Below, piece by piece: positions 1 through 64,000 of a stretch of DNA of 64,000 nucleotides. Origin of the DNA: Psychrobacillus sp. INOP01 (GTDB taxonomy: Bacteria; Bacillota; Bacilli; Bacillales_A; Planococcaceae); NCBI RefSeq assembly GCF_018140925.1, contig NZ_CP073315.1, positions 3,410,001 through 3,474,000 on the forward strand, read 5' to 3'. Position 1 is the first letter of the stretch. Each line of letters opens with the position of its first letter. A program made the position numbers and the translations under genes. The notes beneath the pieces were generated by a model. The model did not search any database, was not told the origin of the DNA, and worked only from the letters and a program-made list of their open reading frames with translations.

Positions 1-10
1 ATGACGTAAT

Positions 11-457
11 ATGACAGCTGAAAAACAAAACAGTGCATTAAAACTATTTATTGTATTGTCACGTGCCCACAAAGTAATTCATGAAAGTTCCAATCAGTTC
101 TTTCAAGAAAATGGTTTAAATCCAACGGAATTCGCTGTGTTAGAGCTTTTATATCATAAAGGTAAACAACCACTACAGCAAATTGGCAATAAGATTTTAT
201 TGGCAAGTGGTTCTATCACATATGTTGTTGATAAACTAGAGGGACGAGGATACGTTAGACGAGTATCGAGTCCAACTGATAGACGTGTGACCTTTGCAGA
301 AATTTCTGAAGAAGGTACAAAGTTTATGGATGAGTTATTTCCACGTCATGAGGAACAATTGATCAGACTCATGGATGCATTGCCAGAAAACGAGAAACTA
401 GAAGCAATTGAACTCCTAAAAAAACTAGGTCTATCTATTAAAAACTTATCTTATTAA
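11..457 (+). CDS. mhqR: MarR-family transcriptional regulator, probable MhqR (YkvE)
   Basis: A 148-residue winged-helix regulator of normal MarR length. The recognition helix lies at about residues 66-78 (SGSITYVVDKL) and the wing carries the typical DRR at 90-92, so DNA binding looks intact. In B. subtilis MhqR represses quinone and azo-compound detoxification genes (mhqA, mhqNOP, azoR2). The protein has no cysteine, so it cannot use a thiol switch like OhrR. The name rests on resemblance and on lying ahead of ykvS, as in B. subtilis. The start is 10 bases into the window, so its promoter is not visible. It could be another MarR paralogue. Confidence 0.75.
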   Translation: MTAEKQNSALKLFIVLSRAHKVIHESSNQFFQENGLNPTEFAVLELLYHKGKQPLQQIGNKILLASGSITYVVDKLEGRGYVRRVSSPTDRRVTFAEISEEGTKFMDELFPRHEEQLIRLMDALPENEKLEAIELLKKLGLSIKNLSY

Positions 458-463
458 TAATAG

Positions 464-500
464 AAACTTCGAGCCTTGCAAATGGGATCGAAGTTTTTAT
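464..500 (+). terminator. Rho-independent terminator after the MarR gene
   Basis: A 9-bp perfect stem (AAACTTCGA at 464-472 with TCGAAGTTT at 488-496) runs into a T-rich tract directly after the stop codon of the MarR gene. Confidence 0.75.
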
Positions 501-547
501 TTATTCTTATAGCAAAATAAGTGTCTATCCAATAAAGAAAAAGAGAT

Positions 548-572
548 GCGCCCGAAATTGTATTTTCGGGTG
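548..572. repeat. Small hairpin with a GCGCCCGAAA arm, also found after the VWA operon
   Basis: A 10-bp stem with one G-T pair (548-557 with 563-572) and a loop of about five bases. A near-identical hairpin, sharing the loop letters ATTGTAT, occurs at 28356-28381 directly after the VWA operon, where it has a T tract and looks like a terminator. Here the T tract is weak. It is best read as a repeated terminator-like unit. Confidence 0.5.
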
Positions 573-603
573 CTTATTATATGAGAGAAAAATCGCTTCT
601 CTA

Positions 604-770
604 ATTATCCAAGAATGCACTAACCTGATTCTAAAAGTTTTAGACGGGCGACGGGCAGTAAAATCCCATAAGATAACCGAAAAAAGAGAGGCAGGTCGTG
701 ACGTCAGTCACGACCTGCCTCTCAAAAAAATAAGTCGGTAATAAAAATCTGTCTTTAAAGGGTCTTGATC
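604..770. repeat. Mosaic intergenic repeat, family 1, copy A (17-bp perfect hairpin)
   Basis: The central hairpin has a perfect 17-bp stem (686-702 with 707-723) round the loop GTCA, and its inner arm reads GGTCGTGAC/GTCACGACC. An outer inverted pair, ATAACCGA at 673-680 and TCGGTAAT at 735-742, encloses it. The left flank (from about 604) matches the reverse complement of the right flank of copy D at 9802-9860. It lies between two converging genes and could stop transcription from both sides. Confidence 0.75.
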
Positions 771-775
771 TTTTC

Positions 776-1411
776 TTATTTCGCTTTAATTGTTTCTGCC
801 ATCTGTACAAATGTTTCGAGGGCAGGAGAATCAACTGTGTCGAATACTGTTAGTTTAACAATGAGTCCTTCTCGTTCAAACACATAACCTGAAACCTTAC
901 CTTCAGGTGTATCAATCTGATGAGAGGAAGTATTTTCTATAAAATCTTTAGTAGGAATTAGGTTTTTATCTTTAATTTCAGTAACTGTTGCAGATTCATT
1001 GGATGCTTGTAAAGTAGCAATTAAATTTTCTTTAATTACTTCGATAGTTGCTTCATCTGCAGAGAAAGTTTCGATTCGCATTGACTGTAAATCGTTGTTT
1101 AGGTTGAATAACAAGTCTTTGTTAGGTTCTTCGCCAGTTAACTCATAGCCTTCCATAACAGTGATGGAATAGTTTTGGCTATCACTTTCCGTAGTAGTTC
1201 CTTCTAATACTTTTTCAGGAGAAGTAGTGGATTGTGATGCATCTGTTTCTGCTTCATTATTCTCCGTTTCCTCCGGAGAAGTAGTTTGTTCCGTATTTTC
1301 ATTCCCTGTTACTTGGGTCTCATCCTGATCCTCGGTTGCTGTGCTTGTACCACAAGCCGCGAGAAGAACTGTTAGTAATAGAATAGAAAGCAATGTGTAA
1401 ATTTTTTTCAT
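776..1411 (-). CDS. Putative lipoprotein, function unknown
   Basis: A 211-residue exported protein with a type II signal peptide: a Lys-Lys N-terminus, a hydrophobic stretch and the lipobox LLAAC with the lipidated cysteine at residue 20. A low-complexity linker of Thr, Glu, Asp, Ser and Gln (about residues 25-75) leads to a mixed alpha/beta domain to the end. This indicates a domain held off the outer face of the membrane. I do not recognise the domain. The start has a good SD (AAGGAGC) eight to nine bases upstream. It appears monocistronic and ends next to repeat copy A. Confidence 0.8.
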   Translation of the reverse strand: MKKIYTLLSILLLTVLLAACGTSTATEDQDETQVTGNENTEQTTSPEETENNEAETDASQSTTSPEKVLEGTTTESDSQNYSITVMEGYELTGEEPNKDLLFNLNNDLQSMRIETFSADEATIEVIKENLIATLQASNESATVTEIKDKNLIPTKDFIENTSSHQIDTPEGKVSGYVFEREGLIVKLTVFDTVDSPALETFVQMAETIKAK

Positions 1412-1460
1412 CCGTTTTCAGCTCCTTTTATATATTGACGATAAGGGGTTTTCATTTGTT

Positions 1461-2072
1461 TCAAGTGAAAGGTAATACTAAAAACAATAGAACTAGCAAT
1501 GTAATGTGTGCTAGAACAATAGCAGTGATACTTTTTTTCCACTCATATAGTATACCAAAGACGAGACCTACGAAAAATCCTCCTAATATACCTATCCAAA
1601 AACCAGTGAAAATGAACGACAACCCAAAAAGTAGGGAACTCAAGATAACAGCAAACTTAGGTTGCATATATTTTTTCAATTGTTGTTGGATTAATCCTCT
1701 CCAAAAAACCTCTTCCCCAGGAGCAATGATGAAAATTAGTAATAGATAATGCCAAATAGCTGTTGGTCCATAATGACTTAAAAATTTATCTATACTATTT
1801 GTCAAATAGGCTGGTCCCATGTCCATTATGAGATATGTTCCTAGAATACCCGCATAAGAGAGCAAACCGAACATTATTCCAAGAAAACTTAAGCGGATTG
1901 AATTGTTGTCTTCTTCCATTTTGGAAAAATAGAAAAAAGCTGCCATAAGGAAAAATACGGAAAAAGTATAAAAATACCAAAAAACTTTTTCATTTGAAAA
2001 AGTAATCCAGGATAGACAATAAGCAAGAATTAATGAAAGTACTAGTTGATATATCGGTGATTGACGAAACAT
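1461..2072 (-). CDS. CPBP-family (CAAX-protease-like) membrane protein with incomplete catalytic motifs
   Basis: About 203 residues with six or seven membrane segments. Motif 1 of the CPBP/Abi family is present: EEVFWRG, with the glutamate pair at 120-121 and Arg at 125. Motif 2 is normally FxxxH, but here it reads FGLSF (149-153), so the metal-binding histidine is a phenylalanine. Motif 3 normally has HxxxN and here reads HITLL (189-193). The fold should be kept, but protease activity is doubtful. The start was chosen at 2072 because GAAGGA sits eight bases upstream; the open frame extends to 2108 without a good SD. Confidence 0.75.
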   Translation of the reverse strand: MFRQSPIYQLVLSLILAYCLSWITFSNEKVFWYFYTFSVFFLMAAFFYFSKMEEDNNSIRLSFLGIMFGLLSYAGILGTYLIMDMGPAYLTNSIDKFLSHYGPTAIWHYLLLIFIIAPGEEVFWRGLIQQQLKKYMQPKFAVILSSLLFGLSFIFTGFWIGILGGFFVGLVFGILYEWKKSITAIVLAHITLLVLLFLVLPFT

Positions 2073-2094
2073 AATACACATCCTTCTCATATTT

Positions 2095-2125
2095 AAAAAA
2101 CCGTCCATCTTTTGAGAGGAACGGC
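2095..2125 (-). terminator. Terminator after ykvS (minus strand)
   Basis: On the minus strand a CCG-TTCC arm pairs with GGACGG, with one bulged base and a loop of about eleven, followed by six T residues. It lies just downstream of the ykvS stop codon and just ahead of the CPBP gene, so it would separate the two units. Confidence 0.55.
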
Positions 2126-2132
2126 ATGACGT

Positions 2133-2321
2133 TTAATCTTCATTACTATATAATATTTTATAACGCTTATGATTGATAACTGTTTTCTCTTCTGTCTCCA
2201 GTTCGTTAAAGTTTTCCATATAAGTTAAGTTTACGATGACCGAGTTTTCATTGACTTTCTCTACAATACCTTGAAGACCATCTTTGAATTCAATAATATT
2301 CCCAACTTCAGCTATTTTCAT
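2133..2321 (-). CDS. ykvS: YkvS-like small protein (DUF2187 family)
   Basis: About 62 residues, predicted to be a small beta-barrel (SH3-like) protein. The pattern KIAEVGNIIEFKDG, then a central VEKVNENSVIVNLTYM and NHKRYKIL near the end match the B. subtilis YkvS family. Its biochemical role is unknown. A methionine at residue 1 of MKIAEV gives the family's usual N-terminus; an alternative ATG at 2333 would put the SD (AAGGGG) directly against the start codon, which is unlikely to work. Confidence 0.75.
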   Translation of the reverse strand: MKIAEVGNIIEFKDGLQGIVEKVNENSVIVNLTYMENFNELETEEKTVINHKRYKILYSNED

Positions 2322-2446
2322 AGAGTGTCCCATCCCCTTAAGAACATAATATAATACAGTTTGCCTTAAAATAAAGAGTACGTAAAGTATTTTGACTAAA
2401 CTTCTTAAAAAAATATAAAAAATAATAAATAAAAGGATTGATACTT

Positions 2447-2638
2447 ATGCAAGAATCATATGAAGAAAAACTTAATATGCTTCAAAATGGGGATATTAAA
2501 GACATTGTCATTGAAAAAAATGAATTTATAGCTTTTAGAGAAGTATTAGTTCTACGAGAGGATTTTAAACATTTTTCTGGTAATGCGAAACAAGGGGGGC
2601 AAGTAGCATATACCTATTTAAATATACCTAGAAGTTGA
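2447..2638 (+). CDS. Small conserved-looking protein, function unknown
   Basis: A 63-residue soluble, charged protein (MQESYEEKLNML at the start, FREVLVLREDF in the middle, GGQVAYTYLNIP near the end). I do not recognise the family. The ATG at 2447 is chosen over an upstream in-frame TTG because AAAAGG lies ten bases before it. Codon use is like its neighbours. It stands alone between the divergent ykvS and the Spo0E-like gene. Confidence 0.6.
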   Translation: MQESYEEKLNMLQNGDIKDIVIEKNEFIAFREVLVLREDFKHFSGNAKQGGQVAYTYLNIPRS

Positions 2639-2732
2639 GAATGTCGTTAATTGTCATACATCTTATGGTTTAGTCCCATTCCTCAAAAGGTATACTGAAA
2701 AGAATATACATTGTTAAAGGGAGCGATTCAGT

Positions 2733-2909
2733 ATGTCAGAGACAAGATTAAAAAGATTAGAGGCTACTAGAGAGAAAATGGTAAGATCCGCTTTAGAAAA
2801 AGGAATCTTAAACCATGATACGATTAAGTTAAGTGAAGAGTTAGACCAATTATTAAATGACTTTCAATTTATAGAGATGGATGAGGAAAATACTAAAAAA
2901 GAAGGATAA
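2733..2909 (+). CDS. Spo0E-like aspartyl-phosphate phosphatase family protein
   Basis: A 58-residue ORF. It has the family pattern: an N-terminal helix with Arg and Lys, a short turn, then a second helix carrying SEELDQLLN at residues 34-42, the Spo0E signature. Members dephosphorylate Spo0A~P or related response regulators and delay sporulation. The SD AAAGGGAG lies about ten bases before ATG. The stop codon is only 16 bases from the MoxR start, so this gene probably heads the MoxR/DUF58 operon. Which regulator it acts on cannot be told. Confidence 0.8.
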   Translation: MSETRLKRLEATREKMVRSALEKGILNHDTIKLSEELDQLLNDFQFIEMDEENTKKEG

Positions 2910-2925
2910 TAGGGGAGAGAGTAAA

Positions 2926-3864
2926 ATGAGTAGTATATCATTATTGCAACAAGAACTGAATGAAGCCATTGTTGGAAGAGAAAATGAAATTAACTTTATG
3001 CTAATGGGGTTATTAGTACAAGGTCATGTGCTATTAGAAAGTGTTCCAGGATCAGGGAAAACAATGATGGCTAAGGCGTTTGCGGAAGCGATTCACGGTG
3101 AATTTAAACGTTTACAATTTACACCGGACGTATTACCTTCAGATGTTACGGGTATTAGTTATTTTCATCCACAAAAACAAGAATTCGTTCTTCGGGTAGG
3201 ACCAGTAATGAGTAATATATTACTTGCGGATGAGATCAATCGAGCAACACCACGAACTCAATCTAGTTTGTTGGAGGCAATGGAAGAAAAACAGGTTTCC
3301 ATAGATGGGGAAACCATTCCTCTTTTAAAGCCTTTCATGGTTATTGCAACACAAAACCCAGTTGAATCGCAACAGGGAACTTTTCCTTTGCCAGCAGCAC
3401 AATTAGACCGTTTTTTATTTAAATTGACGATAGATTATCCATCTCAAATAGAGGAAAAAAGCATTTTGCAGCAATTTGGTCGCACGCCAGGAAAAGTTAA
3501 TATCGATAAAATCGTCTCATTAGAACAGATTGGAAAGTGGACAGAACAAGTGAAAGAAGTAACTGTACATGAGGATATCATGACGTATATCGTTCAAATC
3601 GTACATTATACAAGAAATCATCCATACATAGAACTAGGGCTCAGTAGCCGTGCTTCTTTGGCGATTTTACAAGCTGCGAAGGCACATGCTTTTGTGAACA
3701 ATAGGACCTTCGTGACACCAGATGATGTGAAAAAGGTTATTGAGCCAGTATGTCTTCATCGGATGAAGTTATCATCTCAAGGTATGCTTATCCACAATCT
3801 AGCAGAGATTTTGAAAACAATAGTAGAAGAGGTGGAAGCACCTGTTGAGGCTAATGTACGATGA
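2926..3864 (+). CDS. MoxR-family AAA+ ATPase (first copy)
   Basis: A 312-residue AAA_3/MoxR ATPase. Walker A is ESVPGSGKT (38-46), Walker B ends in ADEIN (101-105), sensor 1 is ATQNP (141-145) and LDRF follows at 160-163. MoxR proteins are chaperone-like ATPases that usually work with DUF58 or VWA partners on protein-complex maturation. The downstream DUF58 gene overlaps by 4 bases (ATGA). The start at 2926 has AGGGGAGA seven bases upstream; the open frame extends to 2881 into the Spo0E-like gene, without support. It resembles B. subtilis YeaC in context. Confidence 0.9.
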   Translation: MSSISLLQQELNEAIVGRENEINFMLMGLLVQGHVLLESVPGSGKTMMAKAFAEAIHGEFKRLQFTPDVLPSDVTGISYFHPQKQEFVLRVGPVMSNILLADEINRATPRTQSSLLEAMEEKQVSIDGETIPLLKPFMVIATQNPVESQQGTFPLPAAQLDRFLFKLTIDYPSQIEEKSILQQFGRTPGKVNIDKIVSLEQIGKWTEQVKEVTVHEDIMTYIVQIVHYTRNHPYIELGLSSRASLAILQAAKAHAFVNNRTFVTPDDVKKVIEPVCLHRMKLSSQGMLIHNLAEILKTIVEEVEAPVEANVR

Positions 3865-5030
3865 ATTGGAATCGTCAAGATTCCGGTATGACCAAGAATA
3901 AAATGTACTTAGATATCCTCGTTTTTACTTTTATTTTTAGTTTTCTTTTTAAACAGTATATTTTTGTTGCGATTATTTCTTTCTTATTGTTAATCGGGCT
4001 AGTTCAAATAATTTATTATCGCAAAGTTGGGCAAAGGTTTGAATTTGTAAACGATAAAAAAAGAATACGATTAATGAAGAATACTTCCTCAGACCTTACA
4101 CTGACTTTTAACAATAAAGGACTGCCAATTTGGAACGCAGTTTTAACTATATCTTTTCAAACAAATATAGTGCCAAATGGAATACCTAATACAAGAGTGG
4201 GTGACTTTCACGAAGTTAAAATTCCTTTTTCGATTGGCTATAAAAAAAGTGTCACATTAAAGGTTCCTATAAAAGGAGTGAGTAGAGGACTTGCCAGGAT
4301 TAAGCAACTTGATGTCGAAATACCTCATCCTTTAACAGATGGTTCCATATTACTGGAGTTTAAACCATATATACTTTTGGATGCGATTGTGTTTCCAAAT
4401 ATATACGATATTAAGGATAATTTTGCTCCATCCAAACTGAAGCAAGGAGATTTGGCGTTGAATTCCTCATTGTTTGACGATCCTTTCTTTCCAGTAGGTA
4501 CAAGGGAATATGAGCCTGGTGATCAGTTTCATCACATACATTGGAAGGCTAGTGCGAAGACTGGGCAGTTACAGACAAGGGTTTTTACACGTGTGGCAAA
4601 TGTGTCTATATTATTTGTAGTCAATGTAGGTGAGAAGTATAGTGTTCTTTCAGATTTTGAAGATAAATTAGAGTGGCTTTCTTCTTACATCGATGCTTGC
4701 TACAAGGAAGATATCCCCTTTTCATTTGCGTTAAATGTTCGAACATCTGGAAAAGTCCCTTTTGTTTATCTCCCATTAGGTAGTGGGGATTCACATCGTA
4801 TACAAGCAATGGAATTACTCTCGATCCTCTCGATTGCGCATAGTATTATTCCTTTTGATAAATTATTAGCATACTTAGATTTGAATGAGGAGCTACCAGT
4901 TGCAACTTATGTGATGACGCATCGTGTAGAGACGTATACACCGTTACTACAACGATGGGAGCAGCGAACAAATGTATTATATAAGTCGCCTACAGAGATA
5001 GGGGGCATATCTCATGGATATAATGACTAA
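3861..5030 (+). CDS. DUF58-domain membrane protein
   Basis: A 389-residue protein. Two adjacent membrane helices at about residues 17-55 precede a beta-rich region and then the DUF58 core. The diagnostic stretch REYEPGDQFHHIHWKAS lies at about residues 215-231. The VWA-like region after it lacks a clear DxSxS metal site. DUF58 proteins are regular partners of MoxR ATPases. It overlaps the MoxR gene by 4 bases and the next gene by 17 bases, so the three are translated together. Confidence 0.85.
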   Translation: MNWNRQDSGMTKNKMYLDILVFTFIFSFLFKQYIFVAIISFLLLIGLVQIIYYRKVGQRFEFVNDKKRIRLMKNTSSDLTLTFNNKGLPIWNAVLTISFQTNIVPNGIPNTRVGDFHEVKIPFSIGYKKSVTLKVPIKGVSRGLARIKQLDVEIPHPLTDGSILLEFKPYILLDAIVFPNIYDIKDNFAPSKLKQGDLALNSSLFDDPFFPVGTREYEPGDQFHHIHWKASAKTGQLQTRVFTRVANVSILFVVNVGEKYSVLSDFEDKLEWLSSYIDACYKEDIPFSFALNVRTSGKVPFVYLPLGSGDSHRIQAMELLSILSIAHSIIPFDKLLAYLDLNEELPVATYVMTHRVETYTPLLQRWEQRTNVLYKSPTEIGGISHGYND

Positions 5031-6258
5031 CAATGTAAAAGTTCAAGCACAGTCGCTGGGGAAATACATTCAAGATGTATGGATCGTTGCGCTACCTTTG
5101 GTTATTTTTCAGCATGAGACAACCTTCGAATTACCTTTTTTATGGTTAATTCTTCAAACTATCATTGCTATATGTATGCAAATAACAATGGATAGAACGG
5201 GTCCAAATCCAATCATTCCGTTTATTGTTCCTACCAGTGTTCTACTAATATTATTTTTGTTTAATAGCCCTCTCTGGTTATTTATGTTAGGTGCAGGAAT
5301 TTCTATATGGCGTATACAAATAAGATTTAATAAAATGCAGGATGAGCAAACGGTTGAAAGTAACTATAATCTGAATTTCTTTTTAATATTTTTAGCTGTT
5401 CATTTTATTTGTTTTATCCTTGGATTAGAGAACTATATCTTTCCATTATATAGTGTAGTCATTTCAGGAGTTGTGTTGCCTGTCGCTTTGAGATTGTATG
5501 CTGTTTGGGTGAGCACGAATAAACAAAACTCAGCTTCTATGTCTCAGGTAATAGGCGGATTTTCCCTAGGATTGTTATCTGTAGCGAGCTTATCCACTGT
5601 GCTTTATTTTACGTTTCCGTTTATAAGAAAAGGACTTGATGTTCTGTTGGGGAAGGTTATGAGTATCGCCATCATTCCATTCATCCCATTGTTAGAATAT
5701 CTAGACAAGTTGTTGAGTCGGTTAGAAATTAAAGTACCGGAAGAAAGTGAACGTATCCAGTCAGAAGAGCAAACGGAATTGGAGCCAAACGAAATAGTTT
5801 CGGAAAGTATTGGTAACGGTTTTCCGTTTGAAATAATCTTCTTTGTGTTAGCAATTATTGTAATTGTATTTTTTATCCGATTATTATTGAAAAATAAACC
5901 AGATACGTTATCGGCAGATCCTAGTGCTATTCATTATATAAATAAAGAGTTAGAGGAGGATAGGAAAGAGAAACAGTTGAATGCTCAGCAATCCCTGTAT
6001 CTAGTGGATACGTCTCTATTAAGAGAGAAGTATAAAGAATTTGAAGTAGAGGCCACCTTATATGATTATGATCGAACTAAAAGTGAAACAGTACGTGAAT
6101 GGTTCCATCGGATGGAATGGACAGTGAAAGATGAGTTCTTCCAAGTTTATGAGGAAGTAAGATATGGCGGTCGAGCTATTCAGTCGGAGAAGGCTGAATT
6201 TTTCCTATCAAACCTCGAAATAATAAAAACAAAATATTTTTTTGAAAAAGATGTTTAA
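5014..6258 (+). CDS. Membrane protein resembling YebA without its transglutaminase domain (DUF4129-like C-terminus)
   Basis: 414 residues with about eight membrane helices in residues 20-235, another at about 272-295, and a cytosolic tail. The tail (VREWFHRMEW ... RYGGRAI) resembles the DUF4129 domain that ends transglutaminase-like proteins of MoxR/DUF58 operons. B. subtilis YebA, in the same position, is much longer with an extracellular transglutaminase core between these parts; no Cys-His-Asp core is seen here. The SD AGGGGGC fits the ATG at 5014. Function unknown. Confidence 0.75.
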   Translation: MDIMTNNVKVQAQSLGKYIQDVWIVALPLVIFQHETTFELPFLWLILQTIIAICMQITMDRTGPNPIIPFIVPTSVLLILFLFNSPLWLFMLGAGISIWRIQIRFNKMQDEQTVESNYNLNFFLIFLAVHFICFILGLENYIFPLYSVVISGVVLPVALRLYAVWVSTNKQNSASMSQVIGGFSLGLLSVASLSTVLYFTFPFIRKGLDVLLGKVMSIAIIPFIPLLEYLDKLLSRLEIKVPEESERIQSEEQTELEPNEIVSESIGNGFPFEIIFFVLAIIVIVFFIRLLLKNKPDTLSADPSAIHYINKELEEDRKEKQLNAQQSLYLVDTSLLREKYKEFEVEATLYDYDRTKSETVREWFHRMEWTVKDEFFQVYEEVRYGGRAIQSEKAEFFLSNLEIIKTKYFFEKDV

Positions 6259-6319
6259 AAATGTCTGAGCGGGGCATAATAATAAAGAACACAGCAACAT
6301 TCTCATTTCCCCCTTTTTA

Positions 6320-6360
6320 AGGATCATCCAAAAGTTATATGGATGGTCCTCTTTTTTTTG
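6320..6360 (+). terminator. Terminator of the first MoxR operon
   Basis: A 10-bp stem with one T-G pair (AGGATCATCC at 6320-6329 with GGATGGTCCT at 6341-6350), followed by eight T residues. Confidence 0.85.
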
Positions 6361-6400
6361 GTACACTAAATGTATTAAGAAAATAAATGGAGGATTAAGT

Positions 6401-7270
6401 ATGTCAAAACAATTTAAGGTTGGATTTATCGGTACGGGTGTGATGGGAAAAAGCTTGGTGAAGCATCTATTGAATGCTAATCATGAAGTAACAATTTATG
6501 CTAGAACGAAAGAGAAGGTAGCTGATCTTGTAAAAGAAGGAGCAAAAATCGTCTCATCTCCTAGCGAAGTTGCACAACAGGTAGAAATTTTGTTTACAAT
6601 GGTCGGTTACCCTCATGACGTAGAAGAAGTGTTTTTTGGAGATAATGGTATTTTTCAAATAGACAATACCAATTTAACGGTTATAGATATGACAACGTCT
6701 ACACCAACATTGGCAAAGAAAATTGATGAAAAAGCGAAAGAGAAAGGTATGCTGTCATTAGATGCCCCTGTTTCTGGAGGAGATATTGGGGCACAGCTTG
6801 GGAAGCTTTCTATTATGTGCGGTGGAGAAAAGTCTACATTTGACAAAGCTCTTCCAATATTAAATCTCTTTGGGGAAACGATTTTATACCAAGGGACTGC
6901 TGGTGCAGGTCAGCATACTAAAATGTGTAACCAAATAACTATTGCTACAGGCATGATTGGTGTTTGTGAGGCATTAGCTTATGGAAGGAAAGCTGGCTTG
7001 GATTTAGATCAGGTTTTGCGTTCCATTTCAACAGGAGCAGCAGGGTCATGGTCACTTAGCAATTTGGCGCCGAGAATGATAGCCGGAAATAATGAGCCAG
7101 GTTTTTATATAAAGCATTTTGTGAAAGACATGAGGATTGCTTTGGAAGAGGCAGATAAGATGGATCTTCAATTACCTGGTTTAACACTTGCAAAATCATT
7201 GTATGAGGACTTAATGAATGAAGGTTACGCAGATAATGGTACACAAGCCCTGATTAATAGCTATTTATAA
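6401..7270 (+). CDS. ykwC: Beta-hydroxyacid dehydrogenase, YkwC type
   Basis: 289 residues, the usual length for the 3-hydroxyisobutyrate dehydrogenase family. The NAD(P)-binding GxGxxG is GTGVMG (11-16), the substrate-binding stretch DAPVSGG lies near 122-128, and the catalytic lysine sits in GQHTKMCNQ at about 174. The protein closely follows B. subtilis YkwC, whose physiological substrate is not established. The gene stands between the MoxR operon terminator and the cheV promoter, so it is probably monocistronic. SD: GGAGGA nine bases before ATG. Confidence 0.9.
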   Translation: MSKQFKVGFIGTGVMGKSLVKHLLNANHEVTIYARTKEKVADLVKEGAKIVSSPSEVAQQVEILFTMVGYPHDVEEVFFGDNGIFQIDNTNLTVIDMTTSTPTLAKKIDEKAKEKGMLSLDAPVSGGDIGAQLGKLSIMCGGEKSTFDKALPILNLFGETILYQGTAGAGQHTKMCNQITIATGMIGVCEALAYGRKAGLDLDQVLRSISTGAAGSWSLSNLAPRMIAGNNEPGFYIKHFVKDMRIALEEADKMDLQLPGLTLAKSLYEDLMNEGYADNGTQALINSYL

Positions 7271-7293
7271 TATAGTAATTATTTACTAGTGCA

Positions 7294-7302
7294 TGTTATA
7301 AT
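7294..7302 (+). promoter_or_regulatory. Extended -10 promoter for cheV
   Basis: TGTTATAAT is a perfect extended -10 element about 37 bases ahead of the cheV start. No good -35 is seen 17 bases further upstream, as is common for extended -10 promoters. Confidence 0.6.
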
Positions 7303-7338
7303 AGCTGTAACACATATTATGAAGGTAGGCGACTCATC

Positions 7339-8244
7339 ATGAACGACCAAAAAGGAATATTACTTGAAAGTGGCACAAACGAATTAGAAATTGTGGAATT
7401 TCAAGTTGGACAAAACAAGTTTGGTATAAATGTGATAAAGGTTAAAGAAATAATTCAACCTATTGGAATTACATTTATTCCTCATGCACATCCACATGTT
7501 GAGGGCATTGTTCAACTTCGCGGAGAGGTTTTACCTGTAGTAAGCATGAATAGAGTATTAGGTATTCCTACCCAAAACAAAAGCGACCAAGAAAAGTTTA
7601 TCGTAGCAGAATTCAACAAACAACGGGTCGTATTCCATGTGGATAACGTCACTCAAATTCATCGGATCTCATGGGATCAAATTGAAAAACCATCAGATAT
7701 TTATCAAGGCAGTGCTTCACATGTTATTGGGGTTATTAAAAGACAGGAAGAAATGATTCTATTAGTAGATTTCGAGAAAATTATTGTTGATATTAACCCA
7801 GATTCAGGTATTAATGTGGAGTCCGTTAAAAAGCTTGGAAAACGTGAGCGTTCAGACAAAAAAATTGTGATAGCAGAGGATTCACCCTTACTACGTAAAC
7901 TGTTACATGATACTTTGGCGGAAGCGGGTTACGCAAACTTAGAGTTTTTTGAGAACGGATTAGATGCTATTAACTATTTAGAACAATTAACAATAGTAAC
8001 AAGTGACATTTCAGAACATGTCCAAATTGTTGTAACAGATATTGAAATGCCTCAAATGGATGGCCATGCACTAACTAAAAAGATAAAAGAGCATAACAAT
8101 TTATCGAAGTTACCTGTTCTTATTTTCTCAAGTTTAATTACGGATGATCTTCGTCATAAAGGAGATCAAGTCGGCGCAGAGGATCAAATTAGTAAACCAG
8201 AGATAGCGGAATTAGTCTTAAAAATCGATAAATTTATTTTATAA
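7339..8244 (+). CDS. cheV: Chemotaxis coupling protein CheV (CheW domain plus receiver)
   Basis: 301 residues, as in B. subtilis CheV. Residues 1 to about 160 form the CheW-like coupling domain (QLRGEVLPVVSMN). A response-regulator receiver follows from about 172, with the acidic pair EDS near 179-181, the phosphorylated Asp at about 234 (VVTDIEMPQMDG) and the conserved Lys in ISKPE. It couples receptors to CheA, and its phosphorylation by CheA gives adaptation. It shows the host is probably motile, although no flagellar genes lie in the window. Confidence 0.93.
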   Translation: MNDQKGILLESGTNELEIVEFQVGQNKFGINVIKVKEIIQPIGITFIPHAHPHVEGIVQLRGEVLPVVSMNRVLGIPTQNKSDQEKFIVAEFNKQRVVFHVDNVTQIHRISWDQIEKPSDIYQGSASHVIGVIKRQEEMILLVDFEKIIVDINPDSGINVESVKKLGKRERSDKKIVIAEDSPLLRKLLHDTLAEAGYANLEFFENGLDAINYLEQLTIVTSDISEHVQIVVTDIEMPQMDGHALTKKIKEHNNLSKLPVLIFSSLITDDLRHKGDQVGAEDQISKPEIAELVLKIDKFIL

Positions 8245-8322
8245 GCGTCGCTAATATGAAATTTAAAAAGGAATAAAAGTGCAATTAAACACAGAATTGT
8301 ACCATTACCTTAGCATATATAT

Positions 8323-8359
8323 GGAGGGTCGCGACTAGCATCGTGCTCTCCTTTTTTTT
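8323..8359 (+). terminator. Probable terminator of cheV
   Basis: An imperfect hairpin with GGAG and CTCC at its base (8323-8326 with 8348-8351) and further pairing inside is followed by eight T residues. It lies about 80 bases after cheV. Confidence 0.6.
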
Positions 8360-8482
8360 GGGTAGTCTTGTGGCGTTATTATCGGGCAATCATAAATCAA
8401 CCTCGTTATTAATTATAGACCTTTTTTATAAAGAAACTAGGTGTTTAATGTGCACTTATCATGTTAGAAGGAAGGAAGTACC

Positions 8483-9439
8483 TTGCTACAAAAGTTCAAT
8501 TTCTTTATCCAAAAATGGATGGCTGTTTTAACTCCTTTAAGTTTAGTACTAGGTGTATTTCTTGAAGATGTGGGTGGGTATCTCTTATTCTTAGTTCCAT
8601 GGTTATTTGCATTCATGACTTTTTCCAGTAGTCTGAGTATGAAGCTTAGCGATATTAAGGTGTTTAGCAAATATCACAAAACTATTTTATTTAGTATCGC
8701 ATTTTTACATATTTTGATGCCTATATGGGCTTTTTCCTTATCTAAAATTGTATTTGATGATCATTTGTTAACTATTGGATACGTTCTTTCTGTTGCTGTC
8801 CCTACTGGGGTTACCAGTGTAATTTGGGTTAATATGTGTAAAGGACATATTCCGCTTAGTTTATCTATCATTTTAATTGATACATTATTATCTCCAATAA
8901 TTATGCCATATTTATTGCATATAATTGTTGGAGAAAGTATTGCTATTGATACAACATCAATTATCATAGATTTACTATGGATGATAGTACTGCCTTCCAT
9001 TGCAGGGATTGCACTTAATGAACTGTCCAAAGGTTCTATCCAAAACACTTTAGGGAAACACTTAGCACCACTTTCAAAATTAAGTCTTTTTGGGATAATT
9101 ATGATTAACAGTAGTGCCGTAGCTCCCTACCTAAAAGATATTAATTGGGAATTATTTAGGGTAATATTCTTTGTACTCATTCTATCTATCTCTGGTTATA
9201 CTTTTGCTATGCTACTTGGTAGATTTATCTGGAAGGATACAAGTATTTTAACTACGTTCGTATTCATTGGTGGTATGAGAAATATTGCTGTAGGTGTTAT
9301 TGTTGCTACCACTTATTTCCCTGCAAAAGTTGCCATGCCTGTAGTCTTTGGAATGTTATTCCAGCAAGTGCTTGCTTCATTATTTAGTAAAGTGATTCAA
9401 AAGAAACAGTTAAAGAATGATGGTCCATTGGAGATTTGA
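8483..9439 (+). CDS. Bile acid:sodium symporter family (BASS) transporter
   Basis: 318 residues with nine or ten hydrophobic helices, of normal BASS length and similar in style to B. subtilis YocS. The stretch PTGVTSVIWVNMCKG (about residues 106-120) and GGMRNIAVG near the end match the two discontinuous-helix regions that bind sodium and substrate. The substrate is unknown; BASS members move bile acids, keto-acids or other organic anions. The start is a TTG with GAAGG close upstream. It is not in the B. subtilis order I recall between cheV and ykyB and is followed by nearly 1 kb of repeats, suggesting an insertion. Confidence 0.8.
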   Translation: MLQKFNFFIQKWMAVLTPLSLVLGVFLEDVGGYLLFLVPWLFAFMTFSSSLSMKLSDIKVFSKYHKTILFSIAFLHILMPIWAFSLSKIVFDDHLLTIGYVLSVAVPTGVTSVIWVNMCKGHIPLSLSIILIDTLLSPIIMPYLLHIIVGESIAIDTTSIIIDLLWMIVLPSIAGIALNELSKGSIQNTLGKHLAPLSKLSLFGIIMINSSAVAPYLKDINWELFRVIFFVLILSISGYTFAMLLGRFIWKDTSILTTFVFIGGMRNIAVGVIVATTYFPAKVAMPVVFGMLFQQVLASLFSKVIQKKQLKNDGPLEI

Positions 9440-9547
9440 ATTCAAGTGTACTTTTAATATGGACAGAAATAAATATGACCAGAATTCTCAAATAAATATT
9501 CAGATAAGCCTATCTAATGTACTTTCTAAGAAAATCGGGCTAAAATA

Positions 9548-9860
9548 CGACCGGTACTTATGGTCAAAACCTGTTTCTATCATTTTCGAAGGTCTTTGGA
9601 CAGACGTTTGCTATATTTATTACCGAGTGAATTTTTAGTGATATTGGTTGTGACCTCCGTCACAACCAATATCACTTTTTTCGGTAATCTTATGGCGTTT
9701 ATCCCGCATTAACGGGCAGTAGATAACTGCCCGTAAAAGCCCGAATGGTTCAACTAACAATCAGTGGGGGAAGAAGCCCCACTGATTGAAGTTTCACTTT
9801 ATCTGTCCGTCGCCATCCTACAACTTTTAGAAACAGGTTAGTGCGTTTTTGGATAACTGG
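9548..9860 (-). repeat. Mosaic intergenic repeat, copy D: family 1 hairpin combined with a family 2 module
   Basis: In reverse orientation to copies A-C. It starts with a family 1 tail (about 9548-9618), then a perfect 18-bp hairpin (9637-9654 with 9659-9676, loop CTCC) inside the outer pair ATTACCGA/TCGGTAAT (9619-9626, 9681-9688). A family 2 block occupies 9698-9801. A short stretch (9802-9860) matches the flank of copy A. Copies A and B lack the family 2 block at the same junction, so the element is built from separable modules. Confidence 0.75.
9698..9801. repeat. Intergenic repeat, family 2, copy 1
   Basis: It opens with TTTATCCCGCATTAACGGGC and closes with GAAGTTTCACTTTA. It contains two hairpins: ACGGGCAGT/ACTGCCCGT at about 9712-9734 and an 11-bp stem AATCAGTGGGG/CCCCACTGATT at 9759-9788. 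Other copies lie at 37750, 50180 and 59106. Confidence 0.75.
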
Positions 9861-10078
9861 AGAAAAGGTACTTTCTAATTTAGAGAAAAAGCTCTCGAAG
9901 ATGCAATTTCGTTCGCTATTTCGCTTCTTTATGAGTCAATCACTTATTACTTTTCTTTATTTCCACTAGAATAAAAGAAAATCTGCTTTCTCCATCTATT
10001 ATTGGATAATAACATTTCTAATTCAACTGCCATTACAGATGATTTTCACTATCTAAAGTTTAACTAATCTTATCATCT
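9861..10078. other. AT-rich spacer without a recognisable gene
   Basis: About 220 bases of AT-rich sequence between two repeat elements. No ORF with an SD, no strong hairpin and no recognisable RNA was seen. Confidence 0.5.
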
Positions 10079-10252
10079 TAGCTATAGGCTATACTATATC
10101 CTTAGTACTACACATTATATTGATTGTAGTGGAAGGTGGCGACTCCGGCAGGATGAGTGAGCAAGATGAACCATCACAGACGAACGCGTTGCCACACGAA
10201 GTGGCGTTCTTAGCCATCGTACCCTTGTCTCCACCTGAAACGAAAATCAACA
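10079..10252 (-). repeat. Intergenic repeat, family 3, copy E1 (reverse orientation)
   Basis: It contains TGGCGACTCC, GCCACACGAAGTGGC (a small hairpin) and GAAACGAAAATCAAC, the reverse complement of the ends of copies E3 and E4. This type of GC-richer element, with GTTTC near one end and GGAGTCGCC near the other, is known to be dispersed in Bacillales intergenic regions. A chance ORF of 61 codons inside it is not a gene. Confidence 0.65.
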
Positions 10253-10323
10253 GTACTATTCCTTCAAGAAAGTCCCAAGAGCTCAGTGTTCAAGGGACAT
10301 TTTAATATACTTTCTTTTCTTTT

Positions 10324-10368
10324 AAAAAAACTAGCAGGAAGATTAATTTCTTCCTGCTAGCCTTTTTT
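10324..10368. terminator. Bidirectional terminator downstream of ykyB
   Basis: A perfect 11-bp stem (CTAGCAGGAAG at 10331-10341 with CTTCCTGCTAG at 10350-10360) has seven A residues before it and six T residues after it. It can end ykyB on the minus strand and any plus-strand transcript from the repeats. Confidence 0.8.
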
Positions 10369-10413
10369 ATATTTGCTTACTCTGACCACAATGTAAAATA
10401 AATTCAAGATTAC

Positions 10414-10878
10414 TTACCTATCTAGATAGGATTTCATCGTACGCTTTTTTCGGTGCTCTCTCATGTAGGGCTTAGTACAAACAACAGGTTGTTTTGGGGA
10501 CTTTTTCACAATAAGTTGAGGACCAATATATTCAGCAAGTAACTGTTTAGCTAACTTTAAATTCATCTTTCGAATTGGGTTTCGATAGGTGTCGTCTAAG
10601 TGTCCAAGATGAGGGAGGTTTTTAAAATCTTCTTTTACAGGAATCATATGAAAATAATAGTCGGCATACTGGATCAAGACAGAGGATTGTTGTTGACTAT
10701 GTTTAGGGTTTCGAACGAAATGAAGACCAACTTTTTTGGCTTTGTTTTCGGCTAATAGTTTATCAATTGTTAACTTTTTTAATTCATAAAGCGGCTTGTT
10801 ATCTATTGCTGTTTTCGCATGACGGTTTACTGTATAGATTGCGGTTGCTATGTTTTTTTCATCTAATATAACTGACAT
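10414..10878 (-). CDS. ykyB: YkyB-family protein, function unknown
   Basis: 154 residues, the same length as B. subtilis YkyB, with a basic C-terminus rich in Lys and Arg. The stretch AIYTVNRHAKTA near the N-terminus and LGHLDDTYRNPIRKMNLKLA in the middle match the family. No enzyme motif is visible. The start at 10878 is preferred over an open frame to 10950 because AAGGGGGA sits five bases upstream. Position after cheV agrees with B. subtilis order. Confidence 0.85.
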   Translation of the reverse strand: MSVILDEKNIATAIYTVNRHAKTAIDNKPLYELKKLTIDKLLAENKAKKVGLHFVRNPKHSQQQSSVLIQYADYYFHMIPVKEDFKNLPHLGHLDDTYRNPIRKMNLKLAKQLLAEYIGPQLIVKKSPKQPVVCTKPYMREHRKKRTMKSYLDR

Positions 10879-11070
10879 ATAATCCCCCTTCGAAAGCTGC
10901 TCCATAAGTATATCATACCAATTCCATAGTAAATTGTGTACACAAATCAAAAAAATATTGAAAATAAATATATTTGGATAACATTTCTAAAGAATATAGT
11001 GAATAAACCGATAAAATGAAGTAAAGTTATTTATATAACAAGTACTTTTACGTAATCATTGGAGGACTAT

Positions 11071-13110
11071 ATGCATAATTCATCAGATAAAAAATTAGCT
11101 ATCAGTGATTATTTAATAAATGTCATCAAGGAAAATCCCTCAATCCCAACATATATGCTGAAAAAAGATAAACAAAATGGATTTTCTGTTATTTATGTAA
11201 ATGATGCTGCTACTTCTATTTTTCAACCATTTGAACAAAGCTCTCTAGAATCAGTGTCGAAACAACTACAAACACTACTTGTTAGCAATGGAAAGTATGA
11301 ATTCCATCAAAATATCCCTTTTACTATTCAAAAAAAACAGTATACATATGATGTTACTATTATATTGCTAGAAGATGAAATAGAAACGATCTACGGTGTG
11401 ACAATGTACGATAGAACGAAGGATGAGAAAGAAAAAAGTATGTTAAAGGGATATAAAGACAAATATCTTTCCCTTTTTAATAATAATTTGGATCCCATTA
11501 TTTCGGTTAGTGAGAATGGAAATGTCTCCGACCTGAACGCTATAACATCAAAAATTTTAGGCTATGACCCAAAAATCTTAGTAGGTCAATCAATTGAACA
11601 GTTGATAGAGGAAAACTCGATGAGAAATTTTCAATTGATGATGAAGCAAACATTAACTGGCTATGCTACAGAAATGCAAAATTGCTTAATACAGCATGTT
11701 AAAGGTCATTATTTACCTATGTACATAAAAGCAATACCGCTGGAAATAAATAATAATGTAAATGGTTTCCATTTGGTTCTTCGAGATACAGCAACAGAAT
11801 CAGATGAACAAGAACAATTGTATTATCTTGCTTACCATGATCATCTTACAGGCTTATGGAATAGACGTGCTCTAAAGGAGCATTTACGGGATACTTTAGT
11901 GAATGCGGAACCGGGTAGTGAAATATCGGTAGTACGGATTGATTTAGATAGATTTAAAATGATAAATGAATCGCTTGGCTACAATTATGGAGACGAGCTA
12001 CTGAAAAAAATTGCAGATCGGCTTGGGTTATACATAGATAAATCAAGTAATTTATACCGTCAAAGTGGGGATGAATTTGTTTTTATCATTATAGATAAAT
12101 CTAGAGATGAAACTAGTGAGTTTGCAGAAAATATTTTATTAGAACTTTCTAAGCCACTATACTTAGATCACCAAGAATATTTCGTCACAGCTTCGATAGG
12201 TATTTCTATGTATCCATACGACGGAAAAAAGATGGATGAGCTACTCATTAAAGCGGACCAAGCATTATATATTGCGAAGGATAGAGGAAGAGCGCATTAT
12301 CGCTATTATCAAGAACAAATGAACTTAGCCTTTCCAAATGATGCCTTGATGGAATCGCATTTACGAAGAGCGATTGAGAAAGAAGAGTTTTCTATTCATT
12401 ATCAGCCGCAGGTGAATCTAGTAACGGGTGAAATAAATTCATTTGAAGCGTTACTTCGATGGAATAATAGGAAATTTGGATATGTATCACCCATGAATTT
12501 TATACCAATTGCTGAAGAGTCCGGTATGATTATGCAAATAGGAGATTGGGTATTAGAAGAGGTTTGTAAACAGCTAAAGTATTGGCAAGAAAAAGGGTAT
12601 CGACCAGTTAGAATAGCTGTAAATATATCGCCAAAACAATTTATACAAGACAATTTTGCTATGAAGATTCACGAAAAAATTCAAAAGTATGATATCAGTC
12701 CAAGTTCACTAGAAGTGGAAATCACGGAGAGTGCAATGACCGATATGCAGGATACTCTTACTACTTTAAAAGAATTGAAGGATATAGGAGTTTTTATTTC
12801 GATTGATGATTTCGGTACTGGTTATTCTTCTCTAAGCTATTTAAAGAAGTATCCTATCGATATTATCAAAATAGATCAATCATTTATCAAAGATATGGAA
12901 TTAGATGATAAAAATGCAGCTATTGCTACAACCATTATCCAACTTGCTCACAGCTTAGGCATGGAAGTTATTGCAGAAGGAGTGGAAAAGGACCGACAAG
13001 TAGAAATACTTAAATCTGCTAATTGCCAAAAAGCTCAGGGTTATTTGTTTAGTAAACCTGTTCCAATTGAACATATCAACGAATCTTATATGCAATCTGA
13101 AAAGCCGTAA
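11071..13110 (+). CDS. Sensor protein with PAS, GGDEF and EAL domains (c-di-GMP turnover)
   Basis: 679 residues. An N-terminal region to about 120 is followed by a PAS domain (about 130-245), a GGDEF domain (about 258-420) and an EAL domain (about 430-670). The cyclase motif reads SGDEF at 332-336, which is an active variant, and no RxxD inhibitory site is evident just upstream. The phosphodiesterase motif EAL (459-461) and DDFGTGYSS (579-587) are intact. No membrane segment is seen, so it is probably cytosolic. It may make or degrade c-di-GMP. SD GGAGG gives the ATG at 11071. Confidence 0.9.
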   Translation: MHNSSDKKLAISDYLINVIKENPSIPTYMLKKDKQNGFSVIYVNDAATSIFQPFEQSSLESVSKQLQTLLVSNGKYEFHQNIPFTIQKKQYTYDVTIILLEDEIETIYGVTMYDRTKDEKEKSMLKGYKDKYLSLFNNNLDPIISVSENGNVSDLNAITSKILGYDPKILVGQSIEQLIEENSMRNFQLMMKQTLTGYATEMQNCLIQHVKGHYLPMYIKAIPLEINNNVNGFHLVLRDTATESDEQEQLYYLAYHDHLTGLWNRRALKEHLRDTLVNAEPGSEISVVRIDLDRFKMINESLGYNYGDELLKKIADRLGLYIDKSSNLYRQSGDEFVFIIIDKSRDETSEFAENILLELSKPLYLDHQEYFVTASIGISMYPYDGKKMDELLIKADQALYIAKDRGRAHYRYYQEQMNLAFPNDALMESHLRRAIEKEEFSIHYQPQVNLVTGEINSFEALLRWNNRKFGYVSPMNFIPIAEESGMIMQIGDWVLEEVCKQLKYWQEKGYRPVRIAVNISPKQFIQDNFAMKIHEKIQKYDISPSSLEVEITESAMTDMQDTLTTLKELKDIGVFISIDDFGTGYSSLSYLKKYPIDIIKIDQSFIKDMELDDKNAAIATTIIQLAHSLGMEVIAEGVEKDRQVEILKSANCQKAQGYLFSKPVPIEHINESYMQSEKP

Positions 13111-13143
13111 ATTCCTTTGTTAAGAATTTACGGCTTTTTTTAA
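13101..13143 (+). terminator. Terminator of the GGDEF-EAL gene
   Basis: A perfect 14-bp stem (13101-13114 with 13124-13137) with a T tract. The stop codon of the gene lies inside the left arm. Confidence 0.9.
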
Positions 13144-13221
13144 TGAATGAAAGTATAAAATATTGTGTCTTGAAGAGTGATACAGGTATTTATGAAGAAT
13201 AAAATCAAAATATCGACACAG

Positions 13222-13310
13222 TTGATTTTCGTTTCAGACGGATGCTTTCGCCTAACGCTGTTCCCAATACAATCAATATAGAATGTAGTACTCAACTATA
13301 AGATTTGGCA
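13222..13310 (+). repeat. Intergenic repeat, family 3, copy E2 (internally deleted)
   Basis: It keeps the left end (GATTTTCGTTTCAGACGGA) and the right end (ACAATCAATATAGAATGTAG) of the family but lacks the central block present in E3 and E4. Confidence 0.6.
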
Positions 13311-13349
13311 AAGTTTTTTGCATAGATGAAAATAGTAGTCAAAGAGCGA

Positions 13350-13400
13350 GAAGTCTGTCCAAAGCACCTTGGAAACGATAGAAACAGGTTTTGGTTCTTA
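13350..13400 (+). repeat. Tail fragment of family 1 repeat
   Basis: It reads GTCTGTCCAAAG then GATAGAAACAGGTTTTGG, the same tail that follows the hairpins of copies B, C and D. The hairpin itself is missing here. Confidence 0.6.
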
Positions 13401-13438
13401 GAATTTTCGGATTTTTTCGTTTGTGTATGGTAAAATAT

Positions 13439-13456
13439 TGAGTGAGTGTTCATTCA
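13439..13456. promoter_or_regulatory. Candidate FadR-type operator ahead of fadH
   Basis: The sequence TGAGTGAGTGTTCATTCA is an inverted repeat with one mismatch in the outer arms. It closely fits the B. subtilis FadR site (TGAATGA, four bases, TCATTCA) that controls fatty-acid degradation genes. It lies directly after a TAAAAT -10-like element and 21 bases before the fadH start, a position suited to repression. Confidence 0.6.
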
Positions 13457-13477
13457 ATATTAAAGGGGTGTCTTATT

Positions 13478-14245
13478 ATGTTGAAACAGAAAACGATAAT
13501 TGTTACAGGTGGTTCGAACGGAATGGGAAAATACATGGCGATGAAGTTTGTCTCAGAAGGTGCAAACGTAGTCATAACCGGGCGTGATTTAGAAAGGTTA
13601 GAGAGAGCTAAAACGGAAATCGAAGCATATGGTAATACTATATCGTTCTTTCAAATGGATGTTCGCAATCCAGAGCATGTTGAGGCAATGATTCAATTTA
13701 CAGACAAAGCATACGGTCATATTGATGGTTTAGTTAATAATGCTGCGGGCAATTTTATAGTAGAAGCAGAAAAACTTTCTCCTAATGGATGGAAAGCAGT
13801 AATTGACATCGTTTTGAATGGTTCTTTTTATTGTTCAAGTGCGATCGGAAACTATTGGATTAGCAAAGGAAGCAAGGGGTCTATATTAAATATGCTTGCC
13901 ACATACGCATGGGGAGCAGGAGCTGGGGTAGTACATTCAGCCGCCGCAAAAGCTGGTGTGATGTCATTAACAAGAACATTAGCGGTTGAGTGGGGAAGTA
14001 AATATGGAATTCGAGTAAATGGAATTGCACCAGGTCCTATTGAACGTACAGGAGGAGCAGGAAAGCTTTGGGAATCCGAAGAAGCTGCGAAGAGAACACT
14101 TCAATCTGTACCGCTTGGACGTCTTGGAAAACCAGAGGAAATTGCAGAGCTCGCAACATTTATATTATCCGATAAAGCTTCTTATATGAATGGAGAAATT
14201 GTCACGTTAGATGGTGGACAATGGCTGAATCCTAATCCTTTCTAA
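13478..14245 (+). CDS. fadH: 2,4-dienoyl-CoA reductase (short-chain dehydrogenase), FadH/YkuF
   Basis: 255 residues of the short-chain dehydrogenase fold, with the cofactor motif TGGSNGMG at 10-17 and NNAAG near residue 90. The usual catalytic YxxxK is replaced by HSAAAKAG, and APGPIERTGG follows. This combination is typical of 2,4-dienoyl-CoA reductases, which remove double bonds during breakdown of unsaturated fatty acids. It matches B. subtilis YkuF (FadH). The start at 13478 has AAAGGGG nine bases upstream; a longer GTG frame from 13442 would cover the operator. Confidence 0.88.
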   Translation: MLKQKTIIVTGGSNGMGKYMAMKFVSEGANVVITGRDLERLERAKTEIEAYGNTISFFQMDVRNPEHVEAMIQFTDKAYGHIDGLVNNAAGNFIVEAEKLSPNGWKAVIDIVLNGSFYCSSAIGNYWISKGSKGSILNMLATYAWGAGAGVVHSAAAKAGVMSLTRTLAVEWGSKYGIRVNGIAPGPIERTGGAGKLWESEEAAKRTLQSVPLGRLGKPEEIAELATFILSDKASYMNGEIVTLDGGQWLNPNPF

Positions 14246-14349
14246 TAAAAAAAGAAAGCGATTTCATGGTTTTTTTATTCCTTTAATATGCTATGATAGT
14301 TACATAGGGTGTTTTCTTATGATGAAAGCAAACAAAGGAGTAGGATGCA

Positions 14350-14790
14350 ATGATAACTGTGAGCAGCAAAGATTTTTTACAAATTCCGATTTTGGAATAC
14401 ATTATTTCTGCAGAAAAGGTTGCACATGTACAATTAGGAAATAACGCAGAACATGCTTTACTTGTACTCACAAAGACTGGGTATTCTTCTATTCCAGTAT
14501 TAGATGTAAAATATAGACTTCAGGGCTTAATAAGCTCTCAACAAATTACAGATGAAATTTTAGGATTAGAACATATTGAATACGAACGTTTACCAGATTT
14601 AAAAGTAGACGATATTATGAAAACAGATATTGCTGTCATTCATGTGGATGAAAAATTTCAAAAAGGATTAGATTTACTAGTAAACAATCCTTATATTTGT
14701 GTAGTAGACGATGAGCAGACCTTTTTAGGGATTTTAACAAGAAGAGTCATTTTAAAACAAATGAAAAAGTACCTTTATCAAGCACAATAA
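14350..14790 (+). CDS. cbpB: CBS-domain c-di-AMP-binding protein CbpB/DarB (YkuL)
   Basis: 146 residues, almost only a CBS pair (about 20-75 and 85-140). In B. subtilis this protein binds c-di-AMP; without ligand it interacts with the (p)ppGpp synthetase Rel and with pyruvate carboxylase. The stretches TGYSSIPVLD and VNNPYICVVDD are the typical CBS beta-alpha repeats. The gene is followed by ccpC as in B. subtilis, which supports the name. Its own terminator follows. SD AAAGGAG lies upstream of ATG. Confidence 0.85.
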   Translation: MITVSSKDFLQIPILEYIISAEKVAHVQLGNNAEHALLVLTKTGYSSIPVLDVKYRLQGLISSQQITDEILGLEHIEYERLPDLKVDDIMKTDIAVIHVDEKFQKGLDLLVNNPYICVVDDEQTFLGILTRRVILKQMKKYLYQAQ

Positions 14791-14814
14791 AATCCCAGAT
14801 ATTTTTTACGCATG

Positions 14815-14844
14815 GAAGGCCAATCTTAGTTGGCCTTCTTTTTT
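14815..14844 (+). terminator. Terminator of cbpB
   Basis: A perfect 9-bp GC-rich stem (GAAGGCCAA with TTGGCCTTC) followed by six T residues. Confidence 0.9.
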
Positions 14845-14918
14845 CATAAGATTTATGGCATAGAAATTGATATTGTATAGAAGATTCGAGTGCTAAAAGA
14901 TTTAAATAAGTAATGCTG

Positions 14919-15102
14919 ATGATTTTCGTTTCATGCGGACGCTTTCCGCGGGCGAGGTCGAGCCTCCTTGGGCAGTATGATACTGGTTACAAATTGTCGA
15001 CATTCGATGTGGCATTCTTAGTCTTCGTTCTTAAAAACACTCCTGAGGGGTCTCGACTTTCTCGTTTGTCCCGCTGGAGTCGCCGCATTCCACTTCAATC
15101 AA
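14919..15102 (+). repeat. Intergenic repeat, family 3, copy E3
   Basis: Left end GATTTTCGTTTCATGCGGAC, then GCTTTCCGCGGGCGAGG, and right end CCCGCTGGAGTCGCCGCATT with CAATCAAA. It is clearly richer in GC than the neighbouring DNA. The 71-codon ORF crossing it is a chance frame. Confidence 0.7.
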
Positions 15103-15107
15103 ATAGT

Positions 15108-15590
15108 GAACAGATACTAACTAAATGATTGGTTAAGGCGCTTATAATAACACGATGATTATTAATAGAATTAATACAAGTTCGGGTTGTTGCAAAGTAT
15201 GGATACTTATTTTAGAAAGTGTTGTCCTCTCAACTGTAATCACTAGGGTGTGCTCCAACAAGTCGTAGGAGCGAAACGACCACGTCCTTGTAGGCTCATG
15301 CGAAGCGTGCATCTGTGTAAAAAAACCTGATGAATAGATATTTTTATCCTACAAACATTTACTTACTTTGACACGTCTTTTACTTGCCTTCATGATGAAT
15401 TTACTCGCTTACTATTATAAAATACTTTGGCTCACTGTTAGTTTACATGCTCACAAAGGAGAATTACTTTCGAAAGGGTATTTTAGCCATTAATCTCATG
15501 CTTTGTATCTCCATCAATTCATGAAATGCGCGTATCCTATTAGAATGCGCATGAATGACATCACAATCCCATTTGAAAAGAGGAAAGCCA
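15108..15590. other. Long spacer ahead of ccpC with no gene
   Basis: About 480 bases. A GC-richer patch at about 15235-15320 (for example GTAGGAGCGAAACGACCACG) may be a remnant of another repeat, but no second copy was seen. No ORF with SD was found. The last 50 bases hold the ccpC leader with AAGAGGAAA as SD. Confidence 0.5.
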
Positions 15591-16466
15591 ATGGTAACAG
15601 ATTTTCTAATTATTAGAACACTAGCTGAGGAACAAAATATGCGAAAAGCAGCAGAAAGATTGTTTCTATCTCAGCCAGCGTTATCTCTAAGACTTCAAAC
15701 AATTGAAAAAGAGTGGAATGCGAAGCTTTTTTTAAGATCACAAAAAGGCTTAACTGCAACTCCAGAAGGAGAGCTTGTAATTGAGTTTGCTAACCAAATA
15801 CTTCAGCAAAGGGAAGAAGTATATGAAACGATTCAATCATTAACATCGAAAGTACATGGGACCTTGAAAATTGCATGTGCTTCTATTGTTGGTCAAAACT
15901 GGTTACCAATGGTCTTAAAGGACTTCGTGCAAACTTACCCAGAAGCAAAAATTTCCTTGTTGACTGGATGGAGCTCAGAAATCGTTAAATCGATTTACGA
16001 TGGAGAGGCTCAAATTGGAATAGTGCGTGGTCAATCTGATTGGAAGGGAAATAAAATTCATTTATTTAGAGATACTTTATATTTGGTGGACAAGGAGATG
16101 ATGTCCATTGATGAAGTGTTGACTACGGAAAAGCCTTTCATCCAATTCAAAAGTGATTCTAACTACTATCAGGAAATTCAACAATGGTGGCAAAAGCATT
16201 TTTCGATTAATCCTAAAAGACAAATTATCGTCGATCAAATTGAAACTTGTAAACAAATGGCGCTAAATGGAATAGGTTATGCGATTTTACCATCCATCAC
16301 ATTAACGGGTCATGAGGAAGTGAACAAAATACCCTTAACGAATAATGAAGAACAATTTGAATTGACGAGAGATACATGGCTTATCGGCTATGACGCGTCA
16401 TTCAATCTACCACAAGTTGATGCGTTTGTCGAAATTGTAAAAAAACATGCTAAAAATTTTCAATAA
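15591..16466 (+). CDS. ccpC: LysR-family catabolite control protein CcpC
   Basis: 291 residues. The N-terminal helix-turn-helix reads NMRKAAERLFLSQPALSLRL (18-37) and a periplasmic-binding-like effector domain follows from about 90. Phrases such as HGTLKIACASIVGQNWLP and DQIETCKQMALNGIGYAILP closely follow B. subtilis CcpC, which represses citZ and citB and responds to citrate. It lies directly after cbpB, as in B. subtilis. The start at 15591 has AAGAGGAAA upstream; the frame from 15555 lacks an SD. Confidence 0.88.
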   Translation: MVTDFLIIRTLAEEQNMRKAAERLFLSQPALSLRLQTIEKEWNAKLFLRSQKGLTATPEGELVIEFANQILQQREEVYETIQSLTSKVHGTLKIACASIVGQNWLPMVLKDFVQTYPEAKISLLTGWSSEIVKSIYDGEAQIGIVRGQSDWKGNKIHLFRDTLYLVDKEMMSIDEVLTTEKPFIQFKSDSNYYQEIQQWWQKHFSINPKRQIIVDQIETCKQMALNGIGYAILPSITLTGHEEVNKIPLTNNEEQFELTRDTWLIGYDASFNLPQVDAFVEIVKKHAKNFQ

Positions 16467-16524
16467 TGGAACCTAACTAAGCCATTATCGTACTAATACA
16501 TATAAAGACAAAGGGGGGAAAAAG

Positions 16525-18930
16525 ATGCATATAAAAAAGTTTGTGATGGTTATTTCAGCATTTATGATTTATTTTATTTTAACGCCATCAATAGAAGCAT
16601 TAGCAGCGCCTGAACTAAATGTAAAAGTGACAACTGGATTTAATGGAAAAGCAAAATATGGAGAAGGCTTGCCTATATCACTAACAGTGGAAAACAAAGG
16701 AGATGCGTTTTCAGGTGATATTGTTCTTGATCTAGCTGAGTCCTATAATTTAGGAAATGCTCAGTCTATTCCGTTCGAGATTGGAGCAGGTGAAACAAAG
16801 ACCATACAAATTGCAGCAAGTGGGTTAGCGGAAGATTATATGTATCAAGGAACTAATGTTCAAATGATTCACTTTTTCGAAGGAGGATGGGAAAAAGGTA
16901 AGTCCATCGACTTCAAAGGGAATAAAACGTTCAGAACAAACTTTCAAGATCCAGCAACTATCTACTATTTAACATTAACGGAAAGTGCTGATCGCTTAAA
17001 GGTTCTCAATCAGCTTAAGCAACCAAATCAAGTTAACGATGAAATTATTCATGTAGCACAACAGAATAACTTTGCATTACCTGAAGAGGCAGTTGCTTGG
17101 GAAATGGCAGATTACATCATTATAGATGAGTTCGTGATTGCTGATTTAACTGAACAACAACAGCAAGCGCTTATCGATTATGTCTCTACCGGTGGAATAA
17201 TTGTAGTTGGTGCTTCTGATAATGTAACTGCAGAGCTTGGGAATCTAAGCAACTACTTACCATTAAATTTACATACATCAACTCAAAGTATTACTGCTCA
17301 GCAAGCAAGTGCATTAACAGCGAATAACTTATTGACAAATGATCTAAAGATATATGATGCGTCATTAACTAGTGGATCGTCACCGTTGATACAACTGGAT
17401 GGGACAATATTAGCAGGTAAGAAACAGCTCGGTAGCGGAACGATCATTCAAACTACTTTTTCACTAGGAGATGCTCCTTTGGCTGCTGATCCTGTGTATA
17501 GTGATTTAATGTCAACTATACTGCAGGCAGTACAAGTGAAAAATACACATAGTATGAACGGTTATAATAATCTAAAAGACGAGCTTGTATATAATTTAGG
17601 TGATACAAATTCGTTATTTAGTTCCTTTAAAGTATCAACACCATTAATGATTGGAATTGTCATTGTCTACATGATCATAATAGTTCCATTGTTATATATT
17701 ATTTTGAAAAGAAAAGATAAACGAGAGTATGCCTGGGGTATCATTCCTCTCACAGCTATAATTGCATCTCTAGCAATTTTTGGCTACGGTGCAAAGGACA
17801 GAATTGCAAGGCCTCAAGTACAGCAATCCTCATTCCTTCAAGTAAATGAGGATAAGAGCCTGAATGGATACTATGCGGAATCGATTTTAAGTAATAAAAG
17901 CGGAGACTTCACTTTTGAGGCACCAATTACCACTACGATGGTTGCAAAGAGAAGTACAAACTCGTTTACGGGTCAAACTGCAAATGTGTATGAAAATGCA
18001 ATAATGGAAAAACATGCAACGAATAGTGAGCTAACATTCCGTGATGTTGGTTATTGGTCTGTATCTTCATTGTTTGGAGAGACACAAATCCAGGACGTAG
18101 GTAATTTCGAGGTAGATTTAAGAGTCGATTCTAGTAAAATTCTCGGTACAGTTCAAAATAATTTTCCTTTTGGATTAAAAGATGTCGCTATTTGGTCAGG
18201 TAGTAAACTATATAAATTAGGTGATTTAGCCGCTGGAGAAAAGCTAGAGGTTGATAAAGAACTTGGTACAGTTATGCTTATGCCAACTTCGAACCCATAT
18301 GTTAATGCAAATTACGGAGCATTTGCGAACAACCAAATCGATTTAATGTCCCAACGTAAACAAGCCCTATATTCATCAAGCATTATATTTAAAAACACTA
18401 ATTCGACTCCAGCTATTACTGGCTTTGCAGAGGACAATATTCTTCCGGTTGAATTGAAGGATAAAAAAGTAGAGCTTTCTGCCTTACATTTAGTTATTCA
18501 ACCTTTCACAGCTACTACTATTTTCTCGGGAGAGTTTACGCTTCCAGCTAATATGTTTACAGTCAATGTGAATACCGAGCAATACGGCAAATATATGGAG
18601 CCGGTTCAAAATAGTAACCTCGAATGGTATTTAGATGAAGGGGAATATAATGTGTATTGGGCAGTACCAGAAACACTTCCTTTAGACAAAGTCAATTGGA
18701 CGCAGCTACAAATTGCGAATACAGATCGTAATTCCCATACAATTGAGATTTGGAACTTAAAAACAGAATCTTTTGAAGAAATCACTGAAAGCCGTTTTAC
18801 TTTAACTGAAAATATTGATACGTATATCAATGAAACAGGAATAATACATTACAAATTGATCAAAAAATCAGTACAAGGTGATCCATATACACGACTTCCA
18901 GAAGTGCGTATGAAGGGGGAAGTGAAGTAA
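16525..18930 (+). CDS. Large secreted/membrane protein heading the ABC-MoxR-VWA operon
   Basis: 801 residues. An N-terminal signal peptide (hydrophobic to about 27) is followed by an extracytoplasmic part to about 370 that includes a beta-rich domain and an alpha/beta region (YIIIDEFVIADL, then VSTGGIIVVGASD) reminiscent of DUF4350/GATase-like domains. Two membrane helices lie at about 372-393 and 404-424, and a long extracytoplasmic beta-rich part follows to the end. No catalytic motif is visible. AAAGGGGGG precedes the ATG. It overlaps the ABC ATPase gene by one base, so the two are coupled. Function unknown. Confidence 0.75.
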   Translation: MHIKKFVMVISAFMIYFILTPSIEALAAPELNVKVTTGFNGKAKYGEGLPISLTVENKGDAFSGDIVLDLAESYNLGNAQSIPFEIGAGETKTIQIAASGLAEDYMYQGTNVQMIHFFEGGWEKGKSIDFKGNKTFRTNFQDPATIYYLTLTESADRLKVLNQLKQPNQVNDEIIHVAQQNNFALPEEAVAWEMADYIIIDEFVIADLTEQQQQALIDYVSTGGIIVVGASDNVTAELGNLSNYLPLNLHTSTQSITAQQASALTANNLLTNDLKIYDASLTSGSSPLIQLDGTILAGKKQLGSGTIIQTTFSLGDAPLAADPVYSDLMSTILQAVQVKNTHSMNGYNNLKDELVYNLGDTNSLFSSFKVSTPLMIGIVIVYMIIIVPLLYIILKRKDKREYAWGIIPLTAIIASLAIFGYGAKDRIARPQVQQSSFLQVNEDKSLNGYYAESILSNKSGDFTFEAPITTTMVAKRSTNSFTGQTANVYENAIMEKHATNSELTFRDVGYWSVSSLFGETQIQDVGNFEVDLRVDSSKILGTVQNNFPFGLKDVAIWSGSKLYKLGDLAAGEKLEVDKELGTVMLMPTSNPYVNANYGAFANNQIDLMSQRKQALYSSSIIFKNTNSTPAITGFAEDNILPVELKDKKVELSALHLVIQPFTATTIFSGEFTLPANMFTVNVNTEQYGKYMEPVQNSNLEWYLDEGEYNVYWAVPETLPLDKVNWTQLQIANTDRNSHTIEIWNLKTESFEEITESRFTLTENIDTYINETGIIHYKLIKKSVQGDPYTRLPEVRMKGEVK

Positions 18931-19859
18931 TGATAGAAATTAAAGGATTAACTAAAAAGTATGGCTCCTTTTATGCATTAAATGATTTAAATTTAACACT
19001 ACAAGAAGGCACGGTATTTGGTTTTGTTGGAGCAAATGGAGCAGGTAAGTCTACAACCTTTTCAATCCTGGCTACATTGCTTCAGCCGACCTCTGGAGAT
19101 GCTTTTGTAAATGGTAAAAGTGTAAGGACAGATGCAAGTGAAGTGCGCAAACAAATTGGCTATATGCCTGATTTTTTTGGAGTGTATGATCAATTAAAAG
19201 CGAATGAGTATCTAGATTTTTATGGCGCAAGTTATGGAATTTCCGAAGCGGAAAGAAAGGTATTAATTCCGCAGTTGCTCGATCTTGTCAACTTGACCCA
19301 TAAACGTTATGAATATGTCGATTTACTTTCACGAGGGATGAAACAGCGATTATGTTTGGCTCGTTCATTAATACATGACCCAAAGGTTCTTATATTGGAT
19401 GAACCGGCTTCAGGACTTGATCCACGGGCACGTGTAGAGATGAGAGATATTTTAAAACAGCTAAAAGGGATGGGGAAAACGATCCTCATTTCCTCACATA
19501 TATTACCAGAGTTAGCTGAAATGTGTGATGAAATAGGTGTGATTGATGGAGGAAAGCTTATTGCACATGGCTCTGTTGCAGATATTCAAGCACAGCTTGC
19601 AGGAGAAAGACATATTACAGTGAAGGTGAAGGGATTATTAGAGAATGTTGCGACCTTCTTTGAAGAGGATCCTTTTGTATCTTCAGTAGAATTACACACA
19701 GAGAAAAATTCAGTTACCTTCCATTATCGAGGGACTGAGGATGATCAAATCAATTTACTTAAAAAAGCGATGGATCATTCGATAAAAATTATTTCCTTTT
19801 CCGAGACAGAAACGGATTTAGAGGATGTCTTTATGGAAATCACGAAAGGAGCGAAATAA
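18930..19859 (+). CDS. ABC transporter ATP-binding protein (ABC-2 exporter type)
   Basis: 309 residues. Walker A is GANGAGKS (34-41), the signature is LSRGMKQRL rather than LSGGQ, and Walker B is VLILDEPASGLDP. A C-terminal extension of about 90 residues follows the nucleotide-binding domain. The family (CcmA/GldA-like) drives ABC-2 permeases that export or position membrane-linked substrates. The partner permease begins one base after its stop codon. Part of the eight-gene operon. Confidence 0.9.
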   Translation: MIEIKGLTKKYGSFYALNDLNLTLQEGTVFGFVGANGAGKSTTFSILATLLQPTSGDAFVNGKSVRTDASEVRKQIGYMPDFFGVYDQLKANEYLDFYGASYGISEAERKVLIPQLLDLVNLTHKRYEYVDLLSRGMKQRLCLARSLIHDPKVLILDEPASGLDPRARVEMRDILKQLKGMGKTILISSHILPELAEMCDEIGVIDGGKLIAHGSVADIQAQLAGERHITVKVKGLLENVATFFEEDPFVSSVELHTEKNSVTFHYRGTEDDQINLLKKAMDHSIKIISFSETETDLEDVFMEITKGAK

Positions 19860-19860
19860 C

Positions 19861-20703
19861 ATGAAGCAGGTGTTTTCTAATCCAGTATTGGTAAAAGAAA
19901 TAAAGTTGCGCTTTCGTTCCCCAAAAAGTTTCATAGGAATTCTATTTTATTTAATTGCTATGTGTATTTTTGTATTTGGGTTTATCATGCTAACTACTCA
20001 ATTTTCGGGTACTGGTTATTTCCGCCCTGAGGAAAGCTTTTTTATGTTTACGATGCTCACCTATATTCAACTTGGGTTAATACTTTTCATCACTCCAGGC
20101 TTAACAGCAGGTGCTATTAGCTCGGAACGAGAAAAACAAACATTGAATATATTATTAACAACAGCGCAGACTTCATTTCAAATTATTTTTGGCAAATTAA
20201 CTTCCTCCATTGCATTTTTACTTTTGTTATTAATAGCAGGCTTGCCTATTTATAGCATGGTTTTCTTATTCGGTGGGGTATCACCAGGTCAATTAGGCAT
20301 TATTTTCTTATTTTTCTTTTTAACAATGCTTGCCATCGGAAGCATCGGAATTATGTACTCGACCATCATTCGTAAAACAATTGTTTCTATGATAGCGACA
20401 TACGGGACAATGATCTTTTTAAGTGCGGTAACCGGTTTTATCTACTTAGTTATAACAGGCATGAATACTATGGTATCAGGTTCACTAGCATCATCACCAG
20501 TAGGTCATTTCTTTGCGAGTATTAACCCAGTTGTGTTAGTTCTGACGCTTGTATCACCAGGTTCTGATACTTTTATAACAGATACAACTAAAGTCGATTT
20601 CCCAATTTGGGCAGGCTATGCCATCTTTTATATTTGTATTACAGCATTTGCTATTTTTATATCGGTTAAAAAACTGCGGGTTAATATGAATCGGACAAAG
20701 TGA
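19861..20703 (+). CDS. ABC-2 type permease
   Basis: 280 residues with six membrane helices (starting at about 18, 60, 100, 130, 165 and 255). The stretch ISSEREKQTLNILLTT near residue 90 is characteristic of ABC-2 permeases related to GldF and YhaP. The ATG at 19861 has AAAGGAGCG upstream and lies immediately after the ATPase stop codon; a frame from 19825 would run inside the ATPase gene. With the ATPase it should form a homodimeric-permease exporter. The substrate is unknown. Confidence 0.85.
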   Translation: MKQVFSNPVLVKEIKLRFRSPKSFIGILFYLIAMCIFVFGFIMLTTQFSGTGYFRPEESFFMFTMLTYIQLGLILFITPGLTAGAISSEREKQTLNILLTTAQTSFQIIFGKLTSSIAFLLLLLIAGLPIYSMVFLFGGVSPGQLGIIFLFFFLTMLAIGSIGIMYSTIIRKTIVSMIATYGTMIFLSAVTGFIYLVITGMNTMVSGSLASSPVGHFFASINPVVLVLTLVSPGSDTFITDTTKVDFPIWAGYAIFYICITAFAIFISVKKLRVNMNRTK

Positions 20704-20715
20704 GGAGGACAATAG

Positions 20716-22098
20716 ATGAATAGTCCAAAAAAGTTAATCCGGTACGTTACTAGAGCTAAAAACAGTCTGGCAGTGGAGCATTATATTAGAATGCTCCAAG
20801 CAGCCTTATTTTATGGCTTTAGTGCTACTGCGATGATTCTTTTAGTATCTCGTTTGTTTGTCTTTCCGTATTTTTTAAGAACTTCCATTCTTGTTGGAAG
20901 TTCTGTTTTTATAGGCACGTTTTTGTATGCTTTTTGGAAAAGACCTTCAAAAAATGAAGCAGTACAGAAGTTGGATTCCTTCTATTTGGATAATTTATTG
21001 GTGAGTGCTTTAGCTTTCATGCAGGAAAAATCTTTGCTCGTTAAAGGGTTAATAGATAAAGCTGAAAAAAACAGTGAAATTGCATTCCAGCTGTTCAAGA
21101 AACGTGATAAAAAGTACTTTTTACCTAAGTGTATTACGGGATTTGTTTTGGCGCTTGCAGTAGTACTCTTTTTGTATGCATTTCCAGCTGCTACGCAATT
21201 AGAGGCTAAGGATTTGGAAAAAGAGCAGGAAATTGTAAAGGAGCTAAAGAAAGAAGTAAGTAAGCTAGAGAAAAAAGAGTTATCAAAGTCAGTAAAAAAA
21301 GAATTGAATGATCTTAAAGAAAAATTAAAAGAAGCAGATACAGCAGAAAAAGCTTTACGTGAAGTAGTGAAAAAGCAAAAGGAACTAGCACTTAAAGAAC
21401 AGAAGCTAGAACAAAAAAAAGAGGTGGCTGAGCAGGAAGGTGCATCTGAATCATCTTTAACAGCTGAGGAGCAAAAAGAGCTAGCTTCTTTAGAGGATAT
21501 TAGTAATTCACTTGCAAAAAGTGCTTCTAATTCTCAAACTACTTTAAGTAAGATGGGTAAATCATTACCGTTCAGTTCCAGCGGGATAGCCCTGGGAAAT
21601 AGCAATGCACAAACTTCAAGTAGCTCTAAAGGTCAACAGGGACAAAATCAATCGAGTCAAGGTCAAGGACAGGGCCAAGGTCAAGGACAGGGTCAAGGTC
21701 AAGGACAGGGCCAAGGTCAAGGACAGGGTCAGGGACAAGGACAAGGACAAGGACAAGGACAAGGACAAGGACAAGGACAAGGACAAGGCCAGGGCCAGGG
21801 ACAAGGTAATGGCCAAGGAGCAGGTTTAGGTTCAGGAGGTAGAGATTTACTTTCTATTCCTACAAGAATTGGAGGAAATGGAGAAACTTCGGTCGATTCA
21901 GGTGGACTTGGAGAAGGAGATTCCGCTAGTGAGAAACCAGCGGATACACCTATTACTCGAGGTTCTGCAAGACCATATGAAGAAGTGGTCAACGAATATT
22001 CTGAGTCGTATATAAAAAGCTCCGAGCGTATGCAGTTACCATCCGATTTACAAAGGATTGTTCAAGATTACTTTTCATCAGTTGAAAATAGTGAATAA
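20716..22098 (+). CDS. Membrane-anchored coiled-coil protein with a (Gly-Gln)24 repeat
   Basis: 460 residues. Two membrane helices near the N-terminus (about 32-50 and 55-72) and another at about 140-157 are followed by a charged coiled coil of Lys and Glu (about 165-245). A Ser/Gly/Gln-rich linker then contains 24 perfect Gly-Gln pairs (316-363). The last 60 residues (SARPYEEVVNEYSESYI) are ordered and resemble the C-terminal segment of DUF4175-like proteins in MoxR operons. The SD GGAGGA is close upstream. It probably scaffolds the MoxR/VWA proteins, which is inference. Confidence 0.75.
   Translation: MNSPKKLIRYVTRAKNSLAVEHYIRMLQAALFYGFSATAMILLVSRLFVFPYFLRTSILVGSSVFIGTFLYAFWKRPSKNEAVQKLDSFYLDNLLVSALAFMQEKSLLVKGLIDKAEKNSEIAFQLFKKRDKKYFLPKCITGFVLALAVVLFLYAFPAATQLEAKDLEKEQEIVKELKKEVSKLEKKELSKSVKKELNDLKEKLKEADTAEKALREVVKKQKELALKEQKLEQKKEVAEQEGASESSLTAEEQKELASLEDISNSLAKSASNSQTTLSKMGKSLPFSSSGIALGNSNAQTSSSSKGQQGQNQSSQGQGQGQGQGQGQGQGQGQGQGQGQGQGQGQGQGQGQGQGQGQGQGQGQGNGQGAGLGSGGRDLLSIPTRIGGNGETSVDSGGLGEGDSASEKPADTPITRGSARPYEEVVNEYSESYIKSSERMQLPSDLQRIVQDYFSSVENSE
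21661..21804 (+). repeat. Tandem repeat encoding Gly-Gln pairs
   Basis: Four 18-base units beginning GGTCAAGGACAGGG (21661-21732) are followed by nine copies of GGACAA (21733-21786) and three variant 6-mers. All units are multiples of six, so slippage would change the length of the protein linker without breaking the frame. Confidence 0.95.
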
Positions 22099-22109
22099 CG
22101 GAGGGAACT

Positions 22110-23102
22110 ATGACTTTTACAACAGAAGACTACATGTATATGAGTAAGCGTTTAGATGATGTAAGAACAGAAATAGGTCAATTTATCGTTGGTCAAAAGG
22201 AGGCAGTTGAGTTTTCTATCTATTGTGTGTTAGCTGATGGGCATGCCCTTTTAGAGGGATTACCTGGATTAGGTAAAACTATGCTCATACGAACAGTTTC
22301 GGAAGTGTTAGATTTATCCTTTTCACGTATTCAGTTCACCCCAGATTTGATGCCTTCAGATATCACTGGTACGAGTATGATTGAGCGATTAGAAAATGGA
22401 AAACAACAATTTACCTTTCAAAAAGGACCAATTTTTAGCCAAATGGTGTTAGCGGATGAAATAAATCGAGCAACACCGAAAACACAAAGTGCGCTTCTAG
22501 AAGCTATGGGTGAAAAAACAGTTACCGTTCTTGGAGAGACCAAACAAATGGATCGGCCATTCTTTGTGCTTGCAACGCAAAATCCAATTGAAATGGAAGG
22601 TACCTATCCATTGCCAGAAGCTCAAATGGACCGTTTCCTATGCAAGATACTCGTTTCCTATCCTTCCAAAGACGAATTAATGGAAATAACGAAACGTACT
22701 ACTGGCGGACAAACGATTCAATTGAATAAAATAATGAATGCAGAAGAAATAGTGCATGCACAGCAGATGGTTAAGGAAGTACTTATAGCAGATGATATGT
22801 TGGAATACGCAGTGGATATCATTGCTGCTACACATCCTGGAGAAGCAAGTATTCCTGAAATTGCTCAGTATGTTCAATACGGAAGTGGTCCACGTGGCTT
22901 ACAAAGTCTAATCAAGCTTGCCAAAGCAAGAGCATTAGTTGCAGGACGTTACCATGTATCGATTGCAGATATTAAAACAGTTGCTAAACCCGTATTGAGG
23001 CATCGTTTATTACTCAATTATGAAGGAGAAGCAGAAGGAAAAACGGCAGAAGAACTGATCGACCTTATCCTACAAACCGTTAAGCAAGGACAAACTGTAT
23101 GA
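22110..23102 (+). CDS. MoxR-family AAA+ ATPase (second copy)
   Basis: 330 residues. Walker A is GLPGLGKT (50-57), Walker B ends LADEINRATPKTQ (about 115-127), and the sensor 1 region ATQNPIEMEGTYPLPEAQMDRF is the MoxR hallmark. It is a hexameric cytosolic ATPase expected to act on a complex with the downstream DUF58 and VWA proteins. It is diverged from the first MoxR in this window, so it is not a recent duplicate. The stop overlaps the DUF58 start by 4 bases. Confidence 0.92.
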   Translation: MTFTTEDYMYMSKRLDDVRTEIGQFIVGQKEAVEFSIYCVLADGHALLEGLPGLGKTMLIRTVSEVLDLSFSRIQFTPDLMPSDITGTSMIERLENGKQQFTFQKGPIFSQMVLADEINRATPKTQSALLEAMGEKTVTVLGETKQMDRPFFVLATQNPIEMEGTYPLPEAQMDRFLCKILVSYPSKDELMEITKRTTGGQTIQLNKIMNAEEIVHAQQMVKEVLIADDMLEYAVDIIAATHPGEASIPEIAQYVQYGSGPRGLQSLIKLAKARALVAGRYHVSIADIKTVAKPVLRHRLLLNYEGEAEGKTAEELIDLILQTVKQGQTV

Positions 23103-23974
23103 GTATCGAACAATTAGTTCCAAAGGATTGGGCAGGGAAGCTAAGTAGATTATCCATAACAACCAAATCAAAACTAAGAGGTCAGCATAAAGGTTCTCAT
23201 CGCTCACAACGTTTTGGTGCCTCTCTAGACTTTTCAGACTTTCGGGAGTACACACCAGGTGACGATGTACGGCAAATAGATTGGAATGTATATGCACGTA
23301 CCGATAAGTATTTTATCAAACGGTTTTTAGACGAACAAGAAATGCGGGTGCATATTTTACTTGATACGACTAAGTCTATGGGAGGTTCTATTAAATGGAC
23401 CTTCGCTAAACAATTAGCAGCCTCGTTGGGAATTCTTGTATTACAAAGAGATGATCGATTATCCTTTTCAGCCGTTAGTGAAGGGAAAAAGCTTCCTTTT
23501 AGAAGAAAAGGAGCAACTTACCGGAAAGCCTTTATCCAAACTATTTCTGACATGGACGATCCAACCATGAGTTCCTCTTTTACAGATAATGCACTACCCT
23601 TTCTACCGAAAGATAGTACAGTTTTATTTGTCATAACTGATTGCTTAGAAAGTATTGAATCATGGGAACGATTACTTCAAAAACTGCCAAAGTTCGCTAG
23701 TGATATTAGAATTTTACAAGTAGTTACTAGTGAAGAGCTTGCTCCATCATACGGTGGAGATGTGCAATTAGAGGATATCGAAACATCGGAAAAAGTAAAT
23801 GTATCCATATCTTCTAGAGTACTAAAAGCCTATCATAAGGAAAGAAAAGAGCATCAGCAACGAATAGAACTACTTTGTCATAAGTTTGGTATTAAAATAC
23901 TTCAGGTAAATGCAGATGAAGGTATTTCGCATACTATGTTTCATCAATTACTACGAGCAAATTGGGTGCAATGA
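23099..23974 (+). CDS. DUF58 protein (soluble type)
   Basis: 291 residues without membrane helices. The DUF58 hallmark REYTPGDDVRQIDWNVYART lies at about 49-68, followed by a VWA-like fold with DTTKS at 89-93, a partial metal site. Proteins of this type (YeaD/BatB-context) are the usual partners of MoxR. It is much shorter than the DUF58 protein at 3861, which has membrane helices. It is followed after 11 bases by the first VWA protein. Confidence 0.9.
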   Translation: MSIEQLVPKDWAGKLSRLSITTKSKLRGQHKGSHRSQRFGASLDFSDFREYTPGDDVRQIDWNVYARTDKYFIKRFLDEQEMRVHILLDTTKSMGGSIKWTFAKQLAASLGILVLQRDDRLSFSAVSEGKKLPFRRKGATYRKAFIQTISDMDDPTMSSSFTDNALPFLPKDSTVLFVITDCLESIESWERLLQKLPKFASDIRILQVVTSEELAPSYGGDVQLEDIETSEKVNVSISSRVLKAYHKERKEHQQRIELLCHKFGIKILQVNADEGISHTMFHQLLRANWVQ

Positions 23975-23985
23975 GGTGAAAAGGT

Positions 23986-25743
23986 TTGGGTATTAATCAG
24001 TTAATATATTCTTGGACAGCCATTTTACCAATCGCTGTGCTTCTGTATTATTTTTTTCGAAAAAAATATGTCAAAAAGTCTGTCTCCTCTACACTGTTTT
24101 GGCAAGAGGCAATGAAGGAAACGAAAGCTTCTCCGTATTTGCAGCATTTGCAAAGGAATGCTTTGTTTTATTTACAAATGCTGGCTATGCTTTTGCTTGT
24201 TCTAGCATTACTCCAACCATATTGGAAAACGAAAGCAATAGCTGGGGAACAGATTGTATTTATCGTAGATACTTCTGCAACGATGAAAGTAAATGCGAAT
24301 AATTCTATCTCTCTTTTTGAACAGCATAGGGAGAAAATGCTTGAGCTAGTTGAACAGTTAGCAGGCAAGCCTCTTACATTAATCACTACCGGAAACGAAC
24401 CAGCTGTCCTATTACGCCAAGAAATGAATACAGAGCAAATGATAAAAGAAATTAAGAAACTAGAAATAAGCTATGAAGCAGAAAATATGTCAAAATCTTT
24501 GGATTTTGCCCAATCCTTTTTTCAAAACAAAGCAACCTCTGTTTATATTTTTACAGATGAATTAGAAAGACAATCTCTTCCCTTACAACATGAAAATGTA
24601 AGCTGGAATGTAGAAGCTTTAACCACAAATATTACGAATGCATCTATTAAACGTTTTGGTGCAACAGAAACTGCAAATGGAATCTCGACGCTAGTTCAAC
24701 TGGAAAATCAATCAAATAAAGAGGTTGTAACAGAGCTGACGATATCAAATGAAGAGAAGAAATTAGTCTCTGAGGTAGTTAAATTGCCACCAAAAGAAAC
24801 GATTACATTATCTTTTGATGACCTAGTGAATTCAAGTTATTTGAAAGCAAATATAGACATACAAGATTCTTACCTTTTAGATAATGAGAATATTGTTTTC
24901 ATGCAGGATCAATTGTCTAATGTTTTCATAGATAGCTCCATTCATTCGCTCGTTCGAACTGCCTTTCAGTCATTAGATATTAATGTGAGCAGTGTACCTT
25001 CAGAACAAGTAGGGTTGTTAAAGGAAGAGGGAATAATTGTCACCAATCAATTTGGAATAAAGGGTGAAACTCAGAAACCAACCTTATATATAGGGAGGAA
25101 TGATGCATTTCCTAAAGAAGTAAATGGAATAGTTCAGACTACGGAATCTCCGTTATTTGCTTTTGCTAATTTATCGGATATATATGTGAGCTCGGTATAT
25201 CCCCCTATAGACGGATATACTACTATTGCTACTATTGGAGAGGATCCTTTCATCCAAACCTCACCAACTGGAGATATTATTATTCTTGCAGATATTCAAA
25301 TGACGGATTGGCCTTTGAGTCCAACGTTTCCACTTTTCATGTGGAGTGTGAAGGAGCATCTTTCAGCAGGAAGTGATTATTTAGGAACATTCACTCCAAA
25401 CGAGCGAAAGCCTCTATCCCTTGGAGCTACGGCGGAGTGGGAAATTTATACAATGGATGATGAGTATGAATATGCCATTGAAAATGGTGGAAAATTCGTT
25501 GCACCAAGTGAACCAGGACTATATGTTCTGCGTTCAAACGACATCGTGAAGAATCTTTCTATTATATTGCCACAAGAGGAAAAAGTGATTGATAAAGGAA
25601 CTTCGTATAAAGTGACTGGACAACAGATAAATGCTTCAGATGACCATCAAGCCCATTCCTTTGTTCCTTATATATTATTCTTATTAGTATTGCTATTTGT
25701 TATAGAGTGGGAGGTGCAAAGACGACGTGGATTTACGAGTTGA
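23986..25743 (+). CDS. BatA-like membrane protein with a VWA domain
   Basis: 585 residues. The BatA N-terminal module has two membrane helices (about 7-22 and 58-78). A VWA domain with an intact metal site DTSAT (Asp 95, Ser 97, Thr 99) comes next. A long extracytoplasmic part follows, and a final membrane helix (about 560-577) ends in a basic tail. The start is TTG at 23986, with AGGTG upstream. It overlaps the next gene by 17 bases. Related proteins in Bacteroides (Bat) are linked to stress tolerance, but no function is proven here. Confidence 0.82.
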   Translation: MGINQLIYSWTAILPIAVLLYYFFRKKYVKKSVSSTLFWQEAMKETKASPYLQHLQRNALFYLQMLAMLLLVLALLQPYWKTKAIAGEQIVFIVDTSATMKVNANNSISLFEQHREKMLELVEQLAGKPLTLITTGNEPAVLLRQEMNTEQMIKEIKKLEISYEAENMSKSLDFAQSFFQNKATSVYIFTDELERQSLPLQHENVSWNVEALTTNITNASIKRFGATETANGISTLVQLENQSNKEVVTELTISNEEKKLVSEVVKLPPKETITLSFDDLVNSSYLKANIDIQDSYLLDNENIVFMQDQLSNVFIDSSIHSLVRTAFQSLDINVSSVPSEQVGLLKEEGIIVTNQFGIKGETQKPTLYIGRNDAFPKEVNGIVQTTESPLFAFANLSDIYVSSVYPPIDGYTTIATIGEDPFIQTSPTGDIIILADIQMTDWPLSPTFPLFMWSVKEHLSAGSDYLGTFTPNERKPLSLGATAEWEIYTMDDEYEYAIENGGKFVAPSEPGLYVLRSNDIVKNLSIILPQEEKVIDKGTSYKVTGQQINASDDHQAHSFVPYILFLLVLLFVIEWEVQRRRGFTS

Positions 25744-28324
25744 CCAACCGCTATGGCTATTGTTATTAATTCCTATTGGTATTTATTTTATTTGGACTTG
25801 GAAAAAAGATAAGAAGAGCTTAAAAAGAGAAGGAAAAATAGTATTTTGTATACGAATTATAGCTATCCTATGTTTGATATTAGGTATTACTAATCCATAT
25901 TTATTATTACCTATTAAAGAAGAACAGGTATTATTTTTGGTAGACCGTTCTGCTTCCCTACATGGAACTGATCAGCAAATAACGGAATGGATAGAAGAAA
26001 GTTTACAATCTAAAAAAGCTTCTCATCTAGTAGGTGTTTATACTTTTGCAGAAGACTTTCAAACTGAAATTGCCATAACAGATGGGGAAGTAAATTTACC
26101 TGTTTTTACCCCTATGTTAGAAGCCGGGAATACTGATTTAGCAAAGGCCTTACAGCTTTCAACAGGCATAGTAGAGCCTAATAAGGCAACAAGAATTGTA
26201 CTCTTTACTGACGGACTTGAAACGACTGGATCTGTTAGTGATGAAATCGTCAAAATAGCTGGAGGAAATGTAACGATAGATGTTGTTCAAATGGCAAGAC
26301 TATCGTCGGAGGATGTTGCGATAACTTCCTTTGAAACGCCACCAGTAGCTTTTGAAGGTGAGCAGCAACAACTAAATGTCACGCTAGAGGCGACGACTAA
26401 TACAGAGGCAGAGTTACTTCTATATCAAAATGATCAGCTAATCACGCGAGAGCAAATTAGTGTAGAGCCAGGAACTAATACGTTTACATTTCGAAATGCC
26501 TCCAAGGGGGAAGGATTACTTAAGTATGAAGCTCAAGTAGTACTAGCAGAGGATGGGTTAATTGAGAATAACAAGTTGACAAGTGTCACGAATGTGGAGA
26601 GCTCTCCGAGACTATTAGTAGTCACTCATGATGGTAATTCTTCTAATATTGCGACTGTGATTGATCAGCAGGCGATTGCAACGGATGTTATTGATGCAAG
26701 TGTACTACCTTTTGATTTATCAAATTATTTAGCATACGATGCTATTATATTTGATAATGTACCTGGTCATGTCGTCGGAGAACAAAAGATGACGGTTATT
26801 GAACAGGCAGTGAAAAACTTTGGTGTCGGCTTTATGATGGTTGGCGGGAACAACAGTTTCGGTTTAGGAGGTTATTTTAAGAGTCCAATTGAACGATTAT
26901 TACCAGTTGAGATGGAGATAAAAGGAAAACAGCAACTGCCTTCATTAGGGTTAATCATCGTAATGGACCGGTCAGGTAGTATGAGTGGAACTAAATTAGA
27001 ATATGCGAAGGAAGCAGCGGCACGTTCTGTGGAAATGCTTCGAGAAGGAGACACTCTTGGGTTTATCGCATTTGATGATCGACCATGGGAAATTATTGAA
27101 GCCTCTCCATTAAACGATAAAGAAACCTCTGTCGAAAGTATACTTTCAGTAGGAGCAGGCGGAGGAACAGAAATATATACGAGTTTAGCTCTAGCATATG
27201 AAAAATTATCTCCTCTAAAATTACAGCGAAAGCATATTATATTATTGACGGATGGTCAGTCAGCTACAAGCAATGACTATCAAACGCTGTTAGAGGACGG
27301 GAAGAATAATTTGATAACCGTTTCCACTGTTGCTGTTGGACAAGATGCAGATAGAGCATTATTAGAAAGTTTAGCAGAAATGGGAGGGGGCACGTTTTAC
27401 GATGTCCAAGATGAATCCACCATTCCAGCGATAATGTCCACCGAGACAGCAATGATTTCCAGAACCTATATTGAGGATAATCCATTCTATCCAACTATTT
27501 ATGGGGACGCAGCATGGACGAGCTTATTTGCAGAAGGAGTTCCGCAAATGAATGCTTATATAGCAACAACTGCGAAACAAACTGCATCCGTTATTGCAGA
27601 AAGTGAAAAAGAAGACCCCGTATTAGCTGAATGGATGTATGGACTCGGTCGCACAATTGCATTTACATCGGATTCTACCGGTGAGTGGAGCGGAGACTTT
27701 GCAAGATGGAGTAATTGGGGAGACTTTTGGAATACGGCAGTATCGAGGTTACTACCAGCCTATAGTGAGGTGCCTTTTTCTATCCAAAAGTCATCGGATG
27801 AATCATTTACCGTTACGGATCCTACTGGCAAGTCATCATTTCTAGAGATAGCTGCTGTCAATGAAAAAGGGGAAGAGCTTTCAGTAACATCTGAAGCACT
27901 TGCACCTGGTAAAGCAAGAGTAACAGTAGACAGTGAACCAGGACTTGTGTTCTTTCGTATTTCCAATGAACAGGATGCTGTTTATCAAGCAGGTATTTCC
28001 ATTCCCTATAGCGAGGAATACAAAATACAAAAGCCGAATACAGCTATTCTGGAGATGATTACTAGTAGAACGAATGGAAAGCTACTGACGGAAGCTTCTG
28101 AAGCTTTCCGTGAAATGGAGCTATCTAGCTCAGAGAAACAATCTATTCAACAATTTCTTCTAATGTTAGCTATCTTCTTATTTTTCATCGATATTACGAT
28201 AAGAAGATTTGGTTTCAATCTATTGCTTGCTCCGTTTAAAAGAGCAGGTAAAAAAATGGATCCAGTAAATTCAACTACTACAACAAATGTAGAAAAATTA
28301 GTTAGAGAAAAGAAAAAAAGATAA
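25727..28324 (+). CDS. Large membrane protein with two VWA domains and a GATase-like region
   Basis: 865 residues. Two N-terminal membrane helices lead to a first VWA-like domain with DRSAS (Asp 73, Ser 75, Ser 77). Beta-rich segments follow, then an alpha/beta region with MVGGNNSFGLGGY. A second VWA domain with a perfect MIDAS DRSGSMS (Asp 414, Ser 416, Ser 418) comes next, then a glutamine-amidotransferase-like/beta region, a membrane helix near 815-833 and a basic tail. The start is GTG within the upstream gene. It is the last gene of the operon. Two metal sites in one chain suggest cation-dependent binding of partners. Confidence 0.82.
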   Translation: MDLRVDQPLWLLLLIPIGIYFIWTWKKDKKSLKREGKIVFCIRIIAILCLILGITNPYLLLPIKEEQVLFLVDRSASLHGTDQQITEWIEESLQSKKASHLVGVYTFAEDFQTEIAITDGEVNLPVFTPMLEAGNTDLAKALQLSTGIVEPNKATRIVLFTDGLETTGSVSDEIVKIAGGNVTIDVVQMARLSSEDVAITSFETPPVAFEGEQQQLNVTLEATTNTEAELLLYQNDQLITREQISVEPGTNTFTFRNASKGEGLLKYEAQVVLAEDGLIENNKLTSVTNVESSPRLLVVTHDGNSSNIATVIDQQAIATDVIDASVLPFDLSNYLAYDAIIFDNVPGHVVGEQKMTVIEQAVKNFGVGFMMVGGNNSFGLGGYFKSPIERLLPVEMEIKGKQQLPSLGLIIVMDRSGSMSGTKLEYAKEAAARSVEMLREGDTLGFIAFDDRPWEIIEASPLNDKETSVESILSVGAGGGTEIYTSLALAYEKLSPLKLQRKHIILLTDGQSATSNDYQTLLEDGKNNLITVSTVAVGQDADRALLESLAEMGGGTFYDVQDESTIPAIMSTETAMISRTYIEDNPFYPTIYGDAAWTSLFAEGVPQMNAYIATTAKQTASVIAESEKEDPVLAEWMYGLGRTIAFTSDSTGEWSGDFARWSNWGDFWNTAVSRLLPAYSEVPFSIQKSSDESFTVTDPTGKSSFLEIAAVNEKGEELSVTSEALAPGKARVTVDSEPGLVFFRISNEQDAVYQAGISIPYSEEYKIQKPNTAILEMITSRTNGKLLTEASEAFREMELSSSEKQSIQQFLLMLAIFLFFIDITIRRFGFNLLLAPFKRAGKKMDPVNSTTTTNVEKLVREKKKR

Positions 28325-28355
28325 ATAGGATAAAAAACAATAAAGAAGGAGAGTA

Positions 28356-28388
28356 GCGCCAGAAATTGTATCTTCCGGCGCTTCTTTT
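28356..28388 (+). terminator. Terminator of the ABC-MoxR-VWA operon
   Basis: A 9-bp stem with one mismatch (GCGCCAGAA at 28356-28364 with TTCCGGCGC at 28373-28381), then TTCTTTT. It is near-identical to the hairpin at 548-572. Confidence 0.8.
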
Positions 28389-28439
28389 ATATGCAATTGT
28401 ATCTAAAGTTAAAGGAGGGCGATAGGACAGACAAACGCT

Positions 28440-28575
28440 ATAAGATTACCGAGAAAAAGAGGTGCTAGTCGTGACTGACGTCACGACTAGCACCTTTAAA
28501 AAATCAGTCGGTAATACTATAGCAAAAAGTCTATTCAAAGCACACCGTAAACAATAGAATCAAGTTTTGACCTTT
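28440..28575. repeat. Mosaic intergenic repeat, family 1, copy B (16-bp perfect hairpin)
   Basis: A perfect 16-bp stem (28460-28475 with 28480-28495) has loop TGAC and inner arm TAGTCGTGAC. The outer pair ATTACCGA at 28445-28452 and TCGGTAAT at 28508-28515 is perfect. The family tail runs to about 28575. It lies between the converging VWA operon and MFS gene. Confidence 0.8.
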
Positions 28576-28637
28576 AAGGTTACTCGTACTTTTTTTACAA
28601 TAGAAGAACTCTTATGCCGCGTTGCAGTAATCTTTTT

Positions 28638-29825
28638 CTATTCAAGTACTGGTTTTTTTCTCTTAATCCAAATAAGTGTGATTGCCCAAGAACCTAATAA
28701 AATGATAGATCCTACAATAAATGGATAATTAATATTGATATCAAAAAACATTCCTGCAAGTGCTGGTCCAATCATACTTCCTAAACTCATATAGGCATTA
28801 TTCATACCGGCAGCAAAGCCTTGCTCATTTCCTGCCAATTTAGATATAACAGTATTAACTGCTGGACGAATGAGCGTAGTAGCAGTAGAGAAAATCGATG
28901 CAACAAGTAATACTAGAGCGAAACCGTCTACGATGAAGAATAATAGAAATGCTATAGCAGCAACAACTAGATTGACCAAGATAACATTTAATTCACCAAA
29001 ACGTTTAAATAGTTTCTCAACTACTAACGTTTGCACAATGACACCGATAAATCCTCCAACTGTTAAAACAACAGCTATATCTTGCGGAGTGTAATTATAC
29101 TTATGATCTACATACAATGAAAATGTCGTTTGGAAATTTGCTATACCAAAAGTGAAAACAAATATAATAATTAACATCATAAAGTAAGGTGTCTTCACTG
29201 AATTTTTCATTTGTGTTAATATATTTTCACGTTTTTTAGGTTCCGGCGGAATTTCAGAAACTGCATTTTTAATATCGGGTAGGATAATGACTGAAATTAT
29301 AGCTGCAATTACTGCTACTATTGAAGCCATATAAAATGGGAAAGTTAAACTTACTTTTGCTAAAAACCCTCCTATTGCTGGTCCAATCATAAATCCTAAA
29401 GACATGGATGCCCCTAAGAAGCCCATTCCTTTTCCACGTTCTTCTAGTGTGGTTATATCTGCAACAAATGCCATAGTCGCTGGAATTAAAAAAGCTCCTC
29501 CTATACCACTAATAAATCGCGCGGTGTACAACATCCATTCATGAGTAGCTAGCCCAAACCATAATTGAGAGGCTGAGAAGATGATCAGTCCTACAATGAT
29601 GAGTTTTTTTCTTCCTAATGTATCAGATAGATCACCAGCTAGTGGTGAAAATAAAAACTGTCCAAATGCAAAGGAAGCAATGATAAACCCGAGTGCCTGA
29701 CCTGCCACTCCAAATGTTTCTAAATATTGAGGCATAACTGGAATTACTAATCCTATACCAGACATTGCAATAAACATATTAAACATTAAAATATATAATG
29801 CAGAGTTGTTAGTTTTCTTCGCCAT
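28638..29825 (-). CDS. MFS drug-efflux-type transporter (DHA1 family, Bmr/NorA-like)
   Basis: 395 residues with 12 membrane helices, the usual length of DHA1 exporters. The loop 2-3 motif reads GDLSDTLGRKK, and the helix 5 exporter motif C is seen in GASMSLGFMIGPAIGG. Such proteins expel drugs or metabolites against proton entry. The substrate cannot be predicted. It is a single gene with SD CAGGA, converging with the VWA operon and divergent from nothing, since the pot operon reads the same way behind it. Confidence 0.88.
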   Translation of the reverse strand: MAKKTNNSALYILMFNMFIAMSGIGLVIPVMPQYLETFGVAGQALGFIIASFAFGQFLFSPLAGDLSDTLGRKKLIIVGLIIFSASQLWFGLATHEWMLYTARFISGIGGAFLIPATMAFVADITTLEERGKGMGFLGASMSLGFMIGPAIGGFLAKVSLTFPFYMASIVAVIAAIISVIILPDIKNAVSEIPPEPKKRENILTQMKNSVKTPYFMMLIIIFVFTFGIANFQTTFSLYVDHKYNYTPQDIAVVLTVGGFIGVIVQTLVVEKLFKRFGELNVILVNLVVAAIAFLLFFIVDGFALVLLVASIFSTATTLIRPAVNTVISKLAGNEQGFAAGMNNAYMSLGSMIGPALAGMFFDININYPFIVGSIILLGSWAITLIWIKRKKPVLE

Positions 29826-29929
29826 AAAATTCCTGCTTTCTATAAATACTTTTACGCATCTATCGATTCTACCATATTCTTCAAAGAATAAAAACTTTCG
29901 TGTAACGAATTATATGATTTTTGAAGACG

Positions 29930-29958
29930 AAGAAAATGAGCCGTCTAAGCGACGACTC
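29930..29958 (-). terminator. Terminator of the pot operon
   Basis: On the minus strand GAGTCGTC pairs with GACGGCTC (one G-T pair) over a five-base loop, followed by ATTTTCTT. It overlaps the region just after the potD stop codon. Confidence 0.65.
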
Positions 29959-29964
29959 ACCAGT

Positions 29965-31038
29965 TTAGTTAGCACTCATTTTAAACTCTAAAAACAGCTC
30001 GTTATATTTACCGAGCATTTCCAGTCCTAAATTTTTGTACACTTCTAGGTTTTCTCTAGCCTCTTCTGGAGGATAGAATCGTTCATCAGAAGTAACTTCT
30101 TCATCCATTAACTCAACTGCTGCAGCATTTGGTATCGAATATCCAACATAATCTGCATTTTGTGCAGCAACTTCCGCATCTAACATAAAGTTGATAAACT
30201 CATGAGCCCCTTCGACATTTGCAGCCGTTTTAGGAATAACCATATTATCAAACCATAAATTAGAGCCTTCTTGAGGAACTGCATAATCTAAATCTTCGTT
30301 TTCCCACATCATATCAGCTGCTTGCCCGGAGAAGGTTATAGCTACAGAAGCTTCTTCATTAATCATTAATGGAGTTACTTCATCCCCAATGATTGCTTTT
30401 ACATTTGGGGTTAATTCCTTCAGTTTAGCTGTAGCTTCTTGTAATTCTTTTTCATCTGTAGAGTTAAGGGAATAGCCAAGGCTGTTTAATCCCATTCCGA
30501 TGATTTCGCGGGCACCATCTACTAGTAACACTTTACCTTCTAAGGAAGGATCCCAAAGTGTATCCCAGCTTTCAAAAGTTTGTCCATCTAGTAGGGTAGG
30601 ATTATATACAACACCAACTGTTCCCCAGAAATAAGGAATAGAGTATTTATTTTTTGGGTCGAATGCTAAATCTAAAAAGTATGGATCCATATTGCTCAAA
30701 TTCGGAATCTTTGAATGATCAATTTCTAGCAATAAATCTTTTTCTTTCATCTTTTCAATAGCATACTCTGAAGGTACCGCAATATCATAAGATGTGCCAC
30801 CCTGTTCAATTTTTGTCATCATTGCTTCATTGGAGTCAAACGTTTCATATACGACTCGGAAACCCGATTCTTCCTCAAATTGAGTGATTAACTCTGGATC
30901 AATATATTCACCCCAGTTAAAGATAGTCAATGTATCACTACTAGCATTTCCGGAGCTTTGATTTAAATATTTGTTAACACCAAACAAAATAATACAAACT
31001 ATAACTATTGCTATAGCTGCTCTTGTTATTTCTTTCAT
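29965..31038 (-). CDS. potD: Spermidine/putrescine-binding protein PotD
   Basis: 357 residues. One N-terminal hydrophobic segment (about 5-22) is followed by the periplasmic-binding fold of PotD/PotF: LTIFNWGEYIDPELI, then FGTV-like hinge strands (PYFWGTVGVVYNP). There is no proper lipobox, because the residue before the only N-terminal Cys is Val, so it is probably held by an uncleaved anchor. It binds polyamine outside the cell and delivers it to PotBC. Its start overlaps the potC stop by four bases. Confidence 0.9.
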   Translation of the reverse strand: MKEITRAAIAIVIVCIILFGVNKYLNQSSGNASSDTLTIFNWGEYIDPELITQFEEESGFRVVYETFDSNEAMMTKIEQGGTSYDIAVPSEYAIEKMKEKDLLLEIDHSKIPNLSNMDPYFLDLAFDPKNKYSIPYFWGTVGVVYNPTLLDGQTFESWDTLWDPSLEGKVLLVDGAREIIGMGLNSLGYSLNSTDEKELQEATAKLKELTPNVKAIIGDEVTPLMINEEASVAITFSGQAADMMWENEDLDYAVPQEGSNLWFDNMVIPKTAANVEGAHEFINFMLDAEVAAQNADYVGYSIPNAAAVELMDEEVTSDERFYPPEEARENLEVYKNLGLEMLGKYNELFLEFKMSAN

Positions 31039-31838
31039 TTTCGAACCCCCATTCCGACAGGGTTTTTCCCACGTTGGCTAACAAAATAATAACCAACAAC
31101 GAGAAGAAGTGTCACGATAAAGACGATTCCAGATAAAGCATTAATAGTTAACGTAATACCCGTTCTTGCCATAGAGTAAATTTCGACTGAAAGTGTGCTA
31201 AAGCCATTTCCTGTTACAAAAAATGTAACCGCGAAATCGTCTAATGAATATGTTAATGCCATAAAAAATCCAGCAAAAATCCCAGGCTTAATAAATGGGA
31301 TAATAACGCGAGTCAAAATATCACGCTTTGTTGCTCCAAGATCTGCTGCTGCATCTATTAGCGTGCTATTCATCTCTTGTAGCTTTGGTAATACCATTAA
31401 TACTACAATAGGAATACTAAATGCAATATGTGATATTAGTACGGATGCAAATCCAAGTTTTACCCCAATGGCAGTAAATAGGATTAAGAAAGATGCACCA
31501 ATTACAACGTCTGGACTTACGATTAAAACATTATTTAAAGAAAGGATAGATCTACGTAGTGATTTATTTCTCATAAATACAATACCGATCGAACCGAAAA
31601 CACCAATAATTGTTGCAATTAATGCCGAAAGTAAGGCTACAATTACTGTGTTTATAAGAATCATAATTAGGCGGGTGTCTGAAAATACAGCGGCGTAATG
31701 TTCCCAAGTGAATGATTCAAAGCTATTCATGCTGCCACCACTATTAAAAGAGTAAAAAATCAAGTAAAGAATTGGTGTATATAATACGATAAACACAAGG
31801 GCTAAGTAAAACTTCGCTGACTTACTTGTTTTTTCCAT
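31035..31838 (-). CDS. potC: Spermidine/putrescine ABC permease PotC
   Basis: 267 residues with six membrane helices. The cytoplasmic EAA loop reads DAAADLGATKRDILTRVIIP, which docks the PotA ATPase. The ATG at 31838 has AAGGGGG nine bases upstream and overlaps the 3' end of potB by 17 bases; a longer frame to 31859 is less likely. It pairs with PotB to form the channel. Confidence 0.9.
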   Translation of the reverse strand: MEKTSKSAKFYLALVFIVLYTPILYLIFYSFNSGGSMNSFESFTWEHYAAVFSDTRLIMILINTVIVALLSALIATIIGVFGSIGIVFMRNKSLRRSILSLNNVLIVSPDVVIGASFLILFTAIGVKLGFASVLISHIAFSIPIVVLMVLPKLQEMNSTLIDAAADLGATKRDILTRVIIPFIKPGIFAGFFMALTYSLDDFAVTFFVTGNGFSTLSVEIYSMARTGITLTINALSGIVFIVTLLLVVGYYFVSQRGKNPVGMGVRK

Positions 31839-32646
31839 TTGAAGTGGCCCCCTTATCACGTTGACCAGTAATGATCATAATAATTACCATAAATATGATT
31901 AAGAAAACTGCGATAGTGGATCCCATTCCCCAGTTTTGCGTAACCAAGAATTGCTGTTCAATAGCTGTACCTAAAGTAATTACTTTATTCCCCGCGATTA
32001 AGCGAGTAATCATGAACAACGATAGGGAAGGGATAAATACAGCTTGAATCCCTGCTTTAACACCATTGATAGTTAAGGGTAAAATAACCTTTGAAAAAGT
32101 AGTCCAGCTTGATGCACCTAAATCTCGACTGGCATCTATTAAGGATGGATTTAATTTATCCAAAGAGTTAAAAATAGGTAAGATCATAAATGGGATAAAT
32201 ATATATACAGCTACAAAGACGAAACTAAAATCTGTGAATAAAATTTGTGTTTCCCCAAACCCAAATACATTTAAAAATGCATTCACTGGACCATACAAGC
32301 CGAAAATTCCGATAAATGCGTAAGTCTTTAATAACAAATTGATCCAAGAGGGAATGATGATCAACAGAAGCCATAATTGTTTATGTCTCGTTTTTGTGAG
32401 CAAATATGCTGTTGGATATGCAATAAGTAAAGTGAAGAATGTTATTAGAAAAGCATACCAAAACGAACTAAGTGTTAGCTTTAAGTAAACAGACGTAAAA
32501 AAGTTTAAATAATTGTCTAAAGTGAAATTTCCACTTAAATCGAAGAAGGAATAATATGCAATTAATGCAATTGGAGCTACAACAAATAACACAATCCATA
32601 CATAATATGGTATTAAATAAAACGCTTTTGTAGTTTTAGTTTGCAT
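31822..32646 (-). CDS. potB: Spermidine/putrescine ABC permease PotB
   Basis: 274 residues with six membrane helices. The EAA loop reads [20 protein letters not shown]. The ATG at 32646 is embedded in the last codons of potA, with GGAGAAG upstream, so translation is coupled. The longer open frame to 32700 runs inside potA in another frame and is not used. It forms a heterodimeric channel with PotC. Confidence 0.9.
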
Positions 32647-33742
32647 ATGCGTCTTCTCCATAAGACTCGAGACGTTTATCAAATTCTTCTTCTGTTTCAT
32701 TTAAACGCATAACGTGAATAGCCTCCGGATCAAAATCTAAGCCAATAAACTCTCCAACGTCTGCTTTTTTTGTTGAGTGTACAAGCCACTCATTTCCTTC
32801 GTCATCGTATGTAGAAAGCTCATAGTGAACTCCTCTAAATAATTGAGTATCTACTTTTACCTTCATTTTCCCTTTTTCGACAGCTGTTATTTCTAAGTCC
32901 TCTGGACGAATGACAATGTCTACTTTTTCGTTTGGATTAAGTCCTTGGTCCACACATTCAAACTCTTTCCCACCAATTTTTACTCGGAAATCTGCGACCA
33001 TTGTGCCAGAAACAATATTAGACTCCCCAATAAAATCAGCTACATAACGATTAATCGGCTCATCGTAAATATCCATTGGGGTACCACTTTGCTCAATCTC
33101 ACCTTCATTTAAAACAAAGATTTCATCAGACATTGCCAATGCTTCTTCTTGGTCGTGTGTTACAAAAATAAATGTTTTGCCAAGTCTTTGTTGAAGCTCA
33201 CGTAGCTCATATTGCATCTCTGAACGTAATTTTAAATCTAATGCAGAAAGAGGCTCATCCAAAAGAATGATTTCAGGGTCATTTACAATTGCACGTGCGA
33301 TTGCTACACGTTGTCTTTGTCCACCTGACATTTCAGCAATCTCTCTTTTTTCGTAACCTACTAAGTTAACAAATTTCAATGCTTCTATAACTTTTTGATC
33401 AATTTCTTTTTTGCCAAGTTTTTTAATTCGAAGACCGAATGCTACATTTTCAAATACATTTAAATGCGGAAACAAAGCATAGTCCTGAAATACTGTATTT
33501 ACTTGTCGCTCGTTGGCAGGGACGTTATTGATAACTTTACCATTAAAATAAATGCTCCCACTTGTGGGCTGCATAAATCCTGCAATTAAACGTAAAATAG
33601 TTGTTTTTCCACAACCCGATGGACCAAGCAACGTGTAAAATTTCCCGCGCTCTAGTTCCAAGTTGATGTTATTCAATACTGTTGTTTCTGCGTCATATGA
33701 TTTTGAAACATTCTCAAAACGAATAATAGTATTATCAGACAT
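32636..33742 (-). CDS. potA: Spermidine/putrescine ABC transporter ATPase PotA
   Basis: 368 residues. Walker A is GPSGCGKTT (40-48), the Q-loop is [10 protein letters not shown], the signature is MSGGQRQR and Walker B is [13 protein letters not shown]-terminal TOBE/OB region (from about 240) completes the PotA/MalK type. SD GGAGG lies before ATG. It follows the regulator gene after 32 bases and overlaps potB. Confidence 0.93.
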
Positions 33743-33774
33743 AATTTACCTCCATTGTTATATATCAAAATTTC

Positions 33775-34317
33775 TTACAAATAAGAATTAGTAACGACGT
33801 AGATTACCTTTGCAATTTCTTCTGCTGCATTTTCTAGAAGATGATTGTCAGATGCTTCAAAATAAAGGGATTCACCCGCCGTTGCAATATAGTTTTGCTT
33901 ACCTAGTGTTAGGGTCACTTTTCCTTGTAGCACGTAGATGAAAGTTTGGGAAAGAGAAGGCTCAAATTGTTTAAATTGTCCCCCTATATCCAGTGAAACC
34001 AACACTGGTTCCATTTCATTTTCATTGGATTCTGAAATCAGCCAGTGGAGCTTGTACTTTTTTTCTTCATCCAAGTAAATGGTCTGTTCTTTTATTGGAT
34101 AAACCACTTTCGTGCGATATTGTTCATCATCAAAAAAGTCTTTTGGCTTGGAGCCGAGAACATTCAGAATTGAAAATAGTGTTTCTATAGAAGGAGAGTT
34201 TATATCTCTTTCTAATTGAGAGATAAAACCCTTGCTTAAGTCTGTTCTTTCTCCTAATTCTTCTTGTGTAAGACCTTTCTTTAATCGTAACCTTTTTATT
34301 TTTTTCCCAATTTGCAT
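33775..34317 (-). CDS. XRE-family regulator with cupin domain, likely controlling potABCD
   Basis: 180 residues. An N-terminal helix-turn-helix (about 6-60: LTQEELGERTDLSKGFISQL) is joined to a C-terminal cupin (about 105-178) that could bind a small ligand. This is the PuuR architecture; such proteins often sit ahead of polyamine or amino-acid genes. It is the first gene of the pot operon, and a pair of repeated sites lies just upstream of it (34360-34396), suggesting autoregulation by polyamine. SD AAGGAG upstream of ATG. Confidence 0.88.
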   Translation of the reverse strand: MQIGKKIKRLRLKKGLTQEELGERTDLSKGFISQLERDINSPSIETLFSILNVLGSKPKDFFDDEQYRTKVVYPIKEQTIYLDEEKKYKLHWLISESNENEMEPVLVSLDIGGQFKQFEPSLSQTFIYVLQGKVTLTLGKQNYIATAGESLYFEASDNHLLENAAEEIAKVIYVVTNSYL

Positions 34318-34359
34318 ATTTTTAGGCTCCTTCGGAAATAAAATAACATATTTTGAAAC

Positions 34360-34396
34360 AAAGTTTATTTTAACACAACTTAAAGTTTACTTTAAC
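34360..34396. promoter_or_regulatory. Candidate operator pair ahead of the pot operon
   Basis: Two 15-base direct repeats, AAAGTTTATTTTAAC at 34360-34374 and AAAGTTTACTTTAAC at 34382-34396, lie 22 bases apart, about two helical turns. The second also forms a perfect inverted repeat TTAAAGT-TT-ACTTTAA (34380-34395). They stand 43 bases upstream of the XRE-cupin gene in the divergent spacer with ykuV, so the regulator could bind both sites on one DNA face. Confidence 0.6.
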
Positions 34397-34500
34397 AATT
34401 TATTTGATGAATTTCAAAATTTTTTTAGGTAGTTGAATATACGCTATTTTTTGCGAACGCATATACTAATGAATGCTTATAGAAAGAAGGGATATACGTA

Positions 34501-34947
34501 GTGAAGTTACGTACTAAAATACCATCATTTCCAACAGATGCAAAATGGATAAATGGACGTATAAACAATGAAAAGTTAATAGGGGAAAAGCCTGTTCTCG
34601 TTTACTTTTGGTCAGTAAGCTGTCCATTATGTGGAGGAGCTTATAATTACATTCGACAGTGGAAAGTAAAATATGGGAAAATGTTCCACGTTATCGGTAT
34701 TCATATGCCAAGATCTAAAGAGGACTTACAGGAGAAACGCATTCAAGATGCAATTCAAAAGGGACAGATGGAAGATTCCATTTATTTAGACCACGAATTG
34801 ATAGTGACTAAACAATTTCAAAATCGAATAGTTCCATCTTTTTATTTGTTTGATAAAAAGGGATTATTACGTCATATACAATTGGGAGAAGCAGGAATGA
34901 TGATGTTAGAAAAAAGACTACTTTTACTGATGAATGAGAACAAATAA
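34501..34947 (+). CDS. ykuV: Thiol-disulfide oxidoreductase YkuV
   Basis: 148 residues, equal in length to B. subtilis YkuV, with a thioredoxin-like fold. The active site is CPLC (41-44) after YFWSVS; B. subtilis has CHLC. The cis-Pro region reads RIVPSFYLFD. There is no signal peptide, so it works in the cytosol. The start is GTG with AAGAAGGGA about eight bases upstream. It marks the return to conserved gene order after the accessory block. Confidence 0.85.
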   Translation: MKLRTKIPSFPTDAKWINGRINNEKLIGEKPVLVYFWSVSCPLCGGAYNYIRQWKVKYGKMFHVIGIHMPRSKEDLQEKRIQDAIQKGQMEDSIYLDHELIVTKQFQNRIVPSFYLFDKKGLLRHIQLGEAGMMMLEKRLLLLMNENK

Positions 34948-35023
34948 TATCATATTGATTTCGTATCAATAAACGGAATGGATGTGGTAAACTTAATGCA
35001 CTAGATATGTAGGGGGCATTAGA

Positions 35024-35683
35024 ATGCACAAAGAATTTGTTGTAGTCGGTTTAGGAAGATTCGGCGGTAGTATTGTAAGAGAGCTTATTGACCAAGGAGC
35101 GGATGTTATGGCAATTGATATAGCATCAGAGCGAGTGGATGAGTATGCCACTATCGCAACGCAAGCAGTAGTAGCTGATACAACAGACGAAGCTGTGCTG
35201 AAATCACTAGGTATTCGAAATTTCGAACATGTTATTGTTGCTATTGGTGATGATATTCAATCGAGTATTTTGACAACCTTAATGCTAAAAGAAATAGGTG
35301 TTAAGAAAATCACTGTGAAAGCACAAAATGACTACCACGAAAAAGTGCTACGAAAGATCGGGGCAGACCAGGTAGTACATCCCGAAAGAGATATGGGTAT
35401 TCGGATCGCCAACAATATCTTGTCTAATAATGTATTAGACTACCTTGAGCTTTCAGATGAGCATTCTATTATGGAAATAAGAGTGAATGAGAAAATAGCA
35501 AGTAAATCGCTTATTGACTTAGATATCCGAGCACGATATGGCATTAATATTGTAGCGGTCAAACGTGGAAATAATATTATTGTTTCTCCACAAGCGGATG
35601 AAAAACTAATACTAAATGATGTTCTAATCATTATTGGAGCAGACGTGGACATCAATCGTTTTGAAAAGAAAGTTCTATCTTAA
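35024..35683 (+). CDS. ktrC: Potassium uptake regulatory subunit KtrC (RCK)
   Basis: 219 residues. The RCK_N Rossmann domain starts with GLGRFGG (9-15), and the RCK_C domain occupies about 135-219. KtrC forms the octameric gating ring of KtrCD-type potassium transporters, and its RCK_C domain is a known c-di-AMP target in Gram-positive bacteria. The sequence follows B. subtilis KtrC (YkqB) closely. No membrane partner gene is adjacent, as in B. subtilis. SD AGGGGG before ATG. Confidence 0.92.
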   Translation: MHKEFVVVGLGRFGGSIVRELIDQGADVMAIDIASERVDEYATIATQAVVADTTDEAVLKSLGIRNFEHVIVAIGDDIQSSILTTLMLKEIGVKKITVKAQNDYHEKVLRKIGADQVVHPERDMGIRIANNILSNNVLDYLELSDEHSIMEIRVNEKIASKSLIDLDIRARYGINIVAVKRGNNIIVSPQADEKLILNDVLIIIGADVDINRFEKKVLS

Positions 35684-35704
35684 GAGAACAGACCGAATTA
35701 ATAA

Positions 35705-35750
35705 AAAGAAATACCCTTCGATTCTACCTGAATCGAAGGGTATTTCTTTT
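35705..35750. terminator. Bidirectional terminator between ktrC and rnjA
   Basis: A perfect 18-bp stem (35707-35724 with 35730-35747) with an A tract before and a T tract after it. It serves two converging genes. Confidence 0.93.
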
Positions 35751-35763
35751 GTTAGCTATTTAC

Positions 35764-37431
35764 TTAGACTTCCATAATAATTGGAAGTATCATTGGACGT
35801 CGTTTCGTCTTTTCATATAAATATGGACTTAGTACATCCGTAATTTCATTTTTCAATTCTGCCCACTCTGTTTCTTTACCTTGAATAGTGTATCTTAAAT
35901 GTTTGTTTAACATTTGTTGAGCCTCATTAATCATTGTTCCTGATTCACGCATATAAACGAATCCTCGTGAAATAATATCAGGACCTGATACGATTTTTTT
36001 CTTCTCCATATCAGCACTTACAACAACAATGACCAAACCTTCTTCTGATAAAATACGGCGATCACGAAGGACAATATTACCAATATCACCAATTCCACTT
36101 CCGTCGATATAAATATCACCAGAAGGGATTCGACCAGCGACATGTGCTTCATTGGCACTTAAGGCAAGTACTTCTCCGTTTTCCATAATGAATGTATTAT
36201 CCGGATCTACATCACAATCAACGGCTAACTCTGTATGAATTTTCAACATACGATATTCTCCATGAATCGGCATAAAGAACTTCGGCTTCATAAGGCGAAG
36301 CATAAGCTTATTCTCTTCTTGTGAGCCATGACCAGAAGTATGAATATTATTTAATGAACCGTGGATTACTTCTGCTCCAGCTCGGAATAGAAGATTAATC
36401 GTACGATTGACACTTGCTCTATTTCCAGGGATAGGAGAAGAAGAAAATACTACTGTATCTCCAGGTTGAATTTGAATTTGTCGGTGTGTACCGTTAGCGA
36501 TACGCGATAATGCTGCCATCGGTTCACCTTGACTACCTGTACAAAGGATCAGTACCTCATTTGCCGGTAATCGATTCAATGCACTTGCATCCACAAACGT
36601 TTCTTTAGGAGCAGTAATATAGCCAAGTTCACGACCAATCGTCATAGCATTGTCCATGCTTCGACCAAATACAGCAATTTTACGACCATGTAGAACAGCC
36701 GCATCTGTTACTTGTTGAAGTCTATGAATATTAGATGCAAAAGTAGCAAAGATAATACGACCGTCTACTTTACGGAAAATAGAATCCATGCTTTCTCCAA
36801 CTTTACGCTCAGACATTGTAAAGTTAGGAATTTCGGCATTTGTACTATCTGATAGTAAGCATAAAACTCCATCACGACCAATCTCAGCCATTTTTGTTAA
36901 ATTAGCTGGTTCTCCAACAGGAGTAAAGTCAAACTTAAAGTCACCAGTGTGTACAATATTACCTGGTGGAGTTTTTACAACAATACCAAACGCATCTGGA
37001 ATACTATGTGTTGTACGGTAGAAACTTACGGAAGTTTTTCTAAATTTAATAACATCTTCTTCTTGAATAACAATCATTTTTGTTTGACGAAGTAAGCCGT
37101 GCTCTTCTAATTTATTTCGTAATAAACCAAGTGCTAGCTTTCCACCGTAAACTGGTACATTAATTTGTTTCAATAGATAAGGAATACCACCAATATGATC
37201 TTCATGACCATGTGTTATAAATAATCCTTTAATCTTATCAACATTTTTTACTAAATAAGTGTAATCAGGAATTACATAATCAATACCTAGTAAGTCATCC
37301 TCTGGAAATTTAATACCAGCATCGATTAAAATAATTTCATCTTGAAATTGAACACCATATGTGTTTTTGCCGATTTCGCCTAGTCCGCCGAGGGCGAAAA
37401 CTGCAGTTTGGTCATTTTTTACAAATTTCAT
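35764..37431 (-). CDS. rnjA: Ribonuclease J1
   Basis: 555 residues, the family's length. The metallo-beta-lactamase motif HGHEDH (74-79) binds the catalytic zinc pair. The beta-CASP region and a C-terminal dimerisation domain follow, and the C-terminus matches B. subtilis RNase J1 closely. It is an essential or near-essential 5'-3' exonuclease and endonuclease for mRNA decay. It starts three bases after rpoY, as in other Bacillales, so the two are cotranscribed. The SD is weak (AGAGAAG). Confidence 0.95.
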
Positions 37432-37434
37432 ATG

Positions 37435-37644
37435 TTAAATCTTCTCTACTTTATAATTTTCGCTAGCTTGTTCGTACTCTAAATGATTACCTTCAAGCAA
37501 CTGAATTAATTCGATATTGTATTTGCGGTCTATTAAAAGGGCACGAACTTCGCGCTCACTTTCAGCCTCTACATATAAACATTGTGTGTTTTCGCGAACT
37601 GGCACTTCTAGAACATTCTCTTGATAATAAACTTTAAAAATCAT
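37435..37644 (-). CDS. rpoY: RNA polymerase epsilon subunit
   Basis: 69 residues, the exact length of B. subtilis RpoY (YkzG). It begins [19 protein letters not shown] and is a small alpha/beta protein (fold related to phage Gp2) bound to RNA polymerase. The start at 37644 has AAAAGGAG upstream; the open frame extends further without support. It is upstream of and adjacent to rnjA. Confidence 0.92.
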
Positions 37645-37711
37645 TTTATACTCTCCTTTTTCACGTTCAAAATAAATCAATTCTCTTTATATTATCACGA
37701 CACTTATTTAA

Positions 37712-37742
37712 AATAAAGAAAAGCCCTCCATTTTAAGAGGGC
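37712..37742 (-). terminator. Minus-strand terminator upstream of rpoY
   Basis: On the minus strand GCCCTC, an eight-base loop, GAGGGC and then TTTTCTTTATTTT. It lies 79 to 98 bases ahead of the rpoY start, so it is either an attenuator in the rpoY leader or a barrier to antisense transcription from the repeat beside it. Confidence 0.6.
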
Positions 37743-37749
37743 AAAAGTA

Positions 37750-37836
37750 TTTATCCCGCGTTAACTGTCCGTAAACGCTTGATTGATTAAACTAACAATC
37801 CGGGGGGATGAAGAACACCCGGATTGAAGTTTTATT
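37750..37836. repeat. Intergenic repeat, family 2, copy 2
   Basis: It begins TTTATCCCGCGTTAACTGTC and ends GGATTGAAGTTTTA. The second hairpin has arms AATCCGGG/CCCGGATT (37797-37825). Arm letters differ from copy 1 (AATCAGTG/CACTGATT) but pairing is kept. Confidence 0.65.
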
Positions 37837-38011
37837 TTTAAGCGATCGTTTTGTTTCTGAGCATTCCACCGAGCCGTCTCAACAATTTCCTTTTCAGGCG
37901 TTTCAACATGGCTATTCACTCCTTATAGAGTATTATATACTCAAGGAAGAAATGTGTAAAGGATTAAGACAGAAAAGTCAAATAATTTGTATCTTAGAAT
38001 GGAGGATTTTT

Positions 38012-38785
38012 ATGAAAAATAAAATTTTATTTTTTGATATTGATGGAACTATTTTAGATCACGACAAAAATATTCCGGATGGGGTAGAGGAATCACTACA
38101 AAAAGCTAGAGATAACGGACATGAAATTGTCATTTCGACTGGACGCTCACCTTTTACTGCTCAATCTGTGTTAGATCAATTAAAGGTAGATTCTTTTGTT
38201 TGTTATAATGGGCAAATTGTTCAGTTTAAAGGAGAAATACTACATAAGGGAATTATTGAGAGGCAAGAGCTGAAGCGGTTAACGGATTTTGCGAACGTAA
38301 AGAATCAACCACTAGTTTATATGGATAGTGATGAGATGGTTTCTAATTTCCCAGATCACCAAGATGTATTTGATAGTATTTCTACATTGAAGATAAACAT
38401 TCCGCGTTATGTAGAAGATTTCTTTTTAACAAATGATATTCATCAAGCGTTAATCTTTTGCAACTTGGAAGAGCAAAAGGAATATGAACAAGCTTTTCCT
38501 AACTTGAAATTCGTCCGTTGGCATCGTGTTTCCTGTGATGTCCTTCCGAAAGGCATTTCAAAAGCTAAAGGAATGGATCTATTATTGAAGCATATTGGTA
38601 GAGGGCCGGAGGATGCAGTTGCTTTCGGAGACGGTTTAAATGATATAGAAATGCTTCAATTCGCTGGGACAAGTGTCGCTATGGGGAACTGTGTCGAAGA
38701 GTTAAGAGAACACGCTACCTTTGTTACGGATCATGTATCAGAGAGCGGATTATCCAACGCAATGAAAAAATTAAGTTTAATCTAA
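38012..38785 (+). CDS. ykrA: HAD-superfamily phosphatase, Cof type (YkrA)
   Basis: 257 residues, as in B. subtilis YkrA. HAD motif I is DIDGT (9-13), with nucleophile and acid aspartates. Motif II is STGRS, and motif IV is GDGLNDIEM near the end. The large cap between them marks the Cof/C2B type, which dephosphorylates small phosphorylated metabolites. The exact substrate is unknown. The ATG at 38012 with GGAGG is chosen over a frame that opens at 37808 through repeat DNA. It is followed by a sugar kinase after 13 bases. Confidence 0.88.
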   Translation: MKNKILFFDIDGTILDHDKNIPDGVEESLQKARDNGHEIVISTGRSPFTAQSVLDQLKVDSFVCYNGQIVQFKGEILHKGIIERQELKRLTDFANVKNQPLVYMDSDEMVSNFPDHQDVFDSISTLKINIPRYVEDFFLTNDIHQALIFCNLEEQKEYEQAFPNLKFVRWHRVSCDVLPKGISKAKGMDLLLKHIGRGPEDAVAFGDGLNDIEMLQFAGTSVAMGNCVEELREHATFVTDHVSESGLSNAMKKLSLI

Positions 38786-38798
38786 AGGAGTTTACTAG

Positions 38799-39728
38799 AT
38801 GTCCAAAAAGTTTGTCCTCATATATGGGGATGCGTTTGTCGATTATATTGCGGAGGATCAGAGCAATAGTCGATTTTCAAAGTTTTTAGGCGGGGCTACG
38901 GTTAATGTTGCCGCAGGTGTTGCCCGTCTCGGTGCAGCATCCTCGTTTATAACTGTAACAGGAGAAAATGAAACCTCTGAATTTGTTAGAAATGAATTGA
39001 TTTCTGAAGGGGTTGATTTATCCTTTTCACAGATAGTGCCAGAAAAAGAGGTAAGTGGAGTTTACGTGCATCTTTTGGAAAATAATGAACGTCATTTTGA
39101 ACGTTATGTAGATGCGACGCCTGACATCCAAGTAGACTTTTCCTCTATTAAAAGCGAGGCAATTCATCAGACATCTGTCTTTCATTTCTGTTCTGGAACA
39201 CTTTTTCATCCGACTGCTCTTGCGACTACAAGAAAAATTGTAGAGAGTATGAAAAAATCGAATGTTCTTATATCCTTCGATGCTAATATCAGACCATTAC
39301 GCTGGAAGAGTGAAGAGATTTGTAGGGAAACGATATGTTCTTTCTTTGATTTTGTAGATATATTGAAGTTGACCGAGGAAGAGTTATTCTTTTTAACGAA
39401 AACGACAACAATAGAAGAAGGAGTCACTTACCTACAGCAGTATAATATCGAGGTATTACTTATTACAATTGGCGCTGAAGGTACCTATGCAGTGATTAAC
39501 GGGGAAGCGGTACATGTTCCAGTGGAAAAAGTAATTCCGATTGATACCACTGGAGCTGGAGATGCTTTTGTTGCAGGTATTCTTTCTAAAATTTATTTGG
39601 ATGGTCACCCCTCAACAAAAGAAGCTTGGATTAGATATATCGCGTTTGGCAATAAACTAGGCGGAATCTGCGCTACTAAGTCCGGTGCATTATCTGCCAT
39701 GCCAAGATTAATAGACCTACAACAATGA
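38799..39728 (+). CDS. PfkB-family carbohydrate kinase (fructokinase-like)
   Basis: 309 residues of the ribokinase fold. PfkB signature 1 is seen as GGATVNVAAGVARLG near residue 30 and signature 2 as DTTGAGDAFVAGIL near 248-261, with the catalytic Asp in GAGD. The sugar is unknown; fructose or 2-keto-3-deoxygluconate would fit the family. It is cotranscribed with ykrA (13-base gap, AAAGGAG). It is not part of this block in B. subtilis as I recall it. Confidence 0.85.
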   Translation: MSKKFVLIYGDAFVDYIAEDQSNSRFSKFLGGATVNVAAGVARLGAASSFITVTGENETSEFVRNELISEGVDLSFSQIVPEKEVSGVYVHLLENNERHFERYVDATPDIQVDFSSIKSEAIHQTSVFHFCSGTLFHPTALATTRKIVESMKKSNVLISFDANIRPLRWKSEEICRETICSFFDFVDILKLTEEELFFLTKTTTIEEGVTYLQQYNIEVLLITIGAEGTYAVINGEAVHVPVEKVIPIDTTGAGDAFVAGILSKIYLDGHPSTKEAWIRYIAFGNKLGGICATKSGALSAMPRLIDLQQ

Positions 39729-39736
39729 AGTATTGA

Positions 39737-39822
39737 TATAAATCGCAAATTCAAAGCTTCGAATTGCAATATAATCTGTTCAAAACGCAAGTTCGATACG
39801 ATGAATCGCAATATAACAGGCA
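39737..39822 (+). repeat. Short imperfect tandem repeat after the sugar kinase
   Basis: GAATTGCAATATAA at 39760-39773 recurs as GAATCGCAATATAA at 39803-39816 (43-base spacing). CAAAACGC recurs at 39780-39788 and 39821-39828. A weaker unit with AAATCGCAAATTC precedes them. Confidence 0.6.
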
Positions 39823-39856
39823 AAACGCCAGTCCTACAATTGTAGGACTGGCGTTT
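39823..39856. terminator. Bidirectional terminator between the kinase and def
   Basis: A perfect 34-base palindrome: AAACGCCAGTCCTACAA followed by its reverse complement, with no unpaired loop bases. It ends in the def stop-codon region and can stop both converging transcripts. Confidence 0.85.
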
Positions 39857-39859
39857 AAC

Positions 39860-40417
39860 TTAAGAACGATCATATGGAACAGAATCCGGAATAGGAGCGT
39901 ACGGATTCTCATTATTAATATGGTCATAAAACATGATGCCATTTAGATGATCTAGCTCATGCTGGAAAGCAATTGCTGCTAATCCTTTTAATCGTTTCTT
40001 GAAGGGAGTTCCATCTGGGAAAAATCCTGTTGCAGTAATACGTGCGTATCTTGGCACATATCCTTCAATTACTTCATCTACAGACAAACAACCCTCTCCA
40101 GCAGAAATATAGGTTTTTTCCACAGAGTGACTAATTATTTTGGGATTGACTGCCACAAAGCTAACTTCTTCATTGTTTTCATCTTCTAAATGAAGTGCGA
40201 ACATTCTTTTGTTAGCATTTACCTGTGGAGCAGCAATACCAATTCCTGGACGTATTTTGTATTTCTCTACCATTTCATCATCTTGACTGTTAATGACATA
40301 TTCCAGTAAATCGTTTGCTAGAGTTAGCTCTTCTTCTGATAAGGGGAAAGTTAATTCCTCGGTTTTTTTTCGTAAAGATGGATGTCCATCTCTGACAATA
40401 TTATTCATTAGAATCAT
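39860..40417 (-). CDS. def: Peptide deformylase
   Basis: 185 residues. The three metal and catalytic motifs are present: GIGIAAPQ (59-66), EGCLSVDE (near 110) and HELDHLNG (near 154). The insertions and length mark the type 2 deformylase of Gram-positive bacteria, corresponding to B. subtilis DefB (YkrB). It removes the formyl group from new proteins. The start at 40417 has AAAGGA eight bases upstream; the open frame extends to 40468 without an SD. Confidence 0.95.
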   Translation of the reverse strand: MILMNNIVRDGHPSLRKKTEELTFPLSEEELTLANDLLEYVINSQDDEMVEKYKIRPGIGIAAPQVNANKRMFALHLEDENNEEVSFVAVNPKIISHSVEKTYISAGEGCLSVDEVIEGYVPRYARITATGFFPDGTPFKKRLKGLAAIAFQHELDHLNGIMFYDHINNENPYAPIPDSVPYDRS

Positions 40418-40551
40418 TTTAATCGTCCTTTCAATGTTCATATATCTATTATAGCGAAATTTGACCATTTACTAAACAAAAAACAGCCTTTTTGTCAGTT
40501 GAATTTAATAGTTAATACAATTATAGTTGAATGGGTATAGGGGGTTACATG

Positions 40552-41199
40552 ATGAAAATAAGCAAATATATACTCATCTTCAGCAGTATATTACTACTCG
40601 CTGGCTGTAATTTTGGTGAGTCAACAGAACAAAAGCTATCAAACATCTTAACAGAAATTTATGATTCAGAAGCCGATTATAGAGATGTGCAAGAAGAGTT
40701 AGCTGAAACTGAATCAAAAGAACAAGCAAACTTTCAACAGATGATGGAACTGACCAAGGATCAAAAAGAAGAACTTACTAAAATGGTTGAAGATACTGCA
40801 ACTCTATTAGCAACTAGATTAGATTTAGTAGAGAAGGAAGCTGCCTCTATAAACTCTACTTCAGACGGCATCAAACAAATTAGTACACTTATTACTGATA
40901 CAAAAGATGTTTCTGAAAAAGAAAGTCTAAAAGAAATGGAAACTTCATTGAAAGACCGTATTACAGCGTATGAAGAAGTGACGATTAACTATAATGAGTT
41001 GGCTACAATGCAACAAGATTTATATAATATGTTAATCGATGAATCTGCAGATGTTACTGCAATACAAGAACAGGTTCAAGAAGTAAATAAGTATAATGAA
41101 TTAGTTCAACAATCTGTCCAAAAGTTTAATGATGCAACTGTAAGGGTAAATGAAGTAAAAGAAGAAGTATTAACTTCTTTACAGAAAGAAGAAAAATAA
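40552..41199 (+). CDS. ykyA: YkyA-family putative lipoprotein
   Basis: About 215 residues. A signal peptide ends in the lipobox LLAGC, after which the protein is almost all alpha-helical and coiled-coil, with repeated Glu, Lys and Gln. It matches the YkyA family by layout and by its place between def and pdhA. Function unknown. Two adjacent ATG codons (40549 and 40552) exist; the second gives the better spacing to GGGGG. Confidence 0.85.
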   Translation: MKISKYILIFSSILLLAGCNFGESTEQKLSNILTEIYDSEADYRDVQEELAETESKEQANFQQMMELTKDQKEELTKMVEDTATLLATRLDLVEKEAASINSTSDGIKQISTLITDTKDVSEKESLKEMETSLKDRITAYEEVTINYNELATMQQDLYNMLIDESADVTAIQEQVQEVNKYNELVQQSVQKFNDATVRVNEVKEEVLTSLQKEEK

Positions 41200-41230
41200 A
41201 AAAGCAGCTCTACACAGAGCTGCTTTTTTA
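41198..41230 (+). terminator. Terminator of ykyA
   Basis: A perfect stem AAAAAGCAGCTCT/AGAGCTGCTTTTT with a three-base loop and a T tract. Confidence 0.92.
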
Positions 41231-41331
41231 TATAATCATAGTAATCTGATATAGTACAGACATAATTTAAGAGTGATACAGATTACGAAAATTTCAATGT
41301 TCCGACAATTAAATTCGTTTATTTCATATGA

Positions 41332-41360
41332 TTGACCCCAGATTTATTCTTGAGTATACT
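41332..41360 (+). promoter_or_regulatory. Sigma-A promoter of the pdh operon
   Basis: TTGACC at 41332-41337 and TATACT at 41355-41360 are separated by exactly 17 bases, about 73 bases ahead of the pdhA start. Confidence 0.75.
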
Positions 41361-41393
41361 AAAAAGGAAATATTGTTGTACTACTATATTTAA

Positions 41394-42545
<1,152 letters not shown>

Positions 42546-42548
42546 CCG

Positions 42549-43526
42549 ATGGCACAAATGACGATGATTCAAGCAATTACGGACGCACTCCGTACTGAGC
42601 TTAAAAATGATGAAAACGTTCTAGTCTTCGGTGAAGACGTAGGCGTTAACGGCGGGGTTTTCCGTGCAACAGAAGGATTACAGAAAGAATTCGGAGAAGA
42701 TCGTGTGTTTGATACACCACTTGCAGAGTCAGGTATTGGTGGTCTTGCAGTAGGTCTATCATTACAAGGGTTCCGTCCTGTTCCAGAAATTCAATTCTTT
42801 GGATTCGTTTTTGAGGTTATGGATTCTATAGCTGGTCAGCTAGCTCGTATGCGTTTCCGTACTGGTGGGGCATTTAATGCACCTGTAACTATCCGTTCTC
42901 CATTTGGTGGCGGTGTTCATACACCAGAAATGCACGCAGATAGTTTAGAGCTTCTTATGACTTCAACACCTGGTGTGAAAGTTGTTATTCCTTCTACTCC
43001 ATACGATGCAAAAGGGCTATTAATCTCTGCAATTCGTGATAATGATCCAGTAATTTATTTGGAGCATATGAAATTATATCGTTCATTCCGTGGCGAAGTG
43101 CCTGAAGAAGAATATACAATTCCTCTTGGTAAAGCGGATGTTAAACGTGAAGGATCGGATTTAACAATTATCTCTTACGGTGCGATGGTACATGAAAGCT
43201 TAAAAGCTGCAGAAGAACTTCAAAAAGAAGGACATTCTGTAGAAGTAATCGATTTGCGTACAGTGCAGCCGTTAGATATTGAAACAATTATTGCCTCTGT
43301 AGAAAAAACGAATCGTGCAATGGTTGTTCAAGAAGCGCAGAAACAAGCTGGTATTGCAGCAAACGTTGTAGCGGAAATTACAGAACGTGCTATTTTAAGT
43401 TTAGAAGCTCCTGTACTACGTGTAACTGCTCCAGATACTGTTTTCCCGTTCTCTCAAGCGGAAACAGTTTGGTTACCAAGTTCTAAGGATATAGTAGAAA
43501 CAGCTAAAAAAGTCCTAACGTTCTAA
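42549..43526 (+). CDS. pdhB: Pyruvate dehydrogenase E1 beta subunit
   Basis: 325 residues, the family's exact length. The N-terminal [14 protein letters not shown] and the central [20 protein letters not shown] are typical of E1 beta, with the transketolase C-terminal domain from about 195. It completes the heterotetrameric E1 with PdhA. The preceding GGAG serves as SD. Confidence 0.96.
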
Positions 43527-43557
43527 TATAAAATCTGTTATAGAAAGGGTGAATACA

Positions 43558-44919
43558 TTGTCATTTGAATTTCGATTACCAGATATCGGTGAGGGTATAC
43601 ATGAAGGTGAAATTGTTAAGTGGTTTGTAAAAGTTGGCGATGAGGTACAAGAGGACGATATTTTATGTGAAGTACAAAATGATAAGGCCGTTGTTGAAAT
43701 TCCTTCTCCTGTAAAAGGGAAAGTTACGGAAGTTCTTGTAAGTGAAGGAACAGTAGCTATTGTTGGAGATGTGCTAGTTAAGCTTGATGCACCTGGTTAT
43801 GAAGACCTTAAATTTAAAGGCGATCATAGTGATGAGGAAAAAGCAGAAGAAAAGACAGAAGCACAAGTTCAAGCAACTGCAGAAGATGGTCAAGCAGTAG
43901 ACAAAGAAAAAGTAGAGACTTCTGACAAAAAAGTAAATTCTACTAAAAACTCTAACACAGCACCTAAAGAACAACCAAAAGGTGATACACGCGTTATTGC
44001 TATGCCTTCTGTTCGTAAGTTTGCACGTGAAAACGAAGTGAGCATTGCGGATGTGACTGGTTCTGGTAAAAATGGTCGAGTTTTAAAAGAAGATATTGAA
44101 GCTTTCTTATCCGGAGATCAGTCTTCAGCAGTAGAAGAAAAAGCTGAAACAACTACTGAAGCACAAGTTGAAAAAACGGCTAAAAAATCTGCTCCGCCAG
44201 TAACTTTTGAAGGTGAATTCCCTGAAACAAGAGAAAAACTTTCACCGATGCGCAAAGCAATTGCTAAAGCTATGGTACATTCCAAACATACAGCTCCACA
44301 TGTTACATTGATGGATGAAGTAGATGTAACTGAACTTGTTGCACATCGTAAAAAATTCAAAGAAATTGCTGCAGAAAAAAATATCAAGTTAACTTACTTA
44401 CCTTATGTAGTAAAAGCTTTAGTAAGTACACTTAGAGAATTCCCTGCGTTAAACACATCTTATGATGATGATACAAACGAAGTAATCCAAAAACATTACT
44501 TCAATATAGGTATCGCAGCAGATACGGATAAAGGATTATTAGTTCCAGTTATCAAAAATGCTGATCGCAAGTCTGTTTTTGCAATCTCGGATGAAATCAA
44601 TGCACTTGCAGGAAAAGCACGTGATGGTAAACTTGCTGCTGCCGAAATGAAGGGCGCTTCTTGTTCTATCACAAATATTGGATCAGCGGGCGGGCAATGG
44701 TTCACTCCAGTTATCAATCATCCAGAAGTTGCTATTTTAGGTATTGGTCGAATTTCAGAGAAACCTGTAATAAAAAATAGTGAAATTGTGGCTGCACCTG
44801 TGTTAGCATTATCATTGAGCTTTGATCATCGAATGATCGATGGTGCGACTGCTCAACATGCGTTGAATCATATGAAGCGTTTGCTTAGCAGTCCAGAATT
44901 ATTATTAATGGAGGCGTAA
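43558..44919 (+). CDS. pdhC: Dihydrolipoyl acetyltransferase (E2) of pyruvate dehydrogenase
   Basis: 453 residues with one lipoyl domain (lipoylated Lys 43 in QNDKAVV), an Ala/Glu/Lys-rich linker, a peripheral-subunit-binding domain ([13 protein letters not shown]), a second linker and the catalytic core with DHRMIDG (His 424, Asp 428). The start is TTG at 43558, seven bases after AAAGGGTG; a GTG at 43549 would overlap the SD. It forms the 60-mer core that binds E1 and E3. Confidence 0.95.
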
Positions 44920-44922
44920 AAA

Positions 44923-46335
44923 ATGGTAGTAGGAGATTTCCCAATCGAAACAGATACACTTGTAATAGGTTCAGGCCCTGGAGGATATGTTGCAGCTATT
45001 CGCGCAGCACAAACAGGACAAAAAGTTGTAGTTGTGGAAAAAGAACATATCGGAGGAGTTTGCTTAAACGTGGGATGTATTCCTTCTAAAGCATTAATCT
45101 CTGTTGGTCACCGTTTTGAACAAGCGAAACACGCTGATGATATGGGAATTACAGCTACAGATGTAAAAATTGATTTTTCTAAATCGCAAGCTTTTAAAGA
45201 CAGTGTAGTTAAAAAACTAACTAGCGGAGTTTCTGGATTGTTAAAAGGAAACAATGTGGAAGTAGTTATGGGCGAAGCTTATTTCGTTGATGCTAACACT
45301 GTTCGTGTAATGGACGAAAAATCTGCGCAAACATATACATTTAAAAATGCAATTATTGCAACAGGATCTCGTCCTGTAGAAATTCCAACTTTTAAATACT
45401 CTAAACGTGTATTAAACTCTACGAGTGCATTAAGCTTACCTGAAATTCCAGAGAACTTAGTTGTAATTGGTGGAGGATACATTGGTACGGAACTAGGTTC
45501 TGCTTTTGCTAACTTAGGTTCAAAAGTTACTATTGTTGAAGGTGGCGACGATATTCTAGCTGGCTTCGAAAAACAAATGACAACAATTGTTAAAAAAGGC
45601 TTGAAGAAAAAAGGCGTTGAAATAGCAGTTAAAGCATCTGCAAAAGGTGTGGAAGAGTCAGATACTGGCGTAGTAGTAACTTATGAAGTTGGCGGAGAAG
45701 AGAAAAAAGTCGAAGCTGATTACGTTTTAGTTACTGTAGGTCGTCGTCCAAATACTGATGAAATGGGTCTAGAAGAAATTGGTCTTAAATTTGCTGAGCG
45801 CGGATTATTAGAAGTAGACAAACAGTGTCGTACAAACATATCTAATATTTATGCAATTGGTGATATTGTTGCTGGTCCTCAACTTGCTCATAAAGCCTCT
45901 TATGAAGGAAAAGTAGCTGCAGAAGCAATCGCTGGTCAGACATCTGTTGTGGATTACTTAGCAATTCCTGCTGTTTGCTTCACAGATCCTGAGATGGCTA
46001 CAGTTGGTCTTAACGAAGCACAAGCAAAAGAACAAGGGTATGACGTTGCTGCTGGGAAATTCCCATTCGGAGCTAACGGTCGTGCACTAGCTCTAAATGC
46101 TACAGATGGTTTTGTTAAACTTGTTTCTCGTAAAGAAGATGGTTTATTACTTGGAGCGCAAATCGTTGGTCAAGGTGCTTCAGATATGATCGCTGAACTT
46201 GGTTTAGCTATCGAAGCAGGAATGACTGTAGAAGATATTGCAATGACTATTCATGCTCACCCAACATTAGGTGAAATTGCTATGGAAGCTGCAGAAGTAG
46301 TTATGGGTCACCCGATTCATATTCTTTCTAAATAA
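44923..46335 (+). CDS. pdhD: Dihydrolipoyl dehydrogenase (E3)
   Basis: 470 residues. The FAD site is [10 protein letters not shown] (16-25), the redox disulfide is CLNVGC (Cys 47 and Cys 52), the NAD site GGGYIGTE is near 187, and the C-terminal catalytic HAHPTLGE is near 447-454. It reoxidises the lipoyl groups of PdhC. Last gene of the pdh operon, ended by a strong terminator. Confidence 0.96.
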
Positions 46336-46351
46336 TTTCCCTCTAGGGTTA

Positions 46352-46394
46352 AAAAATAGACTTGTTCGCTTTTTGCGACAAGTCTATTTTTTTT
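46352..46394 (+). terminator. Terminator of the pdh operon
   Basis: A long stem (AAAATAGACTTGT with ACAAGTCTATTTT, plus inner CGC/GCG with one bulge) followed by eight T residues. Confidence 0.9.
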
Positions 46395-46518
46395 ATATGA
46401 ATGGAATTTAGCTCTTAAGTGGCAACAAAGAAAATGTTATTTAGTTTTCTTGAGTTTGTTCGTTAACGAAGGAATTATAGAGATATCTGTCGAATTTTAA
46501 AAAAAGGGGGTGATAAAT

Positions 46519-47130
46519 GTGGACGAAATCTCGAATGAGATTGTTAAAAGTGAAGTAAAAAGCAAAATGCACGAGGTGTTTGAAAATAACAAAGATGTTC
46601 ATCTTCATATTCTGTATAAGTACCGTGGAATAGAAAATTACATTATTCAGATTTTGAGTTATATAGAAGATGGTGTTGCAGCTGGTGATTACGTGATTCT
46701 TATTGAGAATTCTCGTCTTTATCCTATTATTCAAAAAGAATTAAGCACACGTTTTACGGTAGATCAATTAGAGTTAGTTCACTATGTAAATAGTCTCGAT
46801 TTCTATTGGTCGAGTGGTAGTTATCATCCTCCTTCAATCGCGGATTACTTTAGTAAAACGGTTCAGCCTTATGTGGAAAACAAAATCTCTTTCCGAGCTT
46901 GGGCTCATGTTGAGTGGGCTACTATGGAAGAGCCATTGCATCTCATAAAAGATTTAGAGGAAATTGTAGATGAAGCTGTAAATCTGCTTGCCTTTCCATT
47001 GATATGTGCATACGATGGTGAGAAATTACCAGATTACCTCAAAACAAGTTTGATGGAAACACATCCTTATGTTCTACTGGAAGACGATTTCATCGTCTCG
47101 GAACAATATCAGTCTTCTAAAACACACTAA
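46519..47130 (+). CDS. Stand-alone MEDS-domain protein
   Basis: 203 residues formed almost wholly by a MEDS (DcmR-type sensory) domain: HLHILYKYRGIENYIIQI, YIEDGVAAGDYVILIENS and FRAWAHVEWATMEEP are the family's typical pieces. MEDS is a RecA/KaiC-like sensory fold, usually fused to kinases or HTH regulators; here no output domain is attached. GTG at 46519 follows GGGGGTGAT, an excellent SD, and is preferred over the GTG at 46510. Its signal and partner are unknown. It follows pdhD but behind a terminator. Confidence 0.8.
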   Translation: MDEISNEIVKSEVKSKMHEVFENNKDVHLHILYKYRGIENYIIQILSYIEDGVAAGDYVILIENSRLYPIIQKELSTRFTVDQLELVHYVNSLDFYWSSGSYHPPSIADYFSKTVQPYVENKISFRAWAHVEWATMEEPLHLIKDLEEIVDEAVNLLAFPLICAYDGEKLPDYLKTSLMETHPYVLLEDDFIVSEQYQSSKTH

Positions 47131-47157
47131 GGAAATTATTCTTAGTGTGTTTATTAT
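47121..47157 (+). terminator. Terminator of the MEDS gene
   Basis: A perfect 11-bp stem (AACACACTAAG with CTTAGTGTGTT), then TTATTATT; the stop codon lies in the left arm. Confidence 0.8.
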
Positions 47158-47381
47158 TAAATTGCTATATTTATTAATGAAATTATAGTTGACTATTACG
47201 CTCCATACCATCATTCCCTTGTGAAGAGAAAAACTGTCGGAAATAATATTGTCTCAAATACTCATTTTCAGTATTTATGGATTTAATGACCTATATGTTT
47301 GTGATTAGGAGAGTAAAAGTAGTAAGGATATACCCTACTATCCATCTCATTCCACTGTTAAAATATAGAGGAAGGGACAGG

Positions 47382-48203
47382 GTGATTAGATTGAAACTTA
47401 CAACTTGGATAATACCAGCAGTTATGTTACTTGGACTTTCTGCATGTAGCGTTGCAGATGAAAAACCTGAAGTAGAAAAAGAAACGGAAGAGACAACACC
47501 AGTATCTCAAGAGCCTGTAGTAGAAGAAGTGGATGAGGCAGTAGAGGAGGAGGTAACCATTAAGGAGCCTGAACCCCTATACGAATTAAACGAGGCAAAC
47601 TGGACATTCCAGCCAATTGAAGATGCAAATCCAAAAGCAGTTTTACTTACCATCGATGATGCACCTGAAAAATATGCAGTAGAAATGGCAAAAACGTTGA
47701 AAGAATTAAATGCCCCGGCTATCTTTTTCGTGAATGGACATTTTATAGATACAGATGAAGAAAAGACTAACTTAAAGGCTATATACGATATGGGATTCTC
47801 TATCGGTAATCACACACAAACACATGCTAATTTAAAGGAAAGCTCTGAAGAACAGCAAAAGGAAGAAATTTTAAAAGTAAATGAAACAGTAGAAGCAGTA
47901 ATTGGAGAAAAGCCTAAATTTTTCCGTGCACCATTTGGAGTTAATACAGATTTCAGTAAGTCTCTTGTCCTACAAGAAGGAATGCTTTTAATGAATTGGA
48001 CATACGGATATGATTGGGAAAAACAATATCGAGATGCTGAAAGTTTGACTAATATTATGTTGAACACTGAATATTTGACAGATGGCGCAAATTTATTAAT
48101 GCATGATCGTGAATGGACTGCAGAGGCATTACGAGGTATTGTTGAGGGTCTTCGTGCAAAAGGGTATGATTTAATTGATCCGAAAACGATTAAAGGAATT
48201 TAA
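47382..48203 (+). CDS. Polysaccharide deacetylase-like lipoprotein
   Basis: 273 residues. A lipoprotein signal peptide (GLSAC) and an acidic linker of Glu, Val and Thr precede a NodB-fold domain from about 85. Motif 1 reads TIDDAPE instead of TFDDGP, keeping both aspartates; motif 2 is HTQTH; motif 3 is RAPFG; and LMHD is present near the end. It should act on cell-wall or capsular glycan outside the membrane. GTG at 47382 (after GAGGAAGGGA) and TTG at 47391 are both possible starts. Confidence 0.82.
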   Translation: MIRLKLTTWIIPAVMLLGLSACSVADEKPEVEKETEETTPVSQEPVVEEVDEAVEEEVTIKEPEPLYELNEANWTFQPIEDANPKAVLLTIDDAPEKYAVEMAKTLKELNAPAIFFVNGHFIDTDEEKTNLKAIYDMGFSIGNHTQTHANLKESSEEQQKEEILKVNETVEAVIGEKPKFFRAPFGVNTDFSKSLVLQEGMLLMNWTYGYDWEKQYRDAESLTNIMLNTEYLTDGANLLMHDREWTAEALRGIVEGLRAKGYDLIDPKTIKGI

Positions 48204-48211
48204 TAATCTAC

Positions 48212-48243
48212 ACACCTTTGGATAATCCAAAGGTGTCTTTTTA
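48212..48243 (+). terminator. Terminator of the deacetylase gene
   Basis: A perfect 10-bp stem ACACCTTTGG/CCAAAGGTGT with a five-base loop and a T tract. Confidence 0.9.
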
Positions 48244-48307
48244 CATAGACAGGGTTTCATATTAAGCGTAAAATTATTCCCTATATACCATTGGAGGTGA
48301 AAGCTTT

Positions 48308-48340
48308 ATGAAAGATCTTTTAAAGTGTATATATGGTTAG
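48308..48340 (+). CDS. Possible 10-codon leader ORF coupled to lrgA
   Basis: The strong SD GGAGGTG (about 48293-48299) is placed for an ATG at 48308 that encodes MKDLLKCIYG and stops at 48340. The lrgA ATG (48333) lies within its last codons in another frame and has no SD of its own. Translation of lrgA may therefore depend on ribosomes ending this leader. A sequencing error that split one frame is the other explanation. Confidence 0.4.
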   Translation: MKDLLKCIYG

Positions 48341-48710
48341 GATTATTCGTATTGTGCTTCAAGTAATTATTTTATACCTTTTCTCGTTTATCGGATCTTG
48401 GATTGTACAAATTCTATCCCTTCAATTTCCTGGAAGTATTATTGGATTATTGTTACTTTTTGGCTGCTTATATTTTAACATTATTCCGGTCCAACTAATA
48501 AAAGATGGAGCAGGATTTTTATTGACCTTTCTTGCGTTGTTTTTTATACCTGCTACTGTTGGAATAATGGACTATCCAGAACTCCTATCCTGGGCTGGTT
48601 TAGGGATGGTTCTATCAATTGTCATTAGTACGATAATAACTATTGTTATAACAGGTAAATTTTGTCAATATCTCGAGCGGAAACTATTAGAAAAGGAGCA
48701 GATTGAATGA
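48333..48710 (+). CDS. lrgA: CidA/LrgA-family holin-like membrane protein
   Basis: 125 residues with four membrane helices, the size and layout of LrgA/CidA (starts VRIIRIVLQVIILYLFSFIG; then LQFPGSIIGLLLLFG). These holin-like proteins act with LrgB-type partners in control of murein hydrolases or, in B. subtilis (PftA/PftB), in pyruvate uptake. The lrgB gene overlaps by 4 bases. See the leader ORF for its unusual translation start. Confidence 0.85.
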   Translation: MVRIIRIVLQVIILYLFSFIGSWIVQILSLQFPGSIIGLLLLFGCLYFNIIPVQLIKDGAGFLLTFLALFFIPATVGIMDYPELLSWAGLGMVLSIVISTIITIVITGKFCQYLERKLLEKEQIE

Positions 48711-49381
48711 TTGCGTTTATGATGATAATCGGAACAATTGTGCTTTTTTATGTAATGAATCTCATATATAGAAGATTTACATATCCGTTATTAATTCCTA
48801 TTTTCTCTACAACGGTGGTAATTGTGATTATTTTAGTAATAAGTAAAATACCATATGATACATATATGTCGGGTGGAAAGTGGATTAATGAATTATTAGG
48901 ACCAGCTGTTGTTAGTATGGCTTATCCTCTTTACATTCACCGGGAGAAAATTTTCAAATACAAAGTTCCAATTCTTTTGAGTGTATTGACTGCTCTGTTT
49001 TCGGGTTTAATCAGTATTACAATATTATCTAAGTTAATGTCATTGGATGATCATATATTATTATCCTTATTACCGAAATCGATTACGACTCCGGTTTCTA
49101 TTCCGATTAGTGAGGCAATAGGGGGGATCCCAACATTAACAGCTGTTTTCGTTATTTTTGCAGGTATTGTTGGAGCCATATTTGGGCCTGTTATTTTTAA
49201 GATTTTTCGTATAGATAAAGCGATAAGTCGAGGAATATCAGTGGGTAGTGCTTCCCACGGTATCGGAGTTTCCAAACTAACTGAATATGGAGAGGAAACA
49301 TTGACGATGGGATCTGTTTCTATGACTTTAAGTGCGATATTTGGATCTTTTGTTTGCCCATTGTTTGCGCTATTAATCTAA
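48707..49381 (+). CDS. lrgB: LrgB-family membrane protein
   Basis: 224 residues with seven or so membrane helices. The family's conserved stretches LPKSITTPVSIPISEAIGG and GSASHGIGVSKLTEYGE are present. It pairs with LrgA. In B. subtilis the homologous PftAB pair imports pyruvate, which would fit a place close to the pdh operon, but the LrgAB role in autolysis is equally possible. Confidence 0.9.
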   Translation: MIAFMMIIGTIVLFYVMNLIYRRFTYPLLIPIFSTTVVIVIILVISKIPYDTYMSGGKWINELLGPAVVSMAYPLYIHREKIFKYKVPILLSVLTALFSGLISITILSKLMSLDDHILLSLLPKSITTPVSIPISEAIGGIPTLTAVFVIFAGIVGAIFGPVIFKIFRIDKAISRGISVGSASHGIGVSKLTEYGEETLTMGSVSMTLSAIFGSFVCPLFALLI

Positions 49382-49737
49382 TTACAGTTTTTACAACTTC
49401 TCGGAGTGATTCTAAGTTTATATGGTAAGTAGTCGGTAAAAAATGCTAGACGTACTTGAGAGTTCAAAAACTTAAACGCCAAAACATAAAAGAATCCCCT
49501 TAATAGAGGTTCAGAAACAACGGAGAAACAATAGAATTAGTGTCGGAAATCGAGTATGGAATCGCAAAGATTTTATACTCGATTTTTATTGATATTTAAG
49601 GGTTATTCCTGTTTTTTTGTTCTTGTTCTTTTAACGAAATAGGAGAGTCGAAGAGTGATGTTAATCATTACTAAGCGATGTACTTAAATTACCTAGTAGA
49701 TTAAGGTAAGTAATTTCACAAAAAAGGGGGATAAAAA
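49382..49737. other. Spacer with a late terminator and degraded repeat pieces
   Basis: The only clear structure is a hairpin at 49548-49590. AGTCGGTAA at about 49430-49438 and ACAATAGAATTAG near 49529 recall parts of repeat family 1 but have no hairpin between them. No ORF is supported. Confidence 0.4.
49548..49590 (+). terminator. Terminator in the lrgB downstream spacer
   Basis: A 10-bp perfect stem AATCGAGTAT/ATACTCGATT with a 17-base loop and a T tract, 165 bases after lrgB. Confidence 0.6.
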
Positions 49738-49926
49738 TTGGATTTATTACTTTGGATAACCGTTGGTTTCATCGTAATCGGATTTGTTGTTCTCGCTTTT
49801 ATAAAAAGAAATATGGAAAGTAAGAAAAGTTCAACTATCCAATCTACAGTTTGGTTTATAGTGGGAACAACAGTTTTTGGGGTAGTGAGCATCATTCTTA
49901 TTGGGTTGTGGTTTAGTAAAATTTAG
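49738..49926 (+). CDS. Small two-helix membrane protein, function unknown
   Basis: 62 residues with two membrane helices (about 3-22 and 38-58) joined by a short basic loop (KRNMESKKSS). The start is TTG with a strong SD (AAAAGGGGG, seven bases upstream). The family is not recognised. It is alone between lrgB and speA, which reads towards it. Confidence 0.6.
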   Translation: MDLLLWITVGFIVIGFVVLAFIKRNMESKKSSTIQSTVWFIVGTTVFGVVSIILIGLWFSKI

Positions 49927-49987
49927 TGAGTTTTTGGCAATGGTTTTAGATGAAAATAGTTTATTTTTGTGAAGAAATTTACTATAC

Positions 49988-50011
49988 AAACGGGGACTTA
50001 AACGGGGACTT
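49988..50011 (+). repeat. Short direct repeat AACGGGGACTT
   Basis: AACGGGGACTT occurs twice back to back with one or two bases between. Its origin is unknown; it is too short to call a mobile-element footprint. Confidence 0.5.
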
Positions 50012-50035
50012 TAATGTAATTACTTCCCTAAAAAG

Positions 50036-50068
50036 AAAAGCACAGAGCAATTAGCTCTGTGCTTTTTT
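50036..50068 (+). terminator. Terminator after the small membrane protein gene
   Basis: A perfect stem AAAAGCACAGAGC/GCTCTGTGCTTTT with a five-base loop and six T residues. It can also serve transcripts from speA on the other strand because A residues precede it. Confidence 0.9.
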
Positions 50069-50179
50069 CGCGTCCTATTAATATGTGGTTTAAATCTGTG
50101 AATTCAAATGTTATTCCGCTTGTTATTTAGTTTCTCCACAATAACTGAACTACTTACATTAATAGGAGTTCCTTTTATG

Positions 50180-50298
50180 TTTAGCCCGTATAAACGGGCA
50201 GCTGGTCACTCTGGCATTGCTACATGACACGGTAATATTAATATTTAAGGTCAATTTTTCAATCAGTGAGGGAACGAAAACCACCAAGTTTCACTTTA
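50180..50298. repeat. Intergenic repeat, family 2, copy 3 (internally rearranged)
   Basis: It starts TTTAGCCCGTATAAACGGGC, contains GGTCACTCTGGCATTGC (shared with copy 4 at 59284) and ends CAAGTTTCACTTTA. It abuts the speA stop codon directly. The closing hairpin is weaker here than in the other copies. Confidence 0.6.
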
Positions 50299-51768
50299 TT
50301 AAAATATCGCTTGATGTTCTTTAATGACGTGTATCATCTCAAGAGTGTCATCTTCAGGACCTTGCACAGGTAACCCTGCTTCGATATTCATCGTAATATA
50401 GTCGATATTACCTTGCGTAATTATTTCCCCGGGAATAAAAATCGGGATACCTGGTGGATAAACCATTACGAACTCTGCAGAAATACGGCCACTTGCTTCT
50501 TTTAGTTGAATAGATTCTGTAGCAGCGTAAAAAGCATCCCTAGGGGACATAGCTAGTCCTGGTATATCCGGCAGAGTAACAGATGGTTCTACGACAACTG
50601 CATCAGATTCATGAGCAGCTACCATTCTTGAGAGAGCATTAACAAGTAGGTTAACTTCTTTTTTCGTATCTCCAAGTGTGATCAAGCATAGAATATTATA
50701 CAAGTCAGAAAGTTCTACTTCTATATTTGCTTTTTCTCTTAACCAGATTTCCGCATCATACCCTGTCATTCCTAAGTCTTTAACACTTATTAATAGTTTA
50801 GTTGGATCCATATCATACGTAGCAGAAGTTTTTAATATTTCTTCCCCTACACAGCGGATATGTGGGATTGCGTTAATACGTTTACGTGTATCTTTTGCAA
50901 GTCTAATTGCATCTCCAATTAAATCCTCACCATGGATAGCTAGTTGACGTCTTGCAGTATCTAAAGATGCAAGCAACGGATAGGATGTGGAAGTTGTTGT
51001 TAACATAGACAAAATAGACTGGACACGCTTAGTGGATACTAAACCTTCTTTTACATTGAGAATAGAACTTTGAGTCATCGATCCACCTAATTTATGAACA
51101 GATGTTGCTGCCATATCAGCCCCAGCTTGCATTGCAGAAACTGGAAGTGAATCGTGGAAATGAATATGAACTCCGTGTGCCTCGTCTACTACAACAGGAA
51201 TCCCTTTCTCATGTGAAAGCTCTACAATCCTTTTAAGATCCGCTGCTAAACCAAAATAAGTAGGATTAATAACTAATAATCCTTTTGCGTCCGGATGTGC
51301 CTCTAATGCCTTTTCTACCGATTCAACCGATATACCGTGAGAGATTCCTAATTCTTTATCTACCTCCGGATGGATAAAAACTGGAATCGCGCCAGCAAAC
51401 ACAATTGCGGACATAATCGATTTATGAACATTTCGTGGAACAAGAATCTTATCTCCGGGTCCACAAATTGTAAGTATCATAGTCATAATTGCACCACTTG
51501 TCCCTTGTACAGAGAAAAATGTTTCATCAGCACCGAACGCTTCAGCTGCCAATTGCTGTGCTTTTTTAATAACACCTTTAGGTGAATGTAAATCATCTAA
51601 AGGAGCAATATTGATCAGGTCTATAGAAAGTACATTATCTCCAACGAACTCTCGAAATGCAGGGTCCATCCCTTTCCCTTTTTTATGTCCAGGAATGTGA
51701 AACTGGATTGGATGACGATTTCGATGCTTTAATAATGCATCGAATAATGGAGTTTCTAATTGTGACAA
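50299..51768 (-). CDS. speA: Arginine decarboxylase SpeA (Orn/Lys/Arg decarboxylase family)
   Basis: 489 residues, the length of B. subtilis SpeA, a fold I PLP enzyme. The PLP lysine is Lys 226 in TSVHKLGGS, DEAHG is at 195-199, and the C-terminal domain contains PPGIPIFIPGE. It turns arginine into agmatine, the first step to putrescine and spermidine. Lysine decarboxylase activity cannot be excluded by sequence alone; position and close match to SpeA favour arginine. Its 3' end runs into a repeat that may serve as terminator. Confidence 0.9.
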   Translation of the reverse strand: MSQLETPLFDALLKHRNRHPIQFHIPGHKKGKGMDPAFREFVGDNVLSIDLINIAPLDDLHSPKGVIKKAQQLAAEAFGADETFFSVQGTSGAIMTMILTICGPGDKILVPRNVHKSIMSAIVFAGAIPVFIHPEVDKELGISHGISVESVEKALEAHPDAKGLLVINPTYFGLAADLKRIVELSHEKGIPVVVDEAHGVHIHFHDSLPVSAMQAGADMAATSVHKLGGSMTQSSILNVKEGLVSTKRVQSILSMLTTTSTSYPLLASLDTARRQLAIHGEDLIGDAIRLAKDTRKRINAIPHIRCVGEEILKTSATYDMDPTKLLISVKDLGMTGYDAEIWLREKANIEVELSDLYNILCLITLGDTKKEVNLLVNALSRMVAAHESDAVVVEPSVTLPDIPGLAMSPRDAFYAATESIQLKEASGRISAEFVMVYPPGIPIFIPGEIITQGNIDYITMNIEAGLPVQGPEDDTLEMIHVIKEHQAIF

Positions 51769-51905
51769 CGTTCATACCACCTCTAGTTAGAATTTATAAA
51801 CAAAAGAAATTATAGCACTTCAATAGCCGTAATACTATTAAAATCATTGTAATTTGTATCATTAGATTAAATTCATTAAACTATTAATATAAGGAGGAGG
51901 AGAGA

Positions 51906-52862
51906 ATGGCTTTTCATACAAGGGTTACAAAATTATTAAGTACGAAGCTTCCAATTGTTCAAGGAGGGCTTGCTTATTTAGCGTATTCTGATTTATGTGC
52001 AGCTGTTTCAAACGCGGGAGGTTTAGGACAGGTAACTGCCATGAGTTTAAAGACGCCAGAAGAATTACGGGAAGAAATACATAAAGTCAGAAAGTTGACG
52101 GACAAACCTTTTGGTGTAAATTTTGCAATTGGTCAGACAGGGAGACCTTATGATCATATGTTACAAGTGGCTATAGAGGAAGAGGTTCCGGTAATATCGA
52201 TGACTGGAGGAAATCCAGCTCCAATATTAGAAAAACTCGCAAGTACATCGATTAAAAAGCTAGTACTTGTTGCTGCTAAACGACAAGCTCAAAAAGCAGA
52301 GGAGCTTGGTGCTGATGCAGTTATGGTAGTGGGACAAGAAGGTGGAGGGCATCTTGGAAGAGATGATGTCGGATCTATCGTGTTAATCCCTCAAGTAGTG
52401 GATGCTGTTTCTATTCCAGTCATTGCTTCTGGTGGTATAGCAGACGGGCGGGGATGGATGGCTGCTCATGCACTAGGGGCAGAAGGGATTGAAATGGGTA
52501 CCAGATTCATCGCTACAAAAGAATGTATTCATGCTTCACCTGCTTATAAAAATTCATTAATAAATAGCGGAGAAATGGATACTGTAATTATTAAGAAATC
52601 CATCGGTGCTCCTGCAAGAGCTATAAAAAATAGTTGGACAGATTCGATTTTAAGTATTGAAAGAGCGAATCCAACATATGATGCTCTTAAGGACTATATT
52701 AGTGGTGAAGCTAATAAGCAGTTCATTTATGAAGGTGATGAAGATAAAGGCTTTGGTTGGGCAGGGCAGTCAGTAGGGTTAATAAAGGATATCCCTTCCG
52801 TACAAGAATTATTCGATCGCATGGAAATGCAAGCAATGGATATACGAAATAAGTGGAAATAA
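51906..52862 (+). CDS. Nitronate monooxygenase / FabK-like FMN enzyme
   Basis: 318 residues of the TIM-barrel NMO/2-nitropropane dioxygenase family. IVQGGLAYLA at the N-terminus, VGQEGGGHLGRDDVGS (near 142-157) and VIASGGIADGRG (near 175-186) form the FMN-binding and active-site regions. It oxidises alkyl nitronates or acts on enoyl thioesters; the two cannot be separated here. SD GGAGGAGGAG. The yktA gene follows after 16 bases and is probably cotranscribed. Confidence 0.85.
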   Translation: MAFHTRVTKLLSTKLPIVQGGLAYLAYSDLCAAVSNAGGLGQVTAMSLKTPEELREEIHKVRKLTDKPFGVNFAIGQTGRPYDHMLQVAIEEEVPVISMTGGNPAPILEKLASTSIKKLVLVAAKRQAQKAEELGADAVMVVGQEGGGHLGRDDVGSIVLIPQVVDAVSIPVIASGGIADGRGWMAAHALGAEGIEMGTRFIATKECIHASPAYKNSLINSGEMDTVIIKKSIGAPARAIKNSWTDSILSIERANPTYDALKDYISGEANKQFIYEGDEDKGFGWAGQSVGLIKDIPSVQELFDRMEMQAMDIRNKWK

Positions 52863-52878
52863 TAGGAGGTAGTAAAAG

Positions 52879-53148
52879 ATGGAATACACATACCCTTTTT
52901 CATTGGATTGGTCGACAGAAGAAATAGTAGATGTAGTGCAATTTTTTGAAGCGATAGAAAAAGCATATGAAAATGGAATCAAACGAGAAGAACTAATGAA
53001 AAGATACCGAAGATTTAAAGAAATAGTACCTTCTATTGCAGAAGAAAAAACTTATTTTCGTGAATTTGAAAAAGAAAGTGGTTATGTAAGTTTCCCTATT
53101 ATAAAAAAGATGAAAGAACTACCGGATAGTGCAATTATTAAAGGATAA
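52879..53148 (+). CDS. yktA: UPF0223 family protein YktA
   Basis: 89 residues, helical and charged. [19 protein letters not shown] at the start and [13 protein letters not shown] in the middle match UPF0223 (B. subtilis YktA, 88 residues). Function unknown. SD AGGAGG. Confidence 0.88.
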
Positions 53149-53153
53149 AAATT

Positions 53154-53181
53154 CCTCCTATACCCATTTGAGTATAGGAGG
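53154..53181 (-). terminator. Terminator of yktB (converging spacer)
   Basis: A perfect 10-bp stem CCTCCTATAC/GTATAGGAGG. On the minus strand it is followed by AATTTTTAT, so it chiefly serves yktB. Confidence 0.75.
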
Positions 53182-53188
53182 GGATTAC

Positions 53189-53818
53189 TTATTTCATTTG
53201 GATCATTGTTTTATATATTGGCATTAAATAATCAAATGTTTCTTCTGCAAGTTTTAGAAACTCCTCCACGGAAAGCTGTACTGCTTCTTCTTTACTAATA
53301 TGACGACCTACTAAAAATTCTGCTTTTTTTACATCTTTTAAACGGACCAGTAGTTGCTCAAGACCTTCTTTCTTTTCCTTTTTTAACAGGAATGCTTCTG
53401 GCTTCATATGATCTCCGGAAATGATAAAGTCGGCAGGCAATTTGTTAAATAACGCTTTTTTCTTTAATAATCGTTCACCAATAGTTACTTTATCGGGCGC
53501 TTCATAAATAACCGCCAATATGATAAAAGCATGGCTACCCCATAATCCTATTTGGAAGTGAGGTAGAGCTTTATACCCTCTCTTATAAGGTGCAAATGCG
53601 ACCCAGCTATCCTTTGGAGGGTTAACTGAACGTCTTGCATGCTTTGCCACGTGAGGATAATATTCTTGTCCAAGTATTGTAGAAAAATAATGACTATAAT
53701 GATTGCCTAACTCCTCGAATTTAGGTCTTACTTTTTCGATCAATCCAGCCATTCTGTTTTCAAGTCCATCTATTTGAAAGACATCAAAATCTTCTTCAGT
53801 CCAAAATGTTTTGCTCAT
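53189..53818 (-). CDS. yktB: UPF0637 family protein YktB
   Basis: 209 residues, soluble. The N-terminal FWTEEDFDVFQIDGLENRM and the central YKALPHFQIGLWGSHAF match UPF0637 (B. subtilis YktB). Structures in the family exist but the function is unknown. It is next to yktA, as in B. subtilis. SD AAAGGAG upstream of ATG. Confidence 0.88.
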   Translation of the reverse strand: MSKTFWTEEDFDVFQIDGLENRMAGLIEKVRPKFEELGNHYSHYFSTILGQEYYPHVAKHARRSVNPPKDSWVAFAPYKRGYKALPHFQIGLWGSHAFIILAVIYEAPDKVTIGERLLKKKALFNKLPADFIISGDHMKPEAFLLKKEKKEGLEQLLVRLKDVKKAEFLVGRHISKEEAVQLSVEEFLKLAEETFDYLMPIYKTMIQMK

Positions 53819-53974
53819 ATGTAAACTCCTTTCAACTTCTATGTTTATTTTATAGGAATTTTGGGTAAAAATCTTGTAAGTAGTATTTTTCAGTAGACAT
53901 TATTTATATGGTAGCATATTTTATTATAAAGAATCTTCTGAATATTACGATATTAAAAAGAAGGGGTGGCAGTG

Positions 53975-54172
53975 ATGAGACAGGTAGTGCATATTATTCG
54001 TAAAGAAGACTTGGAAAAAGAAAAAATTCGAACATTAAAGATGGAGTTAGATTATGAGCTGGCAACTTTATTTGACGCAATGACGAGTAAAAATGATAAA
54101 GAAATAAGTGCTTCTAAAACCCGACTAGCTGAAATTCACCAGCTTTTGGAGGAACTCAATGCTCTCGATTAA
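53975..54172 (+). CDS. Small helical protein, YkzI-like by position
   Basis: 65 residues with two predicted helices rich in Lys and Glu (HIIRKEDLEKEKIRTL). It lies between yktB and suhB, where B. subtilis has the small gene ykzI, and resembles it in size and N-terminus from memory. Function unknown. The ATG at 53975 has AAGGGGTG upstream. Confidence 0.65.
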   Translation: MRQVVHIIRKEDLEKEKIRTLKMELDYELATLFDAMTSKNDKEISASKTRLAEIHQLLEELNALD

Positions 54173-54195
54173 TGTTCCAATTATAGGAGTACCAT

Positions 54196-54237
54196 AAAAA
54201 ACACCTGCTAATGAAAAGACAGCCGGTGTTTTTTTCT
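54196..54237 (+). terminator. Terminator ahead of suhB
   Basis: An AAAAAACACC arm pairs with GGTGTTTTTT, with partial inner pairing (GCT/AGC), and T residues follow. Confidence 0.7.
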
Positions 54238-54276
54238 TTATACTAAAAGCATAGGTGTTAAGAAGGGGTGGGACGA

Positions 54277-55083
54277 TTGGATATACACAAGCTTGATACA
54301 TACGCGAAGTCGTTAATAAAGGAAGCGGCATATAACATTAAAACTTCCTTGTCTTCCGAGCTCATCATTGAATCGAAGTCAGAGGCAAATGACCTAGTTA
54401 CTAATATCGATAAAGAGACTGAACAATTTTTTATCAGGCATATAAAAGCAGATTTTGCAGGGCACCGAATATTTGGAGAAGAAGGATTTGGTGATGACAT
54501 AAAGGATTTAGACGGCTATGTATGGTTACTTGATCCAATAGATGGTACAACAAATTTCATTCATCAAAAACAAAATTTTGCTATTTCATTGGGGATATAT
54601 AAAGATGGAGTAGGTATCCTAGGATATATATATAATGTGATGGAGGATACTTTGCTTAGTGGGTCCTTAAATGGTGGTGCATATCTTAATGATATGCGTT
54701 TGCCGAAGTTACACGCTTCCTCGGTTGAGGAGGCAGTTGTTGGTATAAACGCTAGATGGGTAGTGCCGAATAGATATGTACAAAATGAAGGGATGGTGAA
54801 CTTACTTAAAACCGTCAGAGGTACTAGGTCACTTGGTTCAGCAGCAATCGAAATATCGTATGTAGTGACTGGAAGGTTAGATGCCTATATATCTATGCGG
54901 TTATCACCTTGGGATGTAGCTGGCGGAATGGTTTTAGCAAAAGAAGTTGGGGCAATTGTTACGAATTTAGCATTTGAACATCTAGATTTACTAGATGCTG
55001 ATAGCTTTATCGTTTCTAAACCAGGATTACATGAACAATTATTGACAGATTATATTCAATTAAAACAAAATCCAGCAAAATAA
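54277..55083 (+). CDS. suhB: Inositol-monophosphatase family phosphatase (YktC/SuhB)
   Basis: 268 residues. The metal-binding motifs are GEEGFGDD (near 70), LDPIDGTTNFIHQ (near 86-98) and WDVAGGMVLA (near 210-219). It is a lithium-sensitive magnesium phosphatase that acts on inositol phosphate or related substrates; B. subtilis YktC is the counterpart. The start is TTG at 54277, seven bases after AAGGGGTG; a GTG at 54268 overlaps the SD. Confidence 0.88.
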   Translation: MDIHKLDTYAKSLIKEAAYNIKTSLSSELIIESKSEANDLVTNIDKETEQFFIRHIKADFAGHRIFGEEGFGDDIKDLDGYVWLLDPIDGTTNFIHQKQNFAISLGIYKDGVGILGYIYNVMEDTLLSGSLNGGAYLNDMRLPKLHASSVEEAVVGINARWVVPNRYVQNEGMVNLLKTVRGTRSLGSAAIEISYVVTGRLDAYISMRLSPWDVAGGMVLAKEVGAIVTNLAFEHLDLLDADSFIVSKPGLHEQLLTDYIQLKQNPAK

Positions 55084-55094
55084 ATTTTGCTGGA
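55071..55094. terminator. Bidirectional hairpin between suhB and ylaF
   Basis: A perfect palindrome TCCAGCAAAAT/ATTTTGCTGGA; on the minus strand it is followed by TTTTGTTTT. It overlaps the suhB stop codon. Confidence 0.75.
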
Positions 55095-55107
55095 GAGGAT
55101 TAGGTAT

Positions 55108-55293
55108 TTAGAGCAAACCTGCGTCACGCATTTTTTTCTTTGTTTTGAAACCAAATCCCATAATGACGAATAATAAGATAAGGAATACAAAAATAAGTGG
55201 AATATTTCGTAGTGCAATAGCAATCCCAATAAGTGCCATTGATAAAATTGCGCCTAGGGAATAAAGTGCGAAAATCCATTTAATATTACCCAA
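55108..55293 (-). CDS. ylaF: Small membrane protein YlaF (DUF5325)
   Basis: 61 residues with two membrane helices and a basic tail (KTKKKMRDAGLL). Size, layout and position between suhB and typA fit B. subtilis YlaF. The start is TTG at 55293, because GGAGG lies eight bases before it; an ATG six codons upstream would sit on top of that SD. Function unknown. Confidence 0.78.
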   Translation of the reverse strand: MGNIKWIFALYSLGAILSMALIGIAIALRNIPLIFVFLILLFVIMGFGFKTKKKMRDAGLL

Positions 55294-55349
55294 AATGATT
55301 ACCTCCAAAAATAAATGATAAAAAATAATATTACTTTAGTTTCACTTGT

Positions 55350-55358
55350 GATATAATA
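55350..55358 (+). promoter_or_regulatory. Extended -10 promoter of typA
   Basis: TGATATAAT is a perfect extended -10 element (TG, one base, TATAAT), 40 bases ahead of the typA start. Confidence 0.7.
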
Positions 55359-55398
55359 ACACAGTTATGGACTCGAAAAAAGAATATGGAGTGGAAAT

Positions 55399-57246
55399 AT
55401 GACAAATATACGTCAAGATTTAAGAAACATTGCAATTATAGCACACGTTGACCATGGGAAAACGACATTAGTCGACCAATTATTAAAACAATCAGGTACT
55501 TTTCGTTCAAATGAACATGTTGATGAGAGAGCCATGGACTCTAATGATATAGAGCGTGAACGCGGTATTACAATTTTAGCAAAAAATACAGCAGTCGATT
55601 ACAATGGGACACGTATTAACATCCTTGATACGCCTGGACATGCTGACTTCGGTGGCGAAGTAGAACGTATTTTAAAAATGGTAGATGGTGTTTTACTAGT
55701 TGTCGATGCATATGAAGGTTGTATGCCTCAAACGCGTTTCGTATTGAAAAAAGCGTTAGAACAAAAGTTAACGCCAATTGTAGTAGTAAACAAAGTAGAT
55801 AAAGATTCAGCTCGTCCACTAGAAGTAGTAGATGAAGTTCTTGAATTGTTCATAGAATTAGGTGCAGATGAAGATCAACTAGAATTCCCAGTTGTTTATG
55901 CTTCAGGTGTAAACGGTACTGCTTCTTTAGATGAAGATCCTGCTAAACAAGAAGAAAACATGAAATGTCTTTTCGAAATGATTATTTCTGCGATTCCAGC
56001 ACCAATTGATAACTCGGATGAGCCATTACAATTCCAAGTAGCATTGCTAGATTATAATGACTATGTGGGTCGTATTGGTATTGGTCGCGTATTCCGCGGT
56101 ACAATTGAAGTGGGTCAACAAATTTCATTAATGAAACTTGATGGAACTGCTAAAAATTACCGTGTAACAAAATTATTTGGATTCTTCGGTTTAAAACGTG
56201 ATGAAATCCAATCGGCTAAAGCTGGGGATCTAATTGCTGTTTCTGGTATGGAAGATATTAACGTAGGGGAAACAGTTTGTCCTACAAACCATCAAGAAGC
56301 TTTAGTTCCATTACGTATTGATGAGCCAACTTTACAAATGACTTTCTTAACAAACAACTCACCATTTGTTGGCCGTGAAGGTAAATGGATTACTTCAAGT
56401 AAAATTGAAGAGCGTCTTCGTTCTCAATTAGAAACAGATGTATCTTTACGTGTTGAAGATACTGATTCTCCTGATGCTTGGACTGTTTCAGGTCGCGGAG
56501 AGCTTCATTTGTCGATTTTAATCGAAAATATGCGTCGTGAAGGTTTTGAATTACAAGTTTCTAAACCAGAAGTAATTATTCGTGAAATTGATGGCAAAAA
56601 ATGTGAGCCAATCGAACGCGTTCAAATTGATGTTCCAGAGGACAGTGTAGGTTCAATTATCGAATCTATGGGTACTCGTAAAGGCGAAATGGTCGATATG
56701 GTCAACAATGGTAGTGGACAAGTTCGTTTAATCTTTATGGTTCCTGCTCGTGGATTAATCGGTTATACAACAGAATTCATGTCCCTTACTAAAGGTTATG
56801 GTATTATCAACCATACTTTCGATAGCTATCAACCAGTAGTTTCTGGTCGTGTTGGTGGACGTCACCAAGGTGTGCTTGTTTCTATGGAAACAGGTAAATC
56901 AACAACTTACGGTATGATGGGTATTGAAGACCGTGGTACTTTATTCGTTGAACCAGGTACTGATATTTATGAAGGTATGATCGTCGGTGAAAATAATCGT
57001 GATGCCGATATCACTGTAAATATTACAAAAGCAAAACAAAAAACTAATATTCGTTCAGCTAACAAAGATCAAACGAACGTGATTAAGAGACCTCGTATTT
57101 TAACTCTTGAAGAAGCAATTGAGTTCTTAGGAGATGATGAGTATTTAGAAATTACTCCTCAATCGATCCGTTTACGTAAAAAAGTTCTTGAGAAGAGCGA
57201 ACGCGAACGTGTAACGAAGAAAAAGAAAAATGCAGAAGTTGAATAA
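55399..57246 (+). CDS. typA: Translational GTPase TypA/BipA
   Basis: 615 residues. G1 is AHVDHGKT (15-22), G3 is DTPGH near 76 and G4 is NKVD near 130. Two beta-barrel domains, an EF-G-like alpha/beta domain and the BipA-specific C-terminal domain follow. It binds the ribosome and supports 50S assembly and growth in the cold or under stress. Corresponds to B. subtilis YlaG. Only a modest SD (GTGGA) precedes the ATG. Confidence 0.95.
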
Positions 57247-57267
57247 AAGCTGAAAGGGTGAATAACC

Positions 57268-57594
57268 TTGGAGGAAAAGCAATTCGTATTTGGTAGAATG
57301 TCTAGTATATCGAGATATATTTATGAGGTTATGCCATCTTACGATATAGCTGGATATGTACTATTTATTTTAATCTTCTTGCTTTCTGTGCTTGTGTACA
57401 AGCTTGGATTTGCTAAGAAATTGCGTTTTAGTCAAAATGCTGTCATTTACGTATTCTTGTTATTAGGTTGTCTGATGTTGACGTTCCTCGCATTTTTCCT
57501 TCCAGTTGTGGAAGGGTTAATCGTGGCAGCGTTGATCCTAATCATTTATAAAATACGCTTACGACTTGAGAAAAGACAAAGCTCGACTACTTAA
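57268..57594 (+). CDS. ylaH: YlaH-like membrane protein
   Basis: 108 residues with three membrane helices (about 26-44, 54-72 and 75-95) and a basic tail. It matches B. subtilis YlaH in size and position after typA. The start is TTG, seven to eight bases after GAAAGGGTG. An ATG at 57298 has no SD. Function unknown. Confidence 0.8.
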
Positions 57595-57615
57595 ATGTAG
57601 CCGAGCTTTTTCTTT
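57578..57615 (+). terminator. Terminator of typA-ylaH
   Basis: Stem AAAGCTCG-CTAC with GTAG-CGAGCTTT (one mismatch in the middle), then TTTCTTTT. The ylaH stop codon is in the loop. Confidence 0.88.
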
Positions 57616-57864
57616 TGCAGCAAATTACCATTTCACTAGTAAATTTCATAAAAAGTAATTAGTAGTGAAATGCGAAAAAGCACTGATTTCTGCTTCTACA
57701 CACTTTCATGTTTTGAAGGGTACAGCTTCAATCTCCTCCGCTCTATAAAATGTTGGCTACGAAGGCTTCGAACACTCTGTGGCGTTCTAAGTCTATATCC
57801 AGTGAAGAAAATAAAAATGTACCGACTACATTGTTTATATGGGAGAAAGAAAGAAAATACTACT

Positions 57865-58075
57865 AATTTCCGTTTCAGGTTAAGGAACTAGGGCTAAGAG
57901 CGCCACTTCGTGTGGCACCGCCTTCGTGACCAACCTCTTGTTGGCCTCTGCGGGCGTTGCCTCAGCCTCCTCGCTGCGCTGCGGGGTATTCGCCTACCGG
58001 TTTCCCGCTGGAGTCGCCACCTTTCACTACAATCAATATAATGAGTAGTACTTCACTATAAGATATAGCACCACG
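57865..58075 (+). repeat. Intergenic repeat, family 3, copy E4
   Basis: Left end TTTCCGTTTCAGG, a hairpin GCCACTTCGTGTGGC, the GC-rich centre CCTCGCTGCGCTGCGG, and right end CCCGCTGGAGTCGCCACC with ACTACAATCAATATAATG. The stretch 57690-57860 before it shares GTGGCGTTCTAAGTC with E1 and E3 and may be a further piece of the element. No gene is supported between 57616 and 58364. Confidence 0.7.
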
Positions 58076-58221
58076 TATAGCTTAGTTTATAAGCCTAGGA
58101 AAAGTTAATAGAGGGATATAACAGTCTGTTGAATTAGAGATAATATGTTGTAATGAGGATGAAAAGGTAGATTTTCTATAACACTAGTGGAAATAAGGGG
58201 GATAGTAAATGTTTTCTAAAA

Positions 58222-58350
58222 AAAGATGCTGGTTGGTTGTGACGAACGTCACAACCAACCGGCATCTCCCAAAAATTCAATCGGTATTCATATAGTAAAA
58301 CGTCAGTCCAAAGCCCTTCGAAAGCAATAGAAACAGGTTTTGGTTTATAG
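58222..58350 (+). repeat. Mosaic intergenic repeat, family 1, copy C (19-bp hairpin)
   Basis: A 19-bp stem with one T-G pair (58225-58243 with 58248-58266) has loop GAAC and inner arm GGTTGTGAC. The right outer arm survives as TCGGTATT, and the tail with GTCCAAAG and GAAACAGGTTTTGG follows. The left outer arm is missing. Confidence 0.8.
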
Positions 58351-58364
58351 CTAATTTACAATGT

Positions 58365-58568
58365 TTAAAACTCATTTTCAATTAGACGTGAACTCTTATA
58401 AAAAACAAACTTCCCAGTTGCAAGACGACTGTTAGTTCTTTCTTCAATACGGTCATGACACTCTGGACACATATACGTGTGAATTGGACGATTTCTGAGC
58501 TTCTTAGCAAGAGGTAAATCATCTGGAAGTTCATCAATTCGATCACAAATGGCACATTGTACTTTCAT
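58365..58568 (-). CDS. ylaI: YlaI, zinc-ribbon protein (DUF2197)
   Basis: 67 residues. Two CxxC knuckles (CAIC at 5-8 and CPEC at 34-37) form a zinc ribbon. It matches B. subtilis YlaI. Function unknown. It is followed upstream on the same strand by an unknown gene with an 11-base gap, so they form an operon. SD AGGAG upstream. Confidence 0.88.
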   Translation of the reverse strand: MKVQCAICDRIDELPDDLPLAKKLRNRPIHTYMCPECHDRIEERTNSRLATGKFVFYKSSRLIENEF

Positions 58569-58579
58569 CTATACATCTC

Positions 58580-59080
58580 CTATTCTACACGAAACGCAGT
58601 GACACATTTTAACGGAGTATTAATATTTGATCCATCTTTTTTCAATACATGTACAGGGCCATCCTCACGAAGTGGTTTACCCTTATGACTAAACTTTAAC
58701 AATAGCGTATCTAAATCTTCTAAAGCAAATATATGTTCACCCTCTGTCGTTTCGACCACAACTCTTGTTGCGTTTGGCAAAGGTTCAGAATTCAGGATAA
58801 AAGGTTTCATATCAATTCCGAAAGTACTTGTTAGTACTTTTGTACGTTCATATTTTTTTTCTGTTTGTAAAGTTGGTGGGTTTGTAGATCCTTCAATGAT
58901 TTCACGTGACCAGTGAGCCGATGTGACTTTTGTATACTCTTCTAGCTCATCTTTGTACTCATACTCACCAGAAAAAAACTCATCCAAATCGATTTTACGA
59001 TCATCGAAAATCCAAACGGTAGGGTCTAACGTAATATTAAATTTAACTGCACCTTTAACTGGTATGATAAGTTCCAACAA
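58580..59080 (-). CDS. Unknown protein cotranscribed with ylaI
   Basis: 166 residues, soluble, beta-rich, acidic in its first third (KIDLDEFFSGEYEYKDELEE). The C-terminal part (HKGKPLREDGPVHVLKKDGS) loosely recalls the substrate-binding face of sulfite-oxidase-like molybdopterin domains, but the protein is far too short and lacks their cysteine, so this is not a call. B. subtilis has other genes (ylaJKLM) between ylaI and ylaN. The ATG has AAAGGAGG upstream. It stands 11 bases ahead of ylaI. Confidence 0.7.
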   Translation of the reverse strand: MLELIIPVKGAVKFNITLDPTVWIFDDRKIDLDEFFSGEYEYKDELEEYTKVTSAHWSREIIEGSTNPPTLQTEKKYERTKVLTSTFGIDMKPFILNSEPLPNATRVVVETTEGEHIFALEDLDTLLLKFSHKGKPLREDGPVHVLKKDGSNINTPLKCVTAFRVE

Positions 59081-59105
59081 AATTGCCTCCTTTAAACTAT
59101 CTAAT

Positions 59106-59396
59106 CTTTATCCCGCATTAACGGGCAGTATGACTACCACTTCAAGGCTCGACCCAAGTAACAAATCATAAGTGGGGGATAACTGCCCGTAAAAGCCCGC
59201 CGTAGAACATAGACGAAAAGCGCCACTTCGTGTGGCTTCGTCTATGTGACTCGCATCAGCGAGCCTCGGGCCAACAGGACGTTGGTCACTCAGGCATTGC
59301 CACACGATGCGGCGTTAATTGACTGAGTTCAGTTTTTCATTCAGTGGGAGATGAAGAAACTCACCCACTGATCGAAGTTTCACATATTAAGTATAC
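59106..59396. repeat. Intergenic repeat, family 2, copy 4 (long form)
   Basis: It opens TTTATCCCGCATTAACGGGC and closes ATCGAAGTTTCACA. The ACGGGCAGT/ACTGCCCGT arms are separated by about 50 bases here. The GCCACTTCGTGTGGC hairpin shared with family 3 copy E4 and the GGTCACTCAGGCATTGC piece shared with copy 3 lie inside. It is the longest version and looks like the source from which the shorter copies were deleted. Confidence 0.65.
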
Positions 59397-59457
59397 CTTT
59401 AAATTGAAAAGTTCTAAAGAATATTTAATTATTTCCAAAAGTAAAATAAGAGAACAC

Positions 59458-59486
59458 TTGCAATTTTTCCGTGCAAAAGATACACT
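59458..59486 (+). promoter_or_regulatory. Probable sigma-A promoter of ylaN
   Basis: TTGCAA at 59458-59463 and TACACT at 59481-59486 with a 17-base spacer, 46 bases ahead of the ylaN start. Confidence 0.5.
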
Positions 59487-59531
59487 TTAGGGAGATAAAT
59501 AATAAGAAATAATAAAAATGGGGGCGTCCTC

Positions 59532-59813
59532 ATGGATACTAATATACAAATTTCGTATCAAGATAAGGCTTTAGAGCTTTTGAAAAAAGATGCAGAAAAG
59601 ATTGCACAGCTTATTAAAGTGCAGATGGATAACTTAACGATGCCTCAATGTCCTCTTTATGAAGAGGTTTTAGACACACAAATGTTTGGATTATCACGTG
59701 AAATAGATTTTGCGGTAAAACTTGGTCTTTTAGAGAAAAGTGAAGGGAAAGAGATTATCGCTTCTCTTGAAAAAGAATTATCCGTTTTACATGAGATTCA
59801 TACAGAAAAATAA
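59532..59813 (+). CDS. ylaN: YlaN (DUF1507), iron-homeostasis protein
   Basis: 93 residues, identical in length to B. subtilis YlaN. A helical protein with the conserved [20 protein letters not shown] stretch. YlaN is essential in B. subtilis unless iron is supplied and has been reported to interact with the Fur repressor. SD GGGGGCG. It is followed by its own terminator and ftsW, as in B. subtilis. Confidence 0.92.
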
Positions 59814-59817
59814 TTAT

Positions 59818-59855
59818 AAAACTCAAACAAAACTATCTGTTTGAGTTTTTTTTCT
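59818..59855 (+). terminator. Terminator of ylaN
   Basis: A perfect 11-bp stem AAACTCAAACA/TGTTTGAGTTT followed by a T tract. Confidence 0.9.
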
Positions 59856-59880
59856 ATATAAAGAAATAGAGGTATAATAT

Positions 59881-61038
59881 ATGATTTCATATTTAAAACG
59901 TTATGCAAGAAATTTTGATTACCCATTATTTTTTGTCTACTTAGCTTTGTGCTTATTTGGTTTGGTAATGATTTATAGCGCAAGTATGGGCTGGGCAGTA
60001 ATGAATTACGGCTGGGAGCCTGATTATTTTTTCAACAAGCAAAAAACAAATTTATTACTTTGTATTCCAGTATTCTTCGTAACCGCCTTTTTTCCTTATA
60101 AGCATTATAAAAATAAATCAATGATGCAACTGATGCTTCTAGTTATGTTTACACTTTTATTTTTAGTGCATATTATCGGAGTCGGTGGGGAAAGTGGTTC
60201 CCAAAGTTGGCTCGACTTAGGGTTTAACCTACAACCATCGGAAATTGCGAAACTAGTGATAGTTTTATATTTCGCTGGGATATTTGCAAAAAAATCAGAA
60301 AATGGTACATTAGATAAATTAAATGAATCAGTTGGTCCACCATTAATTGTGCTATTTTTTGTTTTCGTGTCAATCATGATGGAGACAGATGTTGGCAATA
60401 CAATGATTATTAGTTTTGTAGCTATTTCAGTAATTGCAGCTAGTGGAATTAAATTTAAATCATTTTCCAAAATAATCGGATTAATTGGTATAGTTATAAT
60501 AGCGGGACTATTTGCAATCTATATGATGAAAGATGCATTGTTGACTCCCCATCGTAGAGGAAGATTAGAAGCATTTTTCAATCCTTTTGATTACGAGCAA
60601 GGATATGGATATCAAATTGTGAATGGTTATATTGCTATTGGATCAGGTGGTTTAACAGGCTTAGGTTTAGGGAATTCCAATCAAAAATATGGATATTTGC
60701 CCGAGCCACATACTGATTTCATTATGTCTATCATTGCAGAAGAGCTTGGTCTTATTGGGGTATTAATTGTTTTATGTGGATTGTTCTTTATTGTATTTAA
60801 AGCTATTAATATTGCTTTACATACAAAGGATCCTCAAGCTCGTATGATTGCTGCGGGTATTGGCAGTATTATAGGATTTCAAACATTTATAAACTTAGGA
60901 GGAATGCTTGGGATTATCCCGCTGACCGGGGTACCACTTCCATTTATAAGTTACGGAGGTACTTCTATTATTATTTTATCGGCAGCAATTGGGATATTGA
61001 TGAACGTATCTATGTTCGTGAAGCATGAAAAAAAATAG
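59881..61038 (+). CDS. ftsW: Peptidoglycan glycosyltransferase FtsW
   Basis: 385 residues with ten membrane helices, SEDS family. Conserved stretches include GVGGESGSQSWLDLGFNLQPSEIAK (catalytic Asp region in the large extracellular loop comes later), PEPHTDFIMSIIAEELG and the C-terminal GVPLPFISYGGTS. It polymerises septal glycan with a partner class b PBP. Position between ylaN and pycA identifies it as FtsW rather than RodA or SpoVE. The SD is AGAGGT; a TATAAT overlaps the leader. Confidence 0.9.
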   Translation: MISYLKRYARNFDYPLFFVYLALCLFGLVMIYSASMGWAVMNYGWEPDYFFNKQKTNLLLCIPVFFVTAFFPYKHYKNKSMMQLMLLVMFTLLFLVHIIGVGGESGSQSWLDLGFNLQPSEIAKLVIVLYFAGIFAKKSENGTLDKLNESVGPPLIVLFFVFVSIMMETDVGNTMIISFVAISVIAASGIKFKSFSKIIGLIGIVIIAGLFAIYMMKDALLTPHRRGRLEAFFNPFDYEQGYGYQIVNGYIAIGSGGLTGLGLGNSNQKYGYLPEPHTDFIMSIIAEELGLIGVLIVLCGLFFIVFKAINIALHTKDPQARMIAAGIGSIIGFQTFINLGGMLGIIPLTGVPLPFISYGGTSIIILSAAIGILMNVSMFVKHEKK

Positions 61039-61057
61039 ACAATAAGGGGTGCATGGG

Positions 61058-64000
61058 ATGAGAAAGATTAAAAAGATTGTAGTTGCAAACAGAGGGGAAA
61101 TAGCAATACGAATTTTTCGAGCATGTACGGAGTTAAACCTTCGAACAGTAGCAATATATTCAAGAGAAGATAGTGGTTCGTTTCACCGATTTAAATCCGA
61201 TGAGTCCTATTTAGTTGGAGAAGGTAAGAAGCCAATTGATGCTTACTTAGATATTGAGGATATCATTCGAATTGCTAAAGAAAGTAAAGCCGATGCAATC
61301 CATCCTGGGTATGGTTTTCTTTCGGAAAATGTAGATTTTGCGAAAAGATGTGAAGAGGAAGGAATTATCTTCATCGGTCCTACCTCTGTGCATTTAGACA
61401 TGTTTGGAGATAAAGTGAAAGCTCGTGAACAAGCAGTACTAGCTGGTATACCCGTTATTCCAGGGAGCGATGGCCCTTTAGATACTGTTGAAGAGGTGCG
61501 GGCCTTTGGGAAAGCTCACGGCTATCCTTTAATGATTAAAGCGTCCTTAGGTGGTGGCGGTCGTGGAATGCGCGTCGTTCAAACTGAAGACGAGCTTGAA
61601 AGTGCATTTGAACGTGCTAAATCGGAGGCGAAAGCTGCTTTTGGATCAGATGAAGTATATGTTGAGCGCTGTATTTTCCAACCTAAACATATTGAAGTTC
61701 AAATCCTTGGAGATACGCAAGGGAATTTAATCCATTTATATGAACGCGATTGTTCCATTCAAAGAAGACATCAAAAGGTTGTGGAAATAGCACCTTCCAA
61801 TTCTTTAAATTCAGAATTGCGCGACAAAATATGCGAGGCAGCTGTCCAATTAATGAAAAATGTATCCTACATAAATGCTGGAACAGTAGAATTTTTAGTG
61901 ACGGATGATGAATTCTTTTTTATCGAAGTAAATCCACGTATTCAAGTGGAGCATACGATTACAGAAATGATTACCGGTGTAGATATAGTACATGCACAGA
62001 TTAAAATAGCGGATGGTATAGCTCTTAATAGTGAAGAAATGGGAATTCCAAGTCAGGAAAACATGCCGTTATTTGGATTTGCGATTCAATCCCGTGTAAC
62101 AACGGAGGATCCATTGAATAACTTTATGCCTGACACAGGTAAACTAATGGTTTATCGCTCGGGTGGTGGATTTGGTGTACGCTTAGATGCAGGAAATGGT
62201 TTCCAAGGGGCGGTAATATCACCATATTATGATTCATTGTTGGTGAAAGTTTCTACTTGGGGCATGTCCTTTAAAGAAGCTGCAGCTAAAATGGACAGAA
62301 ATTTGCAGGAATTCAGAATCCGAGGAATAAAAACGAACATCCCGTTTTTAGAAAATGTTGTAAAACATCCAAGTTTCATTTCTGGTCAATTTAATACGAG
62401 TTTTATCGATTCAACACCTGAATTATTTTTATTTCCAAATCGCAAAGACCGTGGGACTAAATTATTGAATTATATAGGAAATGTTACGGTTAATGGTTTC
62501 CCAGGTATCGAGAAAAAGTCTAAACCTATATTTGGTCCAACAAGAACACCTAATTTTGACTTAAGTACTGCTCCTCCAATGGGCACGAAGCAAATTTTAG
62601 ATGAACAAGGTGCTGCTGGCTTGATTAAATGGGTGAAGGAACAACAAGGTGTGTTGCTTACAGATACAACTTTCCGAGACGCTCACCAATCATTATTAGC
62701 AACAAGAGTCCGATCTTACGATATGTTTGGAATAGCGAAAGAATCTGCGCATGGGATGCATAATTTATTCTCCTATGAAATGTGGGGAGGAGCAACTTTT
62801 GATGTTGCATACCGCTTCTTAAAAGAAAATCCGTGGGATCGTTTGCTGAAAATGAGACAAATGATTCCAAACGTATTATTCCAAATGTTATTCCGTGGCG
62901 CAAACGCAGTAGGATACAAAAATTATCCGGACAATGTTATTAAAGAGTTTATACAAAAATCTGCGGATGCTGGCATAGATGTATTTCGAATATTTGATAG
63001 CCTAAACTGGATAAAAGGAATGGAAGTTGCGATTGATGCAACTAGACAATCAGGTAAAATCGCGGAAGCAGCTTTATGTTACACTGGAGACATTTTAGAT
63101 GACTCTAGAGACAAATACACGGTACAGTACTACAAAGATATGGCAAAAGAATTAGAAAGCGCTGGGGCGCATATTTTAGCGATTAAAGATATGGCAGGGC
63201 TATTGAAACCAGAAGCAGCTTATCGTTTAGTGAGTGAGTTAAAAAGCACGGTTGATATCCCTATTCATCTTCATACACATGATACTAGTGGTAACGGAGT
63301 ATATACGTATGCAAAAGCAATAGAAGCTGGAGTAGATATTGTTGATACTGCATTAGGTGCAATGGCAGGTTTAACTTCCCAACCGAGTGCAAGTAGTTTG
63401 AGTTATGCACTTAAAGGTTCTAATAGAGAGGTTATAGGAAATATCGACGCATTTGAAAAAATCTCTTATTATTGGGAAGATGTTCGTAAATATTATCAAG
63501 ATTTTGAAAGTGGTATGATGAGCCCCCACACTGAAATCTATGTTCATGAGATGCCGGGCGGACAATACAGTAATCTTCAGCAACAAGCAAAAGCGGTAGG
63601 ACTGGGAGAGCGCTGGGAAGAAGTAAAAGAAATGTATTCTCGCGTAAATCTATTATTTGGTGATGTTGTGAAAGTTACACCTTCATCTAAAGTAGTGGGG
63701 GATATGGCTTTATTCATGGTGCAAAATAATTTAGATGAAGTTTCTGTCATAACGAGAGGGAAGACAATCGATTTTCCGGATTCTGTTATTGAGTTTTTTG
63801 AAGGATATATTGGACAACCTTATGGAGGATTCCCACAAGAATTACAAAAAGTAATACTAAAGGATCGACAAGCGATAACAGTTCGTCCAGGTGAATTATT
63901 GGAGCCTGTGAACTTCGAGGGAATTAAAGAAATGCTATTCCATAAATTAGATCGACCTGTAACCAGTCAAGAGATTCTTGCTTACACTCTATATCCAAAG
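61058..64000 (+). CDS. pycA: Pyruvate carboxylase (3' end beyond the window)
   Basis: 981 codons are present, open to the last base; the full enzyme has about 1145-1150 residues. The biotin carboxylase domain (1 to about 455) starts KIVVANRGEIAIRIFRA and has the ATP-grasp glycine loop GGGGRGMR near 166-173. The carboxyltransferase domain from about 535 has DTTFRDAHQSLLATR and the carbamylated lysine in AIKDMAGL near 710. The biotinyl domain lies outside. It makes oxaloacetate from pyruvate. It is 19 bases after ftsW with SD AAGGGGTG, so transcription may be shared. Confidence 0.95.
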   Translation, partial: MRKIKKIVVANRGEIAIRIFRACTELNLRTVAIYSREDSGSFHRFKSDESYLVGEGKKPIDAYLDIEDIIRIAKESKADAIHPGYGFLSENVDFAKRCEEEGIIFIGPTSVHLDMFGDKVKAREQAVLAGIPVIPGSDGPLDTVEEVRAFGKAHGYPLMIKASLGGGGRGMRVVQTEDELESAFERAKSEAKAAFGSDEVYVERCIFQPKHIEVQILGDTQGNLIHLYERDCSIQRRHQKVVEIAPSNSLNSELRDKICEAAVQLMKNVSYINAGTVEFLVTDDEFFFIEVNPRIQVEHTITEMITGVDIVHAQIKIADGIALNSEEMGIPSQENMPLFGFAIQSRVTTEDPLNNFMPDTGKLMVYRSGGGFGVRLDAGNGFQGAVISPYYDSLLVKVSTWGMSFKEAAAKMDRNLQEFRIRGIKTNIPFLENVVKHPSFISGQFNTSFIDSTPELFLFPNRKDRGTKLLNYIGNVTVNGFPGIEKKSKPIFGPTRTPNFDLSTAPPMGTKQILDEQGAAGLIKWVKEQQGVLLTDTTFRDAHQSLLATRVRSYDMFGIAKESAHGMHNLFSYEMWGGATFDVAYRFLKENPWDRLLKMRQMIPNVLFQMLFRGANAVGYKNYPDNVIKEFIQKSADAGIDVFRIFDSLNWIKGMEVAIDATRQSGKIAEAALCYTGDILDDSRDKYTVQYYKDMAKELESAGAHILAIKDMAGLLKPEAAYRLVSELKSTVDIPIHLHTHDTSGNGVYTYAKAIEAGVDIVDTALGAMAGLTSQPSASSLSYALKGSNREVIGNIDAFEKISYYWEDVRKYYQDFESGMMSPHTEIYVHEMPGGQYSNLQQQAKAVGLGERWEEVKEMYSRVNLLFGDVVKVTPSSKVVGDMALFMVQNNLDEVSVITRGKTIDFPDSVIEFFEGYIGQPYGGFPQELQKVILKDRQAITVRPGELLEPVNFEGIKEMLFHKLDRPVTSQEILAYTLYPK

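Follow-up and report, generated by a model that had tools for sequence, protein, structure and literature searches.

What does a MoxR ATPase act on when its gene shares an operon with an ABC exporter? Clusters of MoxR, DUF58 and VWA genes are widespread, and mostly unexplained. Here, we consider eight adjacent genes that join such a cluster to an ABC ATPase and an ABC-2 permease. They lie in the window, which is the whole 64,000-nucleotide stretch of Psychrobacillus sp. INOP01 DNA that was analysed. A preliminary description had read the eight genes as a single envelope machine.

Organisation and surroundings of the operon

An ORF check of the window found all eight genes, called g1 to g8, closely spaced on the forward strand between positions 16525 and 28324. 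The start of g3 was set by comparison with relatives. The longest ORF opens at 19825, and the codon matching 19861 is the ORF start in seven of nine Psychrobacillus loci. Taking 19861 as the start, the gap between g2 and g3 is 1 base. From the ORF coordinates, the genes are separated by overlaps of 1, 4 and 17 bases, or gaps of 1, 12, 11 and 11 bases. This agrees with the preliminary description, as do the eight genes, their domains, a (Gly-Gln)24 run and three metal-site motifs (compared with ORFs, Pfam matches and alignments).

The operon had also been described as closed by a terminator. As far as the fold goes, this holds. There is a terminator-like hairpin 3' of the operon, on the forward strand at about 28349-28388 (-17.1 kcal/mol), and an equally stable fold was obtained in 3 of 200 shuffles. 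The hairpin is, however, absent from the list returned by a consensus terminator scan. A separate inverted repeat at 28460-28495, with 16-pair arms and a 4-base loop, was listed as terminator-like on the reverse strand. Apparently, this is a terminator-like element of the convergent MFS gene.

Upstream, CbpB (14350-14790) and CcpC (15555-16466) pass their NCBIfam cut-offs. In B. subtilis, these genes are named ykuL and ykuM. The operon had been placed at the position of ykuN-ykuU in that organism, and the flanks, CbpB and CcpC, fit this. The BatA-domain match was absent from the B. subtilis control genome, and a B. subtilis counterpart of the MoxR genes was rejected on that basis. At two other loci, genes for DapH and a dapL-like amidohydrolase precede g1 (L058, 2221-4079; L100, 16024-18834, between CcpC and g1). 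The window holds two further features. The first, 10 kb upstream, is another MoxR, DUF58-like and membrane protein cluster (2881-6258; 327, 389 and 414 aa). Only its MoxR is confirmed by profile, and relatives of the third protein turned up in just 7 of 19 other genomes examined. The second is a set of Bacillaceae-1 RNA matches at 57878-57944 (forward), 59198-59263 (forward) and 59271-59337 (reverse), two of which converge with 7 bases between them.

The encoded proteins

The first three genes, hereafter the triad, begin with g1 (16525-18930). Profile matches and hydropathy describe its 801-residue product as a surface or membrane protein, with a signal-like helix, a GATase1/flavodoxin-like domain (about residues 143-255), two predicted TM helices (residues 376-394 and 405-423), an Ig/CARDB-like region and a C-terminal region. 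Its Pfam matches to DUF7408 and CARDB are both under the cut-off. Named relatives at nine loci, eight from Psychrobacillus and one from 'Bacillus sp. FJAT-22090', are 76-93% identical. The product of g2 (18930-19859, 309 aa) is a DrrA/GldA-like ABC ATPase according to Pfam (ABC_tran, PF00005, 107.2 bits, cut-off 25) and NCBIfam. Walker A is intact in all 38 sequences having letters at that site. The g3 gene (19861-20703) encodes an ABC-2 permease (ABC2_membrane_2, PF12679, 36.3 bits, cut-off 27.2) with seven predicted TM helices and the motif EREKQT at about 20125-20142. With ABC_tran and ABC-2 membrane domains both above cut-off, g2 and g3 are classed as a predicted ABC-2 exporter.

The remaining genes, g4 to g8, we call the module. 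The g4 protein (20716-22098, 460 aa) has three TM helices, a coiled coil read from the sequence, a (GlyGln)24 linker and a conserved C-terminal tail. The Gly-Gln run is exact at residues 316-363 (21661-21804). Among close Psychrobacillus relatives (L037-L045) its length and interruptions differ; we rejected it as a special element and consider it a low-complexity linker of variable length. In the tail (about 21961-22086), Y421, Y452 and F453 are kept in 39 of 39 aligned sequences. Note that these 39-row motif alignments exclude L085 and L095.

The MoxR AAA+ ATPase is encoded by g5 (22110-23102, 330 aa), which matches PF07726 (AAA_3) with 209.3 bits (cut-off 27) and PF17863 (AAA_lid_2) with 62.8 bits (cut-off 22.7). 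Its Walker A (22257-22280) and Walker B (22452-22469) motifs are intact in all 39 sequences. Next, g6 (23099-23974, 291 aa) encodes a DUF58 protein, by Pfam, with no predicted TM helix. Besides the three metal-site motifs of the VWA proteins, this protein carries a fourth, D89-x-S/T-x-S (23363-23377), conserved in 39 of 39.

The last two genes encode membrane VWA proteins. That of g7 (23986-25743, 585 aa, TTG start) has a BatA N-terminal double TM, a VWA domain and a C-terminal TM helix (Pfam BatA and VWA_2). That of g8 (25727-28324, 865 aa, GTG start) has a double TM, VWA1, a GATase1-like domain split by an inserted VWA2, and a C-terminal TM helix (Pfam VWA/VWA_2 and GATase1_like). The D-x-S-x-S/T sites are at D95 of g7 (24268-24282) and at D73 (25943-25957) and D414 (26966-26980) of g8, and the aspartate is conserved in 38, 38 and 39 of 39 sequences, respectively. 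Profile alignment indicates that g7 and g8 are homologous across the double TM, the VWA domain and the region after (E 5e-20). The GATase1-like domain is common to g1 and g8 (hhalign E 7.7e-5, but with a probability of only 61.8%), and both profiles match PDB 3soz. AlphaFold models of g1 and g8 (ten sequences each) were poor, with mean pLDDT of 40.7 and 47.7.

Hydropathy and the positive-inside rule suggest how these proteins are arranged. Basic TM1-TM2 loops and basic tails of g7 and g8 place their VWA domains outside. Similarly, charges around the TM helices of g4 predict an outer location for its coiled coil, linker and tail. MoxR and DUF58, both lacking a predicted TM helix, are placed inside. 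The earlier proposal, that MoxR loads or resets VWA receptors, clashes with this predicted topology. Since the VWA domains are predicted outside and MoxR is cytosolic, MoxR would act via DUF58. Hence, the cytosolic g6 protein is the likelier direct partner of MoxR, ahead of the VWA proteins.

Conservation of the eight-gene order

The reading of a single conserved system would sit badly with genes that are rarely neighbours in related genomes. Searches for g8 covered 101 genomes of the family, 200 of the order, 299 of the class and 398 of the phylum, and we fetched 80 loci holding g8, hand-picked for spread. These were 20 from the same family, 20 from other Bacilli and 40 from other Bacillota classes. 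The family regions comprise 19 genomes of the family search and one of the order search; 64 other family genomes have a full g8. Those from other Bacilli are 20 of the 32 genomes of the class that have full g8 but fall outside the family. The rest are 40 of 56 phylum matches, leaving out two family genomes, five VWA-only matches and nine others. Each locus was scanned in six frames with profiles of all eight proteins.

Rare neighbourhood was not what we found. All eight genes occur in the same order and on the same strand at 60 of the 80 loci: all 20 from the family, 18 of the 20 from other Bacilli families and 22 of the 40 from other classes. Such recurrence means that the arrangement exceeds chance. 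The 60 include loci with extra DNA (L201, about 3.4 kb between g6 and g7; L179, about 2 kb between g5 and g6), with split frames in g2 and g8 (L094) or with g4 in two frames (L178, L196 and L200). Ten of the other 20 loci are a variant without the ABC ATPase, seven run into contig ends (L085, L175, L195, L199, L203, L206 and L213) and three fit no clear plan (L205, L208 and L214). L205 seems to have no permease.

Triads without the module

Of 101 family genomes, 79 have the triad protein g1. In the class, a deep profile matched it in 110 of 299 genomes, including one very weak match (G303, E 8.4e-4) that was scored as no g1 in the co-occurrence count. Within the family, 65 genomes have g1 and full g8, 14 have g1 only and 22 have neither. 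The equivalent class numbers are 55, 54 and 190. Conversely, among the Bacilli searched, none of the 65 family or 55 class genomes with full-length g8 was without g1. Fisher tests of this co-occurrence, ignoring relatedness and made on overlapping genome sets, gave 4e-13 (family) and 9e-30 (class).

At all 34 loci fetched for g1 (14 of 14 in the family, 20 of 20 in the class), g1, g2 and g3 stand together without an intact g4-g8. These loci are all 14 family genomes with g1 minus full g8, 18 of the 54 such class genomes, and two second copies from genomes that also hold the full operon. Three triads (L109, L110 and L129) meet a contig end 1.6-3.7 kb past g3, and g1 of L110 is short. The preliminary description can be taken to mean one indivisible machine. 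We reject this, given the stand-alone triads; nor was an ABC ATPase found at 10 other loci.

Relics point to module loss in place. Two g8 fragments remain at L105, in the family, and L111, in another family, retains weakly matching pieces of both g4 (32 bits) and g8 (45 bits). In a tree of triad proteins, with 42 rows (21 full, 14 triad and 7 outgroup), the full and triad states interchange at least nine times within the family, also when only well-supported branches are trusted. The outgroup was seven of the 18 full loci from outside the family. Because these rows were all picked from full operons, the tree alone gives no proof of direction, and part of the changes could be gains by transfer. 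Judged from gene content, the module in Bacilli is accessory: lineages can lose it and still keep g1-g2-g3. After loss, triad genes accelerated more than controls did in six of eight sister comparisons, which are not independent; two of the speed-ups had p<0.05 and one comparison was significantly opposite. Signs were mixed too when controls were omitted. A yebA-like control was dropped, being present in only 8 of 20 genomes.

Some stand-alone triads of other Bacilli have additional genes just upstream. Candidates for an ECF sigma gene, picked by size and place, were confirmed in eight of eight cases tested (L115, L116, L118, L121, L122, L124, L125 and L130). For a beta-propeller, six of eight candidates pass the PD40 cut-off (L115, L116, L119, L120, L121 and L124); that in L125 matches a propeller below cut-off and that in L130 matches nothing. 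The genes at L115, L116, L118-L122, L124, L125 and L130 are a possible sigma/anti-sigma pair. An ECF sigma factor in this position suggests envelope-stress control. At L113, a further upstream gene encodes a radical-SAM protein.

Loci without the ABC ATPase

No ABC ATPase match was found at ten g8 loci (L095, L190-L194, L204, L209, L211 and L212), nine of which come from other classes. L212 reaches a contig end right behind its g1-like gene. At nine of the ten, one membrane protein of 222-298 aa fills the g2-g3 slot, between the g1-like and g4-like genes. A profile built from eight slot proteins aligns with g3 along its length (hhalign E 6e-12, probability 97.5%), and reversed, shuffled and FtsW controls for this alignment all gave <1% probability. 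At L193, L209 and L211, a single very long open frame covers the matches to both g7 and g8, and two or three VWA-type sites are present by pattern. Here, the two VWA proteins seem to be fused.

In ABC-2 permeases, E[RK]Exx[TS] is the element facing, and coupling to, the ATPase. Of 94 permeases encoded beside an ATPase, 93 have it, those with the 15 lowest scores included (the exception is L184), whereas none of nine slot permeases without one does. L209 was omitted from the count, the frame in its slot being ambiguous. Conversely, the MoxR Walker motifs are intact at all ten loci, and the DUF58 site is matched at nine, with no match in L095. Each ATPase part is thus missing at some loci, leaving g1 and the permease as the constant core. 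The ATPase-less loci could be supplied with an ABC ATPase from elsewhere in the genome. A bolder possibility, which we regard as rather doubtful, is that the same ABC-2-type core is driven, depending on the lineage, by the ABC ATPase, by both motors (the majority of loci seen) or, where the permease has lost E[RK]Exx[TS], by the MoxR ring alone.

Relation to known systems

The nearest published prediction is an archaeal one, built around arCOG01314 (DUF4350/GldG-like), MoxR and vWA proteins and predicted to act in secretion or remodelling (Makarova 2015, PMC5898192). As here, according to the available text of that paper, a GldG-like flavodoxin-fold surface protein adjoins a MoxR ATPase and vWA proteins. 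Unlike here, neither an ABC ATPase nor an ABC-2 permease is listed in that text for the arCOG01314 neighbourhood, which does include Ig-like and S-layer-like proteins; a SalXY-type ABC transporter is mentioned for another archaeal neighbourhood (PMC5898192). Our g1 gave no match to PF14258 (DUF4350) at E<=0.1, nor did three other g1-like proteins match it. A distant g1-like protein, at L194, matches below the cut-off (E 0.0012, 19.5 of 30.4 bits).

The triad resembles GldA-GldF-GldG, with an ABC ATPase, an ABC-2 permease and a large surface subunit. Among NCBIfam models, GldA ranks second for g2. The scores fall short of the equivalog cut-offs (GldA, 243.1 of 402.6 bits; GldF, 28.1 of 288.5), and the GldG model has no match at E<=0.1 in the operon proteins. 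To our knowledge, the Gld system has no MoxR module.

The module resembles the Bat operon, of which BatD is part and which, as far as we know, carries no ABC genes. Alike are MoxR, DUF58, and the BatA-type and BatB-like VWA membrane proteins in g5-g8; g7 has the BatA N-terminal domain (PF07584, 43.8 bits, cut-off 25.9) together with its VWA domain. No TPR or BatD-type partner was matched by Pfam or NCBIfam at E<=0.1 in the eight proteins. By sequence, g4-g8 would be only a partial member of the Bat group, given in the available text as DUF58, VWA and TPR (PMC11834572).

Finally, NorQ-NorD also pairs a MoxR ring with a VWA/metal-site partner acting on a membrane protein, and, in the part of the paper available, acidic residues in a membrane helix are proposed as the target of the VWA metal site (PMC9976466). 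A pair of this type would have a VWA 'finger' inserted in the MoxR pore and a metal site that binds an acidic target residue. Unlike in NorQ-NorD, the cytosolic partner here would be DUF58, with two more VWA proteins predicted to lie outside. In open-access literature, judged by titles and the starts of abstracts, we found no description of the eight-gene cluster or its ATPase-less form.

A proposed complex and its alternatives

On balance, we lean towards a single complex with two attached ATP-driven parts, as suggested by gene content, order, losses and motifs. The GldG-like surface protein g1 and the permease g3 would form the constant core, to which both the ABC ATPase g2 and the module would attach. 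The MoxR ring would work through DUF58, as NorQ does via the VWA domain of NorD, and so remodel or actuate the core from the cytosolic side. On the outer face, meanwhile, g7, g8 and g4 would contribute VWA metal sites, GATase1-like domains and a tail tethered by the linker, and may clamp or sense g1 there. The most likely job of the core would be controlled handling of an envelope substrate or of envelope stress.

Alternatively, MoxR, DUF58 and the VWA proteins might only mature g1-g3, by cofactor or metal insertion or by folding g1, much as NorQD serves nitric oxide reductase, and stay outside the working cycle. Studied MoxR-VWA pairs are described, in the portions of those papers available, as maturation factors (PMC9976466; PMC3893208), and a helper role allows the 34 of 34 triads that lack the module. 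Their survival also means that maturation cannot strictly require it. In addition, the module stays at loci where the transport ATPase was not found. We consider a purely assembly-related role unlikely.

It is similarly improbable, in our view, that the operon encodes a sensor or adhesion complex rather than a transporter, with VWA and GATase1-like domains binding wall polymers or ligands and the ABC-2 core relaying force or signal. The large outer domains of g1, g7 and g8, the conserved metal sites of g7 and g8, and the ECF sigma genes described above, usually accompanied by a beta-propeller gene, would suit such a function. However, conservation of E[RK]Exx[TS] in all but one of the ATPase-linked permeases indicates that ATP coupling seems important there. 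Lastly, that two unrelated systems merely share an operon in Bacillota is very improbable: g1-g3 do occur without g4-g8, but full g8 never lacks g1 in the Bacilli genomes counted, gene order is kept across classes, g1 and g8 have a domain in common, and at ATPase-less loci the module still adjoins g1-like and permease-like genes.

For the single complex that we favour, the series of triad alone, triad with module, and module without ABC ATPase names the g1-permease core as the likely client. The question of what MoxR acts on would thereby become directly testable. Two unrelated molecular motors may serve one envelope complex. In open-access literature, we found no ABC permease described as having switched to an AAA+ motor. 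A hand-over between motors, if true, would make this a dual-motor membrane machine in which an ABC permease has been transferred to an AAA+ motor. Should the ATPase-less form prove functional, the view that ABC-2 permeases depend on an ABC ATPase would have to be revised.
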